Under the pieces are notes generated by a model that ran no database searches, was not told the DNA's origin, and worked only from the letters and a program-made list of their open reading frames with translations. A program made the position numbers and the translations under genes. From Mycobacterium sp. MS1601 (GTDB lineage: Bacteria; Actinomycetota; Actinomycetes; Mycobacteriales; Mycobacteriaceae), in the NCBI RefSeq assembly GCF_001984215.1, contig NZ_CP019420.1, forward strand, positions 4,526,001 through 4,590,000: a stretch of 64,000 bases of DNA. The letters are read 5' to 3'. Positions 1 to 64,000 of the stretch are shown here, one piece after another (positions within the stretch are counted from its first letter, which is position 1; each line of letters begins with the position of its first letter).

Positions 1-86
1 GCGACAGATGTGTCCACCGTCGGCGAGGTGTTCTCGGGCTGGGCAGGTGCGACTGCGGTGGCCGGATTGTCGACGGTGATGGTCAC
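1..86 (-). CDS. 5' end of an unrecognised gene, cut by the window edge
   Basis: Only the first 28 codons are present. They begin with GTG and are preceded, on the minus strand, by a good ribosome binding site (aaggag, 6 nt before the start). The visible N-terminus (MTITVDNPATAVAPAQ...) is rich in Thr, Pro and Ala and shows no motif or signal peptide. Function cannot be called from this stub; the reading frame is open to the edge. Confidence 0.55.
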   Translation of the reverse strand, partial: MTITVDNPATAVAPAQPENTSPTVDTSV

Positions 87-572
87 AGCGGACTCCTTCT
101 CTAAACTGCCGGTAGATGCCGGATCGATGAGCAGCCGTCATTAGAACAAATGTTCGACGCAGAGGAAAGCTGACGCGCCGACGCTCAGCCGGGTCGTGCT
201 CATGGGCTGCGCGAGCTGCCGCGATCAACAAGCCCAGCGGCGCAGTTCTTCACCACATCGTGGCGTAGTGATATCCGAACATCGGCGCGCAGTGCGGTGC
301 GGGACGGCCGTTGAGCTGATGTCACGGTCGACGTTCCCGGCTTCGAAGAGACCGGCATTCTGAAGTGACAAGTACTCCATCACAACACCATTGAAGTGAG
401 CACGGAGTTGACCAGTGGCCCTACCGCGGGCTGGTCGGGGCGGGCGCCGACGCGGCTCCACCAGATGAATTCGTCTGGCTGATCGAGCGATTCAGCGTGA
501 TGGGGACTTTCTTCTCTAGTCCTGGCGGAGCCGTGATCCAAAGATGGTGTCTGACGTTGGAAAGGATGCTCG
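87..572. other. Gene-free stretch
   Basis: About 490 bases between a leftward gene and a rightward gene. The possible short frames here are rich in Arg and Cys, lack ribosome binding sites and look like noise. It presumably holds the promoters of both flanking genes, but no confident -35/-10 pair was picked out. Confidence 0.5.
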
Positions 573-845
573 ATGACGGTCAGTGCACGAACCATCGGTA
601 TGCCAGGTTGTCTCGAGGCCGCTGCCTGGAGGTTCCTCGAATCCGACTACATCGGTCCCGCGTACGCCGGCTGGCCGATCGAGCGGCGTGTCGAGGTGTT
701 CCTGGCCCGGATGGGTCCGCGCGCGTTGCTCGACGACGGATCGGCCTACGAGGCACTCATCGACCGTGTCCTCGCCAATGTCGGGCGCGCTCGACGTAGG
801 GCAGTTGTGGCTCCCGCCGGCACTGATGCTCCGGCGCCGGGGTGA
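573..845 (+). CDS. Hypothetical protein, 90 aa
   Basis: A compact frame with acceptable codon use for a high-GC genome and a ribosome binding site (ggaaagga) 6 nt before the ATG. The protein is soluble and mostly helical in appearance (for example FLESDYIGPAYAGWP, RRVEVFLARMG), with an Ala/Pro-rich tail. No catalytic motif, membrane segment or signal peptide is seen. It stands alone, with about 180 bases before the next gene. Product unknown. Confidence 0.6.
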   Translation: MTVSARTIGMPGCLEAAAWRFLESDYIGPAYAGWPIERRVEVFLARMGPRALLDDGSAYEALIDRVLANVGRARRRAVVAPAGTDAPAPG

Positions 846-1026
846 TCTAACCGAAGGCGCACAGCGGTGATAAACCAGCAGCTCCGACAGCGCGAATCGC
901 CTGGCGCATCACCAGACAGGGCAATGGCTTTCGGCCGACGGCCGCAGCGGCACGCGCGACATTTTCCCCTGGCGGTGCGCTGCATCCGGGTTCACTATGG
1001 AAGTAGCTCATCGCGGAGGCGCAGCC

Positions 1027-1608
1027 ATGGACACCGTCGATCTCAACGTCAAGAGCATCTGGTTGGTGCGCGCCCTCGGACACAATCAACTGGTACGCCG
1101 CAGCGACCGGATCGAGGCCACATGCAGAGTACTGGCGGCGCTCGTGCTGGTGTTGTTCATCCCCGTTGCCTGCGCGGTGGGCACTGCGGTACATGAGACG
1201 CAGACCCGGTACCTGGCCGAGGCCGTAGCCACCCGCCACCAGGTTGACGCCGAGGTTGTCGAGGACAGTGTGCATCTGCGGGACATGTACTCGTGGGGTG
1301 CTGTAACCCGAGTGCGGTGGACAGTAGACGGGCGCACCCGCTCCGATGTGGTGGTGTCGCGGGAATCGCGCAAAGCAGGAGAATCGCTGCCGATCTGGGT
1401 GGATCGCAGCGGCGCCAGAACCCAGGCCCCCGAAGGTTCGCTGCTTCCATCCGTCACCGCCGTGCTCGCGGCACTCACGGTGTGGGCGGCCACGGCGACG
1501 GTGGTGGGTGGTCTGTTGGCCGTGCAGCATGCGCGGCTCACCCGGCGGCGATATGCCGTGTGGGAGCGGGAATACCAGCTCTTGACTGGTAGCGGCAGCC
1601 AGCACTGA
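1027..1608 (+). CDS. Two-pass membrane protein, mycobacterial type, 193 aa
   Basis: The start is placed at the ATG at 1027 because it has a strong ribosome binding site (cggagg, 8 nt upstream); a GTG 30 bases earlier is possible but less likely. Two hydrophobic segments are visible, at about residues 35-55 and 140-166, joined by a roughly 85-residue polar loop probably outside the membrane, with a basic C-terminal tail (RLTRRR). The pattern of a charged N-terminus, RIEA...CR before the first helix and a strand-rich loop fits the two-helix membrane proteins common in mycobacteria; their function is not known. It is followed after 42 bases by the P-loop protein. Confidence 0.75.
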   Translation: MDTVDLNVKSIWLVRALGHNQLVRRSDRIEATCRVLAALVLVLFIPVACAVGTAVHETQTRYLAEAVATRHQVDAEVVEDSVHLRDMYSWGAVTRVRWTVDGRTRSDVVVSRESRKAGESLPIWVDRSGARTQAPEGSLLPSVTAVLAALTVWAATATVVGGLLAVQHARLTRRRYAVWEREYQLLTGSGSQH

Positions 1609-1650
1609 GTAGCATCTGGCGCCAACCTCCACTTCGATCGTTGGAACGCA

Positions 1651-2202
1651 TTGACACTCGACGACCTCGCGCTGTTGCTGGAGACGGCCGGCGCGACGAC
1701 AGTGCTGGTCGACGGGCGTTCTGGGGCAGGCAAGACGACGCTGGCAGACAGCTTGCAAAGACGTTGGACCGGCAGCGCCGTCGTGCGACTCGAGGATATC
1801 TACCCAGGTTGGGACGGATTGGCCGCGGCCGTCGACCACCTGCACGGCGAGCTCCTGCTCCCACGCTCGCAGAATCGGCCGGCGCGTTGGCGACGCTGGG
1901 ACTGGGTCGCTGATCGCCCCGCTGAGTGGCACGCCGTTGATGCGGACCGTCTGATCGTCGAAGGTGTCGGCGCGCTCTGCGCAGGCAACCACGAGCTGGC
2001 TGATGTGGGCATCTGGATCGAGATGGACGACGAGATGCGCAAATATCGGGCACTGCAGCGTGACGGGGACACCTTCCGGCCGCACTGGGACCGCTGGGCC
2101 CGCCAGGAAGACGACCTCATCGCTCGCTTCGAGCCGCGAGATCAGGCCGACTTCATCGTGACCGAAGGCGCCGACGGACGGGTCTGGATCGACCCGGCGT
2201 AG
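1651..2202 (+). CDS. P-loop nucleoside kinase-like ATP-binding protein, 183 aa
   Basis: A clear Walker A motif (DGRSGAGKTTLA) lies at about residues 21-32, followed by a helix and an LEDIYPGWDGL segment of the kind found in uridine-kinase-like proteins, where the acidic residue contacts substrate. A second strand (RLIVEGVGAL) resembles the Walker B strand of that fold, and the C-terminal half carries basic residues suited to a lid (RKYRALQRDGD). The start is TTG at 1651; no better in-frame start is near and the ribosome binding site is weak. The likely role is phosphorylation of a small nucleoside-like or sugar-like substrate in the cytoplasm, but the substrate cannot be told. Confidence 0.72.
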   Translation: MTLDDLALLLETAGATTVLVDGRSGAGKTTLADSLQRRWTGSAVVRLEDIYPGWDGLAAAVDHLHGELLLPRSQNRPARWRRWDWVADRPAEWHAVDADRLIVEGVGALCAGNHELADVGIWIEMDDEMRKYRALQRDGDTFRPHWDRWARQEDDLIARFEPRDQADFIVTEGADGRVWIDPA

Positions 2203-2242
2203 CGAGCATGAACCGACCTGGGTTACGTTAGGGGACGGAAAA

Positions 2243-2334
2243 CCACACGGGAGTGCACCGAAGTGCGCTGAGAGGACGGCTGGCCGGCCGTCGACCGTAC
2301 GAACCTGACCGGGTAATGCCGGCGTAGGGAGATG
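2243..2334 (+). promoter_or_regulatory. TPP (thi-box) riboswitch
   Basis: The conserved core elements occur in order and with normal spacing: gggagtgc, then gcgctgagagg, a variable arm, then gaacctgaccgggtaatgccgg and cgtaggga. These are the pyrimidine-sensing and pyrophosphate-sensing parts of the thiamine pyrophosphate aptamer. It ends about 11 bases before the first gene of the ECF importer, so it most likely works by masking the ribosome binding site (aaggag at about 2334-2339) when thiamine pyrophosphate is abundant. Confidence 0.95.
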
Positions 2335-2345
2335 AAGGAGTCCTC

Positions 2346-2948
2346 ATGGACCAACAGATCACTCACCCATCACCGCTGCGGTGGCGCGTCGTCGACATCG
2401 TGGTGGCCAGCGTGCTTGCCGTCGCCTCCGGCCTGGTGTTCGTCTTCTGGAACGTCGCCTACAACCCGGTGTTCGAACCGCTGAGTGCGGTGCTTCCCGG
2501 GCTTCAAGGGTTGGCCGGGGGTGGCTGGCTGTTCGCCGGCGTGCTGACCGCACTGGTGATCCGCAAACCTGGCGCCGCACTGTACGGCGAACTGGTCGCG
2601 GCCACCGTTTCCGCCCTGGTCGGAAACCAGTGGGGTGTCATGACCATCGAATCGGGACTGGTGCAAGGGCTTGCCGCTGAGCTGGTGTTCGCAGTGTTCC
2701 TGTACAAACGTTGGAACCTGCCGATCGCCGTGTTGGCCGGTGCCGGTGCAGGTTTCGCGCTGGCCGTCAACGAGTTGATCATCTACTACCCCGGATCCAC
2801 GATGGCGTTCTCGGCCATCTACACCGCTTCGGCGGTGGTGTCTGGCGCGCTGATCGCCGGTGTGCTGTCGTGGTTCGTGGTTCGCGGGCTCGCCAAAACC
2901 GGCGCACTCAGCCGATTTGCCTCCGGCCGGACTGTCGCCGCGCAGTGA
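2346..2948 (+). CDS. ykoE: YkoE-type substrate-binding (S) component of a thiamine-precursor ECF importer
   Basis: A 200-residue integral membrane protein with five to six hydrophobic segments, including VVASVLAVASGLVFVFWN near the N-terminus and a GGWLFAGVLTALVIRKPGAAL segment typical of the YkoE family. In that family the protein binds hydroxymethylpyrimidine or thiamine and hands it to the ATPase/transmembrane module. It is placed directly behind a TPP riboswitch and is translationally coupled to the ATPase gene (GTGA overlap), which supports control by thiamine status. The ATG at 2346 has an aaggag site 6 nt upstream. Confidence 0.93.
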   Translation: MDQQITHPSPLRWRVVDIVVASVLAVASGLVFVFWNVAYNPVFEPLSAVLPGLQGLAGGGWLFAGVLTALVIRKPGAALYGELVAATVSALVGNQWGVMTIESGLVQGLAAELVFAVFLYKRWNLPIAVLAGAGAGFALAVNELIIYYPGSTMAFSAIYTASAVVSGALIAGVLSWFVVRGLAKTGALSRFASGRTVAAQ

Positions 2949-4381
2949 CGCAGGCTTCGGGCGGAGCCGAAGTCACAGCGCGACAGTGGGGTTGGCAACA
3001 CGCCGGTCAACAACGTTGGGCCCTCAGCGATCTGGACCTGACCATCGAGGCCGGCCAGCGGGTACTGCTGCTGGGCCCGTCCGGCTCGGGTAAATCGACG
3101 CTGCTGCACGGTTTGGCTGGTGTGCTTGGCGGCGCTGAGGAAGGCCATGCTTCCGGCTCACTGTTGGTGGACGGTGCACCACCCGCGCAGCAGCGCTCCC
3201 GCATCGGAATGGTGCTGCAGGACCCGGATTCTCAGGTAATCCTGTCCCGCGTCGGTGACGATGTGGCGTTCGGGATGGAGAACTTCGGCGTTCCCCGTGA
3301 CGAGATCTGGCCACGCGTCGAGATCGCTCTGAGTTCGGTCGGACTGAATCTGCCGCTGCAGCATGACACCGCCCAACTCTCCGGCGGACAGAAACAGCGC
3401 CTGGCCCTGGCTGGGGTACTGGCCATGCGGCCCGGCCTGATCCTTCTGGACGAGCCGACAGCCAACCTCGACCCCGCCGGAGTCCTGGAGGTTCGCGACG
3501 CGGTGACGGCCGCGGCCGAACTGACCGGCGCCACCGTCGTGGTAGTCGAGCACCGCACCGAGGTCTGGTTGCCGGTGGTGGACCGGGTGGTCGTTCTGGG
3601 CGCCGGGGGAGAGGTGATCGCCGACGGCTCCCCTGAGGAGACCATCCAACGGGAGCACACACATCTCGTGGAATCGGGGATCTGGGTGCCGGGAGCGCCC
3701 GCGCCTGCGGTGTCCAGGATTCGTGGTGGTGCCGAACCATTGCTGACGGCAACCGATCTGACGGTGGGATACCGCTCAGATCTGCTGACACTTGATCTGT
3801 CGATCACGGCGGGCCGGGTGCTGGCGGTGACGGGGCCCAACGGGTCCGGGAAGTCGACGCTGGCCCTGACACTGGGTGGCCTGCTGCCGGCGCGCGGCGG
3901 ATCTCTTGAATCGGCTTCCGACTTCGCGCCCACACCCCAACGTCGCAACCCGATTCGCTGGAAGTCCAAGGAGTTGCTGACTCGGATCACCAGTGTGTTC
4001 CAGGATCCCGAGCATCAGTTCCTGGCGCCGACTGTGCGAGACGAGATCTCGCTGGGGCCGCGGGCACTGAAGATGCCCGAAGCGGAGATCGTCACGCGGG
4101 CTGATGCTCTGTTGGAGCGACTGCGCCTGACCGGAGTCGCGAACCGCAGCCCTTACACGCTCTCCGGCGGGGAGAAGCGACGGCTGTCGGTGGCGACGGT
4201 GTTGATGACGCGGCCCGCCATGGTGGTGCTCGACGAACCGACGTTTGGGCAGGACCGCCGCACGTGGGCCGAGTTGATTCTGTTGCTCGCCGAGATCGCC
4301 AATGAAGGAACGGCGGTCGTCACCGTCACCCACGACACCGAGTTCGTGGACCTGCTGGCCGACGAGCGTGTTGATGTCTAG
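2945..4381 (+). CDS. ykoD: YkoD-type tandem ABC ATPase of the ECF importer, 478 aa
   Basis: Two ABC ATPase domains are fused in one chain. The first has Walker A GPSGSGKST, signature LSGGQKQR and Walker B LILLDEPTA; the second has GPNGSGKST, LSGGEKRR and VVLDEPTF. This is the usual build of the energy-coupling pair in YkoD, where one polypeptide replaces two EcfA proteins. The start is the GTG at 2945, which overlaps the ykoE stop by four bases; a longer reading upstream would run inside ykoE. It couples ATP hydrolysis to uptake of the thiamine precursor with YkoC and YkoE. Confidence 0.93.
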   Translation: MTQASGGAEVTARQWGWQHAGQQRWALSDLDLTIEAGQRVLLLGPSGSGKSTLLHGLAGVLGGAEEGHASGSLLVDGAPPAQQRSRIGMVLQDPDSQVILSRVGDDVAFGMENFGVPRDEIWPRVEIALSSVGLNLPLQHDTAQLSGGQKQRLALAGVLAMRPGLILLDEPTANLDPAGVLEVRDAVTAAAELTGATVVVVEHRTEVWLPVVDRVVVLGAGGEVIADGSPEETIQREHTHLVESGIWVPGAPAPAVSRIRGGAEPLLTATDLTVGYRSDLLTLDLSITAGRVLAVTGPNGSGKSTLALTLGGLLPARGGSLESASDFAPTPQRRNPIRWKSKELLTRITSVFQDPEHQFLAPTVRDEISLGPRALKMPEAEIVTRADALLERLRLTGVANRSPYTLSGGEKRRLSVATVLMTRPAMVVLDEPTFGQDRRTWAELILLLAEIANEGTAVVTVTHDTEFVDLLADERVDV

Positions 4382-5123
4382 GTCGGTGAATCCTGTCGCC
4401 AAGCTGTTGGCGGCGGCGGTGATCGCGGTGGCACTGGTGCTCAGCGTCGACTGGGTGTCGGCGCTGACGGCGTTGCTACTCGAGATCCCGCTGTTCCTAG
4501 CACTCGGTGTTCGGCTGCGTCCCTTTCTGATTCGCGCGGCGCTCATTGCGGTGGCCGCGGGGCTGACTGCGGTGACCAACCTGCTCTACGGCGAGCCCAG
4601 CGGCACTGTGTACTGGCAGTTTCTGCTGATCACCGTCAGCGACGGCTCGATCGAGCTGGCGGCGGCGATGTTCCTGCGCGTCCTGGCGATTGCATTGCCG
4701 TCGGTGTTTCTCTTTCTCGACGTACAACCGACGGAACTGGCTGACGGGCTGGGGCAGATCCTGAAGTTGCCTGCCCGCTTCGTGATTGGCGCATTGGCCG
4801 GGCTGCGGATGGTCGGGCTGTTGCGGCAGGATTGGCAGTACCTCGGTTATGCGCGGCGGGCCCGCGGCGTCGCCGACCACGCTCGGTTGAGGCGCTTCCT
4901 CGGCCAGGCATTCGCACTGTTGGTCTTCGCCCTGCGCCGCGGGTCTAAGTTGGCGACGGCGATGGAAGCGCGAGGGTTCGGTGCGTACCCGACGAGGACG
5001 TGGGCACGCCCGTCAACCTTCGGCTGGCCGGAGTGGCTTCTGATCGGCTACGGACTGGTGATCGCCGGCGGTGCCATCGCGGTGGCCGTGCTGGCTGGGA
5101 CGTGGGACTTCGTGGGCAGCTGA
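4374..5123 (+). CDS. ykoC: YkoC-type transmembrane coupling (T) component of the ECF importer
   Basis: A 249-residue membrane protein of the CbiQ/EcfT family. Hydrophobic helices near the N-terminus are followed by the two short coupling-helix motifs rich in Ala-Arg-Gly (YARRARGV at about residue 160 and AMEARGFGA near 200) that dock on the ATPase. The ATG at 4374 overlaps the end of ykoD by eight bases. It completes a three-gene riboswitch-controlled operon, and no further thiamine gene follows. Confidence 0.92.
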   Translation: MSRSVNPVAKLLAAAVIAVALVLSVDWVSALTALLLEIPLFLALGVRLRPFLIRAALIAVAAGLTAVTNLLYGEPSGTVYWQFLLITVSDGSIELAAAMFLRVLAIALPSVFLFLDVQPTELADGLGQILKLPARFVIGALAGLRMVGLLRQDWQYLGYARRARGVADHARLRRFLGQAFALLVFALRRGSKLATAMEARGFGAYPTRTWARPSTFGWPEWLLIGYGLVIAGGAIAVAVLAGTWDFVGS

Positions 5124-5124
5124 A

Positions 5125-5364
5125 TCAGGAATCGCAGCCGATGCCGTCGCCGTCACGATCGAGGCCGTAGATGTCGGAGCCGACCACTCTCACCGGTCCC
5201 TGCACGTACGACGGACCGTTACCGCTGCCGCCGGCGCAGTCGACGTCACTGTCGATCGGCACGCACGGCCCCGAGTAGTTCGGGTCGCACGGTTCGGCGT
5301 TCGCTACCGGACTGAGTATGAGACCCCCGGCGAACACAATTATCAAGGCTGTCAATTTACCCAC
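5125..5364 (-). CDS. Secreted excalibur-domain protein, 79 aa
   Basis: The N-terminus is a Sec signal peptide (KLTALIIVFAGGLILSPVANA, probable cleavage after ANA). The mature part is short, has paired cysteines, and ends with DRDGDGIGCDS, the excalibur calcium-binding signature (DxDxDGxxC). Such proteins are exported and thought to bind calcium; their precise role in mycobacteria is unknown. It converges on ykoC with a one-base gap, so the two transcripts end tail to tail. Confidence 0.85.
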   Translation of the reverse strand: MGKLTALIIVFAGGLILSPVANAEPCDPNYSGPCVPIDSDVDCAGGSGNGPSYVQGPVRVVGSDIYGLDRDGDGIGCDS

Positions 5365-5565
5365 GGGCGGAGATGCTAGGTCACGGAGTGACCTTTCGGG
5401 AGTGGATGAGCGAATTACGTCTGTCCGTTACTTCTGGGGGCGGGCGAGTTGTGTTGCCGTGACAGCGGCGTTGTCGAAGACGGCACTAAATTCACAAATT
5501 GACACACGTGCCAGTTCTGCTGGGTATCGTGAGCGCACCTGAGAGGTCATGTCTAGGGGACGAGG

Positions 5566-7155
5566 GTGGGGACAACTGCGGGTTGGTATGACGATCCATG
5601 GAATCAAGCGGATCTGCGTTGGTGGGATGGCCAGCAGTGGTCGGGCAGGACTGCGACCACACGACCTGAAGTCGATAGTCGGGATGCCGTGACCGCTATT
5701 GAGAGCGGCGGGATCGAGCACCTGATCGGACGCGATGGAAGGATCGCCGTCGTCGACCTCGAAACGACGGGCCTGTATCCCACCGATCGGGTAGTCGAGA
5801 TCGCGGTCCTCACCCTTGATTGTGACGGTCGGGTGCACGACGAGTTTGAAACACTCATTCAGCCGATGCGGGACGTCGGACCGACCTGGATCCACGGTGT
5901 GGACGCCGCCATGGTGCGCGATGCACCCACCTTTGCTGATGTCGCGCACCATGTGGCGTCGCGACTCGATGGTGCGGTGGTGGTAGGGCACAACGTCTTG
6001 TTCGACATACGCATGCTTGGCAGCGAGCTGTCCCGTACCGGAATCGAGATCGATTGGGGTACAAGCCTCGATACGCTCCGCGCGACTCGATGCAAGCTGG
6101 GCCAAGCCTGCGAGGAGCTTGGCATCGCCCTGGATGATGCGCATCGTGCGATTGCCGACGCACGGGCTACCGCACGACTGCTGTTCGCGACGCGCCATTT
6201 CTACCGCGATCCGTGTGTGCCCGCGGCAGCTCGTCCGCTACAGGTGACGCCGTTGCGGGTGCGCGCGCGAGAAGGGCATGTCGATGTGCTGCCACCAGCG
6301 CCGTACTTGGCGCAACTCGCGCGCGGCATGCACACCAGCGTTGACGTTGCACCGTACGTCCAATTGCTCGACGTGGCCATGGCAGACCTCAAACTCACTC
6401 CAGATGAGCGAGGGCAACTTCGCAGTCTCGCCGCTGAACTCGGTCTTGATAGGCCAGCGGTGGCTCGTGCTCATCGTGAGTTTGTCAATGGCCTGATAGA
6501 CGCCGCGCTCGAGGACGGTGTGGTGACGGATGAGGAGTTCGATCAACTCAGCAGGGCCGCTGCACTTCTCGAAGTGGACCGAGAGGCAGTGTTGAGCCGC
6601 ATCGAACCTCTTCGCGCGTCCGTGGAGGGGATGGCTCTTTCTCCTGGATTGACTGTCTGTTTCACGGGGCAGGGACAATTGAACGGTTCACTTGTCGACC
6701 GGGCGGATCAAGAGGCGATGGCGCTGCGGCACGGACTGTTTGTAGCCAAGTCGGTAACCAAGAAGGGGCCCGACCTGGTGGTGGCCGCTGACGGTGAGTC
6801 GCGCTCGGCGAAGGCCCGTAGAGCTCGGCAGCAGGGTGTCGCGATCTGTTCGTTCACCGACTTTGCCGAGGCGCTCGAGACAGGTGGTTTGGTCACCGCC
6901 ATGCGTGCGGCACCAGCGGATACCGCGATGGTATGTGTGACGTGTGGGACTTCGTGGATGGCACGGCGCCAGACTGCAGGATCAGTCTGTAGTGACTGTT
7001 CGCGGTCGACGTTGCTGCAGAAGACGCCGTCGATGTCGCTTACCGCCGGGGTGGAGCTCGTCTGCGGTCAATGTGGAAATTCTTGGGAGCGTGCGCAGGT
7101 CAGAGGTCGGCGGCCCAAGATCTGTCCGGACTGTGCATCGGGAGCTGGGGTTTGA
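5566..7155 (+). CDS. Multidomain DEDDh exonuclease: DUF2510, exonuclease, TerB-like, BRCT-like, zinc ribbons
   Basis: Domains in order: a DUF2510 motif at residues 6-28 (GWYDDPWNQ...RWWDG..W); a DnaQ-like 3'-5' exonuclease with all acidic motifs (VDLETTGL, GHNVLFDIRML, HRAIADARATA) at about 60-205; a TerB-like helical domain with two acidic repeats (LKLTPDERGQ, GVVTDEEFD) at about 265-350; a BRCT-like segment (LTVCFTGQGQ...) at about 365-445; and two CxxC...CxxC zinc ribbons at the C-terminus (CVTCGTSW...CSDC, CGQCGNSW...CPDC). The catalytic residues DEDDh look intact. The start is GTG at 5566. It probably trims DNA ends in a repair or defence setting, but this combination does not match a named housekeeping enzyme. 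Confidence 0.85.
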   Translation: MGTTAGWYDDPWNQADLRWWDGQQWSGRTATTRPEVDSRDAVTAIESGGIEHLIGRDGRIAVVDLETTGLYPTDRVVEIAVLTLDCDGRVHDEFETLIQPMRDVGPTWIHGVDAAMVRDAPTFADVAHHVASRLDGAVVVGHNVLFDIRMLGSELSRTGIEIDWGTSLDTLRATRCKLGQACEELGIALDDAHRAIADARATARLLFATRHFYRDPCVPAAARPLQVTPLRVRAREGHVDVLPPAPYLAQLARGMHTSVDVAPYVQLLDVAMADLKLTPDERGQLRSLAAELGLDRPAVARAHREFVNGLIDAALEDGVVTDEEFDQLSRAAALLEVDREAVLSRIEPLRASVEGMALSPGLTVCFTGQGQLNGSLVDRADQEAMALRHGLFVAKSVTKKGPDLVVAADGESRSAKARRARQQGVAICSFTDFAEALETGGLVTAMRAAPADTAMVCVTCGTSWMARRQTAGSVCSDCSRSTLLQKTPSMSLTAGVELVCGQCGNSWERAQVRGRRPKICPDCASGAGV

Positions 7156-7157
7156 GC

Positions 7158-7694
7158 GTGAAGTACCAGTCCGTTGCGGTCGTCGACAAGCATGGCAGCG
7201 ACTCGGTCGTCTGGCATGTCGATGTAAGCCCGAATGATTCGGACCTGAGCCGGCTATCCGGGGCGTGGGTGATCTCCGGGCTGGACTCGGGGAGGCTGTC
7301 GTCGCTGGTGCAGAGCCGCAAGCTTGTTGTGACGCACGCAGCGGCGCAGCTTCGACTTGATGGTCACGCTGGAGTGCTCGACCTCGACGCGGTGGTCGAC
7401 GGTATTGAAGGCGAGATCGCTCGACTCCAGAGTCACTTCGACACGAAGATGGCATCCGAGCCGAAGTCCACGCGAGTCGCCCCGACGTGGCCACATGTTC
7501 CCGAACGTGTCGATCTGGCCGATCCCCCTCGGGACAGTGACGCACCCGATCGGGTTTCCGTCGTGCTAGGGATCGCGCGGTGGCTCGAGTCGGCTGCACT
7601 GGCGTGGGTTGCGATTGAACGCCAACGGCTCGATCGTGACTTTCTGCGCCAGGAAGAACCCGATCTGCGTCGCTTTCCCGGTTGGGCGCGCTGA
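7158..7694 (+). CDS. Hypothetical partner protein of the exonuclease, 178 aa
   Basis: Begins 2 bases after the exonuclease stop. The GTG at 7158 has a ggagctgggg stretch 7 nt upstream; a TTG at 7152, overlapping the stop, is the alternative. The protein is soluble, with a strand-rich first half (YQSVAVVDKHGSDSVVWHVDVSP) and helices in the second half ending in a charged tail. No known motif is recognised. The tight spacing suggests it is co-translated with the exonuclease and acts with it. Confidence 0.65.
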   Translation: MKYQSVAVVDKHGSDSVVWHVDVSPNDSDLSRLSGAWVISGLDSGRLSSLVQSRKLVVTHAAAQLRLDGHAGVLDLDAVVDGIEGEIARLQSHFDTKMASEPKSTRVAPTWPHVPERVDLADPPRDSDAPDRVSVVLGIARWLESAALAWVAIERQRLDRDFLRQEEPDLRRFPGWAR

Positions 7695-8079
7695 ATGGTC
7701 ACTACCGGTGCTTTCGGGCACCGTTAAATCTGGGGGGCACCATATCCCAGGTCTGGGCCGCTGTGTGGACGATAGATCCGTTGGACACGTTTTCCGAGAA
7801 ACTTGTTGTGCCAAAGCATCCGGTCGACCTCCGAACCAATGATGGCCTCGATATCTATGTCGCCGATGCCGGGCGCCATCGCTTCACGTCCTATGCGGCT
7901 GGGAACTGAGCTTCGATAAGTTCGGCGATCGAGACGACGTATCGCAAGAGCATCGTGAAAAGCAGAGCCGCAGGCGAGGTAGGTGACCGCAATCCGCGCT
8001 TCACGCACAAGTACGAAGTCCCCAGCAGTTTCAATCCCAAGTGGGCAAAGAGGCTCGTGCTGACGAGTCGCTCGCCCGC
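7695..8079. other. Gene-free stretch
   Basis: About 385 bases between converging transcripts. Short open frames exist on both strands (for example 7682-7909 on the plus strand), but none has a ribosome binding site or a recognisable product. It may contain worn remnants of a gene; nothing firm can be said. Confidence 0.4.
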
Positions 8080-8898
8080 CTACAACCGCTGAAACTGCAA
8101 GTACGCCCCGCCAACGACCACCACCACCGACACCAACAACGCGGCCACCGCCGCACCCCGCATCGCCACTGAGCTGTTCATCCGGCGTGCCCGCAGGTAC
8201 AGCTCGGCGATCGCCAGGTTCGGCAGGTAGAAGAAGAAGTCCATGGTGTAGTCGAACCAGCCCCGGAAATCGCCTGTGCGGCCGTCGAATTCGACAAGTG
8301 TCGACAGCCCGTACTGCATCCGGTAGAGCCAGGAGGCGATCACCAACGCGAACAGCCGCACCGCCCAGGCGCGGTGGCGGTCGAAGTCTCGGGCGCGGGC
8401 ATACCGGATGGCCTGCACCGCCGAGAGAATCATCAACAACCCGTACAGGCCGAAGCCGATGTCCATCACGATGCCGCCCACCGTGCGCTGCAACACGATG
8501 AAGCCCAGACCCCCGACCGCCGTCAGAACCGCGGTGGCCACGTACAGCCGTCCGATCCACCGGTGCACCACCGGCCAGCGGGTGCGGATCACCGGGATCA
8601 GCTGCACACAGCCCAGCACCATCACCACCGCGCCGGTCACGAAGTGCAGTCCGATCGACCCGCTGGCACCGGGGTTCTCCGGCGAGTACAGCCCGGGCAG
8701 AAAGCCACCGTTCCACCGCTGCAGGTCGCCGTCGAACAGGCGGGCGATGTAGGTCAATGCGATGTAGAGGACGAACTGTAGGCCACTGACACACAGCAGT
8801 GTCACCAGCACGACGCCCAACCACCGGTTGGCCGCACCGAGAGCACCGCCGCCGCGCGCGACAGCGGACTCGTCTGAAGTCCTAAGCGTTGTCAACAC
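8080..8898 (-). CDS. DUF2306-family multi-pass membrane protein, 272 aa
   Basis: Seven or eight hydrophobic helices are visible, with features of the DUF2306 family: HFVTGAVVMVLGCVQL, HRWIGRLYV and the HRAWAVRLFAL helix with conserved His/Arg that may bind heme or a quinone. The gene starts only 8 bases after the end of the molybdenum oxidoreductase large subunit, and so is the last gene of that operon. One possible role is passing electrons from the exported enzyme to the membrane chain; this is inference from position. Confidence 0.78.
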   Translation of the reverse strand: MLTTLRTSDESAVARGGGALGAANRWLGVVLVTLLCVSGLQFVLYIALTYIARLFDGDLQRWNGGFLPGLYSPENPGASGSIGLHFVTGAVVMVLGCVQLIPVIRTRWPVVHRWIGRLYVATAVLTAVGGLGFIVLQRTVGGIVMDIGFGLYGLLMILSAVQAIRYARARDFDRHRAWAVRLFALVIASWLYRMQYGLSTLVEFDGRTGDFRGWFDYTMDFFFYLPNLAIAELYLRARRMNSSVAMRGAAVAALLVSVVVVVGGAYLQFQRL

Positions 8899-8906
8899 AA
8901 CACCTT

Positions 8907-11099
8907 TCAGAGCAGCAGATCTTCGGGATGGATAGGCAGATCATGGATGCGGATGCCGGTGGCATTGAACACCGCGTTGCCGATGGCAGCCGCGGAGCCG
9001 ACGGTGCCCAGCTCGCCGACGCCGCGGGCGCCGACCTCGCTGAAGTCGGGATCATCGCCGTCGAGACACACCGCGTCGATGAACGGCACGTCCGCATTGA
9101 CCGGAACCACGTAGTCGGCCAGGTTGGCCGCCGCCATACGTCCATCCGGTTCGATCGGATTGGCTTCCAGCAGCGCATGGCCGATCCCGAAGATCACCCC
9201 GCCCACCACCTGACTGCGGGCCGTTTTTGCGTTGATCACCCGGCCGATGTCCACCACGCTGGTGAACCGGCTGACCCGGGTCTCACCGGTGAACGTGTTG
9301 ACCCGCACTTCGCAGAAGTGCGCGCCGAAGCCATGGGCGGCATAAGGGATCATGATGTTCTCGTCGGCATGGGTGGCCTCGATCTCCGTGCGGCCCAACC
9401 CGCGCAGCAGATCGGCGAACGGGAGTTCGGCAGTGGCGGAGCGCAACACGCCGGCCTCATAGGTCACCGGCGTGCCTGATTCGGCCAGTGGCGAATTGGG
9501 GTCGGTGCCGGCCGCCTCGACCAACTGGGCGGCGGCCGCGCGGGCCGCGGTGCGAGCGGTCGGAGCAAGGCTGCCGGTGGCGCGTGAACCGACGGCGCCG
9601 GCCCCCGGCGGCAGGGCGGTGTCACCCACTTCCACCACCACACGGTCCATGGGCAGGCCCAGCGCATCGGCGACGACGATGGCCAGCGCGGTGGCCGACC
9701 CGGTGCCGATGTCCATGGTGCCCGACTGCACCAGCACGGTGCCGTCATCGCGGAACCGGACTCGCACCGCGTTCTCGGCACGACCGGCGGCCGGGTAAAT
9801 CGCGGTGGCCATGCCCATGCCGACCAACCACTGGCCGTCCCGGTTGGTCGCGGGCGCGGCGGAGCGACGATTCCAACCGAATCGGGCGGCGCCCACGCGG
9901 TAACACTCGTCGAGCCTCTTGCTGGTCCACCGACGGTCGGTGCCGGGCACCACCGTCGCATAGTTGCGCAGCCGCAGTTCCACCGGATCCACACCGGTGG
10001 CGACGGCCAGTTCGTCCATCGCCGTTTCGATGGCGAACGCGCCTGGCGCCTCGTTGGGTGCGCGCATCGCCCAGGTGGGCGGGATGTCCAAGGTGACCTG
10101 ACGTTGGTCGACGTGAAGATTGGGTGTGCGGTACAGCACGGCGCTGGTCTCGGAAGCCGTGCGCATGGGCCAACCACCCACCGCTGGATGTGCGGAGTCC
10201 GACTCGTGGCTGACAGCGTTGAGCGTGCCGTCGGCATTGGCGCCCAACCGTATGCGTTGACGGACGGCCGACCGGTGCCCGACAACGCTGAACACCTGAG
10301 TTCGACTGAGCAGCAACCTGACCGGGCGGTTGAGTTCACGCGCGGCCGCGGCGGCCAGCGTGGCGTCCGACCACGGCAGCACGCGGCTACCGAATCCGCC
10401 TCCGACATAGGTGGAGATCACTCGCAGCTGATCCGGTTGGATCCCGAGTGCGCCCGTCAGGCCGACCACCGCGCGGCCGGGGAACTGGGTGCCGGTGTAG
10501 ATGGTCAGCTGATCACCGTCCCAGAACGCCAGCGAGGCATGGGGTTCCATGGCTGCCGCGTGCTGGGCCTGCTGGCTGACGGTGATGTCGATGGTCACGG
10601 CACTGTCCTGCAGCGCGGTGTCGATGGTCCCGACTCCTGGGGCCAGCACCGTGGTTGTGCCGGAGACCTCGGCCGGCATGGTGACACCGGGACCGGCATC
10701 GGCCAGTGACGTTCTGGGCGTGCGTTCCTCGTAGGAAGTGGTGATCATGGCTGCCGCGTCCCGGGCATGTTCGAAGGTGTCTGCCACCACCACGCCGATG
10801 GCCTGGCCGCGGAAGCGAACCTCCTGATCCTGCAGCGGGCGGTAGTTCTCACCCAGCCCGCTCGGGTCGGCGGGTTCCAACCGCAGGGGCGCGAAGGGGG
10901 TGTACACCGCCACGACACCGGGCGCCGCAGCGGCGGCGTCGGTGTCCATGGCGGTGATGCGACCCAGACCGATGGTGGAGGTCACCAGAACCGCGTGTGC
11001 CATGCCAGGTTCTTGGTAGTCCGCGGGGTAGCGGGCCACGCCGGTGGTCTTGACCCGGCCGTCAACCCGGGAGATGTTGGCGCCCAACGGGGTCGTCAT
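8907..11099 (-). CDS. paoC: PaoC-type molybdopterin-binding subunit of aldehyde oxidoreductase, 730 aa
   Basis: Xanthine-dehydrogenase-family large subunit. The N-terminal domain (residues 1-115) starts DGRVKTTGVARYPADY, followed by molybdopterin-binding segments (TYVGGGFGSR, MRAPNEAPGAFA) and the C-terminal GVGELGTVG motif carrying the active-site Glu. It oxidises an aldehyde or N-heterocycle by hydroxylation at the molybdenum centre. The ATG at 11099 overlaps the stop of the FAD subunit by four bases. The length matches the PaoC/YagR group. Export is expected by hitchhiking with the Tat-tagged small subunit. The molybdenum-insertion chaperone (PaoD/XdhC type) is not in the window. Confidence 0.9.
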   Translation of the reverse strand: MTTPLGANISRVDGRVKTTGVARYPADYQEPGMAHAVLVTSTIGLGRITAMDTDAAAAAPGVVAVYTPFAPLRLEPADPSGLGENYRPLQDQEVRFRGQAIGVVVADTFEHARDAAAMITTSYEERTPRTSLADAGPGVTMPAEVSGTTTVLAPGVGTIDTALQDSAVTIDITVSQQAQHAAAMEPHASLAFWDGDQLTIYTGTQFPGRAVVGLTGALGIQPDQLRVISTYVGGGFGSRVLPWSDATLAAAAARELNRPVRLLLSRTQVFSVVGHRSAVRQRIRLGANADGTLNAVSHESDSAHPAVGGWPMRTASETSAVLYRTPNLHVDQRQVTLDIPPTWAMRAPNEAPGAFAIETAMDELAVATGVDPVELRLRNYATVVPGTDRRWTSKRLDECYRVGAARFGWNRRSAAPATNRDGQWLVGMGMATAIYPAAGRAENAVRVRFRDDGTVLVQSGTMDIGTGSATALAIVVADALGLPMDRVVVEVGDTALPPGAGAVGSRATGSLAPTARTAARAAAAQLVEAAGTDPNSPLAESGTPVTYEAGVLRSATAELPFADLLRGLGRTEIEATHADENIMIPYAAHGFGAHFCEVRVNTFTGETRVSRFTSVVDIGRVINAKTARSQVVGGVIFGIGHALLEANPIEPDGRMAAANLADYVVPVNADVPFIDAVCLDGDDPDFSEVGARGVGELGTVGSAAAIGNAVFNATGIRIHDLPIHPEDLLL

Positions 11100-12067
11100 G
11101 AGGTCTCCGTGATATCGGTGAGGGCGCGGGCGATGGCGCGGCGCAGCAGAGCTGGTTTGAACGCGTTGTTGGTCAACGGCCGGGCATCGGTGGCGGCTGC
11201 AGCGGCAGCCGCGGTGAAGGTGTCCAGTGTCGCGGGCCGATTCACCAACAGGTTTTCCACCTCGGGAAGTCGCCACGGCACCGTGGCCACCCCGCCGGCC
11301 GCCACCCGTGCCCGCGTGATCGTGCGTCCGCGCAGGGTGACCGCGGCGGCCACCGAAGTCAGTGCGAACTCGTAGGACTGCCGGTCGCGGACCTTGAGAT
11401 AGCCGCTGCGGGTGCCTGCGGGCAGCGGGGGAACGGTGATGGCGGTGATGAGTTCTCCAGGGGCCAGGTCGTTCTCGACGTCCGGGGTGCTCTGCGGCTG
11501 CCGGTAGAACTGCTCGAGGGCCACGGTGCGTTCACCCTCGGCGTTGCTCACCTGCACCGAGGCCTCCGCAGCGACCAACGCCACGGCCACATCACTGGCG
11601 TGGGTGGCCACGCAGGCATCGCTGGTGCCCAGCACCGCGTGCATGCGGTTGTACCCGGTGATCGCCGAGCAGCCGGTGCCGGGATTGCGCTTGTTGCACG
11701 GCATCGACAGGTCGCGAAAGTAACTGCATCGAGTGCGCTGCAACAGGTTTCCACCCATGGAGGCCATGTTGCGCAGCTGCGGTGAGGCGCTCAGCTCCAA
11801 GGCCCGGCTGATCAGGGTGTAGTCGCTGCGTACCGCGGGGTGCTCGGCCACGTCGGTCATCCGCTCGAGCGCGCCGATACGCAGGCCGGTGCCGTCGACG
11901 GTGATGCCGGTCAACGGCAGGCCGTTGATGTCGACCACCTGCTCAGGCGTAAGCACTTCGAGCTTCATCAGATCCACCAGGGTGGTGCCGCCGGCGAGGA
12001 AGCTGGCGCCGGTGAGGGCGGTGGCTGCGGACACCGAGTCGGCTACGGCGTAGGTGTAGGGGCGCAT
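11096..12067 (-). CDS. paoB: PaoB-type FAD-binding subunit with extra iron-sulfur cluster, 323 aa
   Basis: FAD-binding subunit of the CO-dehydrogenase/xanthine-dehydrogenase medium chain type: FLAGGTTLVDLMK is the FAD loop and SPQLRNMASMGGNLLQRTRC a second contact. The segment RTRCSYFRD...CNKRNPGTGC plus a later Cys (SDACVATH) is the cysteine set that holds a [4Fe-4S] cluster in E. coli PaoB (YagS), an addition most xanthine dehydrogenase FAD subunits lack. It passes electrons between the molybdenum/2Fe-2S chain and the external acceptor. It begins 1 base after the small subunit stop. Confidence 0.92.
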   Translation of the reverse strand: MRPYTYAVADSVSAATALTGASFLAGGTTLVDLMKLEVLTPEQVVDINGLPLTGITVDGTGLRIGALERMTDVAEHPAVRSDYTLISRALELSASPQLRNMASMGGNLLQRTRCSYFRDLSMPCNKRNPGTGCSAITGYNRMHAVLGTSDACVATHASDVAVALVAAEASVQVSNAEGERTVALEQFYRQPQSTPDVENDLAPGELITAITVPPLPAGTRSGYLKVRDRQSYEFALTSVAAAVTLRGRTITRARVAAGGVATVPWRLPEVENLLVNRPATLDTFTAAAAAAATDARPLTNNAFKPALLRRAIARALTDITETS

Positions 12068-12068
12068 G

Positions 12069-12722
12069 TCAGGCCATCCGATCGCGTGCGGTTTTGACGG
12101 CTTCGACGATGAACGGGTAGGCGCTGCAGCGACAGATGTTGCCTGACATGTGTTCCCGGATCTGTTCGTCGGACTCGGTGCGTCCGTCCTCGATCACCGC
12201 TACGGCGGACATGATCTGGCCTGGGGTGCAGAACCCGCATTGCATGGCGTCGTTGTCGATGAATGCTTGCTGGACGGGGTGCAGGTCGTCGCCATCAGCG
12301 AGGCCCTCGATGGTGGTGACCGCGCGGGTGTGCACGGTGGGCGCCAGCGTCAGACAGGACAGCACCCGGCGTCCGTCGACGTGCACGGTGCAGGCGCCGC
12401 ACTGACCGTGGTCACAGCCCTTCTTGGTGCCGGTCAGCCCGATCTGGTCGCGAAGCGCGTCGAGCAGCGTGGCGCGGGGATCGAGGGCGAGGGTGTGCTC
12501 GGTGCCGTTGACCACCAGCACGGTCGAGATGAGGTCGGGGTCGACATCGGTGCCTGCGGCGTCGTCACCCAGGCGGGAGACCACCACGGCGACGCCGGCC
12601 GTCGCCGCGACAGCGGTGCCGGAGTAGGCGATGAAGCGGCGGCGTGATACCCCGAAGGGCAGCACCGACATTCGAGGTGGTGGGTCGGCCTCGGTGGTGG
12701 TGTCAGAGCCGTCGTCTGGCAT
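12069..12722 (-). CDS. paoA: PaoA-type 2Fe-2S subunit with Tat signal peptide, 217 aa
   Basis: The N-terminus has a twin-arginine signal (SRRRFIAYSGTAVAATAG at about residues 25-42) followed by two [2Fe-2S] cluster sites: the plant-type site CDHGQCGACTVHVDGRRVLSC and the C-terminal site CGFCTPGQIM...NICRC. This is the PaoA/YagT arrangement, in which the folded heterotrimer is exported by Tat. The ATG at 12722 has a ggag site 8 nt upstream. It is the first gene of a four-gene leftward operon (paoA, paoB, paoC, DUF2306) and detoxifies aldehydes outside the membrane in the E. coli model. Confidence 0.93.
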   Translation of the reverse strand: MPDDGSDTTTEADPPPRMSVLPFGVSRRRFIAYSGTAVAATAGVAVVVSRLGDDAAGTDVDPDLISTVLVVNGTEHTLALDPRATLLDALRDQIGLTGTKKGCDHGQCGACTVHVDGRRVLSCLTLAPTVHTRAVTTIEGLADGDDLHPVQQAFIDNDAMQCGFCTPGQIMSAVAVIEDGRTESDEQIREHMSGNICRCSAYPFIVEAVKTARDRMA

Positions 12723-12955
12723 CGTTTCTCCGTCGTCCTCGCAAGTCGGTAGGGGGTTGACACCACAGTGGCAGTGCATTTCGGGGCTATTCAGGGATTG
12801 GTTATCCGGGTATCGGCAGTCCCGCCCTGAGCCGCCGGGAGAATCGGTGACGGGTCGATCTGCACAGTAGGGCCCGAGAACGTCTGGAGACAATGACCGA
12901 AAAGCCTTGGTGCTCGGTGCCGATAAACTGACCACACCGATAGGGAGGTACATCG

Positions 12956-13249
12956 ATGGCCACCGCGTACTGGATTGCGATCTACAGATCGATCTCCGAC
13001 CCGCAGCGGCACAAGAAGTACGCTGAGATCGCCGGTCCCGCGATTGCCGCCGCCGGTGGCGAATTCCTGGCTCGCAGTGGTGAATTCACGTCGCTCTATC
13101 CCGATTCCGCGGTCCGGATCGTGCTCATCCAGTTCCCGAGCCATGAGGCCGCGTTGGACTGCTACAACAGCGACGAGTATCAGCGGGCCTGTGCGGTGCT
13201 CGGGGACGCAGTAGAGCGGGAAGTGCGCATCGTCGACGCCTTGGGCTGA
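12956..13249 (+). CDS. DUF1330-family small protein, 97 aa
   Basis: The compact dimeric alpha/beta-barrel type fold is suggested by the pattern YWIAIYRSISDP..YAEIAGPAIAAAGGEFLARSG and VLIQFPSHEAALDCYNSDEYQ, which match the DUF1330 family. Catalysis is unproven for the family; some members sit next to redox enzymes. A strong ribosome binding site (gggaggt) precedes the ATG. It is divergent from the oxidoreductase operon, with about 230 bases between them. Confidence 0.85.
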   Translation: MATAYWIAIYRSISDPQRHKKYAEIAGPAIAAAGGEFLARSGEFTSLYPDSAVRIVLIQFPSHEAALDCYNSDEYQRACAVLGDAVEREVRIVDALG

Positions 13250-13255
13250 GGGCGG

Positions 13256-13486
13256 CTACCTGCGGGACGCCGTGTCATCCTCCGGCTCGTCGTCGTCCCA
13301 GTCGACCCATTCGGGCAGGGGAGTAGGTGGAACCACCGCCCACGTGGTGGATGGGCCCAGATCCGGATTCGAACGTAGGCGTTGCGCCTTGAACTTGCCT
13401 ACGTTGCGCAGGTACACCACCACAAAGATGGTCACGCCGACGGCGAGGAAGGCCAGTAGCGCCCACTTGGCCAGAGTCAGCCACAT
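13256..13486 (-). CDS. Small single-pass membrane protein, 76 aa
   Basis: One N-terminal transmembrane helix (LAKWALLAFLAVGVTIFVVVYL, about residues 5-26) followed by a basic then acidic cytoplasmic tail ending DDDEPEDDTASRR. Tail to tail with the DUF1330 gene. No known family is recognised; the layout is like many small mycobacterial membrane proteins. Confidence 0.7.
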   Translation of the reverse strand: MWLTLAKWALLAFLAVGVTIFVVVYLRNVGKFKAQRLRSNPDLGPSTTWAVVPPTPLPEWVDWDDDEPEDDTASRR

Positions 13487-13655
13487 ACTGGGTCCCCGGT
13501 TCGGAGCGGCAGACTAACCATTGTTCTGAGAGTAGACCCGGGCGGGTACTTCTACAGAGTGACTGGCCGACTATGCCGCTTTGCTGCTATGCATGGATCC
13601 GGAGATCTGTGGCCAGCTGAGTTCCGATGGAACACGACCCGGGGAAGGCGGACGT

Positions 13656-13973
13656 ATGGGCAAGAACCTGAACGCAGGAATTGAACAGCTATATGCCACT
13701 GCGGTCGAGGTCGACGGCCATGCCGAAGCCGTACTGACCGGCCATTCCCAGGCCGACGGGCGCATCGAATCCGCCGAAACAGGACTCAAAGGCGTTTCGG
13801 CGCGGGCACTGGGCCTCAAGACGGCGGCTTGGCGGCAGCGCACCGCGGTGCTCGGTGGAGCCGTTGCTGGGCACGCCGAGGCGCTGCGGGGCAGCGGGCA
13901 AGGTTTCGCCGACATGGAGGAGCGGCACGCAGCTGCCCTCGACCGGCTCCGGCCCCAGGGACCCACACCATGA
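13656..13973 (+). CDS. WXG100/EspC-like ESX substrate, 105 aa
   Basis: A ggggaagg site precedes the ATG at 13656. The protein is about 100 residues, predicted all helical, with a central turn containing the only Trp (TAAWRQR at residue 58) and a C-terminal helix containing GFADMEERHAAAL. These match the helical-hairpin EspC/DUF2580-type proteins exported by ESX systems; the YxxxD/E export signal would be represented here by FADME (F instead of Y). It overlaps the next gene by four bases (ATGA), which suggests it is a co-secreted partner or adaptor of that larger protein. Confidence 0.7.
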   Translation: MGKNLNAGIEQLYATAVEVDGHAEAVLTGHSQADGRIESAETGLKGVSARALGLKTAAWRQRTAVLGGAVAGHAEALRGSGQGFADMEERHAAALDRLRPQGPTP

Positions 13974-15073
13974 CTGTGACAGTTGCCGACATCGACGAAT
14001 GGAGCGTGGAGTCCATCCGGGAGGTTCATCGCGCGGCGGTGGCACGGTCACGCGCATCCAGGGATGCGGCACAGGGCCTGAACGCCCTGTCGATCTTCGA
14101 GACATGGCAGGGCGAGACCGCGGACGCGGCCCGCGACGCAGTAGCGAGCACCGGCAAGAACCTCGAGATGGACGCCGTCGAGGCGCATGTTGTGGCAGTC
14201 GCTGCTGGTCAGGCCGCAGACGACCTGGCAGCGGTCAAGAACCGTCTGCAGGTGTTGCGTCAGAAGGCGGCGTCGATGGACATGCAGATCGATGCCACCA
14301 CCAACACCATCGTGCCTGCAGCGGGAGTGTCCATGCCGCTGATGGAGGCCGAGCTGAAGGCGATGGAACTGCAGCCCGAGTTGACCTCGATCGTCGCCGC
14401 CGCGAACACCGTGGATGCCGCGTTCGCCAATGCCATCGAGATCGCCAGCGGTGACGGCCCACCGGTGCCGCCGATCCCGGGTACCGTCCCGCCCGAAACC
14501 GCCGACCTCAAGCCTCCGCCCGACTCGGCGCGGGGCGGTGGGTACTGGTCGGTGGACCGGTCGCAGGGCGGGTTCGACAAGCCCGTGCAGGGACCCGTCG
14601 CGCCCTGGCAACGGGCCATCGACCCGTCAGACATGAAGCAACTGACCGGGCCGTCGTCCGGCATGCAGGAGGTTGTCGAACCCAACTGGCCCGGAATGGA
14701 GGCCGAGCCGATAGCTCACCTCCAAGAGGCGTATCGGCTGCGGATCACCGGTCAGAGCTTCGACGGCTCTGCCGAGCACGTGCGCTGGATACACGAAGAC
14801 GGCCGGTGGTATCAGGCGAAGTGGGTCGATTATCAGTTCGAAGCCGAGCACCTGACCAAGGTCGTCACCGAGCAAGACCTCGGCGGGCTCTCGATTCCGG
14901 CTGTCGGGCTCGGGGAATGGGAGCCGATCACCATTCAGGAGATTTACAACGCCGCCGCTCACAACCCGCGTCTGACGATGTACATCCCCGATATTTGTGG
15001 GCCCGTCATCGCCATCGGTGCCGATGAATCGCCCATCACCCCGGGACTCCCTACCGCCTCGGTGCCCAGATGA
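13970..15073 (+). CDS. ESX-type large substrate with WXG-like N-terminal domain, 367 aa
   Basis: The first 100 residues are helical with a WxG turn (ETWQGETADAA at about residue 45), as in LXG/WXG proteins. A long helical linker to about residue 165 and a Pro-rich hinge (PPVPPIPGTVPPE) lead to a C-terminal region of about 130 residues with mixed strands and helices (HVRWIHEDGRWYQAKWVDYQ, WEPITIQEIYNAAAHN). That C-terminal region is not recognised; by analogy with polymorphic ESX effectors it could be the active domain. Start ATG at 13970, coupled to the small partner gene; the stop overlaps the next gene by four bases. Confidence 0.7.
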   Translation: MTVTVADIDEWSVESIREVHRAAVARSRASRDAAQGLNALSIFETWQGETADAARDAVASTGKNLEMDAVEAHVVAVAAGQAADDLAAVKNRLQVLRQKAASMDMQIDATTNTIVPAAGVSMPLMEAELKAMELQPELTSIVAAANTVDAAFANAIEIASGDGPPVPPIPGTVPPETADLKPPPDSARGGGYWSVDRSQGGFDKPVQGPVAPWQRAIDPSDMKQLTGPSSGMQEVVEPNWPGMEAEPIAHLQEAYRLRITGQSFDGSAEHVRWIHEDGRWYQAKWVDYQFEAEHLTKVVTEQDLGGLSIPAVGLGEWEPITIQEIYNAAAHNPRLTMYIPDICGPVIAIGADESPITPGLPTASVPR

Positions 15074-15555
15074 CCTCTCGGACAACGGTGGTGTGGGTCG
15101 CAGCAGCGGTGACGGTCGTGGTGGTTGCCGTCGCCGCGGTACTGATCGTGATGCGGGGCGACGACTCCGAACCGACCACAGATTGCGGCGTCGTCAGCTC
15201 GTTGTTCGCTCAATGGAACGACACCGTGGGGACGGCGGAGGCGGCGATCGCCAGCGGCGAAGAAGGTCGGGAGGGCACTCTCGACCTCGCGGACGCCGAA
15301 TCCTCGATGGCCACCGCCATCCGGGATTCACAAGGTGATGTCGACTCGACGGATATTACCGGCTACCTCGACCAATGGGCCTCCGGCGCAGAACAAATCG
15401 CGCAGAGCCGCCGAGATCAGGTGAATAACCCCGACCGGAGCGTCACCGATCCCGCGCCCCGTGGATACGTCGAAGGCTCGCTGTCGACGCAGACAGCGAT
15501 CGCGGGCTTGGTGTCGGCCTGCCCGGAGGCCAGGCCGCCGAGCAACAACGCCTGA
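15070..15555 (+). CDS. Membrane-anchored protein of the ESX-like operon, 161 aa
   Basis: One N-terminal transmembrane helix (VVWVAAAVTVVVVAVAAVLIVM, about residues 7-28) then a soluble, acidic, helical domain outside the membrane with two cysteines (C39 and C152) that could pair. It is coupled to the large WXG-like gene (ATGA at 15070). In an effector operon a membrane-anchored last gene is a reasonable place for an immunity or secretion-partner protein, but there is no direct evidence. Family not recognised. Confidence 0.68.
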   Translation: MTSRTTVVWVAAAVTVVVVAVAAVLIVMRGDDSEPTTDCGVVSSLFAQWNDTVGTAEAAIASGEEGREGTLDLADAESSMATAIRDSQGDVDSTDITGYLDQWASGAEQIAQSRRDQVNNPDRSVTDPAPRGYVEGSLSTQTAIAGLVSACPEARPPSNNA

Positions 15556-15568
15556 CGGACGGTGTTGT

Positions 15569-15635
15569 GCCCGCCTCTGCGCGACTTTTGCGCGACTTTG
15601 ATAATGCGTCGCTGAAAAGTCGCGTAAAGGCGGGC
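15569..15635. terminator. Long inverted repeat, probable terminator hairpin
   Basis: Left arm 15569-15589 and right arm 15615-15635 are complementary over 21 bases with two mismatches (core gcgacttt / aaagtcgc and cgcc / ggcg at the base), with a 25-base loop. It begins 14 bases after the stop of the ESX-like operon. There is no U tract, as usual in mycobacteria, so termination is inferred from place and stability. Confidence 0.6.
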
Positions 15636-15689
15636 GCTTCGGGCCCGTATGCTGACGCCTGAAGGCCGTCTGATCGGCAAGGAGTCGAG

Positions 15690-15857
15690 ATGACAGACGA
15701 TGACCCCCGCGCCAAGTACCGGCAGCTACCTCCACCCATCGACCCCGAGGACATGGTCGAGACCGTCGACGCATCCGAGGACAACGAAACGCCTCGGGAT
15801 CCGAACGAGGGCGCCGGCCCGTATCTACGGATCACATGGGGTCCGTCAGTCGGTTGA
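15690..15857 (+). CDS. Small acidic protein, 55 aa
   Basis: A short frame with a clean ribosome binding site (aaggag, 5 nt before the ATG at 15690). The protein is very acidic and Pro-rich (MTDDDPRAKYRQLPPPIDPE...) and ends GPYLRITWGPSVG. Its stop lies 12 bases inside the 3' end of the convergent LacI-type gene. Composition and ribosome binding site favour a real gene; function unknown. Confidence 0.55.
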   Translation: MTDDDPRAKYRQLPPPIDPEDMVETVDASEDNETPRDPNEGAGPYLRITWGPSVG

Positions 15858-16880
15858 CGGACCGGACTGCACCGCCCAGGGCTGCGCGGCCTGCGCACCG
15901 GCCTTGCGGATACTGACCTTCTCGAACCGATTGAGGTAGGGCCGGGACTCACCGGCGGTCACTGCGGCCAGCAGGTTGACGGCATCGCGCCCGAACGTCC
16001 AAGGCGCCAGATCCACCGCGGTGATCCGCTGATTGCTCAATTCCGTTGTGGGATCACTACTCAACGAGGCCAGGCCGAACTCGGGGCCGACGTGCCTGCC
16101 CATCGACTGCAGGATGCCGATGGACCGGCCGGCGAAACCCTGCGGCGCGCACACCAGGGCATCGACATCTGACGGGGCGGCGGCTGAGCGCACCGCCGCG
16201 CTCAGCTCCTCTAGCGTTGCACCCAGCGGGCAGTCGAAGGCGGACGGCTCCACCGACTGCGTTGCGCACCAGTCCAGATAGCTCTGTCGCACATCGTCGG
16301 CCCAGGACGAGTAGAACTGCCGGTCCGATCCGACGAAAGCCGGCCTGCCGTAACCGCTTTGGCGCAGGTGGTCGAGGACCAGCCGGGTTAGGTCGCTGTG
16401 CGGCGCTTCGATCACCGCGGACACCGCATCGGCCAGGGCCTCCGGTGGCCGGCCGGCCGTCACCATCGGGATTCCGGCGTCGACCAGACGCTCGAGCATG
16501 GGATCGCCCGGCAGGGGATCGACCGCCAGCACGCCGTCGACCTGGAAGTGCCGCGGACCCACGTCGGCGTCACGGGCGAAGAGCGTCAGATCGGCGTCGT
16601 GCTCGGCCGACCCGTGCGCCGCGCCGAACGCGAACTCCATGTAGAAGTTGAAGTTCCTCGCGATCGGCGGGATGTAGATCCCGAAGGCGCCGACGCTGCG
16701 GCCGCGCAACTGGCGGGCCGCCCGGTTGGTCACGTAGCCGAGTTCGCTGGCGGCGGCGGCCACCTTCGCCGCGGTGGCCGGCGACACCCGGCCGCCGCCG
16801 TGCAACGCGTCGGAGACCGTCGTCTTCGACAGCCCGACATGCTGGGCGATCTCCACGATCGTCACCCGTCGCGCTGCCAT
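15846..16880 (-). CDS. LacI-family transcriptional regulator, 344 aa
   Basis: The N-terminal helix-turn-helix reads VTIVEIAQHVGLSKTTVSDAL (residues 6-26) followed by the hinge helix region, then a periplasmic-binding-like effector domain. The start is placed at the ATG at 16880, directly before the HTH. It is divergent from the symporter operon and a perfect palindrome lies in the shared upstream region, so it most likely represses that operon until its inducer, perhaps the transported solute, is bound. Confidence 0.88.
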   Translation of the reverse strand: MAARRVTIVEIAQHVGLSKTTVSDALHGGGRVSPATAAKVAAAASELGYVTNRAARQLRGRSVGAFGIYIPPIARNFNFYMEFAFGAAHGSAEHDADLTLFARDADVGPRHFQVDGVLAVDPLPGDPMLERLVDAGIPMVTAGRPPEALADAVSAVIEAPHSDLTRLVLDHLRQSGYGRPAFVGSDRQFYSSWADDVRQSYLDWCATQSVEPSAFDCPLGATLEELSAAVRSAAAPSDVDALVCAPQGFAGRSIGILQSMGRHVGPEFGLASLSSDPTTELSNQRITAVDLAPWTFGRDAVNLLAAVTAGESRPYLNRFEKVSIRKAGAQAAQPWAVQSGPSTD

Positions 16881-16953
16881 GCGGTCATCGTAACCAGCTC
16901 GTAAATTGCCGCTCACCCCTTGACAAGGCCCCGGGTGTGGCACGAGTCTCAGA

Positions 16954-16975
16954 CGTGCCGGAACGTTCCGGCACG
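16954..16975. promoter_or_regulatory. Perfect 22-bp palindrome, candidate LacI-type operator
   Basis: A 22-base perfect palindrome centred on gccggaacgttccggc, 13 bases before the first gene of the symporter operon. The central CG step is usual for LacI-family operators. A ttgaca hexamer at 16920-16925 lies upstream, so a repressor bound here would sit over the start of transcription. Confidence 0.75.
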
Positions 16976-16988
16976 AGTGGAGACGCTG

Positions 16989-17198
16989 ATGCCCGCCGAG
17001 GCCCCACGCCCAGCGAAACGCCGCAACGCGACCATCGTGGTTGCGCTCGCCGTGCTGAACTTCGTGATCCTGCTGTTCCCGCCGCTGACGTGGTACCTCG
17101 GTCAGAACGGGGTGTGGTTCTTCCTCATCACCGGCGTGATCGGCGTGGTCTCACTGCTGATCATGTACCGCGCCGACAGTTCGGTCGGGGAGGACTGA
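16989..17198 (+). CDS. Small two-helix membrane protein of a symporter operon (DUF3311-like), 69 aa
   Basis: The ATG at 16989 follows a ggag site. After a basic N-terminus (KRRNATIVV) come two transmembrane helices (VVALAVLNFVILLFPPLTWYL and FFLITGVIGVVSLLIMY). Small proteins of this DUF3311-like kind commonly sit immediately before sodium:solute symporter genes and are taken as accessory subunits. It is separated by 1 base from the symporter. Confidence 0.78.
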   Translation: MPAEAPRPAKRRNATIVVALAVLNFVILLFPPLTWYLGQNGVWFFLITGVIGVVSLLIMYRADSSVGED

Positions 17199-17199
17199 C

Positions 17200-18690
17200 A
17201 TGGAGATCCTCATCGGCTACGGCGGCGTCGCCGTCTTCCTCATCGTGCTGTTGGTCGTCCTGCAACGCACCAAAGGCAGCGCCGATTTCAGCGAATATGC
17301 CACGGCCGGGCGGTCTTTCGGCCCGATGTTCTCGGCGATGGCGTTTGTCAACACCTGGCTGCCCGGCACGATCTTCATCGCCTTCGCCGGCTACGCTGCC
17401 AGCGCCGGGGCCATCGGGTTCTATTTCGTGGCCTACTCGATCCTGGCGGTCGTGCTCATGTTCCTGCTGGCCAAACCCGTGCACGAGTGGGGCAGACGAT
17501 TCGACCTACGCACCCAGGCCGACCTGCTGGGCCTGCGCTACGGCTCCACGGCGGTCCGGGTGATCGCCGCCCTCATCGGTGTCATCGCCTCGTTCCCGTG
17601 GATCGTGCTCGGCATGCAGTCGCTGACCCTGGTCTTCGAGTACCTGTCTTTCGGCGCCGTGCCCGCGGCGGGGGCGGCTTTCATCGGCATCGGAGTCCTG
17701 GTCGCGCGCCAGTGGTGGACGGTGCGCCTGGGCGCCCGCGGCCTGGTGATCAGCGATTTCGTGCAGGGCATCGTCGCGTATCTGGTCGGCACCGTGCTGA
17801 TCCTCGGCCTGCTCACCTGGTTGCTGACCCACGGCCACGGTTTCGGCGAGGTCGACCCCACGTTCTTCACCCTGCCCGGGCCTGGCAGCGTCGACGGCCC
17901 GCTGTATCTGTTCTCGTTGATCGCCACCGGTGCGCTCGGCGGCTGGTGCTGGCCGGACATCTTCGTACGGCTGTTCGCCTCCAACAGCACCCACACCATC
18001 AAACGCGCTGCCGTGATGGCCTCACCGCTACTGCTGATCTTCGGCTCCTCGCTGTGCCTGCTGGCCCTGGCGGCCTCGACCTACCCCGGCGTGGCCGAGG
18101 CCCCCGACGAGGTGTGGTTCCTGACGGCCTCCATCGGCGGACCGGCGATCCTGACGCTGGCCGGGGTGTGCGTGCTGGCCGCCACCATGGGCAACGTCGG
18201 GGCCAACCTGCAGGCCCTGGGTGCGCAGATCGCCAACGACGTGGTGGGCGTGGCCCGCGGAACCCGCGTCGAAGATCCCCGCTGGGGCAAGATCTCGGTC
18301 GGCGTGCTGACGCTGCTGGCCGGTGCGGTCGCGGTGGCGACGACGGACGCGCTGTCCTCCGGCATGGTGACGCTGGCGCAGGTGTCCTATCAGGGCATCG
18401 TGCAGCTTGCGCCCACGGTGTTCCTCGGAATCTTCTGGCGCCGCGGCAATGCCACCGCCGCGGTGGCCGCGATGGTCCTCGGTTTCGGCACGGCCTGTGT
18501 GCTGCAGGTGCTCTACCCGATCGCCATCCCGGCGCTCGGCGGCCTGACCTCCGGGGTGGCCGCCCTGGCCGTCAACTTCGCCGTATACATCGTCGTGGCG
18601 TACGCCATGCCGTCGAACGCTGACGAAAAGCGGCGCGTGGACGAGCTTTTCGATTCCCTGCAGGCTCCCGAGAAGGTGGGTACCACATGA
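17200..18690 (+). CDS. Sodium:solute symporter family transporter, 496 aa
   Basis: About thirteen hydrophobic helices and the family features GRSFGPMFSAMAFVNTW near the N-terminus, GWCWPDIFVRLFAS in the middle and GIVQLAPTVFLGIFWRRGN late in the chain. A ggggagga site precedes the ATG. It is expected to import an organic solute with sodium. Its partner genes (LacI regulator upstream, deacetylase-family amidohydrolase overlapping downstream) suggest an acetylated amine or amide as substrate, as in acetylpolyamine use; this is inference. Confidence 0.88.
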   Translation: MEILIGYGGVAVFLIVLLVVLQRTKGSADFSEYATAGRSFGPMFSAMAFVNTWLPGTIFIAFAGYAASAGAIGFYFVAYSILAVVLMFLLAKPVHEWGRRFDLRTQADLLGLRYGSTAVRVIAALIGVIASFPWIVLGMQSLTLVFEYLSFGAVPAAGAAFIGIGVLVARQWWTVRLGARGLVISDFVQGIVAYLVGTVLILGLLTWLLTHGHGFGEVDPTFFTLPGPGSVDGPLYLFSLIATGALGGWCWPDIFVRLFASNSTHTIKRAAVMASPLLLIFGSSLCLLALAASTYPGVAEAPDEVWFLTASIGGPAILTLAGVCVLAATMGNVGANLQALGAQIANDVVGVARGTRVEDPRWGKISVGVLTLLAGAVAVATTDALSSGMVTLAQVSYQGIVQLAPTVFLGIFWRRGNATAAVAAMVLGFGTACVLQVLYPIAIPALGGLTSGVAALAVNFAVYIVVAYAMPSNADEKRRVDELFDSLQAPEKVGTT

Positions 18691-19795
18691 GCGCGCAACG
18701 ACGCACCGGCTACATCTGGCACGAACGCTACGCCTGGCATGACACCGGCACCCACGTCGGCATCTTCCCGGCCGGCGGTTTCAACCAGCCGCACATGACC
18801 TTCGAGAGCGCCGAGTCGAAATCCCGCATGGCCGGGCTGGTCGAGGTCTCCGGGATGATCGACGAGCTGACCCGGATCGCACCACGGACGGCCACACGCG
18901 AGGACCTGCTGCGGGTGCACGACGCCGCGTACATCGATCGCATCGAACGCGAGAGCGCCGACCGCGGCGGCGACGGGGGAGACGGCTTCACCCCGTTCGG
19001 ACCCGGGTCCTACGACATCGCCCGGCTGGCCGCCGGCGGCACCATCGCCGCCGCCGAGGCCGTCCTCACCGGCGCCGCCGACAACGCCTACGCGTTGGTG
19101 CGCCCACCCGGCCACCACGCCCGCCGCGACACGGGCATGGGCTTCTGCATCTTCTCCAACGTCTGTGTCGCCATCGAATACGCCCGTGCCCACCTCGGTG
19201 TACGGCGGGTCGCGATCGTCGACTACGACGTCCACCACGGCAACGGCGCCGAATCCATCTACTGGGACGACCCCGATGTGCTCACCATCTCCCTGCACCA
19301 GGACCGGCTCTTCCCTCAGGACACCGGCGCCGTCACCGACACCGGAGCCAGCGGCACCAACATCAACGTGCCCCTGCACGCCGGCTCGGGCAACGGGGCG
19401 TACCTCGCGGCGATCGAACGGGTCGCCGTCCCGGCCGTGACGGCGTTCCGGCCCGACATCATCTTCGTCTCCAGCGGATTCGATCCCAGTCCCGTCGACC
19501 CGCTCGGCTGCATGACCGTCACCTCGGGTGGCTTCAAGGACATGGCCGCCCTCCTGGTCACCCTGGCCGAGGACGTGTGCGGCGGCAAGATCGTCTTCTC
19601 CACGAAGGCGGCTATTCGCCGGTGCACGTACCGTTCTGCGGGCTGGCGGTGCTGGAAGCGTTGACCGGTCACGAAACCGGTGCGGTCGACCCGTTCGGGC
19701 AGAGCTTCGATGCCTCGCCGGCGCATCTGCTGCAACCGTGGCAGGACGCGGTGATCGCCCAGGCGGCGTTGATCGCCGAGGCGCTGCGGCTCTAG
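18687..19795 (+). pseudogene. Histone-deacetylase/acetylpolyamine-amidohydrolase family gene with a -1 frame break
   Basis: The first 305 codons encode a class II deacetylase-family enzyme: RPPGHHA with the His-His pair, DYDVHHGNG with the zinc ligands Asp and His, and SSGFDPSPVDPLG with the third zinc ligand. At 19599-19601 the frame breaks: one base inserted (ttctcc[c]acgaag) restores HEGGYSPVHVPFCG and the rest of the domain to the TAG at 19793. The catalytic Tyr lies in that HEGGY motif, so the protein as read (stop at 19664) would be inactive. Either a recent mutation or a sequencing error. The gene overlaps the symporter by four bases. Confidence 0.82.
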
Positions 19796-19802
19796 AGACT
19801 GG

Positions 19803-20117
19803 TCAGGGCATACCGCGACTGACGTTACCGGGCCGGGGGAGCCCCGGCGATGAGGTCGGTTGCCGGAGTCGCGCAAGCAGCGGCGCGAAGTCATCCTCGC
19901 GCCGGCAGACACGGCACCACACCTGCAGTTCGTCGAGAATCGAGGCTGAAAGCCCAACCTGGGCGCGCAGAGCCACATGCAGGAGGCGACGAATGGCCGC
20001 TGAATGGTGCGCGCTGCCCAGGTTCATGTACACCACGGCGCGGTCCTCGACGGTCAGATGCTGGTTCAGGGCGTCGGCGAGTTCCCACGCGATCTGATGT
20101 TCTGTTGTTGCGCTTAT
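19803..20117 (-). CDS. Hypothetical protein, about 104 aa, with a non-standard apparent start
   Basis: A soluble helical frame (ELADALNQHLTVEDRAVVYMNLG, RRLLHVALRAQVGLSASI) that looks coding throughout. The only standard start (GTG at 20036) would cut into the middle of a helix. A ribosome binding site-like gagg stands 8 nt before an ATA codon at 20117 (ATA AGC GCA), where ATG would be expected; an in-frame stop lies just upstream. ATA initiation, an ATG-to-ATA change or a base error are all possible. Function unknown. It ends 7 bases from the deacetylase gene. Confidence 0.42.
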   Translation of the reverse strand: MSATTEHQIAWELADALNQHLTVEDRAVVYMNLGSAHHSAAIRRLLHVALRAQVGLSASILDELQVWCRVCRREDDFAPLLARLRQPTSSPGLPRPGNVSRGMP

Positions 20118-20136
20118 GCCGCACCACCTCTACGCA

Positions 20137-21732
20137 TCATTGAACGCGCTTGCCCTGACCTTGCCAGGCGCGCTCGCGCAGCAGATACTTCTGCGTCTTG
20201 CCGGTAGACGTCTTCGGCAGCTCGCCGAAGATGACGTGCTTGGGCGCCTTGAAACGTGCAATCGTGGCTTTGACGTGATCGATGATCTCATCGGCGGTGG
20301 CTTCACAGCCGGGTTTGAGTGCGACGTGGGCAGCCGGAACTTCGCCCCACTGCGCATCAGGAAACGCGATCACCGCGACTTCGAGGACGGCGGGGTGCTC
20401 CATGATCGCCTGCTCGACTTCCACCGAGGCAATGTTCTCTCCGCCTGAGATGATGACGTCTTTACTGCGATCACGCAGTTCGATGTACCCGTCGGGATGG
20501 CGTACGCCCAGATCGCCGGTGCGGAACCAGCCGTCGGGGGCCGCCGCCTCGGTGGCGGCTGGGTCATGCAGATACCCGACCATCACGTTGTTGCCCCGCA
20601 ACGCGATCTCGCCGGTGGTCGCGCCATCGGAGGGCACATCTGTGCCGTCGTCGGCGAGCACACGGATCTCGCAGGAGATCATGTTCGCCACACCCTGACG
20701 GGCTTTGATCTTTGCGCGCGCTTCCAGATCCAGTTCGTCCCACTCGGGTCTCCAATCGCAGATGGCCGCGGGCCCGTAGGTTTCGGTCAGTCCATACAGA
20801 TGGGTGACGTCGAATCCGAGTGCCGACATCCGGCGCAGGATGGCCGGCGACGGCGGCGCACCGCCGGTGGCGATCCGCACCGGTGTGCCGTCGATGGTGT
20901 CTGCCTCGGGCGCGTGGGCGATCATGGACAGCACGGTGGGGGCGCCGTTGAGGTGAGTGACGCCCTGTCGCCTGATCAGTCGCCAGATCTCTGAGGGCTC
21001 GACCTTGCGCAAGCACACATGGGTGGCGGCCGCGGCGGTGACTGCCCACGGGAAACACCAGCCGTTGCAATGGAACATCGGCAGGGTCCACAGGTAGACC
21101 GCAGAGGGGGACAGACCCGTGTGTCCGACCATCGCCAATGCCTGAAGATAGGCGCCGCGGTGAGAGTACATCACTCCCTTCGGTTTTCCCGTGGTTCCCG
21201 AGGTGTAGTTGACAGACAGCAATGCCAGCTCGTCGACCGGGGCGCGTTGCAGCGGGGAAGCTGCCGACAACATCTGCTCGTAGTCACTTTGCTGATCATC
21301 ACCGGCCTGTACCAGTAGCGGTGAAGCGCTCATCTGCCCTCGCACCTGCTCGACAACCTCAGCGAAGACCGGATCGTAGATCAGTACGGAGGCCTCGGAA
21401 TGGCCCAACATGTACGCAATTTCGGGTGCCGAGAGCCGGGTGTTGAGCGCGATCAGGGGCGAACCGGACCACGGCACACCGAAATGCGCTTCGAGCAGAA
21501 CATGCGAGTTGGGCGCCAGAACGGCGACCGGACGTCCAGTCGACAGCTGCGCCAGCCCGCCCGCCAGTTGCGCCGACCGCTGGTGCAGCTGTTCGTAGGT
21601 CCAGCTGAGTTCACCGTCCACCACGGCCACACGGTCCCCATGACAGGCGGCCGCGCGATCGAGGTATGCGGTGGGAGTCAGTGGTTCGTAACTCATCGAC
21701 GTGTGTTGCGCTGATTGCTTGTTGGCGCTCAT
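20137..21732 (-). CDS. AMP-binding acyl-CoA synthetase, 531 aa
   Basis: The adenylation signature YTSGTTGKPKG, the GLTETYGP core, GWFRTGDLG and the C-terminal lysine motif PKTSTGKTQK are all present, so the enzyme should form an acyl-AMP and then acyl-CoA. Overall length and motifs resemble the medium-chain or methylmercaptopropionate-type ligases (AlkK/DmdB-like). The start is the ATG at 21732 with a gaggga site upstream. It is divergent from the E1-E2 pair. The true acid substrate is unknown. Confidence 0.88.
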   Translation of the reverse strand: MSANKQSAQHTSMSYEPLTPTAYLDRAAACHGDRVAVVDGELSWTYEQLHQRSAQLAGGLAQLSTGRPVAVLAPNSHVLLEAHFGVPWSGSPLIALNTRLSAPEIAYMLGHSEASVLIYDPVFAEVVEQVRGQMSASPLLVQAGDDQQSDYEQMLSAASPLQRAPVDELALLSVNYTSGTTGKPKGVMYSHRGAYLQALAMVGHTGLSPSAVYLWTLPMFHCNGWCFPWAVTAAAATHVCLRKVEPSEIWRLIRRQGVTHLNGAPTVLSMIAHAPEADTIDGTPVRIATGGAPPSPAILRRMSALGFDVTHLYGLTETYGPAAICDWRPEWDELDLEARAKIKARQGVANMISCEIRVLADDGTDVPSDGATTGEIALRGNNVMVGYLHDPAATEAAAPDGWFRTGDLGVRHPDGYIELRDRSKDVIISGGENIASVEVEQAIMEHPAVLEVAVIAFPDAQWGEVPAAHVALKPGCEATADEIIDHVKATIARFKAPKHVIFGELPKTSTGKTQKYLLRERAWQGQGKRVQ

Positions 21733-22271
21733 CGCGGCGTCCCTCCTCGGGGCTGAATCTTTCGAATCCTCGTCGTCCCCTGATGGCAGGTGCCCACACC
21801 AGGGAGAGGGGTGTAACCCAGTCAACACGGTTGTGGCCCTGTCGCACAATGGGTGTGGATGCCGTCGCGCATTCTGCCCAGTGCAAGCGCGCATTCCGGC
21901 GTGCCGGTGGGCAGATCGCTCAGCCCTGGGTACGGGGACACCGGCGTCCGGCACCCTGTCTTGTTGATCGTCGCTTCGAGCGCGTTGATGCGCCGTCCGT
22001 TGGTCACAATGCACAGTCTGATCGGCGTCGCGCGTTTGAAGATGAGCAGATTGCATTGACGGACGAGCATGCCTTGCGCATACGTGACGTCGGTGGTCCA
22101 CTATCGATGGTCTTTTGCACACGCGGACCGTGACTCGGGTGGCGGTACACCACCACCGCGCTGGGCCTCTCTCACCCAGGGAACCCGCGCGACTACGCGG
22201 TCGCAGACTCATGACCTGAGTCCAGTGCAGCAACTCCTGTCACACCCCACGCTCACCGACGAGGACCCTTG
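21733..22271. other. Divergent intergenic region without genes
   Basis: About 540 bases between the acyl-CoA ligase and the E1 gene. Several small dyads are visible (for example gactca-tgacc-tgagtc at about 22208-22224 and ctggg-ccctctcaccc-type pairs), and a ttgacg hexamer at 22056, but no clear full promoter. The 16-bp operator found at the neighbouring TetR regulon was looked for and not seen here. Confidence 0.5.
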
Positions 22272-24611
22272 ATGCCCGGCAACACCGCAGTGCTGCGCAC
22301 TGCACACCATGTTGACAGCCCCCATACCACGCTGCGCGAGATCGAACAGCGAGTGTTGTGGTTGTCCACCGCGATCATTCACCACGCCAACCGAATTCGC
22401 CCCAACACCAGCGGACTGAAGGTAGGTGGGCATCAGGCATCCAGTGCGTCGATGGCGACGATCATGACGTCGCTGTGGTTCGAGCAGCTGCAACCAGGCG
22501 ACCGGGTGTCGGTCAAACCGCATGCCTCACCAGTGCTGCACGGAATCAACTACCTCCTGGGTGAACTCGATGTGTCGTATTTGCCGCGGCTTCGTGAGTT
22601 CGGCGGACTGCAGTCCTATCCGAGCCGCACCAAAGACCCGGACCCGGTCGACTACTCGACCGGCTCGGTGGGAATCGGTGCCACGGCGCCGATCTGGGGC
22701 GCGATCGCGCGCCGATACGTCGACTCCCAGATCGGCGCAGTTGGTAAGGGCAGGCAGTATTCGCTCGTCGGCGATGCCGAACTGGATGAAGGTGCGGTCT
22801 GGGAGGCCGTCCTCGACCCTACGGTGGCTGATCTCGGCGAGATTGTCTGGATCATCGACCTGAATCGTCAGTCGTTGGACCGGGTGGTGCCCAATATCGC
22901 TGCCGGGCGGCTGGAGACAATGTTCACCGCGGCGGGCTGGCAGGTGATCACGGTGAAGTTCGGTGCCTTGCTGGAGTCGCTGTTCACCCGTTCCGGCGGT
23001 TCCGCCCTGCGCACCCGAATCCTCGACATGCCCAATCCCGAGTATCAGCGCCTCTTGCGGTGTGCCGCAGAGGAACTCCGCCAGCGGCTACCGGGAACGG
23101 GCCCGGACGCGCCGGCCATCGCCGCACTGGTGGCCGAGCTCGAGGATGCGGAACTACTCGAGGCGATACGCAATCTCGGCGGCCACGATCTCGTTGCGCT
23201 GCGCGAAGCGTACGCGCGAATCGACGACACTCGGCCGACGGCCATCATTGCCTACACCATCAAAGGCCGTGGGCTTCCCACTCAGGGGCACCCGCAGAAT
23301 CACTCCTCATTGCTCACGACGGAGCAGTATGAGCAGCTGGCCGTGGACTTGGGCATCGACGTCGGCAATCCCTGGCCTCGATTCGATCCCGAGACCGCCG
23401 CGGGTCGCCTCTGCATGCAAACGGCGCACCGTCTCAAACGTGAACCGGTGCAGCTGATGACGCCACCGCCCATACCGGGAGACTTGGGACGCACTCCGTC
23501 GGGGACGGCGACCACCCAGGCCGCGCTGGGCCGGGTGCTGCTCGACTTGAGCCGCCAGTCTCCGGAAGCTGCCAAACGGGTCGTGACCGTCAGCCCCGAT
23601 GTCAGTTCGACGACCAACCTGGCCGGCTGGCTGAACAAGGTCGGTGTCTGGTCCCCGAGTGAGCGTCGCAACTGGTTCGACGATGACCCGGAGACGATCA
23701 TGCACTGGCGGGAGAAACCGACCGGGCAACACATGGAACTCGGCATCGCCGAAACCAATCTCGTCGGACTCATGAGCGAACTCGGCGCAACGTGGAGCCG
23801 GTGGGGACAGCCGCTGCTGCCCATCGGCGTGCTTTACGACCCGTTTGTCGAGCGCGCGCTGGAACCCTGGTCGTACGGGATTTATGCAGGGGGGCAGTCC
23901 ATTCTGGTTGGTACCCCGTCCGGCGTCACGTTGGCCGCCGAGGGCGGAGCCCACCAATCGATCAAGACGCCCTCCATCGGTCTGGAGCAACCGGGCTGTG
24001 TCAGTTATGAGCCGGCTTTCGCCATCGATGTCGAATGGACGCTGTTGTCGTGCATCGGACGCATCGGCCGTCCCGACGGCACATCGGCTTACATCCGGTT
24101 GTCCACCCGCCCGGTGGACCAGTTGCTGGCCGCAGTACCCGTCGACCCCGCCGGACGGCAGCGCCGACGCCGCCACGTGCTGGCCGGAGGTTACGTGCTG
24201 CGCAAGGCCGCCAGCCCCGGGTTGACGCTGGTCGGTATGGGCGCGGTGATGACCGAGACCTTGGCCGCCGCCGAGCGCCGGGCGCAGCACGGTGTTGATG
24301 CCGATGTCGTGTGTGTCACCAGCCCGGGCCTTCTGTACGAGGCGCTGCAGGCCCGGCAGGGGCGCGGCGACGGACCCACCTGGATTCTGGATCAGCTTTT
24401 CCCGGCTGGCCGAGCTGCACCGATGCTCAGCGTCCTCGACGGTCACCCACACACGTTGGCGTTCCTGCCCGCCATCAACGGTGTACCGGGAGTTCAGCTG
24501 GGCGTCAGTCGATTCGGTCAGGTCGGCTCCCTGCAAGAGGTGTACCGATATCACGGAATCGATACCGACAGCATTGTGGGCGCCGCATTCGATCTCGTCG
24601 GGACGGTCTGA
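22272..24611 (+). CDS. AceE-like homodimeric 2-oxoacid dehydrogenase E1, 779 aa
   Basis: Transketolase-fold thiamine pyrophosphate enzyme. Similarity to homodimeric pyruvate dehydrogenase E1 is seen in GGHQASSASMATIM near residue 54, the TPP-binding region VGDAELDEGAVWEA...IIDLNRQSLD (AceE has GDGEMDEPES...CNLQRLDG), and the transketolase segment GMGAVMTETLAAAERRA late in the chain. It is about 110-150 residues shorter than classical AceE. The ATG at 22272 follows a gagg site (TTG at 22269 is an alternative). It is followed at once by an E2 gene; no E3 is in the window. Substrate uncertain; a 2-oxoacid made in a local catabolic pathway is plausible. Confidence 0.85.
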   Translation: MPGNTAVLRTAHHVDSPHTTLREIEQRVLWLSTAIIHHANRIRPNTSGLKVGGHQASSASMATIMTSLWFEQLQPGDRVSVKPHASPVLHGINYLLGELDVSYLPRLREFGGLQSYPSRTKDPDPVDYSTGSVGIGATAPIWGAIARRYVDSQIGAVGKGRQYSLVGDAELDEGAVWEAVLDPTVADLGEIVWIIDLNRQSLDRVVPNIAAGRLETMFTAAGWQVITVKFGALLESLFTRSGGSALRTRILDMPNPEYQRLLRCAAEELRQRLPGTGPDAPAIAALVAELEDAELLEAIRNLGGHDLVALREAYARIDDTRPTAIIAYTIKGRGLPTQGHPQNHSSLLTTEQYEQLAVDLGIDVGNPWPRFDPETAAGRLCMQTAHRLKREPVQLMTPPPIPGDLGRTPSGTATTQAALGRVLLDLSRQSPEAAKRVVTVSPDVSSTTNLAGWLNKVGVWSPSERRNWFDDDPETIMHWREKPTGQHMELGIAETNLVGLMSELGATWSRWGQPLLPIGVLYDPFVERALEPWSYGIYAGGQSILVGTPSGVTLAAEGGAHQSIKTPSIGLEQPGCVSYEPAFAIDVEWTLLSCIGRIGRPDGTSAYIRLSTRPVDQLLAAVPVDPAGRQRRRRHVLAGGYVLRKAASPGLTLVGMGAVMTETLAAAERRAQHGVDADVVCVTSPGLLYEALQARQGRGDGPTWILDQLFPAGRAAPMLSVLDGHPHTLAFLPAINGVPGVQLGVSRFGQVGSLQEVYRYHGIDTDSIVGAAFDLVGTV

Positions 24612-24612
24612 C

Positions 24613-25692
24613 ATGACTGCAGCGGAAAATGCCATCGCCGTGCCACTGCCCAGCCTGGGTGAGGCTGTCACCGAGGCGACGATCACACGCTGGCTCAAAG
24701 CCGTGGGTGACTACGTGGAGGTCGACGAACCACTGCTCGAAGTGTCGACCGACAAGGTGGACACCGAGATCACGGCTCCGGCGGCCGGCGTCCTGATGGA
24801 GGTCATCGAACCCGAGGACGCTGTTGTGGCCGTGGGTGCCATCGTCGCCACTCTCGGGGTCTCCGCACCGTCGACTCCGAATCCGCAGACGACGACTCCT
24901 CCCGTCGCAACTCAGCCCCCGCCTGTGCCCGAAGCAGCGGACTCGGTGATGCCCGCGCCCACGGAGTCGTCGACATCGGAGATCGACGCCGGCGGTGAAG
25001 GCAACCGGGTGGAAAAGCTGCCGCGGATTCGCCGGACGATCGCACGTCGGATGGTCGAATCACTGCAGACCGCAGCCCAATTGACCACCGTTGTGGAGGC
25101 GGACCTGACGGTGATCGCGGCCCGCCGCGCGCAGATGAAACAGGAGTTCTTCGAACGCACCGGCTCCCGGCTGTCCTATCTGCCCTTCATCGTGGTGGCC
25201 GCGGTGGACGCTCTTGTCGAGCACCCCATCATCAATGCCACGGTCGACGCCGACTGTTCTGAGGTGACCTATCACGGCTCCGTGCACCTGGGGGTGGCAG
25301 TGGACAGCCCCAAGGGGCTGATGGTGCCGGTCATCTGCGATGCCCAGCACAAGGATGTCGTGGAGATGGGTGCAGCTATCGCGACTGCAGCCGCAGCCGT
25401 GCGCGACGGCTCCATACGGCCCGACGAGTTGAGCGGTGGCACCTTCACGATCACCAACACCGGCAGCCGCGGGGCACTGTTCGACACTCCCATCATCAAC
25501 CAGCCCCAGTCGGCAATCCTCGGCATCGGTGCTGCCACTCAACGCCTGGTACCCGAGCATGACGCCGACGGTGCACTCCTGATCCGAGCTCGGACCATGG
25601 CGTATCTGTCACTGACATACGACCACCGGCTCATCGACGGTGCCGATGCGGCGCGGTATCTGACCGCGGTCCGGGCACGGCTGGAGCAATGA
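24613..25692 (+). CDS. Dihydrolipoamide acyltransferase (E2) lacking the subunit-binding domain, 359 aa
   Basis: An N-terminal lipoyl domain (residues 8-80) carries the lipoyl lysine K48 in STDKVDTEI. A Thr/Pro linker follows (about 85-130), then the catalytic domain begins directly at LPRIRRTIARRM and ends with the active-site motif YDHRLIDG (His338, Asp342). The usual peripheral subunit-binding domain, which holds E1 and E3, is missing. The ATG at 24613 starts right after the E1 stop. The pair should transfer an acyl group from a 2-oxoacid to CoA, with E3 from elsewhere. Confidence 0.88.
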   Translation: MTAAENAIAVPLPSLGEAVTEATITRWLKAVGDYVEVDEPLLEVSTDKVDTEITAPAAGVLMEVIEPEDAVVAVGAIVATLGVSAPSTPNPQTTTPPVATQPPPVPEAADSVMPAPTESSTSEIDAGGEGNRVEKLPRIRRTIARRMVESLQTAAQLTTVVEADLTVIAARRAQMKQEFFERTGSRLSYLPFIVVAAVDALVEHPIINATVDADCSEVTYHGSVHLGVAVDSPKGLMVPVICDAQHKDVVEMGAAIATAAAAVRDGSIRPDELSGGTFTITNTGSRGALFDTPIINQPQSAILGIGAATQRLVPEHDADGALLIRARTMAYLSLTYDHRLIDGADAARYLTAVRARLEQ

Positions 25693-25714
25693 CCGTGCGC
25701 CGGCCGCGCCGTGC

Positions 25715-26338
25715 TCACGTAGCTTCGGTTGGCCTCGGCGGCTGGTCGGACGCTGTGAGCGCGTTGTACGCCGCGGTGGACATCGTGGTGAGGATCGTGT
25801 TGTGGTCCAGGCCCTTGTGCAGTGTCGCAGCGGCATTGAGCATGGAGAAGACGCTCTGGGTCAGAAGTCGTACCGCTGGCTCGGACAAGTCCGGGCGAAG
25901 CCGTGTCACCACCGAGATCCATTCCTCGGCATAGAGATTCATGGAGCGGCGAATGCGACGACGGTCGGCTTCGGGAAACGAGTGCTCGTTCTTGAGGAAA
26001 ATGAGCGGAGTCGGCGGTCCCTCCAAGACGCTGTGGATATGGAAGTCCACCATGGCCGTCAGGGTCGTATGCGGGTCGGTATCCGCCTCGGCGGCCTTTC
26101 GCGCGAACTCGTGAAGCGCACCGATCGGGTCTTCCACGACGGCGATGAGCAGAGCTTGTTTGTTCCGGAAGTGGCGATAGAGACCGGGTGCGGAGATTCC
26201 TGCTTTCGCACACAGCATTTCGACGGTGACCGAGTCGTAGGGGTGCTCGATGAATAGGTCCGCAGCCACCTTCAGCAACAGCTCTCGACGAGAACCGTTC
26301 GCGCGGGGCGACTTGGCTGGGGGGCGGTCTGCAGTCAT
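25715..26338 (-). CDS. TetR-family transcriptional regulator, 207 aa
   Basis: Helix-turn-helix TVEMLCAKAGISAPGLYRHFRNKQALL at about residues 40-66 identifies a TetR regulator; the rest is a helical ligand domain with hydrophobic and aromatic residues. The ATG at 26338 is used; a GTG nine bases upstream is also possible, and no strong ribosome binding site separates them. It is convergent with the E2 gene and divergent from the FadD-type ligase, whose promoter carries a dyad found at two more promoters in the region. It is the natural candidate for the repressor of that regulon; its ligand is probably an acyl-CoA or the pathway substrate. Confidence 0.85.
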   Translation of the reverse strand: MTADRPPAKSPRANGSRRELLLKVAADLFIEHPYDSVTVEMLCAKAGISAPGLYRHFRNKQALLIAVVEDPIGALHEFARKAAEADTDPHTTLTAMVDFHIHSVLEGPPTPLIFLKNEHSFPEADRRRIRRSMNLYAEEWISVVTRLRPDLSEPAVRLLTQSVFSMLNAAATLHKGLDHNTILTTMSTAAYNALTASDQPPRPTEAT

Positions 26339-26494
26339 GGCAATCACGATATCGAGTAATGGTTGTTAAATTCTGCGATCACGATCCGCAGCGGGAAAGA
26401 GGCGCCTGCGCGTGCGGTCACTGGGTCACGATTGCTGCCTGAGCAGCCCCTATTTTCTTCCAAACTTGCACTGATCCTGTTTCGAGACTGATGA
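26339..26494. other. Upstream region of the TetR gene
   Basis: Noncoding. Together with the promoter entry and the leader that follow it makes a 434-base divergent intergenic region. An AT-rich segment (ggttgttaaattctg at about 26361-26375) is the likeliest place for the TetR promoter, but no consensus pair was assigned. Confidence 0.45.
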
Positions 26495-26537
26495 TTGACA
26501 AAGCGCATCCGGCCACTCTACGTTAATATGTGTTCAC
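26495..26537 (+). promoter_or_regulatory. Promoter with overlapping 16-bp dyad operator (site A)
   Basis: -35 TTGACA at 26495-26500, 18-base spacer, -10 TACGTT at 26519-26524. The dyad GTTAATATGTGTTCAC at 26522-26537 overlaps the -10 and covers the expected start of transcription. The same element, in the same position relative to -35 and -10, is found at 34.6 and 36.7 kb. The transcript would have a leader of about 240 bases before the ligase gene, in which no gene was seen. Confidence 0.82.
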
Positions 26538-26772
26538 ATCGCAGGCTTCTGCCCGCCGGAGTCCGCTGATGTCCGGCGATACCCGCCGCGAACAAGTCCG
26601 TGACCCCCGAAATTCGGAATGCCTGTGCGATGTGGCCGGCATTCTGGGCCCATCGGACGAAGATACGCAATGAAGCGAATGCCCTGAACCGTGAAAAGCC
26701 GGCGGATGACGACAGACGACTGTGCGGTTCTCCGGCGGTGAATTGAACAACTCTGACTGAGGAACTGGACTG

Positions 26773-28704
26773 ATGGGTAATGATGTCACGGCCATGCCGT
26801 CGGATGCCGATATCAGTGACGGGAGGCCGGTGCTGTCGACCTTGGCCGGTTTCGAGGCCGTCGATCGGACTTTTCCGCAGATGCTGTGCGAACGCGCCAG
26901 ATTCGAGCCGGAAACCGTCGCGTTCCAGAGCTGGTCGGCCGGCGTGGTTCGGCAGACCACCTGGGGCGACTATCTCAACGAAGTTCGCGAGGTGGCACTG
27001 GGCCTGCACCGGCGGGGCATCGCAGCGGGTGACCGTGTGGCGATCCTGTCCGGAACCCGCCGCGAATGGGTGATAGCGGCCCAAGCGATCCTCAGTGTTG
27101 GCGCCATCCCGGTCGGTGTGCACCAGACCAGTTCCCTCTCGGAAGTCCGGCACGTGCTGGAGAACAGCAAGGCCACGGCAATGATCGTCGAAACCACCGA
27201 CGATGCCGAGAAGCTGGCGGCGTTGGCTCCTGAGCTTGCTCATCTGCGGGTGGCCATCGGGCTCGACGTGCGCCCAGCCGCCCTGGCAGGGGAGGGCACG
27301 GTGCAGACGTGGGAGGAACTACGGGCCGGTGGCCGCGAGCAGGCTGCCGCGGAACCGACGCTCTTCGACAACATGGTGAACGCCGGTGACATCGATCAAC
27401 CCGCGGGCCTGTTCTACACCTCCGGCTCAACAGGTGCGCCGAAGGGTGTCACGCACACCCACCGCACCCTCCAGTACTCGGTCCTCGGCTTCGCCATGTC
27501 TTACCCCGACCTCGGACGCACCCGCCACGATCTCGTGGGCTTTCTCGGATTGTCGCATGTCGCACCGGCTCTCATCGCCATCCACGTACCCATCATGACG
27601 CGACTGGTCATCACCCACTGCAGCATCGACGAACGCCTCGACGCCCTCATCGGTGTGCGGCCGACGGCCGTGCTCTGGCCGCCGCGAATGCACGAGAAGC
27701 TCGCCGCTGAGGCGCTGCAGGCACTCTCCGAGTCGGGACGGACGTTCCAGCTGAGTTACCGCGCGGCCATGGGAGTAGCACGTGCGGTCAGTGTTCGGCG
27801 CTGGCAGGGGCGCACGCTACCGTGGTACCTGGCGGCAGCGAACGCGCTGGCCCGCAAGACCGTGTTCACCCCACTGCTGGCCAAGGTGGGCATGGATCGC
27901 ATCCGGGTGACCTGGACCGCATCGGGGAGCATGACCCCGGACGTAGCCGCACTCTGGCACATGTGGGGGCTTGACCTCCGAGAGCTCTTCGGCACCACCG
28001 AAACCTGCGGTTCGGTTCTGGCGCAATGGGATCGGTCGTTTCCCGAACCGGGCACCATCGGCAAGTGCCTCCCGGATCCTCGTTGGGCACTGAGGGTGTC
28101 CGAGCAGGGCGAGCTGCAACTGCGCACCCCCTCGCTGTTCGTGGGGTACTGGGAGAATCCCGAGGCATCCTCGGCGGCCATGTCGGACGGCTGGTACTGC
28201 ACCGGCGATTTGGTCGAGCTGGACCCCGACGGCGAGGTGAAGATCCTCGGCCGGCTCAAGGATGTCTTGAAGACCAGTGGGGGCAAGATGGTCAACCCAC
28301 AGCCGATCGAGGTGCGACTCAAAGCCAGCCCGCTCGTCGACGAGGCCGTGGTGGTTGGCGACGGACGAAAATACCTCTCGGTACTGCTGGGTCTGAGCTC
28401 AGACGCCGCCCAGCTTTCGGCCGGGGACCGCGACGCCGCGCTGACCGCGTGGCTCGATGAAGTGAACGCCGAGTTCTCACGGCCCTATCAGCTGAAGAAG
28501 TATCGTGTTCTGCCGCGCGAGCTGTCGGTCACCGCCGGCGAGCTCACCGCCAAGGGCACCATACGGCGGGCGGCCATCCTCGAAGCGTTCCGCGAGCTCA
28601 TCGACGAGATGTACGACGCGGGGGAGCTTGAAGCGATTGCTCGCGAGGCGCGCTACGCCGCCAAGCCGAACCGGAGGCGAAGTCGCCTCGGTGGTGCGGA
28701 TTGA
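26773..28704 (+). CDS. FadD-type long-chain acyl-CoA synthetase, 643 aa
   Basis: AMP-binding enzyme with LFYTSGSTGAPKG, FGTTETCG, GWYCTGDL and the C-terminal lysine segment TAKGTIRRAAI. The length and the segment LKDVLKTSGGKMVNPQPIE place it with long-chain (FadD15/FACL-like) ligases rather than the shorter AlkK type at 20.1-21.7 kb. A gagga site precedes the ATG. It is divergent from the TetR gene and its promoter carries the shared operator, so it probably activates the starting acid of the pathway encoded by the leftward operon at 28.7-34.6 kb. Confidence 0.88.
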   Translation: MGNDVTAMPSDADISDGRPVLSTLAGFEAVDRTFPQMLCERARFEPETVAFQSWSAGVVRQTTWGDYLNEVREVALGLHRRGIAAGDRVAILSGTRREWVIAAQAILSVGAIPVGVHQTSSLSEVRHVLENSKATAMIVETTDDAEKLAALAPELAHLRVAIGLDVRPAALAGEGTVQTWEELRAGGREQAAAEPTLFDNMVNAGDIDQPAGLFYTSGSTGAPKGVTHTHRTLQYSVLGFAMSYPDLGRTRHDLVGFLGLSHVAPALIAIHVPIMTRLVITHCSIDERLDALIGVRPTAVLWPPRMHEKLAAEALQALSESGRTFQLSYRAAMGVARAVSVRRWQGRTLPWYLAAANALARKTVFTPLLAKVGMDRIRVTWTASGSMTPDVAALWHMWGLDLRELFGTTETCGSVLAQWDRSFPEPGTIGKCLPDPRWALRVSEQGELQLRTPSLFVGYWENPEASSAAMSDGWYCTGDLVELDPDGEVKILGRLKDVLKTSGGKMVNPQPIEVRLKASPLVDEAVVVGDGRKYLSVLLGLSSDAAQLSAGDRDAALTAWLDEVNAEFSRPYQLKKYRVLPRELSVTAGELTAKGTIRRAAILEAFRELIDEMYDAGELEAIAREARYAAKPNRRRSRLGGAD

Positions 28705-28763
28705 GCTGCCGGCCGGGCTGCGGGGGAGTCAGCCCGGCCCTCGTGGGGCCAGCGATCGGATGG

Positions 28764-30227
28764 CTACCGGAAAACACCGTAGGTGGTGGGAGCTTCGTCC
28801 AGGATTCGACTGTCCACCAGTGGGTTCAGCATTCCCAGTGAACCTCGCTTGAGATCGTTCAGGCATGTCACGACGTCCAGAAAACGCTGCTGCTCGCGCC
28901 TGTCGATGACCCCCTCGGCGAGTTCGGTGAACTTCGCCACGTAGTCCTTGCGTTCGAATGGATGCACACCCGCCGGGTGTGCATCCGCTACTGCGAGCTC
29001 ATCAACGATCACCTCGCCACTGGCCATGGTGACTTCGGCCCGGACGCCGAAGGGCGTTTTCACGGAATCGGTCGACGGCAGGTCGGCCGTGGCGATCTTT
29101 TGCCACAGCTCGACGGTGTCGGGGCGCTGGGCACGCTCTGCCGCGTACGACCGCTCGTGATGCCAGACGCCGTCCTGCAGCGCGACGGCGAACAAGTACA
29201 CCACCGATTGGCTCAACGCATTTCGTGATACATCGGGCTCGAACTTGTGTGGATCAGCCGAGCCGGTGCCGACCACGAGATGAGCGTGATGACCGATGCG
29301 CAGCACAATGGACTCGATGTCGCCGAGGCGGCTGATCCGATCCCGCATCCGAAGAGCCAGATCGATCGGAGCCTGCCCGAGGTAGCCGGCGGAATGCTGG
29401 CGCGGGTAACTATCCAAGATGGCCCGCTTGGGTTCTCCCATCGCCGGCAGGGACACGTGCTCCGCAGGCCACAATGTGGAGTCGAGCTCGTCTTGGGCAT
29501 CGTCTGCAGACAGGGTTGACGAGCCACCACGCATCGCGCGGTCGACGGCTTCGATCGCCAGTTTGCCGGTGTGGGCGGGTGTGTGACGGTGCCAGCCGGA
29601 CCGGGATCGGCCGGGCAGCGCAGTCAGATGCGCGGCGTGGCCGATGGCGGCACGGATTGTCGGCGCGGGTAACCGCAGCAGGGTGCCCAGACCTGCAGCC
29701 ACGGAGACACCCAGGTGTGCGTCGTGATCGAAAGTGCTGTGACGCTGTGACAATCCCCTGGCCAGGCTGATGTGCACTTCGTACGCGGTGGCGATACCGC
29801 GAATCACATCCGTGCCACGAAGTCCGGTGTGCTGGGCCACGGCCACAAGGGCGGGGATGGTGCCACTGGGATGTGCGTGGTGGCCGGCCAGGAAGGCGTC
29901 GTGAAACTCGAGATCGTGAGCGGCCACACCGTTGGCGAAGGCCGCCCACTCGGGCGAGAAGGTTCCGTCGATGCCGAAAATCGCTGCCCCCGGGGTGTTC
30001 CGGTGTGCGCGGGCCTGAGCGCGCGCGACCCCCACAAGGCGCCGGCCCACGGAGACGGCCGACACCGCGGCGTTGTCGATGAGGCGGTTGATCACCATGG
30101 CCTGGGTTTCGGCCGGAACCGCGACGGGGTCGGCGGCCACTTCGGCGATCCTCCAGCCCAGGTCGAGCTGGGTCACGTCGGCGGCGTCGGTGCGAGCGCG
30201 CACGCTCCGGTCACTTGTGGTGGTCAT
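28764..30227 (-). CDS. MmgE/PrpD-family protein (2-methylcitrate dehydratase-like), 487 aa
   Basis: Family features include the N-terminal helical region, HDLEFHDAFLAGHHAHPSGT and LRGTDVIRGIATAYEVH, and the C-terminal lid domain. Members dehydrate or isomerise hydroxy-tricarboxylates or related acids (2-methylcitrate, cis-aconitate, iminodisuccinate). With no methylcitrate synthase or lyase nearby, a methylcitrate role is doubtful, and a hydratase or epimerase step on a pathway intermediate is more likely. Its start lies 17 bases inside the flavin reductase gene. Last gene of the leftward operon. Confidence 0.85.
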   Translation of the reverse strand: MTTTSDRSVRARTDAADVTQLDLGWRIAEVAADPVAVPAETQAMVINRLIDNAAVSAVSVGRRLVGVARAQARAHRNTPGAAIFGIDGTFSPEWAAFANGVAAHDLEFHDAFLAGHHAHPSGTIPALVAVAQHTGLRGTDVIRGIATAYEVHISLARGLSQRHSTFDHDAHLGVSVAAGLGTLLRLPAPTIRAAIGHAAHLTALPGRSRSGWHRHTPAHTGKLAIEAVDRAMRGGSSTLSADDAQDELDSTLWPAEHVSLPAMGEPKRAILDSYPRQHSAGYLGQAPIDLALRMRDRISRLGDIESIVLRIGHHAHLVVGTGSADPHKFEPDVSRNALSQSVVYLFAVALQDGVWHHERSYAAERAQRPDTVELWQKIATADLPSTDSVKTPFGVRAEVTMASGEVIVDELAVADAHPAGVHPFERKDYVAKFTELAEGVIDRREQQRFLDVVTCLNDLKRGSLGMLNPLVDSRILDEAPTTYGVFR

Positions 30228-30735
30228 CAGCGAGCATGGTTCGGAATCGGCTGTCGTGGAAGATCAGTGGCGAGACAGTGGCGTCATCGGCAGCGCTGAT
30301 CACTTCCAGTAGCACTACCTCGTGATCACCTGCTGTGATCGATGAGCTGATCCGGCAGTCGAGCCAGGCCGCCGCATCCGCGAGGAACACTCCCGAGGAC
30401 TCGCTGGCAAACCAGGTGAGCCCGGCGAAACGATCACCGGTCTTTGCCGCCAGCTGTCGCGACAACTCGGCATGTCCTTCGGCGAGCACGGAGATTCCGA
30501 CATGACCCCCTCGGGACAGTTGCGGCCATGTTGTCGAGGTGTGTTGCACGCAGATCGACACCAGGGCTGGTTCCATCGAGACAGGGGTGAATGACGTGGC
30601 GACGATGCCCACTGGTTGTCCGTCGCGCAGCGCACAGATCGCGGCCACGCCTGTCGGGTAGCGACCGTAGAGCCTGCGCAGTCGTGACATGTCGTGGCTG
30701 AGGTCACCGGAACTGATCCGGTTGAGGGTGTTCAT
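30211..30735 (-). CDS. Flavin reductase (HpaC/RutF-like), 174 aa
   Basis: The flavin-reductase-domain signature is clear: GRYPTGVAAICALRDGQPVG, then ATSFTPVSMEPALVSICV with STTWPQL, as in the small NAD(P)H:FMN reductases of two-component monooxygenases. These supply reduced FMN to a partner oxygenase. The partner would be the luciferase-like protein encoded four genes upstream in the same operon. The stop overlaps the PrpD-family gene by 17 bases, which suggests translational coupling. Confidence 0.88.
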   Translation of the reverse strand: MNTLNRISSGDLSHDMSRLRRLYGRYPTGVAAICALRDGQPVGIVATSFTPVSMEPALVSICVQHTSTTWPQLSRGGHVGISVLAEGHAELSRQLAAKTGDRFAGLTWFASESSGVFLADAAAWLDCRISSSITAGDHEVVLLEVISAADDATVSPLIFHDSRFRTMLADDHHK

Positions 30736-30798
30736 CTGGCTTGCTCCTGAGAATGAACGCAGGGTGGTTGGGTTTGTTGAGGTAACTCCGCGACAACG

Positions 30799-31581
30799 CT
30801 ATGGGTGTCGGCTCCGGACGTAATCGACGATCAGATCGGTGACCAACTCGAGGCAGGTAGTGCCGATCGCGGTATTGGCTCCATGAGGGTCGCCGAGAAT
30901 TCCGTTGGGGGACAGTGCTTTGAGACCTTCGTCGAACACGCGCGCCAGGAATGCATCGTCGGTGTCGACGGAGAGCCCGGAGGCCAGCCGGTCCGGCCGC
31001 ACCCGGTCGGGATGCAGCACGAGCATGACCGACGTCTCTGCAATGTCCGCGTGGCCACCGACGTGGTCGCGCAGTCCAGACGCCCCTGCGGCGTCGCGCC
31101 ACGCGTCGAGGATCGCTTCACTACTGGGAAAGACGATCACCGACAGCGGTGCCAATATGGTGCTCAGGCGGTCCTCGAACTCACGCATCACGGAGTAGTT
31201 GCCGATGTGACCGGAGAACAGGACGAGTGTGTCGAAGCCCGAATCCACCAGGTGGGCACCGTAGTCCTCGCACAGTGCTTCCAGGGTCGAGGGTCGTAAT
31301 GACAGTGTGCCCGCGAAGCCGAGATGGTGAGGGGAGTATCCGACTCGGATCGTCGGTAGAACCAGAGCATCCCCGAGTGCGTGGGCGATGCGGACGGCCA
31401 GTGCGTCGGCATGATCGGCGTCCATCGACAGGGGCAGATGGGGGCCGTGTTGTTCGACGGCGCCCAGCGGCAGGATCGCGGTGCGGGAACCACCGGCGAC
31501 GGCCGCCGCCACCTCGTCGCTGGTCATCCGCTCGATCCGGACCTCACCGGCTGAGGCGCCCGCCGTACCTGCCTCACTCAC
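30799..31581 (-). CDS. Creatininase-family amidohydrolase, 260 aa
   Basis: The metal-binding motifs of the creatininase family are present in order: LPLGAVEQHGPHLPL (Glu and His ligands), DADHADA (Asp/His), LFSGHIGN and GGHADIAETS (His, Asp, Glu). Family members hydrolyse cyclic or linear amides with two metal ions. The start is set at the GTG at 31581; an in-frame TTG at 31650 would add 23 residues without similarity. Context with a two-component oxygenase and crotonases points to cleavage of an amide or lactam in a catabolic route. The mycofactocin homologue MftE is unlikely, since no other mft gene is near. Confidence 0.83.
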   Translation of the reverse strand: MSEAGTAGASAGEVRIERMTSDEVAAAVAGGSRTAILPLGAVEQHGPHLPLSMDADHADALAVRIAHALGDALVLPTIRVGYSPHHLGFAGTLSLRPSTLEALCEDYGAHLVDSGFDTLVLFSGHIGNYSVMREFEDRLSTILAPLSVIVFPSSEAILDAWRDAAGASGLRDHVGGHADIAETSVMLVLHPDRVRPDRLASGLSVDTDDAFLARVFDEGLKALSPNGILGDPHGANTAIGTTCLELVTDLIVDYVRSRHP

Positions 31582-31717
31582 GGTGGTACCGGGGCAGACG
31601 AGCTTGGCTCGAGACCTGATTCTGTTCGCGACTTTCGTACATCTGATCAACGACTGTCATCGCCACCGTCGTCTGCTTTCGTCCTCAGCGTTATTGATGT
31701 TGCCGGCCATCTGCCGG

Positions 31718-32509
31718 TCAGTGGCCACCCGAGACCCTTTCCCGTTTCCAGCCGGCCCGCAGCGCGGCGGCGACGGGATCTTCGAAGTAGTCCTGCGCGG
31801 CGCTGATGGTGGTGGCCAGTGACCGCTCGTCTCGGCCGCTGTCGGAATCGTTGACGCTTCGTTTCAGTGCCCGGTAGAGCACGGGCGCCTTGGCGCCTGC
31901 GGATCGGGCGGTCTCGATGGCGGACTCGAGCAAGGAGGTGGGGTTCTCGAGTCGTTCCACCAACCCGATGCCGACGGCTTTCTCGGCGGAGAAGAGGTCG
32001 CCGGACAACACCATGGATCGCACGGCGGGTGCGCCGAGCAGGCGCACCGCACGTTGTAGTCCCTTGTCCGCGGGCAGCAGACCGTGGTTGATCTCCGGGA
32101 ATCCGAATGTGGCGTGCGGGGTCGCCAAGACCGTGTCGGCGAACAGCGCCAGTTCGAGTCCGCCACCGACACAGTGCCCGTTCACCGCGGCGATCAACGG
32201 CCGGGGGAAACGATCCAGAGCCACCAGCAGTGCGTGGAAGTCACGCATCCGTCCCTCGATCTCGGCGGTGCCCGTGCCCTCGAGCTCCTTGATGTCGCCA
32301 CCGGCGGTGAAGAAGCGGGCTCCTGCACCGGTGAGAACCACCGGTGCAGGAGCATCATGGGCTGCCAGTTCGGTGAAGAACCTGCACAGACCGACGATCA
32401 GGCCGCGGTTGAGTGCATTCGCCGGCGGCCGGTCCATCGTGAGGACGAGGACGCCGTCCCGGTCGACCCAATTCGCCCCGGGGACCTCCGACAGAGACAC
32501 CTCGGTCAT
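31718..32509 (-). CDS. Enoyl-CoA hydratase/isomerase (crotonase) family enzyme, 263 aa
   Basis: Crotonase fold with the oxyanion-hole segment AGARFFTAGGDIKEL and both catalytic glutamates kept: E119 in GGGLELALFAD and E139 in FGFPEINHGLLPADKG. A true hydratase or isomerase reaction on an enoyl-CoA is therefore plausible. The ATG at 32509 overlaps the stop of the preceding crotonase gene by four bases (ATGA), so the two are made together. Confidence 0.88.
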   Translation of the reverse strand: MTEVSLSEVPGANWVDRDGVLVLTMDRPPANALNRGLIVGLCRFFTELAAHDAPAPVVLTGAGARFFTAGGDIKELEGTGTAEIEGRMRDFHALLVALDRFPRPLIAAVNGHCVGGGLELALFADTVLATPHATFGFPEINHGLLPADKGLQRAVRLLGAPAVRSMVLSGDLFSAEKAVGIGLVERLENPTSLLESAIETARSAGAKAPVLYRALKRSVNDSDSGRDERSLATTISAAQDYFEDPVAAALRAGWKRERVSGGH

Positions 32510-33363
32510 GGTTGGCCGGCGGGTTCCGGGGCCGGCGCCGAAAGGTGGCCGTGAGCCGACGGGAAGCGGGTCGGGCGCTTCTCCCGGAACGCCTGGCGCG
32601 CCTCGAGATAGTCTGCGCCGGCGAAATTCAGCGTCTCCAGCGCGGCCGAGAGTTCCTGCTGGGGAAGATTGTTGGTGAGCCACCCGGTGTTCAGCGACCG
32701 TTTGGTCCACTGGATCGCCCGCTGCGAGCCCATCGCCAGATCGTCGGCGATCGACAACGCGCGCTCGAGCACCTTCTCCCTGGGCTCCACGAGGCTCACC
32801 AGCCCGATGCGTTCGGCTTCGATCCCGGTCAACCGAGCCGAGGTGAGCTGGTAGTACTTGGCTTTGGCCATGCCGACCAGCAGCGGCCAGATCAACGACG
32901 AGTGGTCGCCGGCAACCACACCGACGCGGGTGTGCCCGTCCATGAGCACCGCGTCCTCGGCGGCGATGCTGATGTCGGCCAGCAGGCCCAGTGACAGACC
33001 CCACCCGACTGCGGGGCCGTTGATCGCCGAGATCAGTGGTTTGTCCATGCTCAGCGTGGCCATGATGCGCCGGCGTTCGGTCTCCATGAGGACAATGGCG
33101 TCCTCGAGTGACGGATCGGGTTGAGCGACATCCATACCCGTGCAGAAACCGCGGCCGGCGCCGGTGACCACCACGACGCGGGTCTGCGGGTCGCGGTCGG
33201 CGTCGATCAGCAGGTCGCCCATCTGCTCGAACATCGGCATGGTGAGTGCGTTGAGGTGCTCGGGCCGGTTGAGGGTGATCAGCAGGACCCCGTTGGGTTT
33301 GCGTTCGATCAGGAACTCCCGGGGATACCGCGCGAAGACGTCGTCGCCGTTGCGGGCGCTCAC
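32506..33363 (-). CDS. Crotonase-family enzyme lacking both hydratase glutamates, 285 aa
   Basis: Crotonase fold is clear from LITLNRPEHLNALT, GAGRGFCTGMDVAQ and DKPLISAINGPAVGWGLSLG. The two catalytic Glu positions are replaced (Ser124 in GLSLGLLAD and His144 in DGHTRVGVVAGD), with Asp153 nearby, so simple enoyl-CoA hydration is unlikely; C-C bond hydrolysis, decarboxylation or isomerisation are options known in the superfamily. The GTG at 33363 overlaps by four bases the stop that the luciferase-like gene would have without its frame break. Confidence 0.85.
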   Translation of the reverse strand: MSARNGDDVFARYPREFLIERKPNGVLLITLNRPEHLNALTMPMFEQMGDLLIDADRDPQTRVVVVTGAGRGFCTGMDVAQPDPSLEDAIVLMETERRRIMATLSMDKPLISAINGPAVGWGLSLGLLADISIAAEDAVLMDGHTRVGVVAGDHSSLIWPLLVGMAKAKYYQLTSARLTGIEAERIGLVSLVEPREKVLERALSIADDLAMGSQRAIQWTKRSLNTGWLTNNLPQQELSAALETLNFAGADYLEARQAFREKRPTRFPSAHGHLSAPAPEPAGQP

Positions 33364-33409
33364 CGGCCCTCACCCGCTCCGACACCGCTGATGGCCGGCT
33401 GCTTCTGGT

Positions 33410-34558
33410 TCATGTTCTCCTCGAATGCCTCTCGTTCGGCGTAATGGGCGGGGCGCGCGGCGCGGATGTCGGCCAGGATGGCCTCGGGGTACGCGCTATG
33501 CCGCGCGGGTTCTTGAACTTGGGGATCACGTACTTGCCGAAGAGTTCGATCGACTTCATCAGCTCCTTGTGCGGCAGACCGTCGATTCGCATCACCAGGG
33601 AGTCGACGCCGAGATCGGCGAATCGCTGAACCTGGGCGATGCAGTCATCCGGGTCGCCGACGATGAACCCGGACGACTCCTCGAACATGTACTGCTCGTC
33701 GCTGAAGTCGAGATGCTTCACCGCGCCCATGTACTGGTAATCGCTGGACAGCTTCGACAGTCGCTCGTAGGCGTCGGTGGACAACCCGACCGTCTCTTTG
33801 AGGCCGCGCGCCCAGCTGCGGGCTTCCTCTCGGGTTTCTGCGCAGTGCATGCCTCCGCCGATCGCCACCAGACGTTCGGCTTGGAGTGGATAGGTGTGCG
33901 TCGCCGAAGCCAGCGCCTCGTCGTAGATACGGATCATGTTCTCGACGAAATCGAAGCCCAAGTAGAAGCCACCCACGATCGCACCGACGCCGAGTTCGGC
34001 TGCAGCCCTGACGGATTCGGGACTGCCCGTCGCCATGTGGATGGGTGGATAGGGCGTCTGGATGCTTCTGGGCACAAGGCTGCGGGGCGGGATCTTGTAG
34101 TGTTCGCCGACGAAGGAAAACACCTCGTTGTGCAGCGCTCGGCGGATCACTTCGATGCCTTCGAGCTGCTGCGACTTGTTCTCGGCGGGCGAGACCTCGA
34201 ACGCGCGCAGGGAGAGCGTTGTGTTTCCGCGCCCCACTCCCAGCTCGACACGACCATGAGACAGCAGGTCCTCGGTGGCGAGCCGCTCGGCGACACGAAT
34301 GGCGTGGTTGATCCGCGTGGGAAGCAGGGTCACCAGGTGCACGAACCGGATCCGGCTGGTCAGCGCCATCAGATACGGATACAGAACCTCGGGTGCCGAG
34401 GTGGTGGCGGTGCCGATGGCCAGGTGCTGTTCGGAGGTGCCGAATGCGTCGAAGCCCACCTCCTCTGCCAGCAGTACTTCGTCGATCAATTCGCGGTAAC
34501 GGTGCTCGTACGAAGCCCCAGGCGCTGTCTCGCCCTCACTCATGAATATGAATCGCAT
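33410..34558 (-). CDS. Luciferase-like flavin-dependent monooxygenase, with a late frame break
   Basis: Bacterial-luciferase-like TIM barrel: GFDAFGTSEQHL, RIRFVHLVTLLP, GRVELGVGRGNT and PPIHMATGSPES. With a flavin reductase in the same operon it is most likely the FMNH2-dependent oxygenase of a two-component pair, though F420 use cannot be excluded. The start is ATG at 34558 with a ggagagg site. Near 33497 the frame shifts: one more base after GGC AT would give an alternative C-terminus (SAYPEAILADIRAARP...) running to a TGA at 33360 that overlaps the next gene as GTGA. As read, the last 25 residues are out of frame; the barrel itself is intact. Confidence 0.83.
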   Translation of the reverse strand: MRFIFMSEGETAPGASYEHRYRELIDEVLLAEEVGFDAFGTSEQHLAIGTATTSAPEVLYPYLMALTSRIRFVHLVTLLPTRINHAIRVAERLATEDLLSHGRVELGVGRGNTTLSLRAFEVSPAENKSQQLEGIEVIRRALHNEVFSFVGEHYKIPPRSLVPRSIQTPYPPIHMATGSPESVRAAAELGVGAIVGGFYLGFDFVENMIRIYDEALASATHTYPLQAERLVAIGGGMHCAETREEARSWARGLKETVGLSTDAYERLSKLSSDYQYMGAVKHLDFSDEQYMFEESSGFIVGDPDDCIAQVQRFADLGVDSLVMRIDGLPHKELMKSIELFGKYVIPKFKNPRGIARTPRPSWPTSAPRAPPITPNERHSRRT

Positions 34559-34581
34559 GGTCTTTGACCTCTCCTCACGGT

Positions 34582-34623
34582 GTGAATGCTCATTAACGTA
34601 TGTCTGCCCAGACGAGCTGTCAA
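34582..34623 (-). promoter_or_regulatory. Promoter with overlapping dyad operator (site B)
   Basis: On the minus strand: -35 TTGACA (34623-34618), 17-base spacer, -10 TACGTT (34600-34595), and the dyad GTTAATGAGCATTCAC (34597-34582), whose arms match at 6 of 7 positions. It drives the luciferase-like gene, 24 bases downstream of the dyad, and probably the five genes after it. Confidence 0.88.
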
Positions 34624-34864
34624 GGCGAGTCCGGAGACGTGACATAAAGGGCACTTGAAGGGTATGAACTAGCTCGTGAAACGGATGTGCGCCGAGTTGT
34701 CTCGGCCTCGGCAATAGTTAATGAAATAGCGATATTATTACCTTCCGCGAAGCGGATTCGAGAGCAGCAGGCGGCACCCCCATCGCAGTCGACACCGGGC
34801 TTGACCGTCATCTGACATGGAGCGTCGGCCCTGGGCGTGATCCAGGGCCGACGCAGCGGAGCTG
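34624..34864. other. Short gene-free stretch with an AT-rich patch
   Basis: Lies between the end of the MFS gene and promoter B. It contains an unusually AT-rich patch at about 34715-34742, including a GTTAATG sequence (34717-34723) equal to one operator half-site, but no second arm at the right distance. Confidence 0.45.
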
Positions 34865-36301
34865 CTACCGGGTTGAGGGTCGCGGGGTTCGGACTGCCAG
34901 GACGAGGGCCAAGGCAATGACGGCGAGTACACCGGAAAGCCCCCACGCAATCGCAAACCCACTCCACGGTGGAGGGGTGCCGACGGCAGCGCCGTCGACG
35001 GTGAGGACTGCGCCGGATACCTGGGCACCCACCGTCCCGGCTACCGCCTGGATGGCGAAGTTGAGGCCGTTGAACTCGGTCACCTTATCGGCGGGGACAC
35101 CGGTGACCACGAGGTTCAGTGACTGGGTCATCGACACAGAGATGCCGAAGTTGATGAGCAGGGAGACGACGACGATGATCACGATGCTGCCCCGGTTCCC
35201 GGCCACGAGCATCAGAGCAGCACCGGCCAGGATCGAGATGGGAGCCAGTGCTGACGCGATGCGCGAGCCGAGCCTCCGGTCGAGTACGGAGATCAAGGGG
35301 GCGGACAACCCGATCATCATCGCGGAGACCAGGATGACGGAGGTGACGGTCGCCGTCTGGCCCAGACCGTAACCGGTGGACGCGGGCAGCTGTATCTGGA
35401 TGGGCACGCTGATCAGAAACGCATTGATGCAGTAGCCGGCCAGAAACATCAGACCCGTTGCGGCCACCACGGTGAAGCTGCGCATGAGCCGCAGATCGAT
35501 CAGCGGATCGACGACGGTGAGTTCGGTACGGACGAAGAGTGCGAACGCTGCCAGTCCAGCGGCGAAGAGCAGCAGCAGTTTCGGTGACAGCCAGCCCCAG
35601 CTGGGGGCGAAGGTCAGTGCCAGGAGTACGCATGCCAGTCCGAGCGCCAGCAGGACGCTGCCGACGGCATCGATGCGGGGTCGTGGTCCACCGGATTTCA
35701 GCGAACGCGGAACGAAGTGCCACACCGCGACCATGCACGCGGTGAGCGCGATGAAGGGCACCCAGAACAGCCAGCGGTAGGAGAGGTGGTCGGCGATCGG
35801 TCCGGCAATCATGGTTCCGACTGCTGTGCTGCCGAAGATCGCCCCGACAAGAAGGCCGTTCGCGGACTTCGTACGTACCTCGTTCTGAGTATCGCGGATG
35901 ATCCCGATGGCCAGCGGGACAGTACTGAGGCCGACACCCTGCAACAGTTGACCGACGATGAGCATCTCGATGGACATCGACAGGGCGGACATCAGCGTCC
36001 CGATCGACACGATGGCCAGCACTGCGAGTAGTGCCCGGCGTTTGTCCCAGACTTCGCCGAGTCGGCTCACTATCGGCGTCGCGATGGTCCCGGTCAACAG
36101 CACGCCGGTGATCACCCAGGAGATCGTCGATCCGGGGACTTGGAATTGTTCCTGCAGGATGGGCAATGCCGGCGGTGTCACCGACTCGTTGAGGCCCTTG
36201 AACGCGGCGACGCATCCGATTACCGCAGCGAGGATTGCGCCTGCGCGTGCGCGTTGGTCAGCCGAGGTTGAAGGCGAGTCATGGGAGTTGCGCAGTGACA
36301 T
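34865..36301 (-). CDS. MFS transporter, DHA2 drug:proton type, 478 aa
   Basis: Twelve to fourteen hydrophobic helices, with the antiporter-type motif near the N-terminus (SRLGEVWDKRRALL, the DRxGRR-like loop) and LLQGVGLSTVPLAIGIIRD resembling motif C. A ggag site precedes the ATG at 36301. Its promoter carries the shared operator, so it belongs to the TetR regulon and could either import the substrate or export a toxic intermediate. Long 5' leader (about 350 bases). Confidence 0.87.
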   Translation of the reverse strand: MSLRNSHDSPSTSADQRARAGAILAAVIGCVAAFKGLNESVTPPALPILQEQFQVPGSTISWVITGVLLTGTIATPIVSRLGEVWDKRRALLAVLAIVSIGTLMSALSMSIEMLIVGQLLQGVGLSTVPLAIGIIRDTQNEVRTKSANGLLVGAIFGSTAVGTMIAGPIADHLSYRWLFWVPFIALTACMVAVWHFVPRSLKSGGPRPRIDAVGSVLLALGLACVLLALTFAPSWGWLSPKLLLLFAAGLAAFALFVRTELTVVDPLIDLRLMRSFTVVAATGLMFLAGYCINAFLISVPIQIQLPASTGYGLGQTATVTSVILVSAMMIGLSAPLISVLDRRLGSRIASALAPISILAGAALMLVAGNRGSIVIIVVVSLLINFGISVSMTQSLNLVVTGVPADKVTEFNGLNFAIQAVAGTVGAQVSGAVLTVDGAAVGTPPPWSGFAIAWGLSGVLAVIALALVLAVRTPRPSTR

Positions 36302-36651
36302 GGTGCTGCTCCGTTCTCAATCATGGGCGGATTGGCCAGGTCCGGGCTGTCGAGACGACCTGGTATAGGTGGTTCTTGGCGAACTGTTGAGGGTTGTCGA
36401 TCCTGCGGTTTCGGGCCGATCCCGCTGCGACACCAACAGGCGGATTCGTCACGTCGAAGTGGGTCGGCCGCTCGAGGTGTCTGCGTCCTTGGCCTCCTGT
36501 GTCCACGGATCCGTTGTTGGGCTTGGTTGTCCGCTCGTGTCGCCCGCACCGTGACTCCTGGCCAACGCAGAGGTGCGCGCTGCGAAGCCGCGGCACGTCA
36601 CCAAGAGTGCTGATCGACCGATCGGCTGCCACGGCTGATCCGGTTTGGAGT
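36302..36651 (-). other. Long leader of the MFS transcript
   Basis: About 350 bases between promoter C and the transporter start. One possible 103-codon frame (36632 to 36321, minus strand) starts with GTG but is rich in Arg, Ser, Thr and Asn and has no ribosome binding site or recognised motif. No known riboswitch pattern was seen. It may be a regulatory leader or a decayed gene. Confidence 0.4.
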
Positions 36652-36693
36652 GTGACTGAGCATTAACGTAAGACTCGGGTGTGATGTTGTCAA
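36652..36693 (-). promoter_or_regulatory. Promoter with overlapping dyad operator (site C)
   Basis: On the minus strand: -35 TTGACA (36693-36688), 17-base spacer, -10 TACGTT (36670-36665), dyad GTTAATGCTCAGTCAC (36667-36652). The -35, -10 and dyad positions are the same as at site B. It drives the MFS gene. Confidence 0.86.
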
Positions 36694-36829
36694 CAGTATG
36701 GTCACGGCCAGCTGGCCGCCGGGGTCCAGATCGATATTTCTGCCTGTGCAACAGCTTGTTTTGGGTTTCTACGTACCTGCGCACGCCCAATATCTCAATC
36801 CAGCCGCAAGTCGTTCTCGTTCCTAGTGT

Positions 36830-36845
36830 GTTAATAGCTGTTAAC
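36830..36845. promoter_or_regulatory. Isolated operator-like dyad (site D)
   Basis: GTTAATAGCTGTTAAC, whose arms match at 6 of 7 positions and which fits the consensus of sites A-C (GTTAATRnnYRTTCAC) except at one base. No -35/-10 pair in the same register is seen, and it is 137 bases upstream of promoter C. It could be an auxiliary site for looping or a second promoter region. Confidence 0.6.
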
Positions 36846-37039
36846 GTTGACTATCAACGGTCTCCGCATCCACTGCTGAGTTGTCGAGCCGGGCTGCTCA
36901 CGCGGCGGCGGTGGGGTTCTCGGAGTTGGTGACGGCGCTGAGCAGCAGTGTGGCCACACCCGTCGGGCAGATCGGTGTCACACGGATTGCCGTTGCGGCG
37001 TAACGATATTCGCGCTCGACCCGGCTTCTCGGGGTTGTA

Positions 37040-37732
37040 TCAGTAGATGTTGGCGGCCACGTGCAGAGCGCGACCGGCCTTGCGGGTGGTGGGCTCTGGC
37101 CAACGGTCAGGCACGTGCAGGACCAGCGCGTACCGGGTGCCCGCCACCGAACAGGCCAGCTGGTGCCCCATCGGGGACGTGGACTCGTAGACGTTGCGCC
37201 GCCGCGGTGCTCGCAGCTCCAGACAGCGCTGGATGTCCTCGTCGGTCAGTCCGAGGTGACCGGCAGCGGCCGAAACCGCCTCCGATGCTTCATCGGCGGA
37301 CATCGAGGACAGTATGGCGGCGGCGCCGGCGCACATGCCGGCGCCGAATCGCTGGCCGGGGCGCGGCGTGAGCGGCAGCGGCAGCCGACCCAGATGCACG
37401 TCGACAAAGATCACCTGATTGCCGAACAGTCGAACCAGCGAGATGGTGTGTCCGTCGAGATCCGGTGCGGCGCAGGCACGAAACAGGTTGTGCGCTACAG
37501 CATCAGGATCGGACAGCTGTGACCACCGCGCGCCCGTGAGCAGACCGCCGTCGGTTCCGCGGGTGAGGAAGCCGACGTCCTCCAGGGTGCCGAGAAGGTC
37601 GGACACCGAACTCTTGGGCAAGCCGAGCATGCCGATCAGCGCAGTGGGGGTGCGGGCGGTCCCAGCCGAGACCGCATCGAGGACGCGGGCACCGCGGTGC
37701 ACGGCCGGGGTGCGTGGTCCGGTCACCCCCAC
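37040..37732 (-). CDS. IclR-family transcriptional regulator, 230 aa
   Basis: N-terminal winged helix-turn-helix (RGARVLDAVSAG...LIGMLGLPKSSVSDLLGTLEDVGFL) followed by the GAF-like IclR effector domain (HLGRLPLPLTPRPGQRFGAGMCAGAAAIL). The GTG start lies 10 bases inside the end of the upstream regulator gene, so the two are co-translated. Together they probably control the divergent sugar-type ABC importer. Confidence 0.84.
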   Translation of the reverse strand: MGVTGPRTPAVHRGARVLDAVSAGTARTPTALIGMLGLPKSSVSDLLGTLEDVGFLTRGTDGGLLTGARWSQLSDPDAVAHNLFRACAAPDLDGHTISLVRLFGNQVIFVDVHLGRLPLPLTPRPGQRFGAGMCAGAAAILSSMSADEASEAVSAAAGHLGLTDEDIQRCLELRAPRRRNVYESTSPMGHQLACSVAGTRYALVLHVPDRWPEPTTRKAGRALHVAANIY

Positions 37733-38829
37733 GGTTCGTACTTCGCGGCGTTGTTGACGTCGATCAACTGTGGAGTGATGTACCGCGACGGCCTCGTGAC
37801 GCGTGCACCGCTGTGCAAGGCGATGCCGATGTCGATGGCCGCCCGCACCAGCGCCGGTGGGTCCTGGGTTGCGGTGGCGATGATGGGTCCGCCGGTGCGG
37901 ATCTGCTCGACGGCGTTTCTGGCGCCGTCGACGCCGACGATCGGGACGTGGAGCTCACGATCACGCAGGACCTGCGAAATGCCCATGGCGATCTGGTCAT
38001 TGGCGGCGAAGAAGCCGTCGATGCCGGCGTCGGAAGCCAAGATCTCCTCGGCGGCGCGCTGCCCCGACGCGGCGTCCAGTTCGCCCCGACTGGTGGCGGC
38101 CACCTCGATGGCGGGGTGCGCGGCGATCGCCGCGAGACAGCCGGCGATGCGGTCGGAGTTCGCGGTGATGGGAATGCCGCCGACGACAGCGATGCGGCCC
38201 CGCCCGCCCAACGCGCCGGCCAGTGCGGAGCCGGCAAGGAAGCCGGCCTTGGTGTTGTCGGTCGCCACTACCGCGTTGGCGCCGCTGACAGCCGAACCGA
38301 TGGCCACCACCGGAATGCGGGCTGCGCCGGCTCGGGCGCAGGCCTCCTCCAGGCCCTCGGAGGCCACCGGTTCGATCAGGATCAGATCCAATCCGGCGTC
38401 GACGAAGTCGAGGATCTGCCGGGATTGGCGTGTTCTGTCCTCCTTGGCGGTATGGACGTGCAGGCGGGCGTCGAGGCGGTCGGCCTCGGCGTGCAGCGCC
38501 CCGATCTCGGAGAGGAAGAAGCTCTCGTCGATGGGGTAGCTGAACCCGATGTCGTGGATCGGCCAGCTCTGGGCGCGTGCGGTCGAGGCCAGCTCGAACA
38601 CGCGCGAGCCCAACACGTAGGTGCCGTCCACGCCGCGGGCGAGTAACAGCTCGTCAGCCAGTGCGTGGCAGATGCCCATCACGCTGCTCTTCGGAAAGCC
38701 GGTCAGCTCGGTCAGTTCGGCGAGCGTCATCGGTCGGCCGGCGTCGGTGACCGTTTGCAGGACGGCGGCGGCGCGCGTCAGTGCGGGAACGCGTCCACCG
38801 CCCGACGACCAGTCGTGTACCACCGCCAT
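37723..38829 (-). CDS. Fusion of an IclR-type helix-turn-helix with a sugar-binding (LacI/PBP) domain, 368 aa
   Basis: Residues 10-75 are an IclR-type winged helix (ALTRAAAVLQTVTDAGRPMTLAELTEL, FPKSSVMGICHAL). From about residue 95 the protein is a type I periplasmic-binding domain (EADRLDARLHVHT, DLILIEPVASEGLE, IPVVAIGSAVSGANAVVATD, AANDQIAMGISQVLRD, IVGVDG). The normal IclR effector domain is absent. There is no signal peptide, so the binding domain acts as the ligand sensor in the cytoplasm. The ATG at 38829 is used, but a GTG 42 bases upstream is possible. It is divergent from the importer whose own binding protein has the same fold. Confidence 0.85.
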   Translation of the reverse strand: MAVVHDWSSGGGRVPALTRAAAVLQTVTDAGRPMTLAELTELTGFPKSSVMGICHALADELLLARGVDGTYVLGSRVFELASTARAQSWPIHDIGFSYPIDESFFLSEIGALHAEADRLDARLHVHTAKEDRTRQSRQILDFVDAGLDLILIEPVASEGLEEACARAGAARIPVVAIGSAVSGANAVVATDNTKAGFLAGSALAGALGGRGRIAVVGGIPITANSDRIAGCLAAIAAHPAIEVAATSRGELDAASGQRAAEEILASDAGIDGFFAANDQIAMGISQVLRDRELHVPIVGVDGARNAVEQIRTGGPIIATATQDPPALVRAAIDIGIALHSGARVTRPSRYITPQLIDVNNAAKYEPWG

Positions 38830-38901
38830 TCGAGGAAGCGTAGTGGATTTGTTGCGTTCGACCACTGCAACTTTGGCGGGCGAGAACGGCGACCGAGGTT
38901 G

Positions 38902-38969
38902 TTGACAAGCCGGTGACGGCGTGCCTAGTGTGTGTTTCATCACTCGACGCGGAGTTCGATATATGAAAC
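38902..38969 (+). promoter_or_regulatory. Importer promoter with inverted-repeat operator
   Basis: -35 TTGACA at 38902-38907, 18-base spacer, -10 TAGTGT at 38926-38931, then perfect 7-base inverted repeats GTTTCAT (38934-38940) and ATGAAAC (38963-38969) separated by 22 bases. The repeats cover the start of transcription and are well placed for one of the two upstream IclR-type regulators. Confidence 0.72.
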
Positions 38970-39077
38970 GGCGCGTTGAGTGTTCGCCTGCCCGGGGAGG
39001 TCTCGGGCGAGGTGCACGTAGTCGGCGTCGATGCGGCGCGGACACGTGATTCTCACCCCGGGCCGAAGGAAGAATCG

Positions 39078-40139
39078 ATGGCGATTTCCCAGCGTGTCGT
39101 CGGAGTGATCAGCGTGGCGTTGGCCGCAGCGATGATCACCGGCGGGTGTACAAAGAAGAACGAAGAGGCCGCTCCGGCCACCACGGGAGGCGGCAGCGCC
39201 GAGCAGAGCCAGGGTGCGTCCGGCGAGGCGATCAAGGTCGCGTTCGTGCCGAAGCTGCAGGGCTCGCCCTACTTCGAGGCCATGGACTCCGGCGCCAAGA
39301 AGGCCGCCGCCGATCTCGGCAACATCGAATGGCTTTACCAGGGACCCACGTCCGCCGATGCCGCCGCACAGGCGCAGATCGTGCGTTCCTTCATCCAGCA
39401 GAACGTCGACGTCCTCGTGGTCGCCCCCAACGATCCCGACTCCATGGCGCCGCTGATGAAAGAGGCGCAGGACGCCGGCATCAACGTGCTGACCGCCGAC
39501 ACCGACGCGCCGAACTCGGTGCGCGAGGCGTTTGTCAACCAGGCCACCGCTGAAGGTATCGGCACCACCACCGCCGAGACGCTGATGCAGGCGATGGGCG
39601 GAACGGGCAAGTGGGCCATTGTGTCCTGCGGTGAGACCGCCGAGAACCTGAACTCCTGGATCGAGGTCGAAAAGGCCTACGTCGCGGAAAAGTACCCCGA
39701 GGCTGAACTCGTGGACGTGGTGTACTCCGGTGAAGACCAAGCCCGCGGCACGCAGATGTCCACCGACCTGATGAGCGCACATCCCGACCTCAAGGGCCTG
39801 ATCGGGCAGTGCACCACCTCGGCTGTCGGTGTCGCCCAGGCGGTCAAGGACGCCGGCAAGATCGGGCAGGTGTTCACCGTCGGCGTCGGTACCCCGAAGT
39901 CGATGGCGCCGTACCTGGAAGACGGGTCCTCCTCGGGCTCGATCCTGTGGAACGTGGAGAACCTTGGCTACCTGACTGTGTGGGCCGGCCAGCAGGTGGC
40001 CTCCGGCACCCCGTTCGAGGCCGACAACAAGGTCAGCGACGACCTGCCCGACGTGAAGTGGGACGAGGCCAGCAAGACGTTGATCCTCGGTGACCCCCTG
40101 CTGATCACCACCGAGAACGTCGGCGAGTTCGACTACTGA
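39078..40139 (+). CDS. Sugar-type ABC importer substrate-binding lipoprotein, 353 aa
   Basis: Signal peptide with lipobox ITGGC (Cys at about residue 23), then a Ser/Gly/Ala-rich linker and a type I periplasmic-binding domain (IKVAFVPKLQGSPYFEAMDSGAKKAA, NVDVLVVAPNDPDSMAPL, MNVLTADTD-like strand INVLTADTD). This is the ribose/xylose/autoinducer-2 binding family. The ATG at 39078 is chosen because it begins the signal peptide; the ribosome binding site is aagga, 9 nt upstream. First gene of a five-gene operon. Confidence 0.9.
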   Translation: MAISQRVVGVISVALAAAMITGGCTKKNEEAAPATTGGGSAEQSQGASGEAIKVAFVPKLQGSPYFEAMDSGAKKAAADLGNIEWLYQGPTSADAAAQAQIVRSFIQQNVDVLVVAPNDPDSMAPLMKEAQDAGINVLTADTDAPNSVREAFVNQATAEGIGTTTAETLMQAMGGTGKWAIVSCGETAENLNSWIEVEKAYVAEKYPEAELVDVVYSGEDQARGTQMSTDLMSAHPDLKGLIGQCTTSAVGVAQAVKDAGKIGQVFTVGVGTPKSMAPYLEDGSSSGSILWNVENLGYLTVWAGQQVASGTPFEADNKVSDDLPDVKWDEASKTLILGDPLLITTENVGEFDY

Positions 40140-40206
40140 TCCGCCTTCGGTTGGGCGGCGCGCGGAAACGCGCGTCGCCCAATTGATCTCAATCTTTGGA
40201 GAGTTC

Positions 40207-41718
40207 ATGGCGCAGCAGCCTCGACTGACCCTCACCGGTGTCGTCAAGAGCTACGGCGCGGTCAAGGCCATCAGGCATGCCGACTTCGAGGTCCAGCCCG
40301 GGCAAGTGCACGCGCTGGTGGGGGAGAACGGTGCCGGCAAGTCCACGCTCATCAAGATCATCTCCGGTGCCACCACACCTGATGCCGGAGCGGTGACCTA
40401 CAACGGTGAATCGGTGACCATCACCTCGACCGTCGACGCCATCAACCTCGGCATCGCCACGGTGTACCAGGAGCCCCAGCTGTTCAGCGAGCTCACCGTC
40501 GCCGAGAACATCTTCATGGGCCGCGAGATCGTCACCCGCGGTCGTGTCGATTGGGCTGCGCAGAACGAACAGGTGGTCACGCTCCTCGAATCCCTGGACC
40601 TGCCGGCCAAACTCGCCACTGCCGTCGTCGGCAGCCTGTCGGTGGCCACGCAGCAGCAGGTGTCGATCGCCAAGGCGCTGGCCGGGGACGCCGGGGTCCT
40701 GATCCTCGATGAGCCGTCGGCCATCCTGACCGACGCCGAGATCGAGGTGCTGTTCGGCATCATCGCCCGGCTGGCCAAGGACGGCGTGGCCATCATCTAC
40801 ATCTCCCACCGCCTCGACGAGGTGGTCAAGATCGCCGACCAGGTGACCGTCATGCGTGACGGCGCCACCATCGGCACCTATCCGATGGCCGACATGACGG
40901 TGCGTCGTATCGCCGAACTCATGGTAGGTGAAGCGCTTTCGGAGCAGGCCGGACCACGTACCACACCGAAAGGTGAGCCGGTGCTGGAACTGAAGTCACT
41001 GGCCCGCGCCGGATCTTTCCAGGATGTCTCGTTGGTGCTGCGCTCCGGTGAGATCCTGGGGCTCTACGGCCTGGTGGGTTCCGGCGTCGCCGAGATCGCC
41101 GAGTGCATCTACGGATTGGCGAAGACCAGCGGCGGCGAGATCGTGGTCGAAGGACGCCCGGTGGCTCCGCGCTCACCGCGGGAAGCCGCGCGAACGGGCA
41201 TCGCGCTGTTGCCGGCGAACCGCAAAACCGAGGGCATGTTCTCCTTCCAGTCCATCGCGTTCAACGTCTCGATCGGCCACCTGCAAAGGCTCTCGCTAGG
41301 ACGGGCATTCGTCGACCGGAGCAAGGAGCGCAGCGTGGTCAAGGATCTGATGAAACGGCTCGCCGTCCGCGCCTCCGACGAAAACCAAGCTGTCGGAACA
41401 CTATCCGGCGGCAATGCGCAGAAGGTGATGCTGGCCCGCCAGCTTGTCGAGCGGCCCAAACTGCTGCTGCTGGCCGAGCCCACCCAGGGTGTGGACATCG
41501 GCGCCAAGGAAGAGATACACCGCATCATCACCGAACTCGCCGACAATGGCACCGCGGTCCTGGTGGTCACCTCCGACCTGCAGGAGGCACTGCGCATCGC
41601 CGATCGGCTGCTGGTGGTGCGGGCCGGCACCATCACCGCGGAGTTCGGCCCCGACGCCCGGCAGGCCGACGTGCTGGCGGCAGCCGCGGGGGACCGGGAA
41701 GGGTCGGCGACTGCATGA
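40207..41718 (+). CDS. Sugar ABC importer ATPase with two ABC domains (RbsA/MglA type), 503 aa
   Basis: Two ABC domains: the first has Walker [26 protein letters not shown] and ILDEPSA; the second has the degenerate Walker A region GLVGSGVAE and the signature LSGGNAQKVMLARQL with LAEPTQGVDIGAKEE. That intact-plus-degenerate layout is typical of RbsA/MglA/XylG. A ttggaga site precedes the ATG at 40207. It powers the two permeases that follow with four-base overlaps. Confidence 0.93.
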   Translation: MAQQPRLTLTGVVKSYGAVKAIRHADFEVQPGQVHALVGENGAGKSTLIKIISGATTPDAGAVTYNGESVTITSTVDAINLGIATVYQEPQLFSELTVAENIFMGREIVTRGRVDWAAQNEQVVTLLESLDLPAKLATAVVGSLSVATQQQVSIAKALAGDAGVLILDEPSAILTDAEIEVLFGIIARLAKDGVAIIYISHRLDEVVKIADQVTVMRDGATIGTYPMADMTVRRIAELMVGEALSEQAGPRTTPKGEPVLELKSLARAGSFQDVSLVLRSGEILGLYGLVGSGVAEIAECIYGLAKTSGGEIVVEGRPVAPRSPREAARTGIALLPANRKTEGMFSFQSIAFNVSIGHLQRLSLGRAFVDRSKERSVVKDLMKRLAVRASDENQAVGTLSGGNAQKVMLARQLVERPKLLLLAEPTQGVDIGAKEEIHRIITELADNGTAVLVVTSDLQEALRIADRLLVVRAGTITAEFGPDARQADVLAAAAGDREGSATA

Positions 41719-42737
41719 GCACCACACTCGACCCCAACGCCGCCCCCACCGCGGCGCCCGTCAAGACCCGAGGGCGGGTGCTGCCGTCACCGGTGACACC
41801 GGCCGAGATCGCGCTGATCGCCGTCCTGGTGGCGCTGTGGATTGCACTGGCCTTCGCGACGCCGGCCTTCCTGAGCGCAGGCTCGATCATCCCGCTGCTG
41901 GTCGAAGTCGCACCGGTCGCGTTGATCGGCATCGGCATGACGTTTGTGATCATCACCGGCGGCATCGACGTCTCCGTCGCCGGAGCCATCATGGTGTGCT
42001 CGGTGATCACCGCCAAACTGATGCGCGACGCGGCGCTACCGGTGTGGTGGTGTCTGGTCGTGGCGCTCGGGACCGGCGCGGTGCTGGGCCTGGTCAACGG
42101 CGCACTCATCGCCTACGGACGAGTGCACGCCATCATCATCACCTTCGGCACCGCCAACCTGTTCCTGTTCGTGGGGCTGCAGATCTTCGGCTCCACTCCC
42201 GTCGCCGGCATGCCGAACACGTTGGCGTGGTTCGGTCGTGGGATCGACGGCCGCACACTGGGAGTGCCCAACAGCTTCGCCATCACCGTGATCCTGACCG
42301 CCATTGCGTGGTGGTATCTGCGGCACACACCCGGCGGACGGCACTTCTTCGCCGTCGGCGGTGATCCGGTGGCCGCGCGGTTGGCCGGCATCAGAGTGCA
42401 GCGCCGTATCCTCATGGCCTACGTGATCACCGGTCTGCTCGTCGGCCTCGCGTCGATCTTCACCCTGGCCAAGGGCACCTCCAATCTGGATCAGTCGGTG
42501 GGATCGGGTCAGGAACTCGCGGTGATTGCTGCGGTGGTCATCGGCGGCACGTCGATCATGGGTGGACGTGGCTCGGTACTCGGTACCCTGCTGGGGGCAC
42601 TGCTGGTACAGACCGTCAAATCCGGTGTCACACAGCTTGGTTGGCCTTCACAGCTGTCCGACCTGTTCGTCGGCATCTTCATCGTCATCGCCGTCGGAAC
42701 CGACTTGCTCCGTCGACGTGCCAGGAGGGAATCGTGA
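41715..42737 (+). CDS. Sugar ABC importer permease 1 (RbsC type), 340 aa
   Basis: Eight to ten hydrophobic helices with the family segments GMTFVIITGGIDVSVAGAIM, HAIIITFGTANLF and the cytoplasmic contact region AARLAGIRVQRRILMAYVITG, plus GGTSIMGGRGSVLGTLLG near the end. The ATGA overlap with the ATPase gene shows co-translation. It pairs with permease 2 as a heterodimer. Confidence 0.9.
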   Translation: MSTTLDPNAAPTAAPVKTRGRVLPSPVTPAEIALIAVLVALWIALAFATPAFLSAGSIIPLLVEVAPVALIGIGMTFVIITGGIDVSVAGAIMVCSVITAKLMRDAALPVWWCLVVALGTGAVLGLVNGALIAYGRVHAIIITFGTANLFLFVGLQIFGSTPVAGMPNTLAWFGRGIDGRTLGVPNSFAITVILTAIAWWYLRHTPGGRHFFAVGGDPVAARLAGIRVQRRILMAYVITGLLVGLASIFTLAKGTSNLDQSVGSGQELAVIAAVVIGGTSIMGGRGSVLGTLLGALLVQTVKSGVTQLGWPSQLSDLFVGIFIVIAVGTDLLRRRARRES

Positions 42738-43819
42738 CCGCCGACACCGCGGCGCCGCCCGCTGCTGAAAAACCGGCCGGGCGCAGCCGGGCCGACCGGA
42801 TTCTCGAGGCTGTCCTGACCCAGCGCATCGTGTTGTTGGGTATCCTCATCGTGATCGTCGTCGGCTGGCTGATGTATCTGAGCGCCAACGGTTATCTCAG
42901 CGGTGACTACGACTTCGACTACATGTCGGCGGTGTTGATCGACGCCGTACCTCTGGCGATGCTGGCCTTCGCACAGCTGGTGGTCATTGTGTCCGGCCGA
43001 GGCGGAATCGACCTGTCCGTCGGTGCCATGGTGTCTCTGGTGGGCATGATCTTCGGATTCGCCTACGGCCAGTGGGGATGGCCACTGCCGATCGCGGTGC
43101 TGCTCGCCATCGCCGTCGGTGCGCTGCTGGGTGCCGTCAACGGATTCCTGGTGGCCCGCATCGGTTTTCCCGCACTGATTGCGACACTGGCCACCTATTA
43201 CGCGTACAAGTCCATCGCCATGGTGATCAACGGGCAGAAGCCGATAAACAGCCCGCAGATCCAGGATCTGTACTCCCTCACCAGTTCGGTCGAGGTCCCG
43301 GTGATCGGGGCGTACATCCCCGACGTGCCGTTGGGCGTGTTCACCTTCCTGATCCCGGTACTGCTGGTGCTGTGGCTGGCGCTGGGACGGGGGACCTACG
43401 GGCGGCGGCTCTACGCCGTTGGCACCAACGACGTCGCGGCGCGCTGGGCCGGGGTCGACGTGGCGGCCACGCGGATGCGGGCCTACGTGACATCCGGGGT
43501 GCTGTCCGGACTGGTCGCGGTATACATCACCGCGCAATTCGCCTCCGCGCGACCCGATGCCGGCACCGCGGGCAACGGGCTGGCACTGCCCGCAATCACC
43601 ATCGCCGTGCTCGGCGGTGTCGCGATCACCGGCGGTATCGGGCGCATTGCCGGTGTGCTGCTGGCCACACTGCTGATCGTGTGGCTGAACGCGGGCATCA
43701 TCTTGTACTTCTCGGGCAACACCGGAACCCAGTTCCAACTGCTCGCGCTGGGTGTGGTCCTGATCTTGGCCGCCCTGCTCAACGGATTGACCACTCGAAG
43801 GTTCCGCGGTGGCGACTGA
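42734..43819 (+). CDS. Sugar ABC importer permease 2 (RbsC type), 361 aa
   Basis: Same family as the preceding permease: QLVVIVSGRGGIDLSVGAMV, PALIATLATYYAYKS, ARWAGVDVAATRMRAYV and GGVAITGGIGRIAGVLLATLL. The GTG at 42734 overlaps the previous stop (GTGA). Two unlike RbsC-type permeases in one importer is the arrangement of AI-2 (LsrC/LsrD) and some polyol or branched sugar importers rather than plain ribose systems. Confidence 0.9.
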   Translation: MTADTAAPPAAEKPAGRSRADRILEAVLTQRIVLLGILIVIVVGWLMYLSANGYLSGDYDFDYMSAVLIDAVPLAMLAFAQLVVIVSGRGGIDLSVGAMVSLVGMIFGFAYGQWGWPLPIAVLLAIAVGALLGAVNGFLVARIGFPALIATLATYYAYKSIAMVINGQKPINSPQIQDLYSLTSSVEVPVIGAYIPDVPLGVFTFLIPVLLVLWLALGRGTYGRRLYAVGTNDVAARWAGVDVAATRMRAYVTSGVLSGLVAVYITAQFASARPDAGTAGNGLALPAITIAVLGGVAITGGIGRIAGVLLATLLIVWLNAGIILYFSGNTGTQFQLLALGVVLILAALLNGLTTRRFRGGD

Positions 43820-43844
43820 GCCGCCTGTTCGAAACGGAGAAATA

Positions 43845-44612
43845 GTGACTGTTCTTGATGCCTTCTCGCTGGCCGGGAAGCGCGCCCTGGTGACCGGTGG
43901 TAACCGCGGCCTCGGATTTGCCTTCGTGCGGGGCCTGGCCGAGGCCGGCGCCGACGTCGTCTTCGTCTCCCGCGACGTCGACCGCAACGCCGCCGCCATC
44001 GCCGAGTTGGCCGACGAGGGGCTGAAAGTCCAAGCGTTCGAGGTGGACGTCACCGCCGACGAGGGGCCGGCCGCGGCCATCGAGGGTGCGGTGGAACGGC
44101 TCGGTGGGCTGGACCTGTTGCTCAACAACGCGGGTCTGGCCATCCACCAGCCCGCTCTTGACATCTCCGACGACGACTGGGACCTGGTGTTCAACGTCAA
44201 CACCCGGTCGTTGTGGCGGCTCAGCAAGCGCGCCGGTGCCTACATGATGGAGCACGGCGGCGGCAACATCCTCAACATCGGATCGATCAGCTCGATCATC
44301 GTCAACCGCCCGCAGTGGCAAGCGTCCTACAACGCTTCCAAGGCGGCGGTGCACCAGCTGACGAAATCACTGGCTGCCGAGTGGGCGCCGTACAACATCC
44401 GCGTCAACGCGCTGGCCCCCGGCTACGTGAAAACCGAGATGGCCCCGGTGGACCGGCCGGAGTTCCGTCAGCACTGGATCGAGGACGCCCCGATGAAGCG
44501 CTACGCGATGCCCGACGAGATCGCACCGACGGTGGTGTACATGGCCTCCGACGCGTCGGCGTTCATGACGGGATCGGTCGTGGTGATCGACGGGGGTTAC
44601 ACCGTCTACTGA
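43845..44612 (+). CDS. Short-chain dehydrogenase (sugar-alcohol/gluconate type), 255 aa
   Basis: Classical SDR: cofactor loop TGGNRGLG, LLNNAG, active-site Ser in GSISS and YNASK, ending with the SDR C-terminus FMTGSVVVIDGGYTVY. The GTG at 43845 has a cggaga site upstream. As the last gene of the importer operon it most likely performs the first oxidation of the imported sugar or polyol. Its 3' end overlaps the convergent thioesterase gene by seven bases. Confidence 0.87.
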   Translation: MTVLDAFSLAGKRALVTGGNRGLGFAFVRGLAEAGADVVFVSRDVDRNAAAIAELADEGLKVQAFEVDVTADEGPAAAIEGAVERLGGLDLLLNNAGLAIHQPALDISDDDWDLVFNVNTRSLWRLSKRAGAYMMEHGGGNILNIGSISSIIVNRPQWQASYNASKAAVHQLTKSLAAEWAPYNIRVNALAPGYVKTEMAPVDRPEFRQHWIEDAPMKRYAMPDEIAPTVVYMASDASAFMTGSVVVIDGGYTVY

Positions 44613-44986
44613 GACGCGGCAAGCGCTGTGTCGATGACGGAACGTTGCACGACGGCACGGGTGTGCCTGACCTGAGCAACGACCTGCCCGCCGGCGTCGA
44701 CGACCTCGACGGTGAACGACGCTTTCCTGCCGCGGCGGTCCTCCAGTGTCGCGCGTGCGGTGAGCATGGCACCCACGGGTGATGGCCGGTCGTGGCTGAG
44801 CTCGACCCCGGCGCCCACGGTGATCTCGTCGCGGGCCAACTGCGGCGCCAGAACACTGTGGCAGACCAACTCGGCCATCGACAGGATGAACGGCGTGGAA
44901 GCTGCCGCCGGGAACTCGGGCCCCCACGCAGCGGCGGTATCCTGATGGCCGACTGTGCGGCTCAATTCCGCTGTCTTCTTGGACAA
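44606..44986 (-). CDS. Hotdog thioesterase of the fluoroacetyl-CoA thioesterase (FlK) type, 126 aa
   Basis: Similarity to FlK is seen in STPFILSMAEL, VELSHDRPSPVGAML and the closing strands. The Thr-Glu-His triad of FlK (T42, E50, H76) corresponds to T31, E39 and H65, with identical spacing of 8 and 26 residues. It should hydrolyse an acyl-CoA thioester in the cytoplasm. The start is a TTG at 44986 with an aaagga site 8 nt upstream. It is the last gene of an operon with a CoA ligase, a crotonase and a HAD dehalogenase-like enzyme, so it may release the acid product or protect CoA from a dead-end ester. Confidence 0.82.
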   Translation of the reverse strand: MSKKTAELSRTVGHQDTAAAWGPEFPAAASTPFILSMAELVCHSVLAPQLARDEITVGAGVELSHDRPSPVGAMLTARATLEDRRGRKASFTVEVVDAGGQVVAQVRHTRAVVQRSVIDTALAASQ

Positions 44987-45016
44987 ATCGTGTTCCTTTC
45001 GTGGGGTGTGTACACG

Positions 45017-45865
45017 TCAGCCGATCAGCTGAAGTGGGCCGGGTTCGGCGGCTGAGGGATCAACACCGTTGGCTTTGAGGATCTCGGCGATGGTGCCGTT
45101 GTCGCGCAGCGTGACAATGTTGTCCGAGACTGCGGTGAAGAGTTCCGGGTTGTCTTTCGACATCGGAAAGCACACCTGGCCCGGGGCCTCACTGGAAGCC
45201 ACCCGTGGATCCGGCGCCGGTCGCTCGATGTCCCAGTCGGTGCTCTTCTGCTCCTTGGCGAAGGATGCAGTGCCGATGGAATCGATCGCGGAGTCCAGTC
45301 GTCCTGATTCGAGATCGTTGTACACCGCGGTGGGATTGGGATAGATCTTCAGATTCGGCCCGAAGACCCCTTGCAGTTCTTCATTCCACATGTAGCCGTC
45401 GACCGTGCCGACGGTTCGCCCCTGCAACTCGTCGAACGTGGTGGCCCCGTCGTTGGAGACGATGACGATCTGATCACTGAACACCGGACCCGCCAGGGAC
45501 AGCACCTCCGCGCGCGCCGCGGTGCAGTACCAGTCGCCGGCAGAAATGTCGGTGCGCCCGTTCTGCGTTGCCGGAATGACCGATGCGGTGTCCAGTGGTT
45601 GCGATGACAGGCGCAGGCACTCCATGTCGGCGACGTTGTGCAGGATCTCACCCTCGATCCCGGAAATCGAGGTGCCTTCGACGACGAGGAAGGGAGGGAA
45701 ATTGTAGGTGGCCACCGTGAGAGTTCCGGGGGTGACGGTGCGAATGCCGGGATGCGCCGGGGTGCATTCGGAAGCGGATCCGGTGTCATCGGTGGACGAT
45801 CCGCACGCTGTGAGCGCTGCGAGTAGGGACACCGTTGCCGCCGTGATGAGAAGTTGGGAGCGCAT
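45017..45865 (-). CDS. Amino-acid-type ABC importer substrate-binding lipoprotein, 282 aa
   Basis: Signal peptide with lipobox LTACG (Cys at about residue 21) and a type II periplasmic-binding domain of the polar amino acid family (GTLTVATYNFPPFLVVEG, TFDELQGRTVGTVDGYMWNEEL, NGTIAEILKANG at the end). The ATG at 45865 is used because the signal peptide starts there. The ligand may be an organic acid rather than an amino acid, given the neighbouring catabolic genes. Confidence 0.88.
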   Translation of the reverse strand: MRSQLLITAATVSLLAALTACGSSTDDTGSASECTPAHPGIRTVTPGTLTVATYNFPPFLVVEGTSISGIEGEILHNVADMECLRLSSQPLDTASVIPATQNGRTDISAGDWYCTAARAEVLSLAGPVFSDQIVIVSNDGATTFDELQGRTVGTVDGYMWNEELQGVFGPNLKIYPNPTAVYNDLESGRLDSAIDSIGTASFAKEQKSTDWDIERPAPDPRVASSEAPGQVCFPMSKDNPELFTAVSDNIVTLRDNGTIAEILKANGVDPSAAEPGPLQLIG

Positions 45866-45900
45866 GGACGGAATGCCTTTCGTGGTAGTGGGTCGATGGG

Positions 45901-46551
45901 TCAAGCGTGTTGGCGATGCAGCACCTTCTCGAGCCTTTCCGTGGCCAGGCTCGCCGAGATGGTGACCAAGGCGTAGAGCGCGCCGGCGATGATGAAGAGA
46001 TTGAAGTAGTGGAAGGTGTTGTTGGCGATGGACTTTGCTTGAGACGTCAGCTCGGGCACGGCAATGACGAACGCCAGCGACGTGGCTTGGAACATCAGGA
46101 TGCAGAAGCCGAGAAGCGGTGGCAGGGAGATCCGGATGCCTTGCGGGATCACGACGTCACGTAGGACGTGGACGCTGCTCATTCCCAGAGCCTGACCGGC
46201 CTCGACCTCCCCGCGCGGGACTGCCTGCAGGCCGGCACGCATGATCTCACTGGTGTATGCCGCGGTCGTGAGCGCCAACGCGATGGTGGCGCACACGAAC
46301 GCTGTCAGAGTCACCGGAATGCCGTTGTAGACGATCTGCAGTAGTACCAGAACTGGAGTGCCGCGGCCGATTTCGATGACAGTGATCACCAGCGAGCGCA
46401 CTGCCTTTCGTTGTGACGATGCGCCCACCGCCAGTGACAATCCTCCTGGCAGACCCAGAAGCAGAGCCATGAACGTCAAACGCAGACTGGTCCACAGACC
46501 GGCCAACAGCTGGTCGTGGTGGGTCACCCAGTCATTCCAGATGTCAGTCAT
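45901..46551 (-). CDS. Amino-acid-type ABC importer permease, 216 aa
   Basis: HisM/GlnP-type permease: five hydrophobic helices and the EAA loop EVEAGQALGMSSVHVLRDVVIPQGIRISLPPLL, including the conserved Glu-Ala-Gly and a Gly at the turn. The early segment EIGRGTPVLVLLQIVYNG is typical. The ATG at 46551 overlaps the stop of the other permease gene by four bases, so the two form a heterodimer. Confidence 0.9.
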   Translation of the reverse strand: MTDIWNDWVTHHDQLLAGLWTSLRLTFMALLLGLPGGLSLAVGASSQRKAVRSLVITVIEIGRGTPVLVLLQIVYNGIPVTLTAFVCATIALALTTAAYTSEIMRAGLQAVPRGEVEAGQALGMSSVHVLRDVVIPQGIRISLPPLLGFCILMFQATSLAFVIAVPELTSQAKSIANNTFHYFNLFIIAGALYALVTISASLATERLEKVLHRQHA

Positions 46552-47201
46552 CACGCCACCCTTTCCATCATGCGGGACTCGAGCCGGCGGGCCGCCCACG
46601 CCGAGGGGAAAGTCAGTGCTACGTAATAGACACCGGCCACGAAGAACGGTGTGACCGAGCTGGTGTTGCTGGAGACGGTGGTGGCGTAGTAGGTGATCTC
46701 GAAGACACCGATGGTGGACGCCAGGGAGGAGTCCTTCAACAGACCGATGGCGTACGACGCGGACGCCGGAATGGCGACGCGGACCATCTGTGGCGCGACG
46801 ATCCGCGAGGCCGTGTCAACCTGGGACATGCCCAGCGCTCGGCTTGCTTCGAACTGACCGTGGTTCACCGCACGCAGAGCGCCCCGGTAGATCTCGGCCA
46901 TGTAGGCCGCCGACACCAACCCGATGGCCAGCACGGCGGAGCGCCACGACGTGAACACCGAACCGAGTGCGGGATTGAACTGGGTCGGGCCGTTGTAGAT
47001 CAGGAACAACCATATGATCAACGGGACGCCTCGGGCCAACTCGATGAAGACCCGCGCCGCGGAACGCAGGACCCAGAAGCGGGTGATGCGCAGCACCATC
47101 AGGGGTAGTCCGAGAATGGCGCCGATCGCAAAGCCCACCACCGTGAGCTGAAGCGTGGCCACCACGCCCTGCGCGACGATCAACCAGGTATCGATGTTCA
47201 C
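46551..47201 (-). CDS. Amino-acid-type ABC importer permease, 216 aa
   Basis: Second HisQ/GlnP-type permease: [45 protein letters not shown] and a matching EAA loop ([20 protein letters not shown]). Translationally coupled to the ATPase gene upstream and the other permease downstream, each by ATGA. Confidence 0.9.
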
Positions 47202-47965
47202 CGTCGGTCCAGGACGGCCCGTAGGAACTCGCGGGTGCGAGGACGACTCGGTGATGCGAAGATGTCGTGCGGTGTGCCCTCTTCGAGGATTCCGCCCTCG
47301 GCCATCACCACCAGGTGGTCACTGACATCGCGGGCGAACTGCATCTCATGGGTCACCACCACCATCGTCATTCCGTCGGCGGCGAGTTCTCGCATGACGT
47401 GAAGCACCTCCAGACCTACCTCGGGGTCCAGCGCCGAGGTCGGCTCGTCGAACAACATGACCTTGGGATCCAGTGCCAACGCGCGGGCGATCGCGATCCG
47501 TTGTTGCTGTCCGCCGGAGCATCGTCCCGGATACTGAGTTGCCTTGTCGGCCAGTCCCACTCGCTTCAGCAGGACATTGGCCCGCTCCTCGGCTTCCTCG
47601 CGGCTGCGGCCGAGGACCCGCTGCTGGGGGAGTGTGACATTGCGCAACACGGTCATGTGGGGGAAGAGATTGAACGACTGGAACACCATCCCAACGCGGG
47701 ATCGCAAGGCCGCCAACTCTTTTGCCCTGATAGTGTGGTCGACATGGATGGTGACCCCGTCCACCGTGACAGTGCCCGAGGAGGGACGCTCCAGGAGGTT
47801 GATGCAGCGCAGCAGGGTGCTCTTTCCCGCTCCACTCGGACCGATCAAGGCAACCACCTGGCCGGTGTCGACCGACAGCGAGACGTTGTTCAACACGATG
47901 TGGTCCCCGAATCGCTTCTCGACGGTGTCCAGGACGATCGCGGTTGGCGACTGCTCGCTGGCCAT
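47198..47965 (-). CDS. Amino-acid-type ABC importer ATPase (GlnQ/HisP type), 255 aa
   Basis: Walker [13 protein letters not shown]-loop [17 protein letters not shown], signature [17 protein letters not shown], Walker [15 protein letters not shown] and the H-loop VTHEM, all typical of the polar-amino-acid family. The ATG at 47965 has an aaggtgag site. It lies between the catabolic enzymes (HAD, crotonase, ligase) and the permeases in one leftward operon. Confidence 0.93.
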
Positions 47966-48018
47966 CTCACTCACCTTCGTAGCGCGGCGACCAGCGAAGC
48001 GGTGCGGGATGGACATCG

Positions 48019-48708
48019 CTACAGCCCGCGCACGGTGGCCGGCAGGGCGGCGAGGTCGGCGATGGTAGCCGTCACGCTGCTCTGTCCGCTGTTGCTCAGG
48101 TGGATCCACTCGTTGTCCTGGGGATCGGCGGAACGGTGCACGAAGATGGTGCGGAATCCGCGGCGGTGTGCGGGTTCGCAGTCGTGCCACACGCTGTTGC
48201 CGATGTGAATCCAGTCGGCGGGCGCGGGGTTGTGCCGGGTCAGGAATTCGTCGAACAGCCCGTCACCGGGTTTGTAGCTCTGCACTTCCTCGGCGGTGAT
48301 GACTTCGTCGAAGACCACCGGAAGTGGCCCGGCGACGGTTTGCGCGAACATGTCCACATCGGTGTTGGTCAGGATGCCGAGCTTGTATCCGTCGTCCTGT
48401 AACTGCTGGAGCGCGGGAACTGAGTCCGCGAACGCCGGCCAGGTCGGTAGGGTATCGGCGAGGATGCTGAAACGATTGTTGGCCAACGCGATTCCGGTCT
48501 TCTCGCTGGCGCGGCGCAATCCCTCGGTCAGGATGGTGCGGTAGTTTCGAAACGGTGGTTCGGCTTCGATCTCCGGTTCGCACGCGTAGTACGCGTCGAT
48601 CAGTTCGGCTGATCTGCCAGGTGCGACGCTCTCCAGCGCCGCGGTCATCCCGGTTCTCCAGTCGATGATGGTGCCATAGCAGTCGAATGTCAGCCAGCGG
48701 TCGGCCAT
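48019..48708 (-). CDS. HAD-superfamily type II haloacid dehalogenase-like hydrolase, 229 aa
   Basis: The HAD motifs are in place: nucleophile Asp9 in [11 protein letters not shown], motif II Thr114-Asn115 in [10 protein letters not shown], motif III Lys146 in VQSYKPGDG, and motif IV Ser172 and Asp176 in [13 protein letters not shown]. The FDCYGT form, without the DxD of phosphatases, is that of type II 2-haloacid dehalogenases. Many relatives of this sequence type are unassigned phosphatases or hydrolases, so halide release is only a hypothesis, strengthened by the FlK-like thioesterase in the same operon. Confidence 0.83.
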
Positions 48709-48742
48709 GGTGGTGTTCCTTCCTGGTGGTGTGGGGCTGAGG

Positions 48743-49525
48743 TCATGCCGGTTCGGAGCCGGCGGAGCGATCCCTGAATGCGTTCATGAGGGCCACCGAC
48801 TCGGGATGGAAGTGCGCGACTCGAACTTCCTCCAGTTCGGACTCCAGGGATTTGGTGAACGACTGGTCGAGTCCGCGCCGCAGCGCCTCCTTCACGGTGG
48901 CGATGGCATGTGGAGGACGGGAGGCCAGTTTGGCGGCGAGCTCTTGGACTGCGATGTCGAGCTGCTCGGGTTCGACGACGCGGCTGACCATCCCCATCGA
49001 ATGTGCCTGGGAAGCCGAGATCTGCTCGCCGAGCAACACGAATTCCGAAGCTTTGATGCGACCGATGGTGCGTGCCAACAGAAACGAGGTGCCACCCCCC
49101 ATGCCTGTACCGATCAGCACCTCGGGAAGGCTGAACCGGGCCTCACTGCTGGCCACGATGAAATCGCAGGCCAGCGCAATTTCGCAACCGGCGCCCACCG
49201 CGAGTCCATTGATGGCCGCAATCACAGGGATCGGTAGCGAGGTGAGGGTGGCGGCGAGGCGTTGCTGTGCCTGGATCTGACGTAGGCCACCGTCGTCGCG
49301 AACTTCCTTGAGGTCGAAACCGGCGCAGAACGCACGTCCGGTGCCGGTGAGGATCGCAGCTCGCCGACCGTCGGAGTGTGCACGCGTCAGCGCGGATATC
49401 AGTGCGTCCACCAGGGTTTCAGACAGTGCGTTGAGGCGGTGCGGCCGGTTGAGCCGCAGAATGGCGACGGTGTCTTGCACTGCGGTGGTGACGACCAGTT
49501 CCTCGTCGTTGTTCGGGTGGCTCAT
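48743..49525 (-). CDS. Enoyl-CoA hydratase (crotonase) family enzyme, 260 aa
   Basis: Crotonase fold with RLNRPHRLNALSE, GTGRAFCAGFDLKE, the first catalytic Glu at 115 (GAGCEIALACD) and the second at 135 (FSLPEVLIG), so hydratase chemistry is likely. The aspartate of 4-chlorobenzoyl-CoA dehalogenase is not present at the matching place (GTGMGGGTS), which argues against that reaction. It begins 7 bases after the ligase stop and precedes the HAD gene by 34. Confidence 0.87.
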   Translation of the reverse strand: MSHPNNDEELVVTTAVQDTVAILRLNRPHRLNALSETLVDALISALTRAHSDGRRAAILTGTGRAFCAGFDLKEVRDDGGLRQIQAQQRLAATLTSLPIPVIAAINGLAVGAGCEIALACDFIVASSEARFSLPEVLIGTGMGGGTSFLLARTIGRIKASEFVLLGEQISASQAHSMGMVSRVVEPEQLDIAVQELAAKLASRPPHAIATVKEALRRGLDQSFTKSLESELEEVRVAHFHPESVALMNAFRDRSAGSEPA

Positions 49526-49532
49526 GGTTCTC

Positions 49533-51116
49533 CTAGAGGCTGGGTGCCGCGGCGATGTTCTTCAGGGCGCGTTTGTCCACCTTGCCGATGGCAAGCCGGG
49601 GGAGTTCCGAGCAGAGCTCGAACCGCTTCGGGATCTTGTAGTTGGCGAGGCGGCCGCGCAGGAAACTGCGGAGAGCGTCAACGTCGAGTTCGGACTTGTT
49701 GTGCGGGATCACAAAGGCGACACCGACTTCGGAGTACAGGTCGTCGGCGACGCTCACGACTGCCGCCGATGAGACCTGGGGATGCGCCTCGAGTGCGATC
49801 TCGATTTCGCGTGGGTAGACGTTGTACCCACCCGACTTGAACATATCGGTGAGTCTGCCGGCCAACCGGATGCGACCGTCGCGGTCCATGCGGCCGACAT
49901 CGCCGGTGTGTAACCAGCCGTCGGCGTCGATGGCCTCTGCGGTGGCGTCAGGTCGATTCAGATAGCCCAACATGACGAACGGTCCACGAGTCTGGATCTC
50001 GCCCTCCTCGTCGACACCGCACTGCTCACCATCGGATCGCGCGATGCGCACCTCATATCGTGCGTCGGGCCGGCCGACCGTGTCGGCCAGTGCGTCGATG
50101 TCATCGTCGTCGTCGGTGTAGATGATCGATCCGACGGTCTCGGTCATGCCGTAGCTTGTGCACACCACGGGGACGCGCTTTTGCAACTCGAGGATGAGCT
50201 CACGAGATGCGGCGGCTCCACCCCAGATGACGCGCTTGAGGCTGGACAGATCTGCTGTTGCCCATTCGGGTGCTCCGATCACCAGAAGGAACATCGTGGG
50301 GATGGCCAACCAGTACTCGATGCGTTCGCGGGCGATGACGTCCAAGACCCCCGAACGATCGAATCTCTCCATGTAATGCACTGTGCCCCCGGCAACGACC
50401 ACGGAACTGCTGATGTCCCCGAGACAGCCGATGTGATTGATGGGGAGGTCGCACAGCATCCGCGGCCGTTCCTGATACCAGCGCTCGGCCTGGATGACTG
50501 AACACTGCACCAGGCCACGGTGAGGCAGGAGCGCGCCTTTGGGGCGCCCTGATGTGCCGGACGTGTAGACGAGGACAGCGGGGTCTTCACTGGCCACGGC
50601 GGCTTCGGCACGCTGAAGCGCCTCAGCCTCCAGGGTCTGGCCCGCCTGAAGAAATGATGTCCAGCTGTGGCCCGGGGTGATGACCGGACTGGTCGAATGA
50701 ACCCGCTCGCGTAGCGATTCCAGGGTTTGGCGATAGCCCTCGGTGAGCCCCATGAGAACTTTCGGCCGAGAGTCGCCCACCACGTGGTCCAACTCGGCGG
50801 GGGTGTACTTCGGGTTCAGCCCCTGCCACACAGCTCCTATCCTGGCCGCGGCCAGGAAGGTCACGTAGAACTCGGGCCGGGGGTTGCCCAGGACGGCGAC
50901 TCGATCGCCACGCTGCACCCCTGCGGCGAGAAAGGCACGCGCCAGCGCCGCGGACTGTTCTTGAACCTGGATACGGGTGAGTCGGATCTCGGCGTGGGTC
51001 AGCATTTCGTGATCCGGATGCAGCTGCGCCCAGTAGTGGCAATAGTCGCTGATGCGCGCCAGATCAGGCATGCGCAGGGGCGTGGGTGACAAATCAGCTC
51101 GCGAGAATGTTGACAC
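49533..51116 (-). CDS. Acyl/aryl-CoA ligase (AMP-binding), 527 aa
   Basis: Adenylation motifs VYTSGTSGRPKG, YGMTETVG, DGWLHTGDVGRMDRDGRI and the C-terminal lysine in LAIGKVDKRAL. It activates an organic acid as its CoA ester, and heads the operon that holds the crotonase, HAD enzyme, ABC importer and thioesterase. The start is uncertain: the GTG at 51116 lies inside the promoter-proximal inverted repeat and may be leaderless, while an ATG at 51071 would shorten the protein by 15 residues. Confidence 0.87.
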   Translation of the reverse strand: MSTFSRADLSPTPLRMPDLARISDYCHYWAQLHPDHEMLTHAEIRLTRIQVQEQSAALARAFLAAGVQRGDRVAVLGNPRPEFYVTFLAAARIGAVWQGLNPKYTPAELDHVVGDSRPKVLMGLTEGYRQTLESLRERVHSTSPVITPGHSWTSFLQAGQTLEAEALQRAEAAVASEDPAVLVYTSGTSGRPKGALLPHRGLVQCSVIQAERWYQERPRMLCDLPINHIGCLGDISSSVVVAGGTVHYMERFDRSGVLDVIARERIEYWLAIPTMFLLVIGAPEWATADLSSLKRVIWGGAAASRELILELQKRVPVVCTSYGMTETVGSIIYTDDDDDIDALADTVGRPDARYEVRIARSDGEQCGVDEEGEIQTRGPFVMLGYLNRPDATAEAIDADGWLHTGDVGRMDRDGRIRLAGRLTDMFKSGGYNVYPREIEIALEAHPQVSSAAVVSVADDLYSEVGVAFVIPHNKSELDVDALRSFLRGRLANYKIPKRFELCSELPRLAIGKVDKRALKNIAAAPSL

Positions 51117-51131
51117 AATATCAATGTGACA
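51110..51131. promoter_or_regulatory. Inverted repeat between ligase operon and GntR gene, candidate operator
   Basis: Arms TGACACA (51111-51117) and TGTGACA (51125-51131) match at 6 of 7 positions with a 7-base AT-rich centre (atatcaa). A TTGACA at 51110-51115 and AATACT at 51135-51140 could be the promoter of the rightward GntR gene. The site also overlaps the proposed start of the ligase gene, so a bound regulator would control both directions. Confidence 0.55.
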
Positions 51132-51379
51132 TGGAATACTGTGGCGGTCAAGCGGTGGCGGAAAGTTGTCCCGAGGCGGGCTTCATTACCAAGAGTGGGG
51201 AAGGGAAGGAGCGAAAGACTCTGGTAGAAAATATTTTTCGATGCGGGCCTCCTTGGGTTCAGGGACGGAATCTCGGGGCGGCGTTCCTCGGTGGCAGGGG
51301 GCGCCCTTGCCCGATGTTGATACAATTCTCGACGGTCTGTTGCCTGTGCAGATCGGCGATCGACTGAAGGAGTCGGCGA
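51132..51379. other. Upstream region of the GntR gene
   Basis: About 250 bases without a recognisable gene. Short frames on both strands lack a coherent protein pattern. It would be the 5' leader of the GntR message if transcription starts at the AATACT box. Confidence 0.4.
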
Positions 51380-52024
51380 GTGTCAGATCCTTTGGGCCGT
51401 GTTTCGACGGTGGATGCGCTGGTGACATCGATCCGACAGCGTGTTCTCTCCGGAGACTTCGGTCCGGGTAGCAAGCTGCAAGAAGTGCCGCTGGCGCAGA
51501 GCTACGGCGTCGGGCGTTACTCGCTTCGGGGCGCGCTGCGGGTACTCACCGACGAAGGACTGCTGAGGTACGAGCAGAATCGCGGTGTCTTCGTGCCGTC
51601 ACTGGCTCGCGATGACGTCGCAGATCTGTTCAAGTTCCGGGCCGCCCTGGAGATCGAGGCTGCGCGACTGGCCATCCGTGCCGGGGCGTCGTTGGCGGAT
51701 GCGGAGAAGATGGTCGAGCAACTCGAAGCGATGACCGGTGACGAGTCATGGGCGGAGACCATCGCCGTCGACCTGGGTTTCCACCGCGAAGTTGTTCGCG
51801 CAGGGGGGAGTTCGCGACTGTTGAGGGCGTACGTAGCCATGTCCTCGGAGTTACAGCTGATCCTTGCCCGCAGCAGGCAGCACTACGAAGACCCCAAACG
51901 AATCGGCCGCGAACACCGCGAGATTCTCAATGCTTTGGCCAGTGGCGACCTCATGGTCGCCGAGAAGGCGCTGCGATACCATCTCGAGGTGGCAGTAGCC
52001 GAACTGTTGACACTGTTCGACTGA
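51380..52024 (+). CDS. GntR-family regulator, FadR/FCD type, 214 aa
   Basis: Winged helix at residues 10-70 (ALVTSIRQRVLSGDFGPGSKLQE, VGRYSLRGALRVLTDEGLLRYEQNRGVFVP), then a helical FCD ligand domain with its metal-binding residues (Asp130 and His134 in DLGFHREVV, and a later His in REHREILNAL). The GTG start has a gaagga site. FCD regulators respond to acids or acyl-CoA-like ligands. It is divergent from the ligase operon, so it most likely controls it in response to the substrate acid. Confidence 0.87.
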   Translation: MSDPLGRVSTVDALVTSIRQRVLSGDFGPGSKLQEVPLAQSYGVGRYSLRGALRVLTDEGLLRYEQNRGVFVPSLARDDVADLFKFRAALEIEAARLAIRAGASLADAEKMVEQLEAMTGDESWAETIAVDLGFHREVVRAGGSSRLLRAYVAMSSELQLILARSRQHYEDPKRIGREHREILNALASGDLMVAEKALRYHLEVAVAELLTLFD

Positions 52025-52053
52025 CAGCCACCCATACTTCCTGTGGCTCTTGG

Positions 52054-52566
52054 CTATTCGGTCACGCGAGGAGGCGGGGTGGACCGTCCCCAGCCGGCGT
52101 CCTGGGTGAAATGGTCGAGTAGCGGCAGGATGCGGTAGGCCAGCGGTACGGTCAGCGACAGTGACGTGTTCGAGTGTGCCACACCAGAAATAGACACCAC
52201 TCGCTCGATCAGTCGTTGGAGTTCGGAGTGTGTGCGCGTGGCGACGCGGATCAGCAGGTCCGCTTGGCCGGTGGTTGCGTGAATCTCCATCACCTCCGGT
52301 ATGGCAGTCAAAGACCGTACCACCGACTGCAGTTCGCCCTGGACCAGCTCCAAGGTGATGAACGCCTGAACCGCGACTCCTGCCGCCGCGAGATCGACCT
52401 CCGGACGGAAACCGGCCACCAGTCCGCTCTCGCGAAGGCGCGTGAGGCGGGTCTGGACGGTGTTCCGCGCGACGCCCAGTTCGTTCGACAACTCCATCAC
52501 ACCCAGGCGCGCATCACGGCTCAGTAGCCGAATCAACTGGACGTCGAGCCGATCCAAGGTGAGCAT
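52054..52566 (-). CDS. Lrp/AsnC-family transcriptional regulator, 170 aa
   Basis: Helix-turn-helix at residues 4-45 (LDRLDVQLIRLLSRDARLG, MELSNELGVARNTVQTRLTRL) then the RAM domain (VQAFITLELVQGELQSVVRSL, VMEIHATTGQADLLIRVATR). The ATG at 52566 has a ggaggt site. It lies divergent from the indolepyruvate oxidoreductase gene, and Lrp proteins of this kind often sense the amino acid whose catabolic enzyme is next door. Confidence 0.88.
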   Translation of the reverse strand: MLTLDRLDVQLIRLLSRDARLGVMELSNELGVARNTVQTRLTRLRESGLVAGFRPEVDLAAAGVAVQAFITLELVQGELQSVVRSLTAIPEVMEIHATTGQADLLIRVATRTHSELQRLIERVVSISGVAHSNTSLSLTVPLAYRILPLLDHFTQDAGWGRSTPPPRVTE

Positions 52567-52610
52567 GGTGTTGACCTCCGCCAATCTGTGCGACGCGCAG
52601 CTGACCACAG

Positions 52611-52640
52611 TGATCAGTTGTTGTCAGCTCTGTTGACTGA
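52611..52640. promoter_or_regulatory. Inverted repeat, candidate Lrp-type binding site
   Basis: ATCAGT and ACTGAT arms are separated by 17 bases (ttgtt...ctgttg) in the divergent region between the Lrp gene and the oxidoreductase gene. Such loose dyads with an AT-leaning centre are usual for Lrp-family sites, which are weakly conserved, so the call rests mainly on position. Confidence 0.5.
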
Positions 52641-52740
52641 TGTGACGAGCTTGGGCAGCGTGAGCCTTACACGAGGGTATCGCGATCAGCCTCGAGATGC
52701 TTTCAGCCTCCTGTGAATTCAGTGAAGGGACCACAACCAC

Positions 52741-55700
52741 ATGACAGGCACCAGCCAGTTGCGCGCGCCCCACGTAGCCCAGTCGACTTTGGCGCAACGG
52801 TATCGAACTGATTCTGGGCCGGTGTTGATGACCGGTGTGCAGGCCTTGGTCCGTCAGCTTGTCGAACAACATGACCGCGACCAGCGCGAGGGGAGTCGGA
52901 CAGCCACCTTTGTATCGGGGTATCAAGGGAGCCCGTTGGCCGGCTTCGACCGGCTACTCGCGTCGTCCCCCGAGGTGCTGGCGCGGCATGAGGTCCGGCT
53001 GGTTCCGGGTATGAACGAGGAGTTGGCTGCCACCTCGGTGTGGGGCAGCCAACTCGAGCTTCCCAGCGCAGCACGACGGTACGACGGAGTGGTCGGCGTC
53101 TGGTACGGCAAGGGTCCGGGTTTGGATCGTGCCAGCGACGCCATGCGGCACGGGGCGATGTACGGGGCGCATCCCCGTGGTGGGGTACTGGTGCTGGTAG
53201 GAGACGATCCTGCGGCCAAATCATCGAGCGTTCCCTGTGCCAGTGAGCGATCCCTGGCTGCGCTGTCGATGCCAATCCTGTTCCCCCGCAACGCCGAAGA
53301 GATCGTGGCGTTCGGTCTTTACGGGGTGGCATTGTCCCGGGCGTCGGGATGCTGGGTGTCTATGAAGCTGATCGCAGACGTTGCCGATGGATTGTGGACT
53401 CTGGAGCGAGACTTCGCCGACCTCGAAATCAACGTGCCGGCCCTGGAATGGGACGGTCGACCGTGGGAGTATCGGCAGCGGGTGCTCGCAGCCCCTCCGG
53501 ACAGCCTGCTTGCCGAGGCAGACCTGTACGGGCCCCGCTGGGCGATGGTGGAAGCGTTCGCCACCGCCAACAGTATTGATTGCATCGAGATCGATCCTGC
53601 TGCAGCATGGCTGGGAATCGTGGCAGTGGGCTCAGCCTACGACAGCGTCCGCGAAGCCCTTCACCTTCTGGGATTCGACGAAGAAGCACTGTTGTCCAAT
53701 GGTATTCGAATACTCAGAGTGGGCATGCCCTACCCGCTGTGTGTGGACAGAGTTCGGACACTCGCGCGTGGGGTGCAGAAGGTGCTGGTGGTCGAAGACA
53801 AATCGTCATTTGTCGAAGGCCAGGTCAAAGAGGCATTGTTCGCCCTCGATGCCCGCCCAGAGGTTCTGGGTAAGCGGGATACGCATGGCCGCCGACTGGT
53901 TCCACCGGACGGCGAACTCACCGCCGCGCGTTTGGAGGCGTCACTCCGCACCGTTCTTGGTCATCGAGTTCCACCTGCCTCGGTGGTGCGCCAGTCGATT
54001 TCTCTGACGGCCCTGCCCACCAAGCGAACGGCCTACTTCTGTTCCGGCTGCCCCCACAACCGCTCGACCGCAGTCCCGGAGGGGTCGTTGGCAGCAGGTG
54101 GTATCGGATGCCACACGCTCGTCACGATGTCTGCGCGCACGGACAGTCAGGTCACCGGGCTGACCCAGATGGGCGGTGAAGGTGCCCAATGGATCGGACA
54201 GGCGCCGTTCACCGATGTCGACCACATTTTCCAGAACGTCGGAGACGGAACATATTTTCACTCCGGCCAGTTGGCGGTTCAGGCTTGTGTGGCTGCAGGC
54301 GTGAACATCACCTACAAGATCCTCTACAACGACGTGGTTGCGATGACCGGAGCGCAAGAAGCCGAGGCGGGTTTGAGTGTTCCCGCACTGACGCACAAAC
54401 TGGCCGCGGAGGGGGTTGCCGAGATCATTGTGTGCGCGGACGAGCCGGATCGACACCGGCACAGCAGTTTTGCCAGTGGAGTCAAACTGTGGGATCGCAG
54501 TCGCCTCGACGAGGCGCAGCGCCGGCTGCGTTCGACCAAGGGGGTGACGGTCTTGATCTACGACCAGCACTGTGCCGCAGATGCCAGGCGTCAGCGTAAA
54601 CGCGGCAGCCTGCCGCGACGCCCCACCCGGGTGTTCATCAATGAGGCGGTTTGCGAAGGGTGCGGTGATTGCGGCGTCAAGAGCAACTGTTTGTCGGTTC
54701 AACCCGTGGACACCGAGTTCGGTCGCAAGACCAGGATCGACCAAACTACCTGCAACACCGACTATTCGTGTCTCGACGGGCAGTGCCCGTCATTCGTCAC
54801 CATCGACGAGCCCGCAGAGGCCCGATCATCGAAGACAACGTGGCCCGTGGCGCCCGAGGCGCCGTCGCCGCTGCTGCCGAGGATCGCTCGCTCACACGAC
54901 ATCTTTCTGGCGGGAATCGGCGGCACTGGCATCGTCACGGTCAACCAGATCCTCGGTATGGCGGCACTGCGGGCCGGACTGCAGGTCGAGGGCCTCGATC
55001 AGACGGGGTTGAGCCAGAAGGCCGGACCTGTGACGTCCCATCTGCGGATCAGTAGCGAACCATTAAAATCCACCAACAGGGTGACTCCCGGTACCGCCGA
55101 TGTGGTGCTGGCCTTTGATCTGCTGACTGCTGCCGATTCGAAGTACGTGGGCGTTGGTGATCCGTCCACCACGGTGACCATCGCATCCGTCAGCAGAACC
55201 CCGACCGGGGACATGGTGTACGACCCGGCCGTTGCCTACCCGACAGATGAGTCTCTCCTCGAACGGTTGAGCCAGGGGTGCAGGTCGATGGTGACTCTCG
55301 ACGCTCTCGCTGCCGCTCAGACATTGTTCGGGAACACCAGTTGCGCCAACCTTCTGGTCGTCGGCGCTGCTTTCCAGGCCGGCGCGCTCCCGATGTCCGC
55401 AGCGTCCATCGAAGAAGCCATCGAGATCAACGGCATCGCAGTCGAGGCCAACAAGGCGGCCTTCCGATGGGGCCGCGCCGCTGTCGCGGACCCACAGTCC
55501 TACCGCAGCGCCACCACGGTGCAACGTAGGCAATGGCGCAGCGACATCCATGTACCCGACGCAGTGCTGTCAGGAATCACCGTGAACGGAGAAACCGGAG
55601 ACTTGTTACGCCGCCGCGCCGCTCAATTGACGGCGTACCAGAGTTCGGACCACGCCCGGGCTTACGCGATTGCCATCCAGAAAGTCTGGGACGCTGAACG

Positions 55701-56250
55701 GGCACTCGGATCGCGCACGGAGTTCAGCTCTGCCGCCGCGCGGGGCCTTCATCGGTTACTTGCCTACAAAGATGAGTACGAAGTCGCACGGATGCTGACG
55801 GATCCGGCGTTCATCGACGCGGTCCGCGCCGAAGTGCCCGGGGGTGCCAAGATGACCTATCGCCTACACCCGCCGCTGCTGCAAGCGCTGGGGCGACGCC
55901 GAAAGATCGGGTTCACACCCAGGACGCACTTCGTACTCCGTCTGCTGGCGCAGGGAAAGGCATTGCGGGGTACACGCCTCGACGTATTTGGTTACACCAA
56001 AATGCGTAAGCTGGAGCGTGCCCTGGCAGCGCACTACTCGGAATTGCTGGTAGAACTCACGGAGAATCTTTCGGAGCGTACCTACGGCCGAGCAGTCGAC
56101 GTGGCCGGTGCCGCGGATCTGGTGCGCGGGTACGAAGAGGTCAAGCTGCGCACTGTGATGACCTACGTCAGCCGACTCGACGACTTGGGCGTGGATACCG
56201 CAGCCTTGCGGGCCTTCCTCCCGGAAACTGCAGGACAAGCACACGACTGA
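52741..56250 (+). CDS. Single-chain indolepyruvate ferredoxin oxidoreductase, 1169 aa
   Basis: One chain holds the whole enzyme: an N-terminal pyruvate:ferredoxin-oxidoreductase-type domain (FVSGYQGSPLAGFDRLL, GKGPGLDRASDAMRH), a cysteine-containing thiamine pyrophosphate region (YFCSGCPHNRST, GGIGCHT, ALTHKLAAEG), a ferredoxin-like iron-sulfur segment at about residues 635-690 (CEGCGDCGVKSNC ... TTCNTDYSCLDGQC), then the gamma domain (LAGIGGTGIVTVNQILG, GLSQKAGPVTSHL). It decarboxylates aryl- or branched-chain 2-oxoacids to acyl-CoA. Long enzymes of about 1150-1190 residues are the known fused form. The ATG at 52741 is used. It is divergent from an Lrp gene, so a role in aromatic or branched amino acid degradation is likely. 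Confidence 0.9.
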   Translation: MTGTSQLRAPHVAQSTLAQRYRTDSGPVLMTGVQALVRQLVEQHDRDQREGSRTATFVSGYQGSPLAGFDRLLASSPEVLARHEVRLVPGMNEELAATSVWGSQLELPSAARRYDGVVGVWYGKGPGLDRASDAMRHGAMYGAHPRGGVLVLVGDDPAAKSSSVPCASERSLAALSMPILFPRNAEEIVAFGLYGVALSRASGCWVSMKLIADVADGLWTLERDFADLEINVPALEWDGRPWEYRQRVLAAPPDSLLAEADLYGPRWAMVEAFATANSIDCIEIDPAAAWLGIVAVGSAYDSVREALHLLGFDEEALLSNGIRILRVGMPYPLCVDRVRTLARGVQKVLVVEDKSSFVEGQVKEALFALDARPEVLGKRDTHGRRLVPPDGELTAARLEASLRTVLGHRVPPASVVRQSISLTALPTKRTAYFCSGCPHNRSTAVPEGSLAAGGIGCHTLVTMSARTDSQVTGLTQMGGEGAQWIGQAPFTDVDHIFQNVGDGTYFHSGQLAVQACVAAGVNITYKILYNDVVAMTGAQEAEAGLSVPALTHKLAAEGVAEIIVCADEPDRHRHSSFASGVKLWDRSRLDEAQRRLRSTKGVTVLIYDQHCAADARRQRKRGSLPRRPTRVFINEAVCEGCGDCGVKSNCLSVQPVDTEFGRKTRIDQTTCNTDYSCLDGQCPSFVTIDEPAEARSSKTTWPVAPEAPSPLLPRIARSHDIFLAGIGGTGIVTVNQILGMAALRAGLQVEGLDQTGLSQKAGPVTSHLRISSEPLKSTNRVTPGTADVVLAFDLLTAADSKYVGVGDPSTTVTIASVSRTPTGDMVYDPAVAYPTDESLLERLSQGCRSMVTLDALAAAQTLFGNTSCANLLVVGAAFQAGALPMSAASIEEAIEINGIAVEANKAAFRWGRAAVADPQSYRSATTVQRRQWRSDIHVPDAVLSGITVNGETGDLLRRRAAQLTAYQSSDHARAYAIAIQKVWDAERALGSRTEFSSAAARGLHRLLAYKDEYEVARMLTDPAFIDAVRAEVPGGAKMTYRLHPPLLQALGRRRKIGFTPRTHFVLRLLAQGKALRGTRLDVFGYTKMRKLERALAAHYSELLVELTENLSERTYGRAVDVAGAADLVRGYEEVKLRTVMTYVSRLDDLGVDTAALRAFLPETAGQAHD

Positions 56251-56268
56251 TTGAAAAACGATTGTCGG

Positions 56269-56613
56269 TCAGCGAACCAGCTTCTGCCCCAGCTCCTTTC
56301 CCTTGGCGCTCAGGTACAGCTCGATGCATTCCTCCCAGCCGCCCCGTTCGGCGAACCTGTCGACGTAGACGGACGTGATCTCCGCGATGGCCTCATCGAG
56401 CGGCATCAGCCACTGGTGGTAGCCGAAGGATGCGGGGCTACCTATCTGAAACAGCTGCTGACCCACCAGAAACCGGATCATCTCCAGTGTGCGCTGTTGT
56501 GCCTCGTCGTTGTCCAGCAGATCGTATTCGAAGAACGCATGCAGATAGCCGAGGCTGACAGGCTGACGCAGACCCTCGACCACCAGCTCTTCGTGTTGGG
56601 TTCGGTACCTCAT
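56269..56613 (-). CDS. Hypothetical protein, 114 aa
   Basis: A soluble helical protein with aromatic residues (LGYLHAFFEYDLLDND, MIRFLVGQQLFQIG, GYHQWLMPLDEAIAEI). No domain is recognised. The ATG at 56613 has no clear ribosome binding site and may be leaderless. It converges on the oxidoreductase gene (18 bases apart) and is divided by 45 bases from the stress protein gene on the same strand. Confidence 0.65.
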   Translation of the reverse strand: MRYRTQHEELVVEGLRQPVSLGYLHAFFEYDLLDNDEAQQRTLEMIRFLVGQQLFQIGSPASFGYHQWLMPLDEAIAEITSVYVDRFAERGGWEECIELYLSAKGKELGQKLVR

Positions 56614-56658
56614 GCTTGGCGACGCTACGCTCGGACCCCGACAAATCCGCGGGGCTGA

Positions 56659-57539
56659 TCAGGATGCCCGGACCACCACCACCGGCACCGACGCGCCGTT
56701 GACCACCGCGGCACTGACCGAGCCCAACAGCATGCCCGCGAACCCACCGCGGCCGTGGCTGCCGACCACCACCAGTTGTGCCTGTTCGGCCTGCTCCAGC
56801 AGTGCATGGGCAGGGCGGTCCCAGGCCACCACCCGCTCGACCTTCACATCGGGGTGGCGCTCTTGCCAACCCGCCAACCGTTCGGCCAGCACTTCGCGCG
56901 CCGCCTGTTGGTATTCGGCGTGATCGAAGGCCGGGAAGTCCAGCACGCCGGCATCGCTCCAGGCGTGCACGGCTACCAGCCCGACACCGCGCAGCGAGGC
57001 CTCATCGAAGGCCAGGGCCAACGCCTTCTCCGAGACCTCGGAACCGTCGACACCCACGACCACCTGAGCCGTTGCCGGCGTGACGGCGGTGATCTCCTCG
57101 TCGTGGATCACTACCACCGGGCAGTGCGCGTGATGCACCAGCGCAGCGCTCACCGAGCCCAGCAACGTGCGCCCCACCGCGCCCAATCCCGCGAACCCAC
57201 TACCAGCATCCGCGCTTCCTTGGAACGATCCAGCAAGGCGGAAACGGCAGAACCGGTGAGCATTTCGGTGCTGATGTCGAGTTCGGGGGCGGCCTCGTCG
57301 GCGATGCGTACCGCGTCAAGAAGCACGTCCCGTCCGCGAGTTTCCATCCATTCCGACAGCCCGACGATCACCAGCGGCTCCACCACCGTCATCATCGTCG
57401 GCGGTTGGGCGATGTGCACCAACCGCAGTGGCAGCTTGTGCAGCGCCGCCTCGCGGGCAGCCCAATCGATCGCCACCTTCGATGCGGGCGATCCGTCGAC
57501 TCCGACGATGACACCTTGATGCTGCTGGATGGCAGTCAT
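56659..57539 (-). pseudogene. Tandem universal stress protein gene with a -1 frame break
   Basis: The first 120 codons (start 57539) encode one UspA domain with the ATP-binding beginning VGVDGSPAS and RMLVVGSR, and the second half encodes another ([34 protein letters not shown]). At about 57188-57192 one G seems lost from a G run: VGSRDWARW would be [18 protein letters not shown] if restored, giving a normal 293-residue two-domain protein as in mycobacteria. As read, the first frame stops at 57150, and a second start (ATG at 57186) could still make the second domain alone. Confidence 0.83.
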
Positions 57540-57669
57540 CTCAATCCCTTCCCTGCGCTTGACCGGACTCCTTCAGGGTAGGAAGGGCGGGTGCCGGCCG
57601 GCAGGAGGCTTAAGTCCCTGCATCGTGGCCCTGGTGCCCTGATTTGAGCCGGGCATGACCTTGCGTAAA

Positions 57670-57709
57670 TGAACAGTCTGTATATAGTGATAAATGGACG
57701 AACTGTTCA
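57670..57709. promoter_or_regulatory. Inverted repeat upstream of the MFS operon, candidate TetR operator
   Basis: Perfect 8-base arms TGAACAGT (57670-57677) and ACTGTTCA (57702-57709) with a 24-base centre that includes a tatata segment likely to be the -10 (tatatagt at 57681). An in-frame ATG at 57694 falls inside this site and was rejected as the start. A related TGAAC-n-GTATA sequence stands upstream of the TetR gene at 61.5 kb. Confidence 0.65.
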
Positions 57710-57828
57710 CATCGGGTGTGCAATCACGCTTTCGAATGCCGGACCAGGTTGGACAGGCTGTGCCACAAGACTTTTCGCAGACAACGACGCGAGCGATCGA
57801 TGAGACTGACAAGTCAGGACCCTTGACC

Positions 57829-59106
57829 ATGACCTTCTCGACGGCCAAACCCGCGGTACGCCGCCTACACCCGTTCGTGCTGGGCGTTGGCTTCCTCAGT
57901 ACCTACTACGTGGCCCTGCTGGGTCCGATACTCCCCGCAGTGGCCGGACCGATGGGAGGCGACGCGCTCGCCATCGGGCTGCTGTTCTCCAGTTACTCTC
58001 TGGCCCAGTTTCTCACCGCGCCGATCCTCGGTGCGCTGGGAGACCGTTACGGTCGCCGAATCGTGCTGGTCTGCAGCTTCATCGGCGCAATCACCGGGTT
58101 CGGTGTCTTCACCGTCGGGGCGGCAACAGGAGCCGGCTTGTGGATGTTGTTCCTCGGCTGGATCATTGTCGGCGCTTCCGACTGCTGGATTGCCACCGCA
58201 TACTCCTATGTCGCGGACACCACCGCACCGGCCGTCCGTACCCGTTACTTTGCCTTTCTCACCGCAGCCATCGGGTCGGCCTTCATCATCGGACCTGCCA
58301 CCAGTGGGCTGTTCTCGGCAACCAACCCCGTCACTCCACTGTTCGTTCTGCTGGCCCTGCTCTCGGTCGCCCTGGTGTGGGGCTGTCTGTCGATGCCGGA
58401 GAGTTTGCCCCGTGGGCGGAGGACGGCGAGTTTGCCTCTGGCGCAGATGAACCCGCTGGCGCAACTGCGTGACATTCTGGGATTCCCGCAGCTACGGCTG
58501 CTTTTGCTGAGCTATCTGTTGTTCTGGCCGGCAGTCATCGCCTTGACAGCCAACATGCCCACTCTGCTGACCGACCTGGGTGGCTGGAACACCGGGCGCA
58601 TTGCTTCTGTGCTGATGATCTACGGCGTCCTGGTGGTGACGGTCCAGTTGATCTTCATACCGCTGTTGGTGCGTCGCTTCCATGAGATCCACCTGGCCAT
58701 GGCCGGTGCGGCCCTGTCCGTGGTGGCCTTTGTGCTGGTCGCACTCTTTGCCGAGGCTGGATCCGCGTCGCTGATCTACCTCGCGGTGGCGCTGTTCGGT
58801 GTCGGCCAGCCGCTGGTTCAGACGAGTCTCACGTCGGCGATGTCGAAGTCGATGGACGCTCACATTCAGGGCCGAGTGCAGGGGGCAATTGCCGCGACCA
58901 TGGCGATGGCTCAGGTATTGGGTCCGCTGGCGGTCGGTTGGCTGTACGGGGCCTTCGCTCCGGCAGCACCCTACTGGGTGGTCGCCTTCCAGATGGTGGT
59001 CGCGGTCGTCCTGATGATGTTGGCCAAGGCCAGGATTCCGTCGCTCACACAGGCTGCCACCGCAACCGCACCTCTGAGCACCAACCATCACGAGAGGAAC
59101 TCATGA
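57829..59106 (+). CDS. MFS transporter, 425 aa
   Basis: Twelve hydrophobic helices in two halves and the major facilitator motif A LGDRYGRRIVLV after helix 2, followed by a loop and helix with GWIIVGASDCWIATAYSYVADTT resembling motif C-type antiporters. The start is placed at ATG 57829 (aggac site), since longer readings would begin inside the operator. It is translationally coupled (ATGA) to the NmrA-like gene. Likely function: export or uptake of a small lipophilic compound under TetR control. Confidence 0.85.
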   Translation: MTFSTAKPAVRRLHPFVLGVGFLSTYYVALLGPILPAVAGPMGGDALAIGLLFSSYSLAQFLTAPILGALGDRYGRRIVLVCSFIGAITGFGVFTVGAATGAGLWMLFLGWIIVGASDCWIATAYSYVADTTAPAVRTRYFAFLTAAIGSAFIIGPATSGLFSATNPVTPLFVLLALLSVALVWGCLSMPESLPRGRRTASLPLAQMNPLAQLRDILGFPQLRLLLLSYLLFWPAVIALTANMPTLLTDLGGWNTGRIASVLMIYGVLVVTVQLIFIPLLVRRFHEIHLAMAGAALSVVAFVLVALFAEAGSASLIYLAVALFGVGQPLVQTSLTSAMSKSMDAHIQGRVQGAIAATMAMAQVLGPLAVGWLYGAFAPAAPYWVVAFQMVVAVVLMMLAKARIPSLTQAATATAPLSTNHHERNS

Positions 59107-60005
59107 TCACTGTCACCGCCCCCACCGGTACGATCGGCGCACAGGTCGTCGACCTCCTCCTCGACCGAGGCCGGCAGGTTCGTGTCGTGGTCCGCAACCC
59201 GGCGCGCCTGACGCCACGGGTGCGAGATAACGTCGACATCGTCGAGGGGTCACACAGCGACGCGGACGTCATCGCGGCGGCATTCGACGGCGCCGACACG
59301 TTGTTCTGGCTTGTTCCGCCTGATCCCCGTGCGCCCAGTGTCGAAGCTGCCTACGTCGACTTCGCCAAACCTGCGTGTGCGGCGCTGCCCGCGTCCGGCA
59401 TCCAGCGGGTGGTTGGTGTCTCCGCGCTGGGACGCGGCACCCCGATGGCGGATCGTGCCGGCTACGTCACCGCCTCGCTGGCGACCGACAACCTGATCGC
59501 TTCCACCGGCGTGGCCTATCGTGCGCTGACGATGCCGTCGTTCATGGACAACCTGGTGCGGCAGGCTGAACTGATCAGCAACCGTGGAGTGTTCTTCTCG
59601 CCCATCGCCGGAGACCGCGCGATGCCCAGCTGCGCCAGCTGCGATATCGCCTCCACCGCAGTAACGTTGCTCACCGACGCTTCCTGGAACGGGGTGGCAG
59701 ACGTGCCTGTGCTCGGGCCGGCTGATCTGTCCTTCGACGACATGGCTGCCGTGATGTCGCAGGTCCTGGGCCGGCCGGTGAGGTACCAGCAGATCGAGGG
59801 ACCAGCATTCAAGGAGACGATGCTCGGCCACGGCATGTCCGACGCCATGGCCCAGGGAATGCTCGATATGGCCATGGCCAAGAATGCCGGCCTGGACAAC
59901 GTCGAACCCCGCACTCCGGAGAACTCCACGCCGACTACCTTCCGGCAGTGGTGTATCGATGTTCTCAAACCCGCGGTGGCGCGGATCGAGGAGAATCGAC
60001 CGTGA
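59103..60005 (+). CDS. NmrA-like/atypical SDR NAD(P)-binding protein, 300 aa
   Basis: The N-terminal Rossmann motif TAPTGTIGAQVVDLLLDRG and VVVRNPARL fit the NmrA/HSCARG group, whose members bind NADP and either reduce substrates (quinones, for instance) or act as redox sensors. Further similarity: FDGADTLFWLVPPD and FMDNLVRQAELIS. Coupled by ATGA to the transporter and by GTGA to the luciferase-like gene, so the three are made as one operon. Confidence 0.83.
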   Translation: MITVTAPTGTIGAQVVDLLLDRGRQVRVVVRNPARLTPRVRDNVDIVEGSHSDADVIAAAFDGADTLFWLVPPDPRAPSVEAAYVDFAKPACAALPASGIQRVVGVSALGRGTPMADRAGYVTASLATDNLIASTGVAYRALTMPSFMDNLVRQAELISNRGVFFSPIAGDRAMPSCASCDIASTAVTLLTDASWNGVADVPVLGPADLSFDDMAAVMSQVLGRPVRYQQIEGPAFKETMLGHGMSDAMAQGMLDMAMAKNAGLDNVEPRTPENSTPTTFRQWCIDVLKPAVARIEENRP

Positions 60006-60877
60006 ACCTCGGTATCCATCTGCCCATCTTCGAGATAGCAGGTGGCGTCGGAGCCATCGGAGGCGAGCTGGCCCGAGTGGGAACCGCCGCCGAAAGTTCC
60101 GGTATCACGTGGATATCGGTGATGGATCACTACTTTCAAATCGAGCCCATGGGCCTGCCGGCCGAATCCAACATGCTAGAGGCCTACACCACCCTCGGGT
60201 TCCTTGCGGCGCACACCACCACGGTGGAACTCGGTGCGCTGGTATCCGGAGTGACGTATCGCCACCCCGGCTTGCTGGCCAAGATCGTCTCGACACTGGA
60301 TGTCCTTTCCAGCGGCAGGGCCGCGCTGGGATTGGGTGCGGCCTGGTTCGAGCGTGAACACCACGCGCTGGGCGTCCCGTTCCCGCCACTTGCGCAACGG
60401 TTCGAACAACTGGAGGAGACGCTGCACATCTGCGCCCAGATGTGGGACCCCGACAACGATGGCCCCTATGTCGGCCGGCACTACCGTCTGGCTGAGACGT
60501 TGTGCCGACCGCAACCGATCAAGCGCCCCCGGGTGCTCATCGGCGGCGGTGGTGAACGAAAAACGTTGAAACTGGTTGCGCAGTATGGCGACGCCTGCAA
60601 TCTGTTCACCACCTCTGTCGATGACGTTGCGCACAAGATCGAGGTGCTGGGCAGGCACTGCGAGGAGGTGGGACGCGACTTCGCTGACATCGAAGTGACA
60701 GTGACAGCGGCGTTTCCGCGACCCGAGCCTTCAGGCAGAGACGAATTCGTCTCGCGGATGGCTGAGTACGCGAAGCTGGGCGTCGGGACGGTGATCGTCA
60801 CACCCACCACCGGCAGGCCGGCGGCCTGGGTCGACGCCATGGCGCCCGCTGTGCGGCAGCTCGCCGAATTGGGTTGA
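60002..60877 (+). CDS. Luciferase-like monooxygenase/oxidoreductase, probably F420-dependent, 291 aa
   Basis: TIM-barrel luciferase-like family: LGIHLPIFEIAGG, SSGITWISVMDHYFQI, TLDVLSSGRAALGLGAAWFEREHHALG, RPRVLIGGGGERKTLKLVAQYGDACN. The compact length and the GRAALGLGAAW pattern resemble the mycobacterial F420-dependent group; no flavin reductase is nearby. The GTG at 60002 overlaps the previous stop. With the TetR and transporter it looks like a small detoxification unit. Confidence 0.85.
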   Translation: MNLGIHLPIFEIAGGVGAIGGELARVGTAAESSGITWISVMDHYFQIEPMGLPAESNMLEAYTTLGFLAAHTTTVELGALVSGVTYRHPGLLAKIVSTLDVLSSGRAALGLGAAWFEREHHALGVPFPPLAQRFEQLEETLHICAQMWDPDNDGPYVGRHYRLAETLCRPQPIKRPRVLIGGGGERKTLKLVAQYGDACNLFTTSVDDVAHKIEVLGRHCEEVGRDFADIEVTVTAAFPRPEPSGRDEFVSRMAEYAKLGVGTVIVTPTTGRPAAWVDAMAPAVRQLAELG

Positions 60878-60880
60878 GCC

Positions 60881-61504
60881 TCAAAACTCGCCAGGGAACA
60901 GATTGCCGATGAGCGCGTCGACGTAGGCGGTGTCCAGAGGCTCGCCGAACAGCATCACCTTGTGGTAGCACGCACCCCACAGCTGATCGGCCAGCCCTGG
61001 CAGGTCCATTTCCGGGGGTATCTGGCCGCGCTCGCGGGCCAGCCGGAACATGCGCTGCGTCAGTTCGCGTCGGGGACTTGTGTAGTTGTCGTGGAAGGCG
61101 GCGGCCAGAGACTCATCGCCATGCATCGCCCCGACGATCTCGGCGATCACCTGCCCGCGGGTGCGGGCGCCGGAACCAGGCCGCTCCATCAGTGTGTGCA
61201 CGAAGGCATGCAACTGAGTCCGCAGGTCTGCCAGGAACTCGCCTGTGTCGGGAAACGCCAGAACCGGCATCACGTCGGCGTGGTAGGCCTCGAAAGCCAG
61301 AACTGCCGGGCTGGGCCACCATTTGTACAACGTCACCTTGCTGGCACCCGCCGCAGCGGCGACACGTTCGAAGGTGACCGACTTCAGGCCCTCGTCATAC
61401 AGGAGTTGTGCGGCGGCGTCGAGCACCGTCTGCCGCACTTCTGACGCCGGTCTGCGGCCCCTGCCCGGGCGGTGGGCATTCTCGGCAGTCAAACGCCGCG
61501 CCAC
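60881..61504 (-). CDS. TetR-family transcriptional regulator, 207 aa
   Basis: Helix-turn-helix SVTFERVAAAAGASKVTLYKWWPSP at about residues 41-65, followed by a helical ligand domain with C-terminal TetR_C-like helices (LADQLWGACYHKVML). It is 3 bases from the end of the luciferase-like gene and convergent with it. It probably represses the MFS-NmrA-luciferase operon and itself, through the TGAAC sites noted upstream of each. Confidence 0.86.
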   Translation of the reverse strand: MARRLTAENAHRPGRGRRPASEVRQTVLDAAAQLLYDEGLKSVTFERVAAAAGASKVTLYKWWPSPAVLAFEAYHADVMPVLAFPDTGEFLADLRTQLHAFVHTLMERPGSGARTRGQVIAEIVGAMHGDESLAAAFHDNYTSPRRELTQRMFRLARERGQIPPEMDLPGLADQLWGACYHKVMLFGEPLDTAYVDALIGNLFPGEF

Positions 61505-61532
61505 GATGTTGCTGCTCCTTCAGTCGAAGATA

Positions 61533-61550
61533 TGAACGATTAGTATACAT
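61533..61550. promoter_or_regulatory. TGAAC-GTATA site upstream of the TetR gene
   Basis: TGAACGATTAGTATACAT on the plus strand resembles the left part of the MFS operator (TGAACAGTCTGTATATAG). It overlaps a TATACT -10 candidate on the minus strand (61547-61542), 37 bases or so before the TetR start, as expected for autoregulation. Confidence 0.5.
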
Positions 61551-61846
61551 TCCGGTCCTGGGATAGCCGACCCGCGGATGAACTGCCGCAGTGTCACGAA
61601 AAGGCCGCCGGACAGTGGGGGACCGACCATCCCTGGATGACAGCGTCCTGGCAGGACGGCTGAGCGGACGTCATGGTGGGCAGAGGGAACGAAAGGGAAC
61701 CACCAGATGCGCGAACCTGCCGACGGCCTAGTGAATGTGCGAGCGGTTTTGTCGCCCGCTTCAACCAACGTGAAACCTGCCGAGCGGCAGCCACAGTGAC
61801 TGCAGAGCCGACTGGTGTCCTGCCGAATCGGCGGTGCGACAGTGAC
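61551..61846. other. Upstream region of the methyltransferase gene
   Basis: About 300 bases with no convincing gene. An open extension of the following reading frame reaches back to 61673 but reads as low-quality protein. No clear promoter was found. Confidence 0.4.
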
Positions 61847-62446
61847 ATGTCGGCCTTCATCCGTGCCGTTGTGCGAAACCCTCAACGCGTCGGCGCGGTG
61901 ACGCCGAGTTCGGCGCACCTGGCTGCCCAACTCGCCTCCGTCGTCCCCGACGGCGGCACTCCGGTGGTGGTCGAGCTCGGTCCCGGCACCGGCGCGGTGA
62001 GTTCGGCCATCGCTGAAAGACTGCCCAGTGGCGGCCGACATCTCGCCGTGGAACTCGATCCATCATTGGCTTGGTATGTCGCCCGTCGGCACCCGAGTGT
62101 CGAAGTCGTCAACGGTGACGCCCGTGAGCTGACCGGACTGCTGGCATCCCGCGGTGTCGCCACAGCGGCGTCGGTGGTCAGCGGGCTGCCATGGTCGCTG
62201 TTCGACCCCGCGACACAACGCCTGATCCTGCAGCAGATCGCGCACGTTCTCGGTGAGGACGGTGTGTTCACCACATTTGCCTACGTCCACGCGGCGCCGT
62301 TGCGCGGAGCGCGCGAGTTCCGTCGCATCTTGACTGAGATGTTCGGCGACGTTCGGATCGGCCGGGTGGTGTGGCGCAACATCCCCCCGGCGTACACCTA
62401 CCGCTGCAGCACCGGAACGCCGCACAGCGCTTCGAGTTTGGCGTAG
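61847..62446 (+). CDS. Phospholipid N-methyltransferase-like SAM-dependent enzyme, 199 aa
   Basis: The N-terminal segment FIRAVVRNPQRVGAVTPSSAHLAAQLA and the SAM-binding motif VVVELGPGTGAVSSAIAERL are typical of the phospholipid N-methyltransferase-like family, followed by LAVELDPSLAWYVARRHP and a GLPWSLFDP loop. It probably methylates a lipid or a related small molecule at the membrane. The ATG at 61847 is the start that gives the standard N-terminus. It ends 247 bases before the SDR gene. Confidence 0.83.
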   Translation: MSAFIRAVVRNPQRVGAVTPSSAHLAAQLASVVPDGGTPVVVELGPGTGAVSSAIAERLPSGGRHLAVELDPSLAWYVARRHPSVEVVNGDARELTGLLASRGVATAASVVSGLPWSLFDPATQRLILQQIAHVLGEDGVFTTFAYVHAAPLRGAREFRRILTEMFGDVRIGRVVWRNIPPAYTYRCSTGTPHSASSLA

Positions 62447-62654
62447 CCGAGGGGGGTGGCCGATTCGGCGGTGCACACCGTCGGGGCGGATGTTCGTCCG
62501 ATGGTGCAGGATTTGACACTGAAGCTCCACTTCGCGTCGCAACCCCGAGTGCGCCTGCGCTTTCCGCAGAGAGGTTCGGTGGCGGCCAGTCAGTACCGCC
62601 GGCAGAAAACCTGTGGTCGACAACACGCGATTGGTATTGGCTTCACGGGTCCGA

Positions 62655-62688
62655 TCAAGTGTGGAGGAAGGTCAAGTGTGGAGGAAGG
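62655..62688. repeat. Tandem duplication of a 17-base ribosome binding site segment
   Basis: The unit tcaagtgtggaggaagg occurs twice in direct succession (62655-62671 and 62672-62688). Each copy carries ggagg. The second copy is 8 bases before the GTG start of the SDR gene; the first is 17 bases further away and looks like a recent slip or duplication. Confidence 0.9.
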
Positions 62689-62692
62689 CGTA

Positions 62693-63547
62693 GTGGTGAC
62701 GAGGGCACATGACGAAGTACTGGTTGTGATCGGTGTAGGCGGAATGGGAGACGCCATCTGCCGTCGGGTCGGGGCAGGCCGGACGATCCTGCTCGCCGAC
62801 GTCGACGTCGAGTTGCTGAACCGCGTTTCTCGGTCACTGACCGATGACGGCTTCGCCGTGACGGCAGAGCGGGTCGACGTGTCCTCTCGTGATTCGGTGG
62901 CCAGTCTCGCCAGGCGGGCATCCACGTTGGGGGAGGTGCGCGCGGTGGTGCACACCGCGGGGGTGTCGCCGGTCCAGGCATCGGTGAAGACGATCCTCGG
63001 CGTCGACCTCGCCGGCGTGGCCTACTCACTCGATGAATTCGGCGCAGTCATCGCCCGTGGCGGAGCGGGTGTCTTCATCGCCAGCATGGCAGGCAGCTTC
63101 ACCTCCAGGAATTTGTCGCCAGAAGTCGAGTTAGCCCTGGCAGCTACACCGTCGGACCGCCTTCTGGATCTGCCTTTCCTGCAGCCCGGTGCCCTCGATA
63201 GTTCCCAGGCGGCTTACGGTATTGCCAAGCGTTGCAACCAACTACGAGTTCAAGCAGCCAGCGCGGCCTGGGGCGGTCGAGGTGCACGCGTCAACAGTGT
63301 CAGCCCCGGTGTGATCGCCACGTCGATGGGCCGGCAGGAACTGGCTGGGGCGGCAGAGGCGGTGATGCGTCAGCTGATCGAGAACTCGGCGACCGGCCGG
63401 GTGGGAACATCGGCAGACATCGCCGCGGCGGTCGCGTTTCTGCTCAGTTCGGAGGCGAGCTTCATCGCAGGCACAGACCTACTGGTCGACGGGGGCGCTG
63501 TTGCCGGAATGTCGGAAGCCATGGGCAAACCAGCAGCCAGCGGATGA
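62693..63547 (+). CDS. Short-chain dehydrogenase with altered cofactor motif, 284 aa
   Basis: An SDR fold with cofactor loop GVGGMGDAICRRV (GxGxMG rather than TGxxxGxG), VHTAG in the place of NNAG, ASMAGS with the active Ser region, the YGIAK active-site pair and the SDR C-terminus (FIAGTDLLVDGGAVAGM). GTG 62693 follows a ggagg site (GTG 62696 is possible too). Similar SDRs accept steroid or alcohol substrates; substrate unknown. Confidence 0.83.
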   Translation: MVTRAHDEVLVVIGVGGMGDAICRRVGAGRTILLADVDVELLNRVSRSLTDDGFAVTAERVDVSSRDSVASLARRASTLGEVRAVVHTAGVSPVQASVKTILGVDLAGVAYSLDEFGAVIARGGAGVFIASMAGSFTSRNLSPEVELALAATPSDRLLDLPFLQPGALDSSQAAYGIAKRCNQLRVQAASAAWGGRGARVNSVSPGVIATSMGRQELAGAAEAVMRQLIENSATGRVGTSADIAAAVAFLLSSEASFIAGTDLLVDGGAVAGMSEAMGKPAASG

Positions 63548-63585
63548 CCACCTCCGGCACCTCCGATGTGTGCTTTCGTGGCCGA

Positions 63586-64000
63586 TCACACCAACTCGGG
63601 CACTCGTAGATGGGCGATCACCACCTCGAAGTCGTGCTCGTCGAGCACGTCAGCAGCCGAATCCTGTGTTGCTTGGGATTTGATCTGCTCGATCTCGTGC
63701 CAGTTGCGCTTGATCGCGTCCGCGCTGTCGTAGACCACCGAAGAGACAGCGCGTCCGGAGCTCCGGTCGACCATGACGCTGACGCTGCACAGCCCGTCGA
63801 GTTCTTCGAGAGCGGGCAGTGTGGACGTCCGGAACGTCTCCAGACCGGTGTCGATGTCGGCGGGATCCACCTGCACCCAGGTGACGCGTGCGCAGGCGCC
63901 GTGATCGGTTTCGTGTTCGCGGTGCACGATGGCGACTTCCCAGTGGTCGAGCTGAGGGCGGCGTCCGTGCAGGATCTCCACAGCGCGGTCACGCAGCCGC
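63586..64000 (-). CDS. ABM-like (dimeric alpha-beta barrel) protein, 5' end outside the window
   Basis: The frame is open through the right edge, so the start lies beyond it; a GTG at 63981 could be an internal start but the codons before it have no stop. The region from about ARVTWVQVDPADIDTGLETFR to the end has the pattern of an antibiotic-biosynthesis-monooxygenase-like ferredoxin fold (ALEELDGLCSVSVMVDRSSG, VVYDSADAIKRNWHEIEQI). It converges on the SDR gene with 38 bases between. Product otherwise unknown. Confidence 0.65.
   Translation of the reverse strand, partial: RLRDRAVEILHGRRPQLDHWEVAIVHREHETDHGACARVTWVQVDPADIDTGLETFRTSTLPALEELDGLCSVSVMVDRSSGRAVSSVVYDSADAIKRNWHEIEQIKSQATQDSAADVLDEHDFEVVIAHLRVPELV

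Follow-up and report, generated by a model that had tools for sequence, protein, structure and literature searches.

A predicted catabolic module joining an azetidine-carboxylate-hydrolase-like HAD enzyme and an FlK-type thioesterase in Mycobacterium sp. MS1601

This study indicates that an eight-gene operon of Mycobacterium sp. MS1601 and the adjoining fused indolepyruvate ferredoxin oxidoreductase (IOR) gene likely form a co-inherited catabolic module. The module is predicted, with a probability of about 0.4, to take up a small non-protein amino acid or imino acid and to degrade it through CoA thioesters. The window analyzed is a stretch of 64,000 nucleotides (contig NZ_CP019420.1, positions 4,526,001 to 4,590,000), and the positions in Table 1 are counted from its first letter. 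All eight operon genes were found on the minus strand at the place given by the original prediction, the naming of which agrees with Pfam and NCBIfam. The linked set likely reaches beyond these eight genes, to a GntR regulator, an Lrp/AsnC regulator and the fused IOR.

Table 1. Features of the operon and its neighbors in the window.
Feature	Position	Strand	Evidence
Acyl-CoA ligase (LIG), operon gene 1	49533..51116	-	Pfam AMP-binding 256.4 bits and AMP-binding_C
Crotonase (ECH), both hydratase glutamates kept	48743..49525	-	Pfam ECH_1 188.6 bits
HAD hydrolase, azetidine-carboxylate-hydrolase-like group	48019..48708	-	Pfam, NCBIfam, residues, structure comparison
ABC importer ATPase	47198..47965 (likely start 47965; open frame 47198-48190)	-	Pfam ABC_tran
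ABC importer permease 1	46551..47201	-	BPD_transp_1; TIGR01726 77.8 bits, cut-off 42.2
ABC importer permease 2	45901..46599 (likely start 46551)	-	BPD_transp_1; TIGR01726 70.8 bits, cut-off 42.2
Substrate-binding protein, family 3	45017..45904 (likely start 45865)	-	SBP_bac_3 64.1 bits
FlK-family hotdog thioesterase, last operon gene	44606..44986	-	PF22636 72.6 bits, cut-off 27
GntR/FCD regulator, divergent from operon	51380..52024	+	Pfam
Lrp/AsnC regulator paired with IOR	52054..52608	-	Pfam
Fused indolepyruvate ferredoxin oxidoreductase (IOR)	52741..56250	+	NF009589 1328.8 bits, cut-off 816; POR, TPP, DUF6537 domains

The small gaps that had been described between the genes were borne out. 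Computed from the likely starts, 7 bases separate the ligase and crotonase genes, 34 the crotonase and HAD genes, and 53 the HAD and ATPase genes; the ATPase and permease genes overlap, and 35 and 30 bases lie between permease and binding protein and between binding protein and thioesterase, respectively. As promoter and terminator scans of the locus remained at or below shuffle level and identified no promoter, the co-transcription of all eight genes, which was part of the same claim, is what we infer from this spacing.

The eight-gene order is repeated in Mycolicibacterium komossense with 75-88% identity over the eight genes, and is therefore beyond chance. The ligase, crotonase, HAD and FlK-type genes occur together in seven of the eight loci examined (window, L039, L040/L076, L129, L072/L130, L081 and L082), which represent the window, Mycolicibacterium, Aeromicrobium, two Rhodococcus plasmids and two further genomes. 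The eighth locus (L084) carries HAD, FlK, GntR and MFS genes within the 20 kb taken. A GntR gene stands near the module enzymes in all eight loci, in two subtypes with a mutual identity of about 30%.

The distribution of the HAD and FlK genes points in the same direction, as the top three genomes by HAD score (301 genomes) are also the top three by FlK score (331 genomes). The fourth-best HAD (G076), with 172.4 bits, scores just under the third (174.2 bits), and its surrounding 20 kb showed no FlK gene. FlK was likewise absent from all three 20-kb family loci with sister-type HADs (L073-L075). Of the 16 loci in named genomes that the HAD retrieved at 25-40% identity, with lengths of up to 16.6 kb, 14 held no module FlK, ligase or crotonase. 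Apart from the window, FlK loci about 3.5 kb long showed no HAD, but this absence is uninformative, as two true module loci of the same size, L088 and L089, showed none either.

These data bear on the possibility that the operon serves the ordinary catabolism of a branched-chain, dicarboxylic or aromatic acid, with the HAD acting in house-cleaning, the thioesterase recycling CoA and the IOR adjoining by coincidence. Such an explanation would suit the ligase and crotonase, both of which belong to large generic families, the occurrence of IOR elsewhere without the module, and the aromatic-acid type of the Rhodococcus MFS carriers. We consider it fairly unlikely: the rare module-type FlK subtype is present in only 3 of 331 family genomes, precisely those with the three best HAD scores, and FlK, HAD and GntR form a unit of their own in L081 and L082. 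The earlier reading as one co-inherited unit with likely uptake and CoA-dependent use of a small acid is supported.

The IOR gene of the window is the sole match in its own genome. It adjoins the module enzymes in five of the eight loci, and therefore is probably part of the pathway; none was seen in the other three. An Lrp gene lies alongside it in four of these five loci, and the crotonase, ligase and IOR genes are arranged head to tail on the Rhodococcus qingshengii plasmid. The seven other genus members that possess an IOR have it without the module, with an Lrp match beside six of them. IORs convert 2-oxo acids to CoA derivatives, as stated in PMC7793797; the same paper describes EdcC of estrogen degradation in Novosphingobium tardaugens, which resembles the present case in belonging to the IOR family and decarboxylating a 2-oxo acid within an aerobic catabolic cluster. 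Unlike that cluster, the window operon has no ring-cleaving dioxygenase, and an Lrp regulator is found beside its IOR. In the operon, we identified no aminotransferase or dehydrogenase as a source of the 2-oxo acid.

The HAD hydrolase had been described as having the 2-haloacid dehalogenase form, which held for its fold, its Asp nucleophile and the Tyr at +2. In addition, it resembles L-2-haloacid dehalogenases (L-DEX YL, DehIVa) at the Thr14, Asn119, Lys151 and Asp180 (second Asp) positions. The resemblance fails at four other L-DEX YL positions (Arg41 to Tyr, Tyr157 to Phe, Ser175 to Gly, and Asn177 to Ser), and the score against TIGR01428 'haloacid dehalogenase type II' (117.1 bits) lies under the NCBIfam cut-off of 125.4. 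The numbering of the L-DEX YL sequence in this alignment fits the Asp10, Arg41 and Ser118 given in PMC6100074; there, Arg41 is the halide-binding residue. Among the eight module HADs aligned (R. opacus left out), this position is Tyr in the window, M. komossense and the first Aeromicrobium, and His in the other five.

Based on this evidence, the use of a halogenated acid, as originally proposed, lost ground. In this rival explanation, the module would take up an acid or amino acid bearing a halogen and detoxify it in a CoA-dependent manner; one such route would lead from X-pyruvate to X-acetyl-CoA by the IOR, to X-acetate by the FlK-type thioesterase, and to glycolate by the HAD. The replacement of the halide-binding Arg by Tyr or His, the additional loss of Ser175 and Asn177, the score below the curated cut-off, and the His that replaces FlK Val54 in 13 of 13 thioesterases all argue against it, and we regard it as unlikely.

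The nearest solved sequences to the HAD are 3smv/8ywo (3smv, 94.0 bits), L-azetidine-2-carboxylate hydrolase, the enzyme type of Aspergillus nidulans AzhA, and 8hp5-7 (8hp5, 94.4 bits); the next enzyme scores 49.5 bits. Structure 8hp7 was trapped with 4-amino-2-hydroxybutanoic acid, the product of L-azetidine-2-carboxylate hydrolase. Enzymes of this type displace an amine at the alpha carbon. The window HAD shares with them the HAD fold, the nucleophile, the Tyr at +2 and six residues, Cys10, Trp17, Gly20, Glu44, His168 and His175. It differs in being only 30-35% identical to the solved enzymes (35% to 3smv, vs 49-56% within the azetidine-hydrolase clade), in standing beside CoA enzymes and an importer, and in its place in a tree of 17 HADs, where the solved enzymes group with L021/L026/L032 (90/89) and the module HADs fall outside, joined by a weakly supported branch (82/92). 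Dehalogenases and azetidine hydrolases could not be told apart by fold comparison.

The nearest solved relatives, the six signature residues and the amino-acid type of the importer would also suit true use of L-azetidine-2-carboxylate, or of a nicotianamine-type compound, in which the HAD opens the ring to 4-amino-2-hydroxybutyrate and the CoA enzymes handle a C3 acyl-CoA made by the IOR. This is improbable, since closer hydrolase homologues (49-52%) exist in three other family genomes aligned, and the GABA-type transamination route known for azetidine-carboxylate breakdown (PMC8016842) has no obvious need for a ligase, crotonase or thioesterase.

The importer has the make-up of a PAAT system, with SBP_bac_3, two HEQRo-type permeases and a GlnQ-type ATPase, the best NCBIfam model of which is GlnQ (303 bits, cut-off 379). 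T128, R131 and D208 of the binding protein are invariant in 26 aligned sequences; R131 and D208 stand at the positions through which amino-acid binders grip the alpha-carboxylate and alpha-amine of their ligands. The fold is that of amino-acid, opine and ectoine binders; the fold comparison named no ligand. Across the loci, the importer is an amino-acid ABC type in three of eight, a Liv-type ABC in two and an MFS carrier in three. Five other genomes of the order have proteins with 29-41% identity to the binding protein that lie away from FlK and IOR, so an importer of this ABC type also occurs independently of the module enzymes. A binding protein of Arthrobacter is 51% identical. MFS carriers serve two Rhodococcus loci; the best models for those of R. 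qingshengii are below cut-off and comprise metabolite/H+ (shikimate, ProP) and aromatic-acid symporters; the Rhodococcus carriers need not transport amino acids.

The Thr-Glu-His triad that had been read in the thioesterase was recovered, with T31, E39 and H65 present in 13 of 13 aligned sequences. The triad is also general in the wider FlK family (Glu and His in 42/42 and Thr in 41/42 of the profile-search loci). A Phe at the FlK Phe36 position (Phe25 in the window) is found in 12 of the 13 module-type sequences and in none of 39 other FlK-family members. In FlK, Phe36 is the gate residue and Val54 a pocket residue. At the level of aligned residues, the likeness to FlK is stronger than the original prediction knew, as it includes the Phe36 position besides the triad. 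Compared with FlK of Streptomyces cattleya (PDB 3kv7 and others), the window thioesterase is alike in the triad, the Phe36-Pro37 position, the equal spacing and PF22636, and unlike in the His noted above and in a direct score of only 37.6 bits. About 20 close relatives were found (21 with that of the window).

The ligase matched none of the 25 NCBIfam models listed above cut-off, and its nearest solved relatives are feruloyl-CoA synthetase and 4-coumarate-CoA ligase. Because the module ligases fall into two sub-types with a mutual identity of only 25-27%, the substrate may differ between loci. As a locus marker on plasmids the ligase was too generic, all matches being below 60% among the 3000 plasmid records listed. 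The crotonase has Glu at both catalytic positions, in agreement with its earlier reading as a hydratase form. The fcb operon for 4-chlorobenzoate contains a ligase, a crotonase-fold dehalogenase (Asp145/His90) and a thioesterase. The window operon likewise unites a ligase, a crotonase and a hotdog thioesterase, but its crotonase keeps both hydratase glutamates, its thioesterase is of the FlK family, and a HAD and an amino-acid importer are added.

As the HAD shares the azetidine-hydrolase residues and the binding protein keeps Arg and Asp, our best guess at the substrate, judged from these residues, is an amino-acid-like compound, a halogenated acid being less likely. In the predicted breakdown of a non-protein amino acid or imino acid, the ABC importer would take up the alpha-amino-acid-like compound, and the HAD aspartate would attack a small carboxylic acid at its alpha carbon and displace a substituent. 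More probably than a halide, the leaving group would be an amine, either part of a ring or an N-substituent, and a 2-hydroxy acid would remain. The IOR may form an acyl-CoA by oxidative decarboxylation of the corresponding 2-oxo acid, and the acid may be activated by the ligase and hydrated (or dehydrated) by the crotonase. The FlK-type thioesterase would hydrolyze a small alpha-substituted acyl-CoA, so that the substituted acyl-CoA would neither trap CoA nor enter the TCA cycle.

Against this proposal stand the place of the HAD outside the azetidine-hydrolase clade, the GABA-type route known for azetidine-carboxylate, the IORs found apart from the module, the three loci in which none was seen, the divergence of the ligases, and the importer findings given above. 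In addition, the ligase and thioesterase are opposed in direction on CoA esters, and no pathway that we drafted uses all five enzymes without an extra step. Pathways for carnitine/betaine, DMSP/S-methylmethionine, N-methyl amino acids and nicotianamine each fit some genes and were not adopted.

In the literature on its enzyme types and on Mycolicibacterium, we found no description of this gene set, nothing pairing a fluoroacetyl-CoA thioesterase with a haloacid dehalogenase, and nothing joining haloacid dehalogenase, enoyl-CoA hydratase and defluorination. A broader picture is doubtful yet conceivable, namely a mobile, transporter-swapping actinobacterial module with a new HAD subfamily for C-N displacement at the alpha carbon and, removed from the fluorine setting in which it is known, an FlK-gated thioesterase; the module would feed on a toxic non-protein amino acid from plants or microbes via small substituted acyl-CoAs. 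The annotation 'haloacid dehalogenase type II' should be read with caution, as it need not mean a dehalogenase. The thioesterases with Phe where FlK has Phe36, 12 of the 13 sequences aligned, offer a direct way to ask what the Phe gate is for. In this module, two enzyme types best known for dealing with toxic small acids, a HAD resembling azetidine hydrolases and a thioesterase of the FlK type, are combined with an importer and an IOR.

Domain scans backed the identity of each gene in the operon, and its layout was found as originally predicted, with neighbouring genes overlapping or lying 7 to 53 bases apart. Judging by its relatives, the host is probably an environmental member of the Mycobacteriaceae. 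Upstream, a divergent GntR/FCD regulator is followed by an Lrp/AsnC regulator and then by a fused indolepyruvate ferredoxin oxidoreductase (IOR), which scored 1328.8 bits (cut-off 816). The expectation that the crotonase keeps the hydratase glutamates was also borne out, with Glu at both positions in 7 of the 8 sequences compared, the exception being the second Aeromicrobium copy, which has Asp at one of them.

Features of the window and of the compared loci
Sequence	Coordinates (strand)	Content
Window	44606-51116 (-)	Eight-gene operon: acyl-CoA ligase, crotonase, HAD, ATPase, two permeases, family-3 binding protein, FlK-family thioesterase
Window	38976-44612 (+)	Sugar-type ABC cassette with a Peripla_BP_4 binding protein, a double ATPase and a pair of permease-like frames, plus an SDR; the SDR is convergent to the operon and its end shares 7 bases with the thioesterase gene
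Window	57694-60877 (+)	Consecutive genes downstream of IOR: an MFS carrier, an NmrA-like gene and a luciferase-like monooxygenase
M. komossense (L039, L077)		Entire operon, IOR
M. komossense L039	14516-15963	Two-subunit CoA-transferase pair flanking module (by eye)
Aeromicrobium MAG (L040, L076)		Full set, IOR, second HAD-crotonase pair
Rhodococcus opacus VOC-14, plasmid pRho-VOC14-L (L129)		IOR, Lrp, MFS, FlK, GntR, HAD, ligase, crotonase, second MFS
R. opacus L129	6586-7982	Two-subunit CoA-transferase pair flanking module (by eye)
R. qingshengii JCM 15477, plasmid pdjl-6-4 (L072/L130)		Crotonase-ligase-IOR head to tail, MFS, HAD, transposase-like frames (by eye), GntR, FlK, MFS
R. qingshengii L072	9375-10526	HAD shares its reading frame with a C-terminal AMP-ligase fragment (PF13193 in protein P0099), probably left over from a second ligase
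L081, L082 (two genomes, family of Aeromicrobium MAG)		FlK-HAD-GntR, divergent from Liv-type importer, crotonase, ligase
L081 (genome G794)	1-7179	Beside module: glutamate-synthase-like, amidotransferase and glutamine-synthetase-like genes and FAD oxidoreductase, recalling by eye N-methylglutamate synthase clusters
L084 (genome of window's family)		HAD, FlK, GntR, MFS, transposase-like frames (by eye)

Eight loci were compared, namely those of the window, M. komossense, the Aeromicrobium MAG, R. opacus, R. qingshengii, L081, L082 and L084. Ligase, crotonase, HAD and FlK occurred together in seven of them, although the loci were located via HAD or FlK queries and the HAD-FlK co-occurrence follows in part from the search itself; no module locus was reached through a ligase, crotonase, IOR or GntR query. 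GntR was present in all eight and IOR, within the stretches taken, in five, and the importer varied among amino-acid ABC (three), Liv ABC (two) and MFS (three) types. At L084, ligase and crotonase were absent from the 20 kb taken. Among controls, FlK was absent from 14 of the 16 loci whose HADs are more distant and from 3 of 3 family loci (20 kb) carrying sister-type HADs.

Every FlK genome count includes the genome of the query or centre: 1 of 394 at class level for E values no higher than 1e-22, a cut-off at which the Rhodococcus subtype may be missed, and 3 of 245 in the family of the Aeromicrobium MAG. With the profile, matches reached module grade in 3 of 331 genomes of the family (at least 188 bits; next best 77.9) and in 1 of 286 of the phylum (next 96.2). 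Out of 5.8 billion proteins, 215 candidates were scored, and 21 FlK relatives, counting the window's own, passed E 1e-15. The best three genomes by HAD were the best three by FlK, the third and fourth HAD scores being close (174.2 versus 172.4 bits). The module is real, rare and twice plasmid-borne, with an unusual enzyme pairing.

Concerning the IOR, its family converts 2-oxo acids into CoA derivatives (PMC7793797). It occurs in 8 of 41 genus genomes, and HAD and FlK were not found within 17-20 kb around it in the seven besides the window's (L140-L146, one stretch being cut by a contig edge 1.5 kb ahead of the IOR). Therefore, the IOR also exists independently of the module, which weakens, without abolishing, the link between them. 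In two of the seven stretches there are an incomplete ligase and a crotonase, at 33-34%, that look like ordinary paralogues, and an Lrp match adjoins the IOR in six.

The predicted FlK triad was invariant in all 13 thioesterases aligned (context viewed for five, from the window, Aeromicrobium, R. qingshengii, G794 and G874; the other eight are database proteins), but it is also near-universal across the family. Phe36 of S. cattleya FlK matters for fluorine selectivity. Since its position, six residues ahead of the triad Thr, holds Phe in 12 of 13 (Leu in one) and the Val54 position holds His in 13 of 13, the module enzyme, judged from these residues, belongs to the FlK-like branch of the family and has a modified pocket. 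Among 42 profile-search loci, the three module loci (L087-L089) all carried Phe there; the remaining 39, drawn from 66 other matches, had none. These 39 (L090-L128, Actinomycetota) constitute an FlK-family branch with Asp at that position in 27. The proposal of a halogenated substrate gains some support from the thioesterase but has lost its main support, the HAD, and is now unlikely. Azetidine-2-carboxylate itself, the substrate of one of the HAD's nearest solved relatives, is quite improbable.

In the binding protein, T128, R131 and D208 were invariant in all 26 aligned sequences; R131 and D208 presumably hold the alpha-carboxylate and alpha-amine. Matches occurred in 7 of 397 order genomes, and six stretches around relatives (29-41% identity) contained neither FlK nor IOR. 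On alphaproteobacterial plasmids, relatives at 37-42% adjoin FAD oxidoreductases in all five stretches viewed, out of 124 records that matched; one of the five also holds ETF and purU, and two hold hydantoinases, a neighbourhood that hints at N-substituted amino acids. By eye, FAD amine-oxidase-like genes lie near distant relatives (29-41%) in several of L066-L071, and L070/L071 additionally carry a HAD and an N-methylproline demethylase-like flavin oxidoreductase. An ordinary acid as the substrate is rather unlikely.

Taken together, the most economical reading, to which we give a probability of about 0.4, and for which gene sets, importer swaps and residues are observed while substrate and step order are inferred, is that an importer of amino-acid type would bring in the substrate, the HAD would displace a substituent at the alpha carbon, likely an amine, the IOR would turn the 2-oxo acid into a small acyl-CoA, ligase and crotonase would act as a pair in the pathway, and the gated thioesterase would unload a small substituted acyl-CoA.
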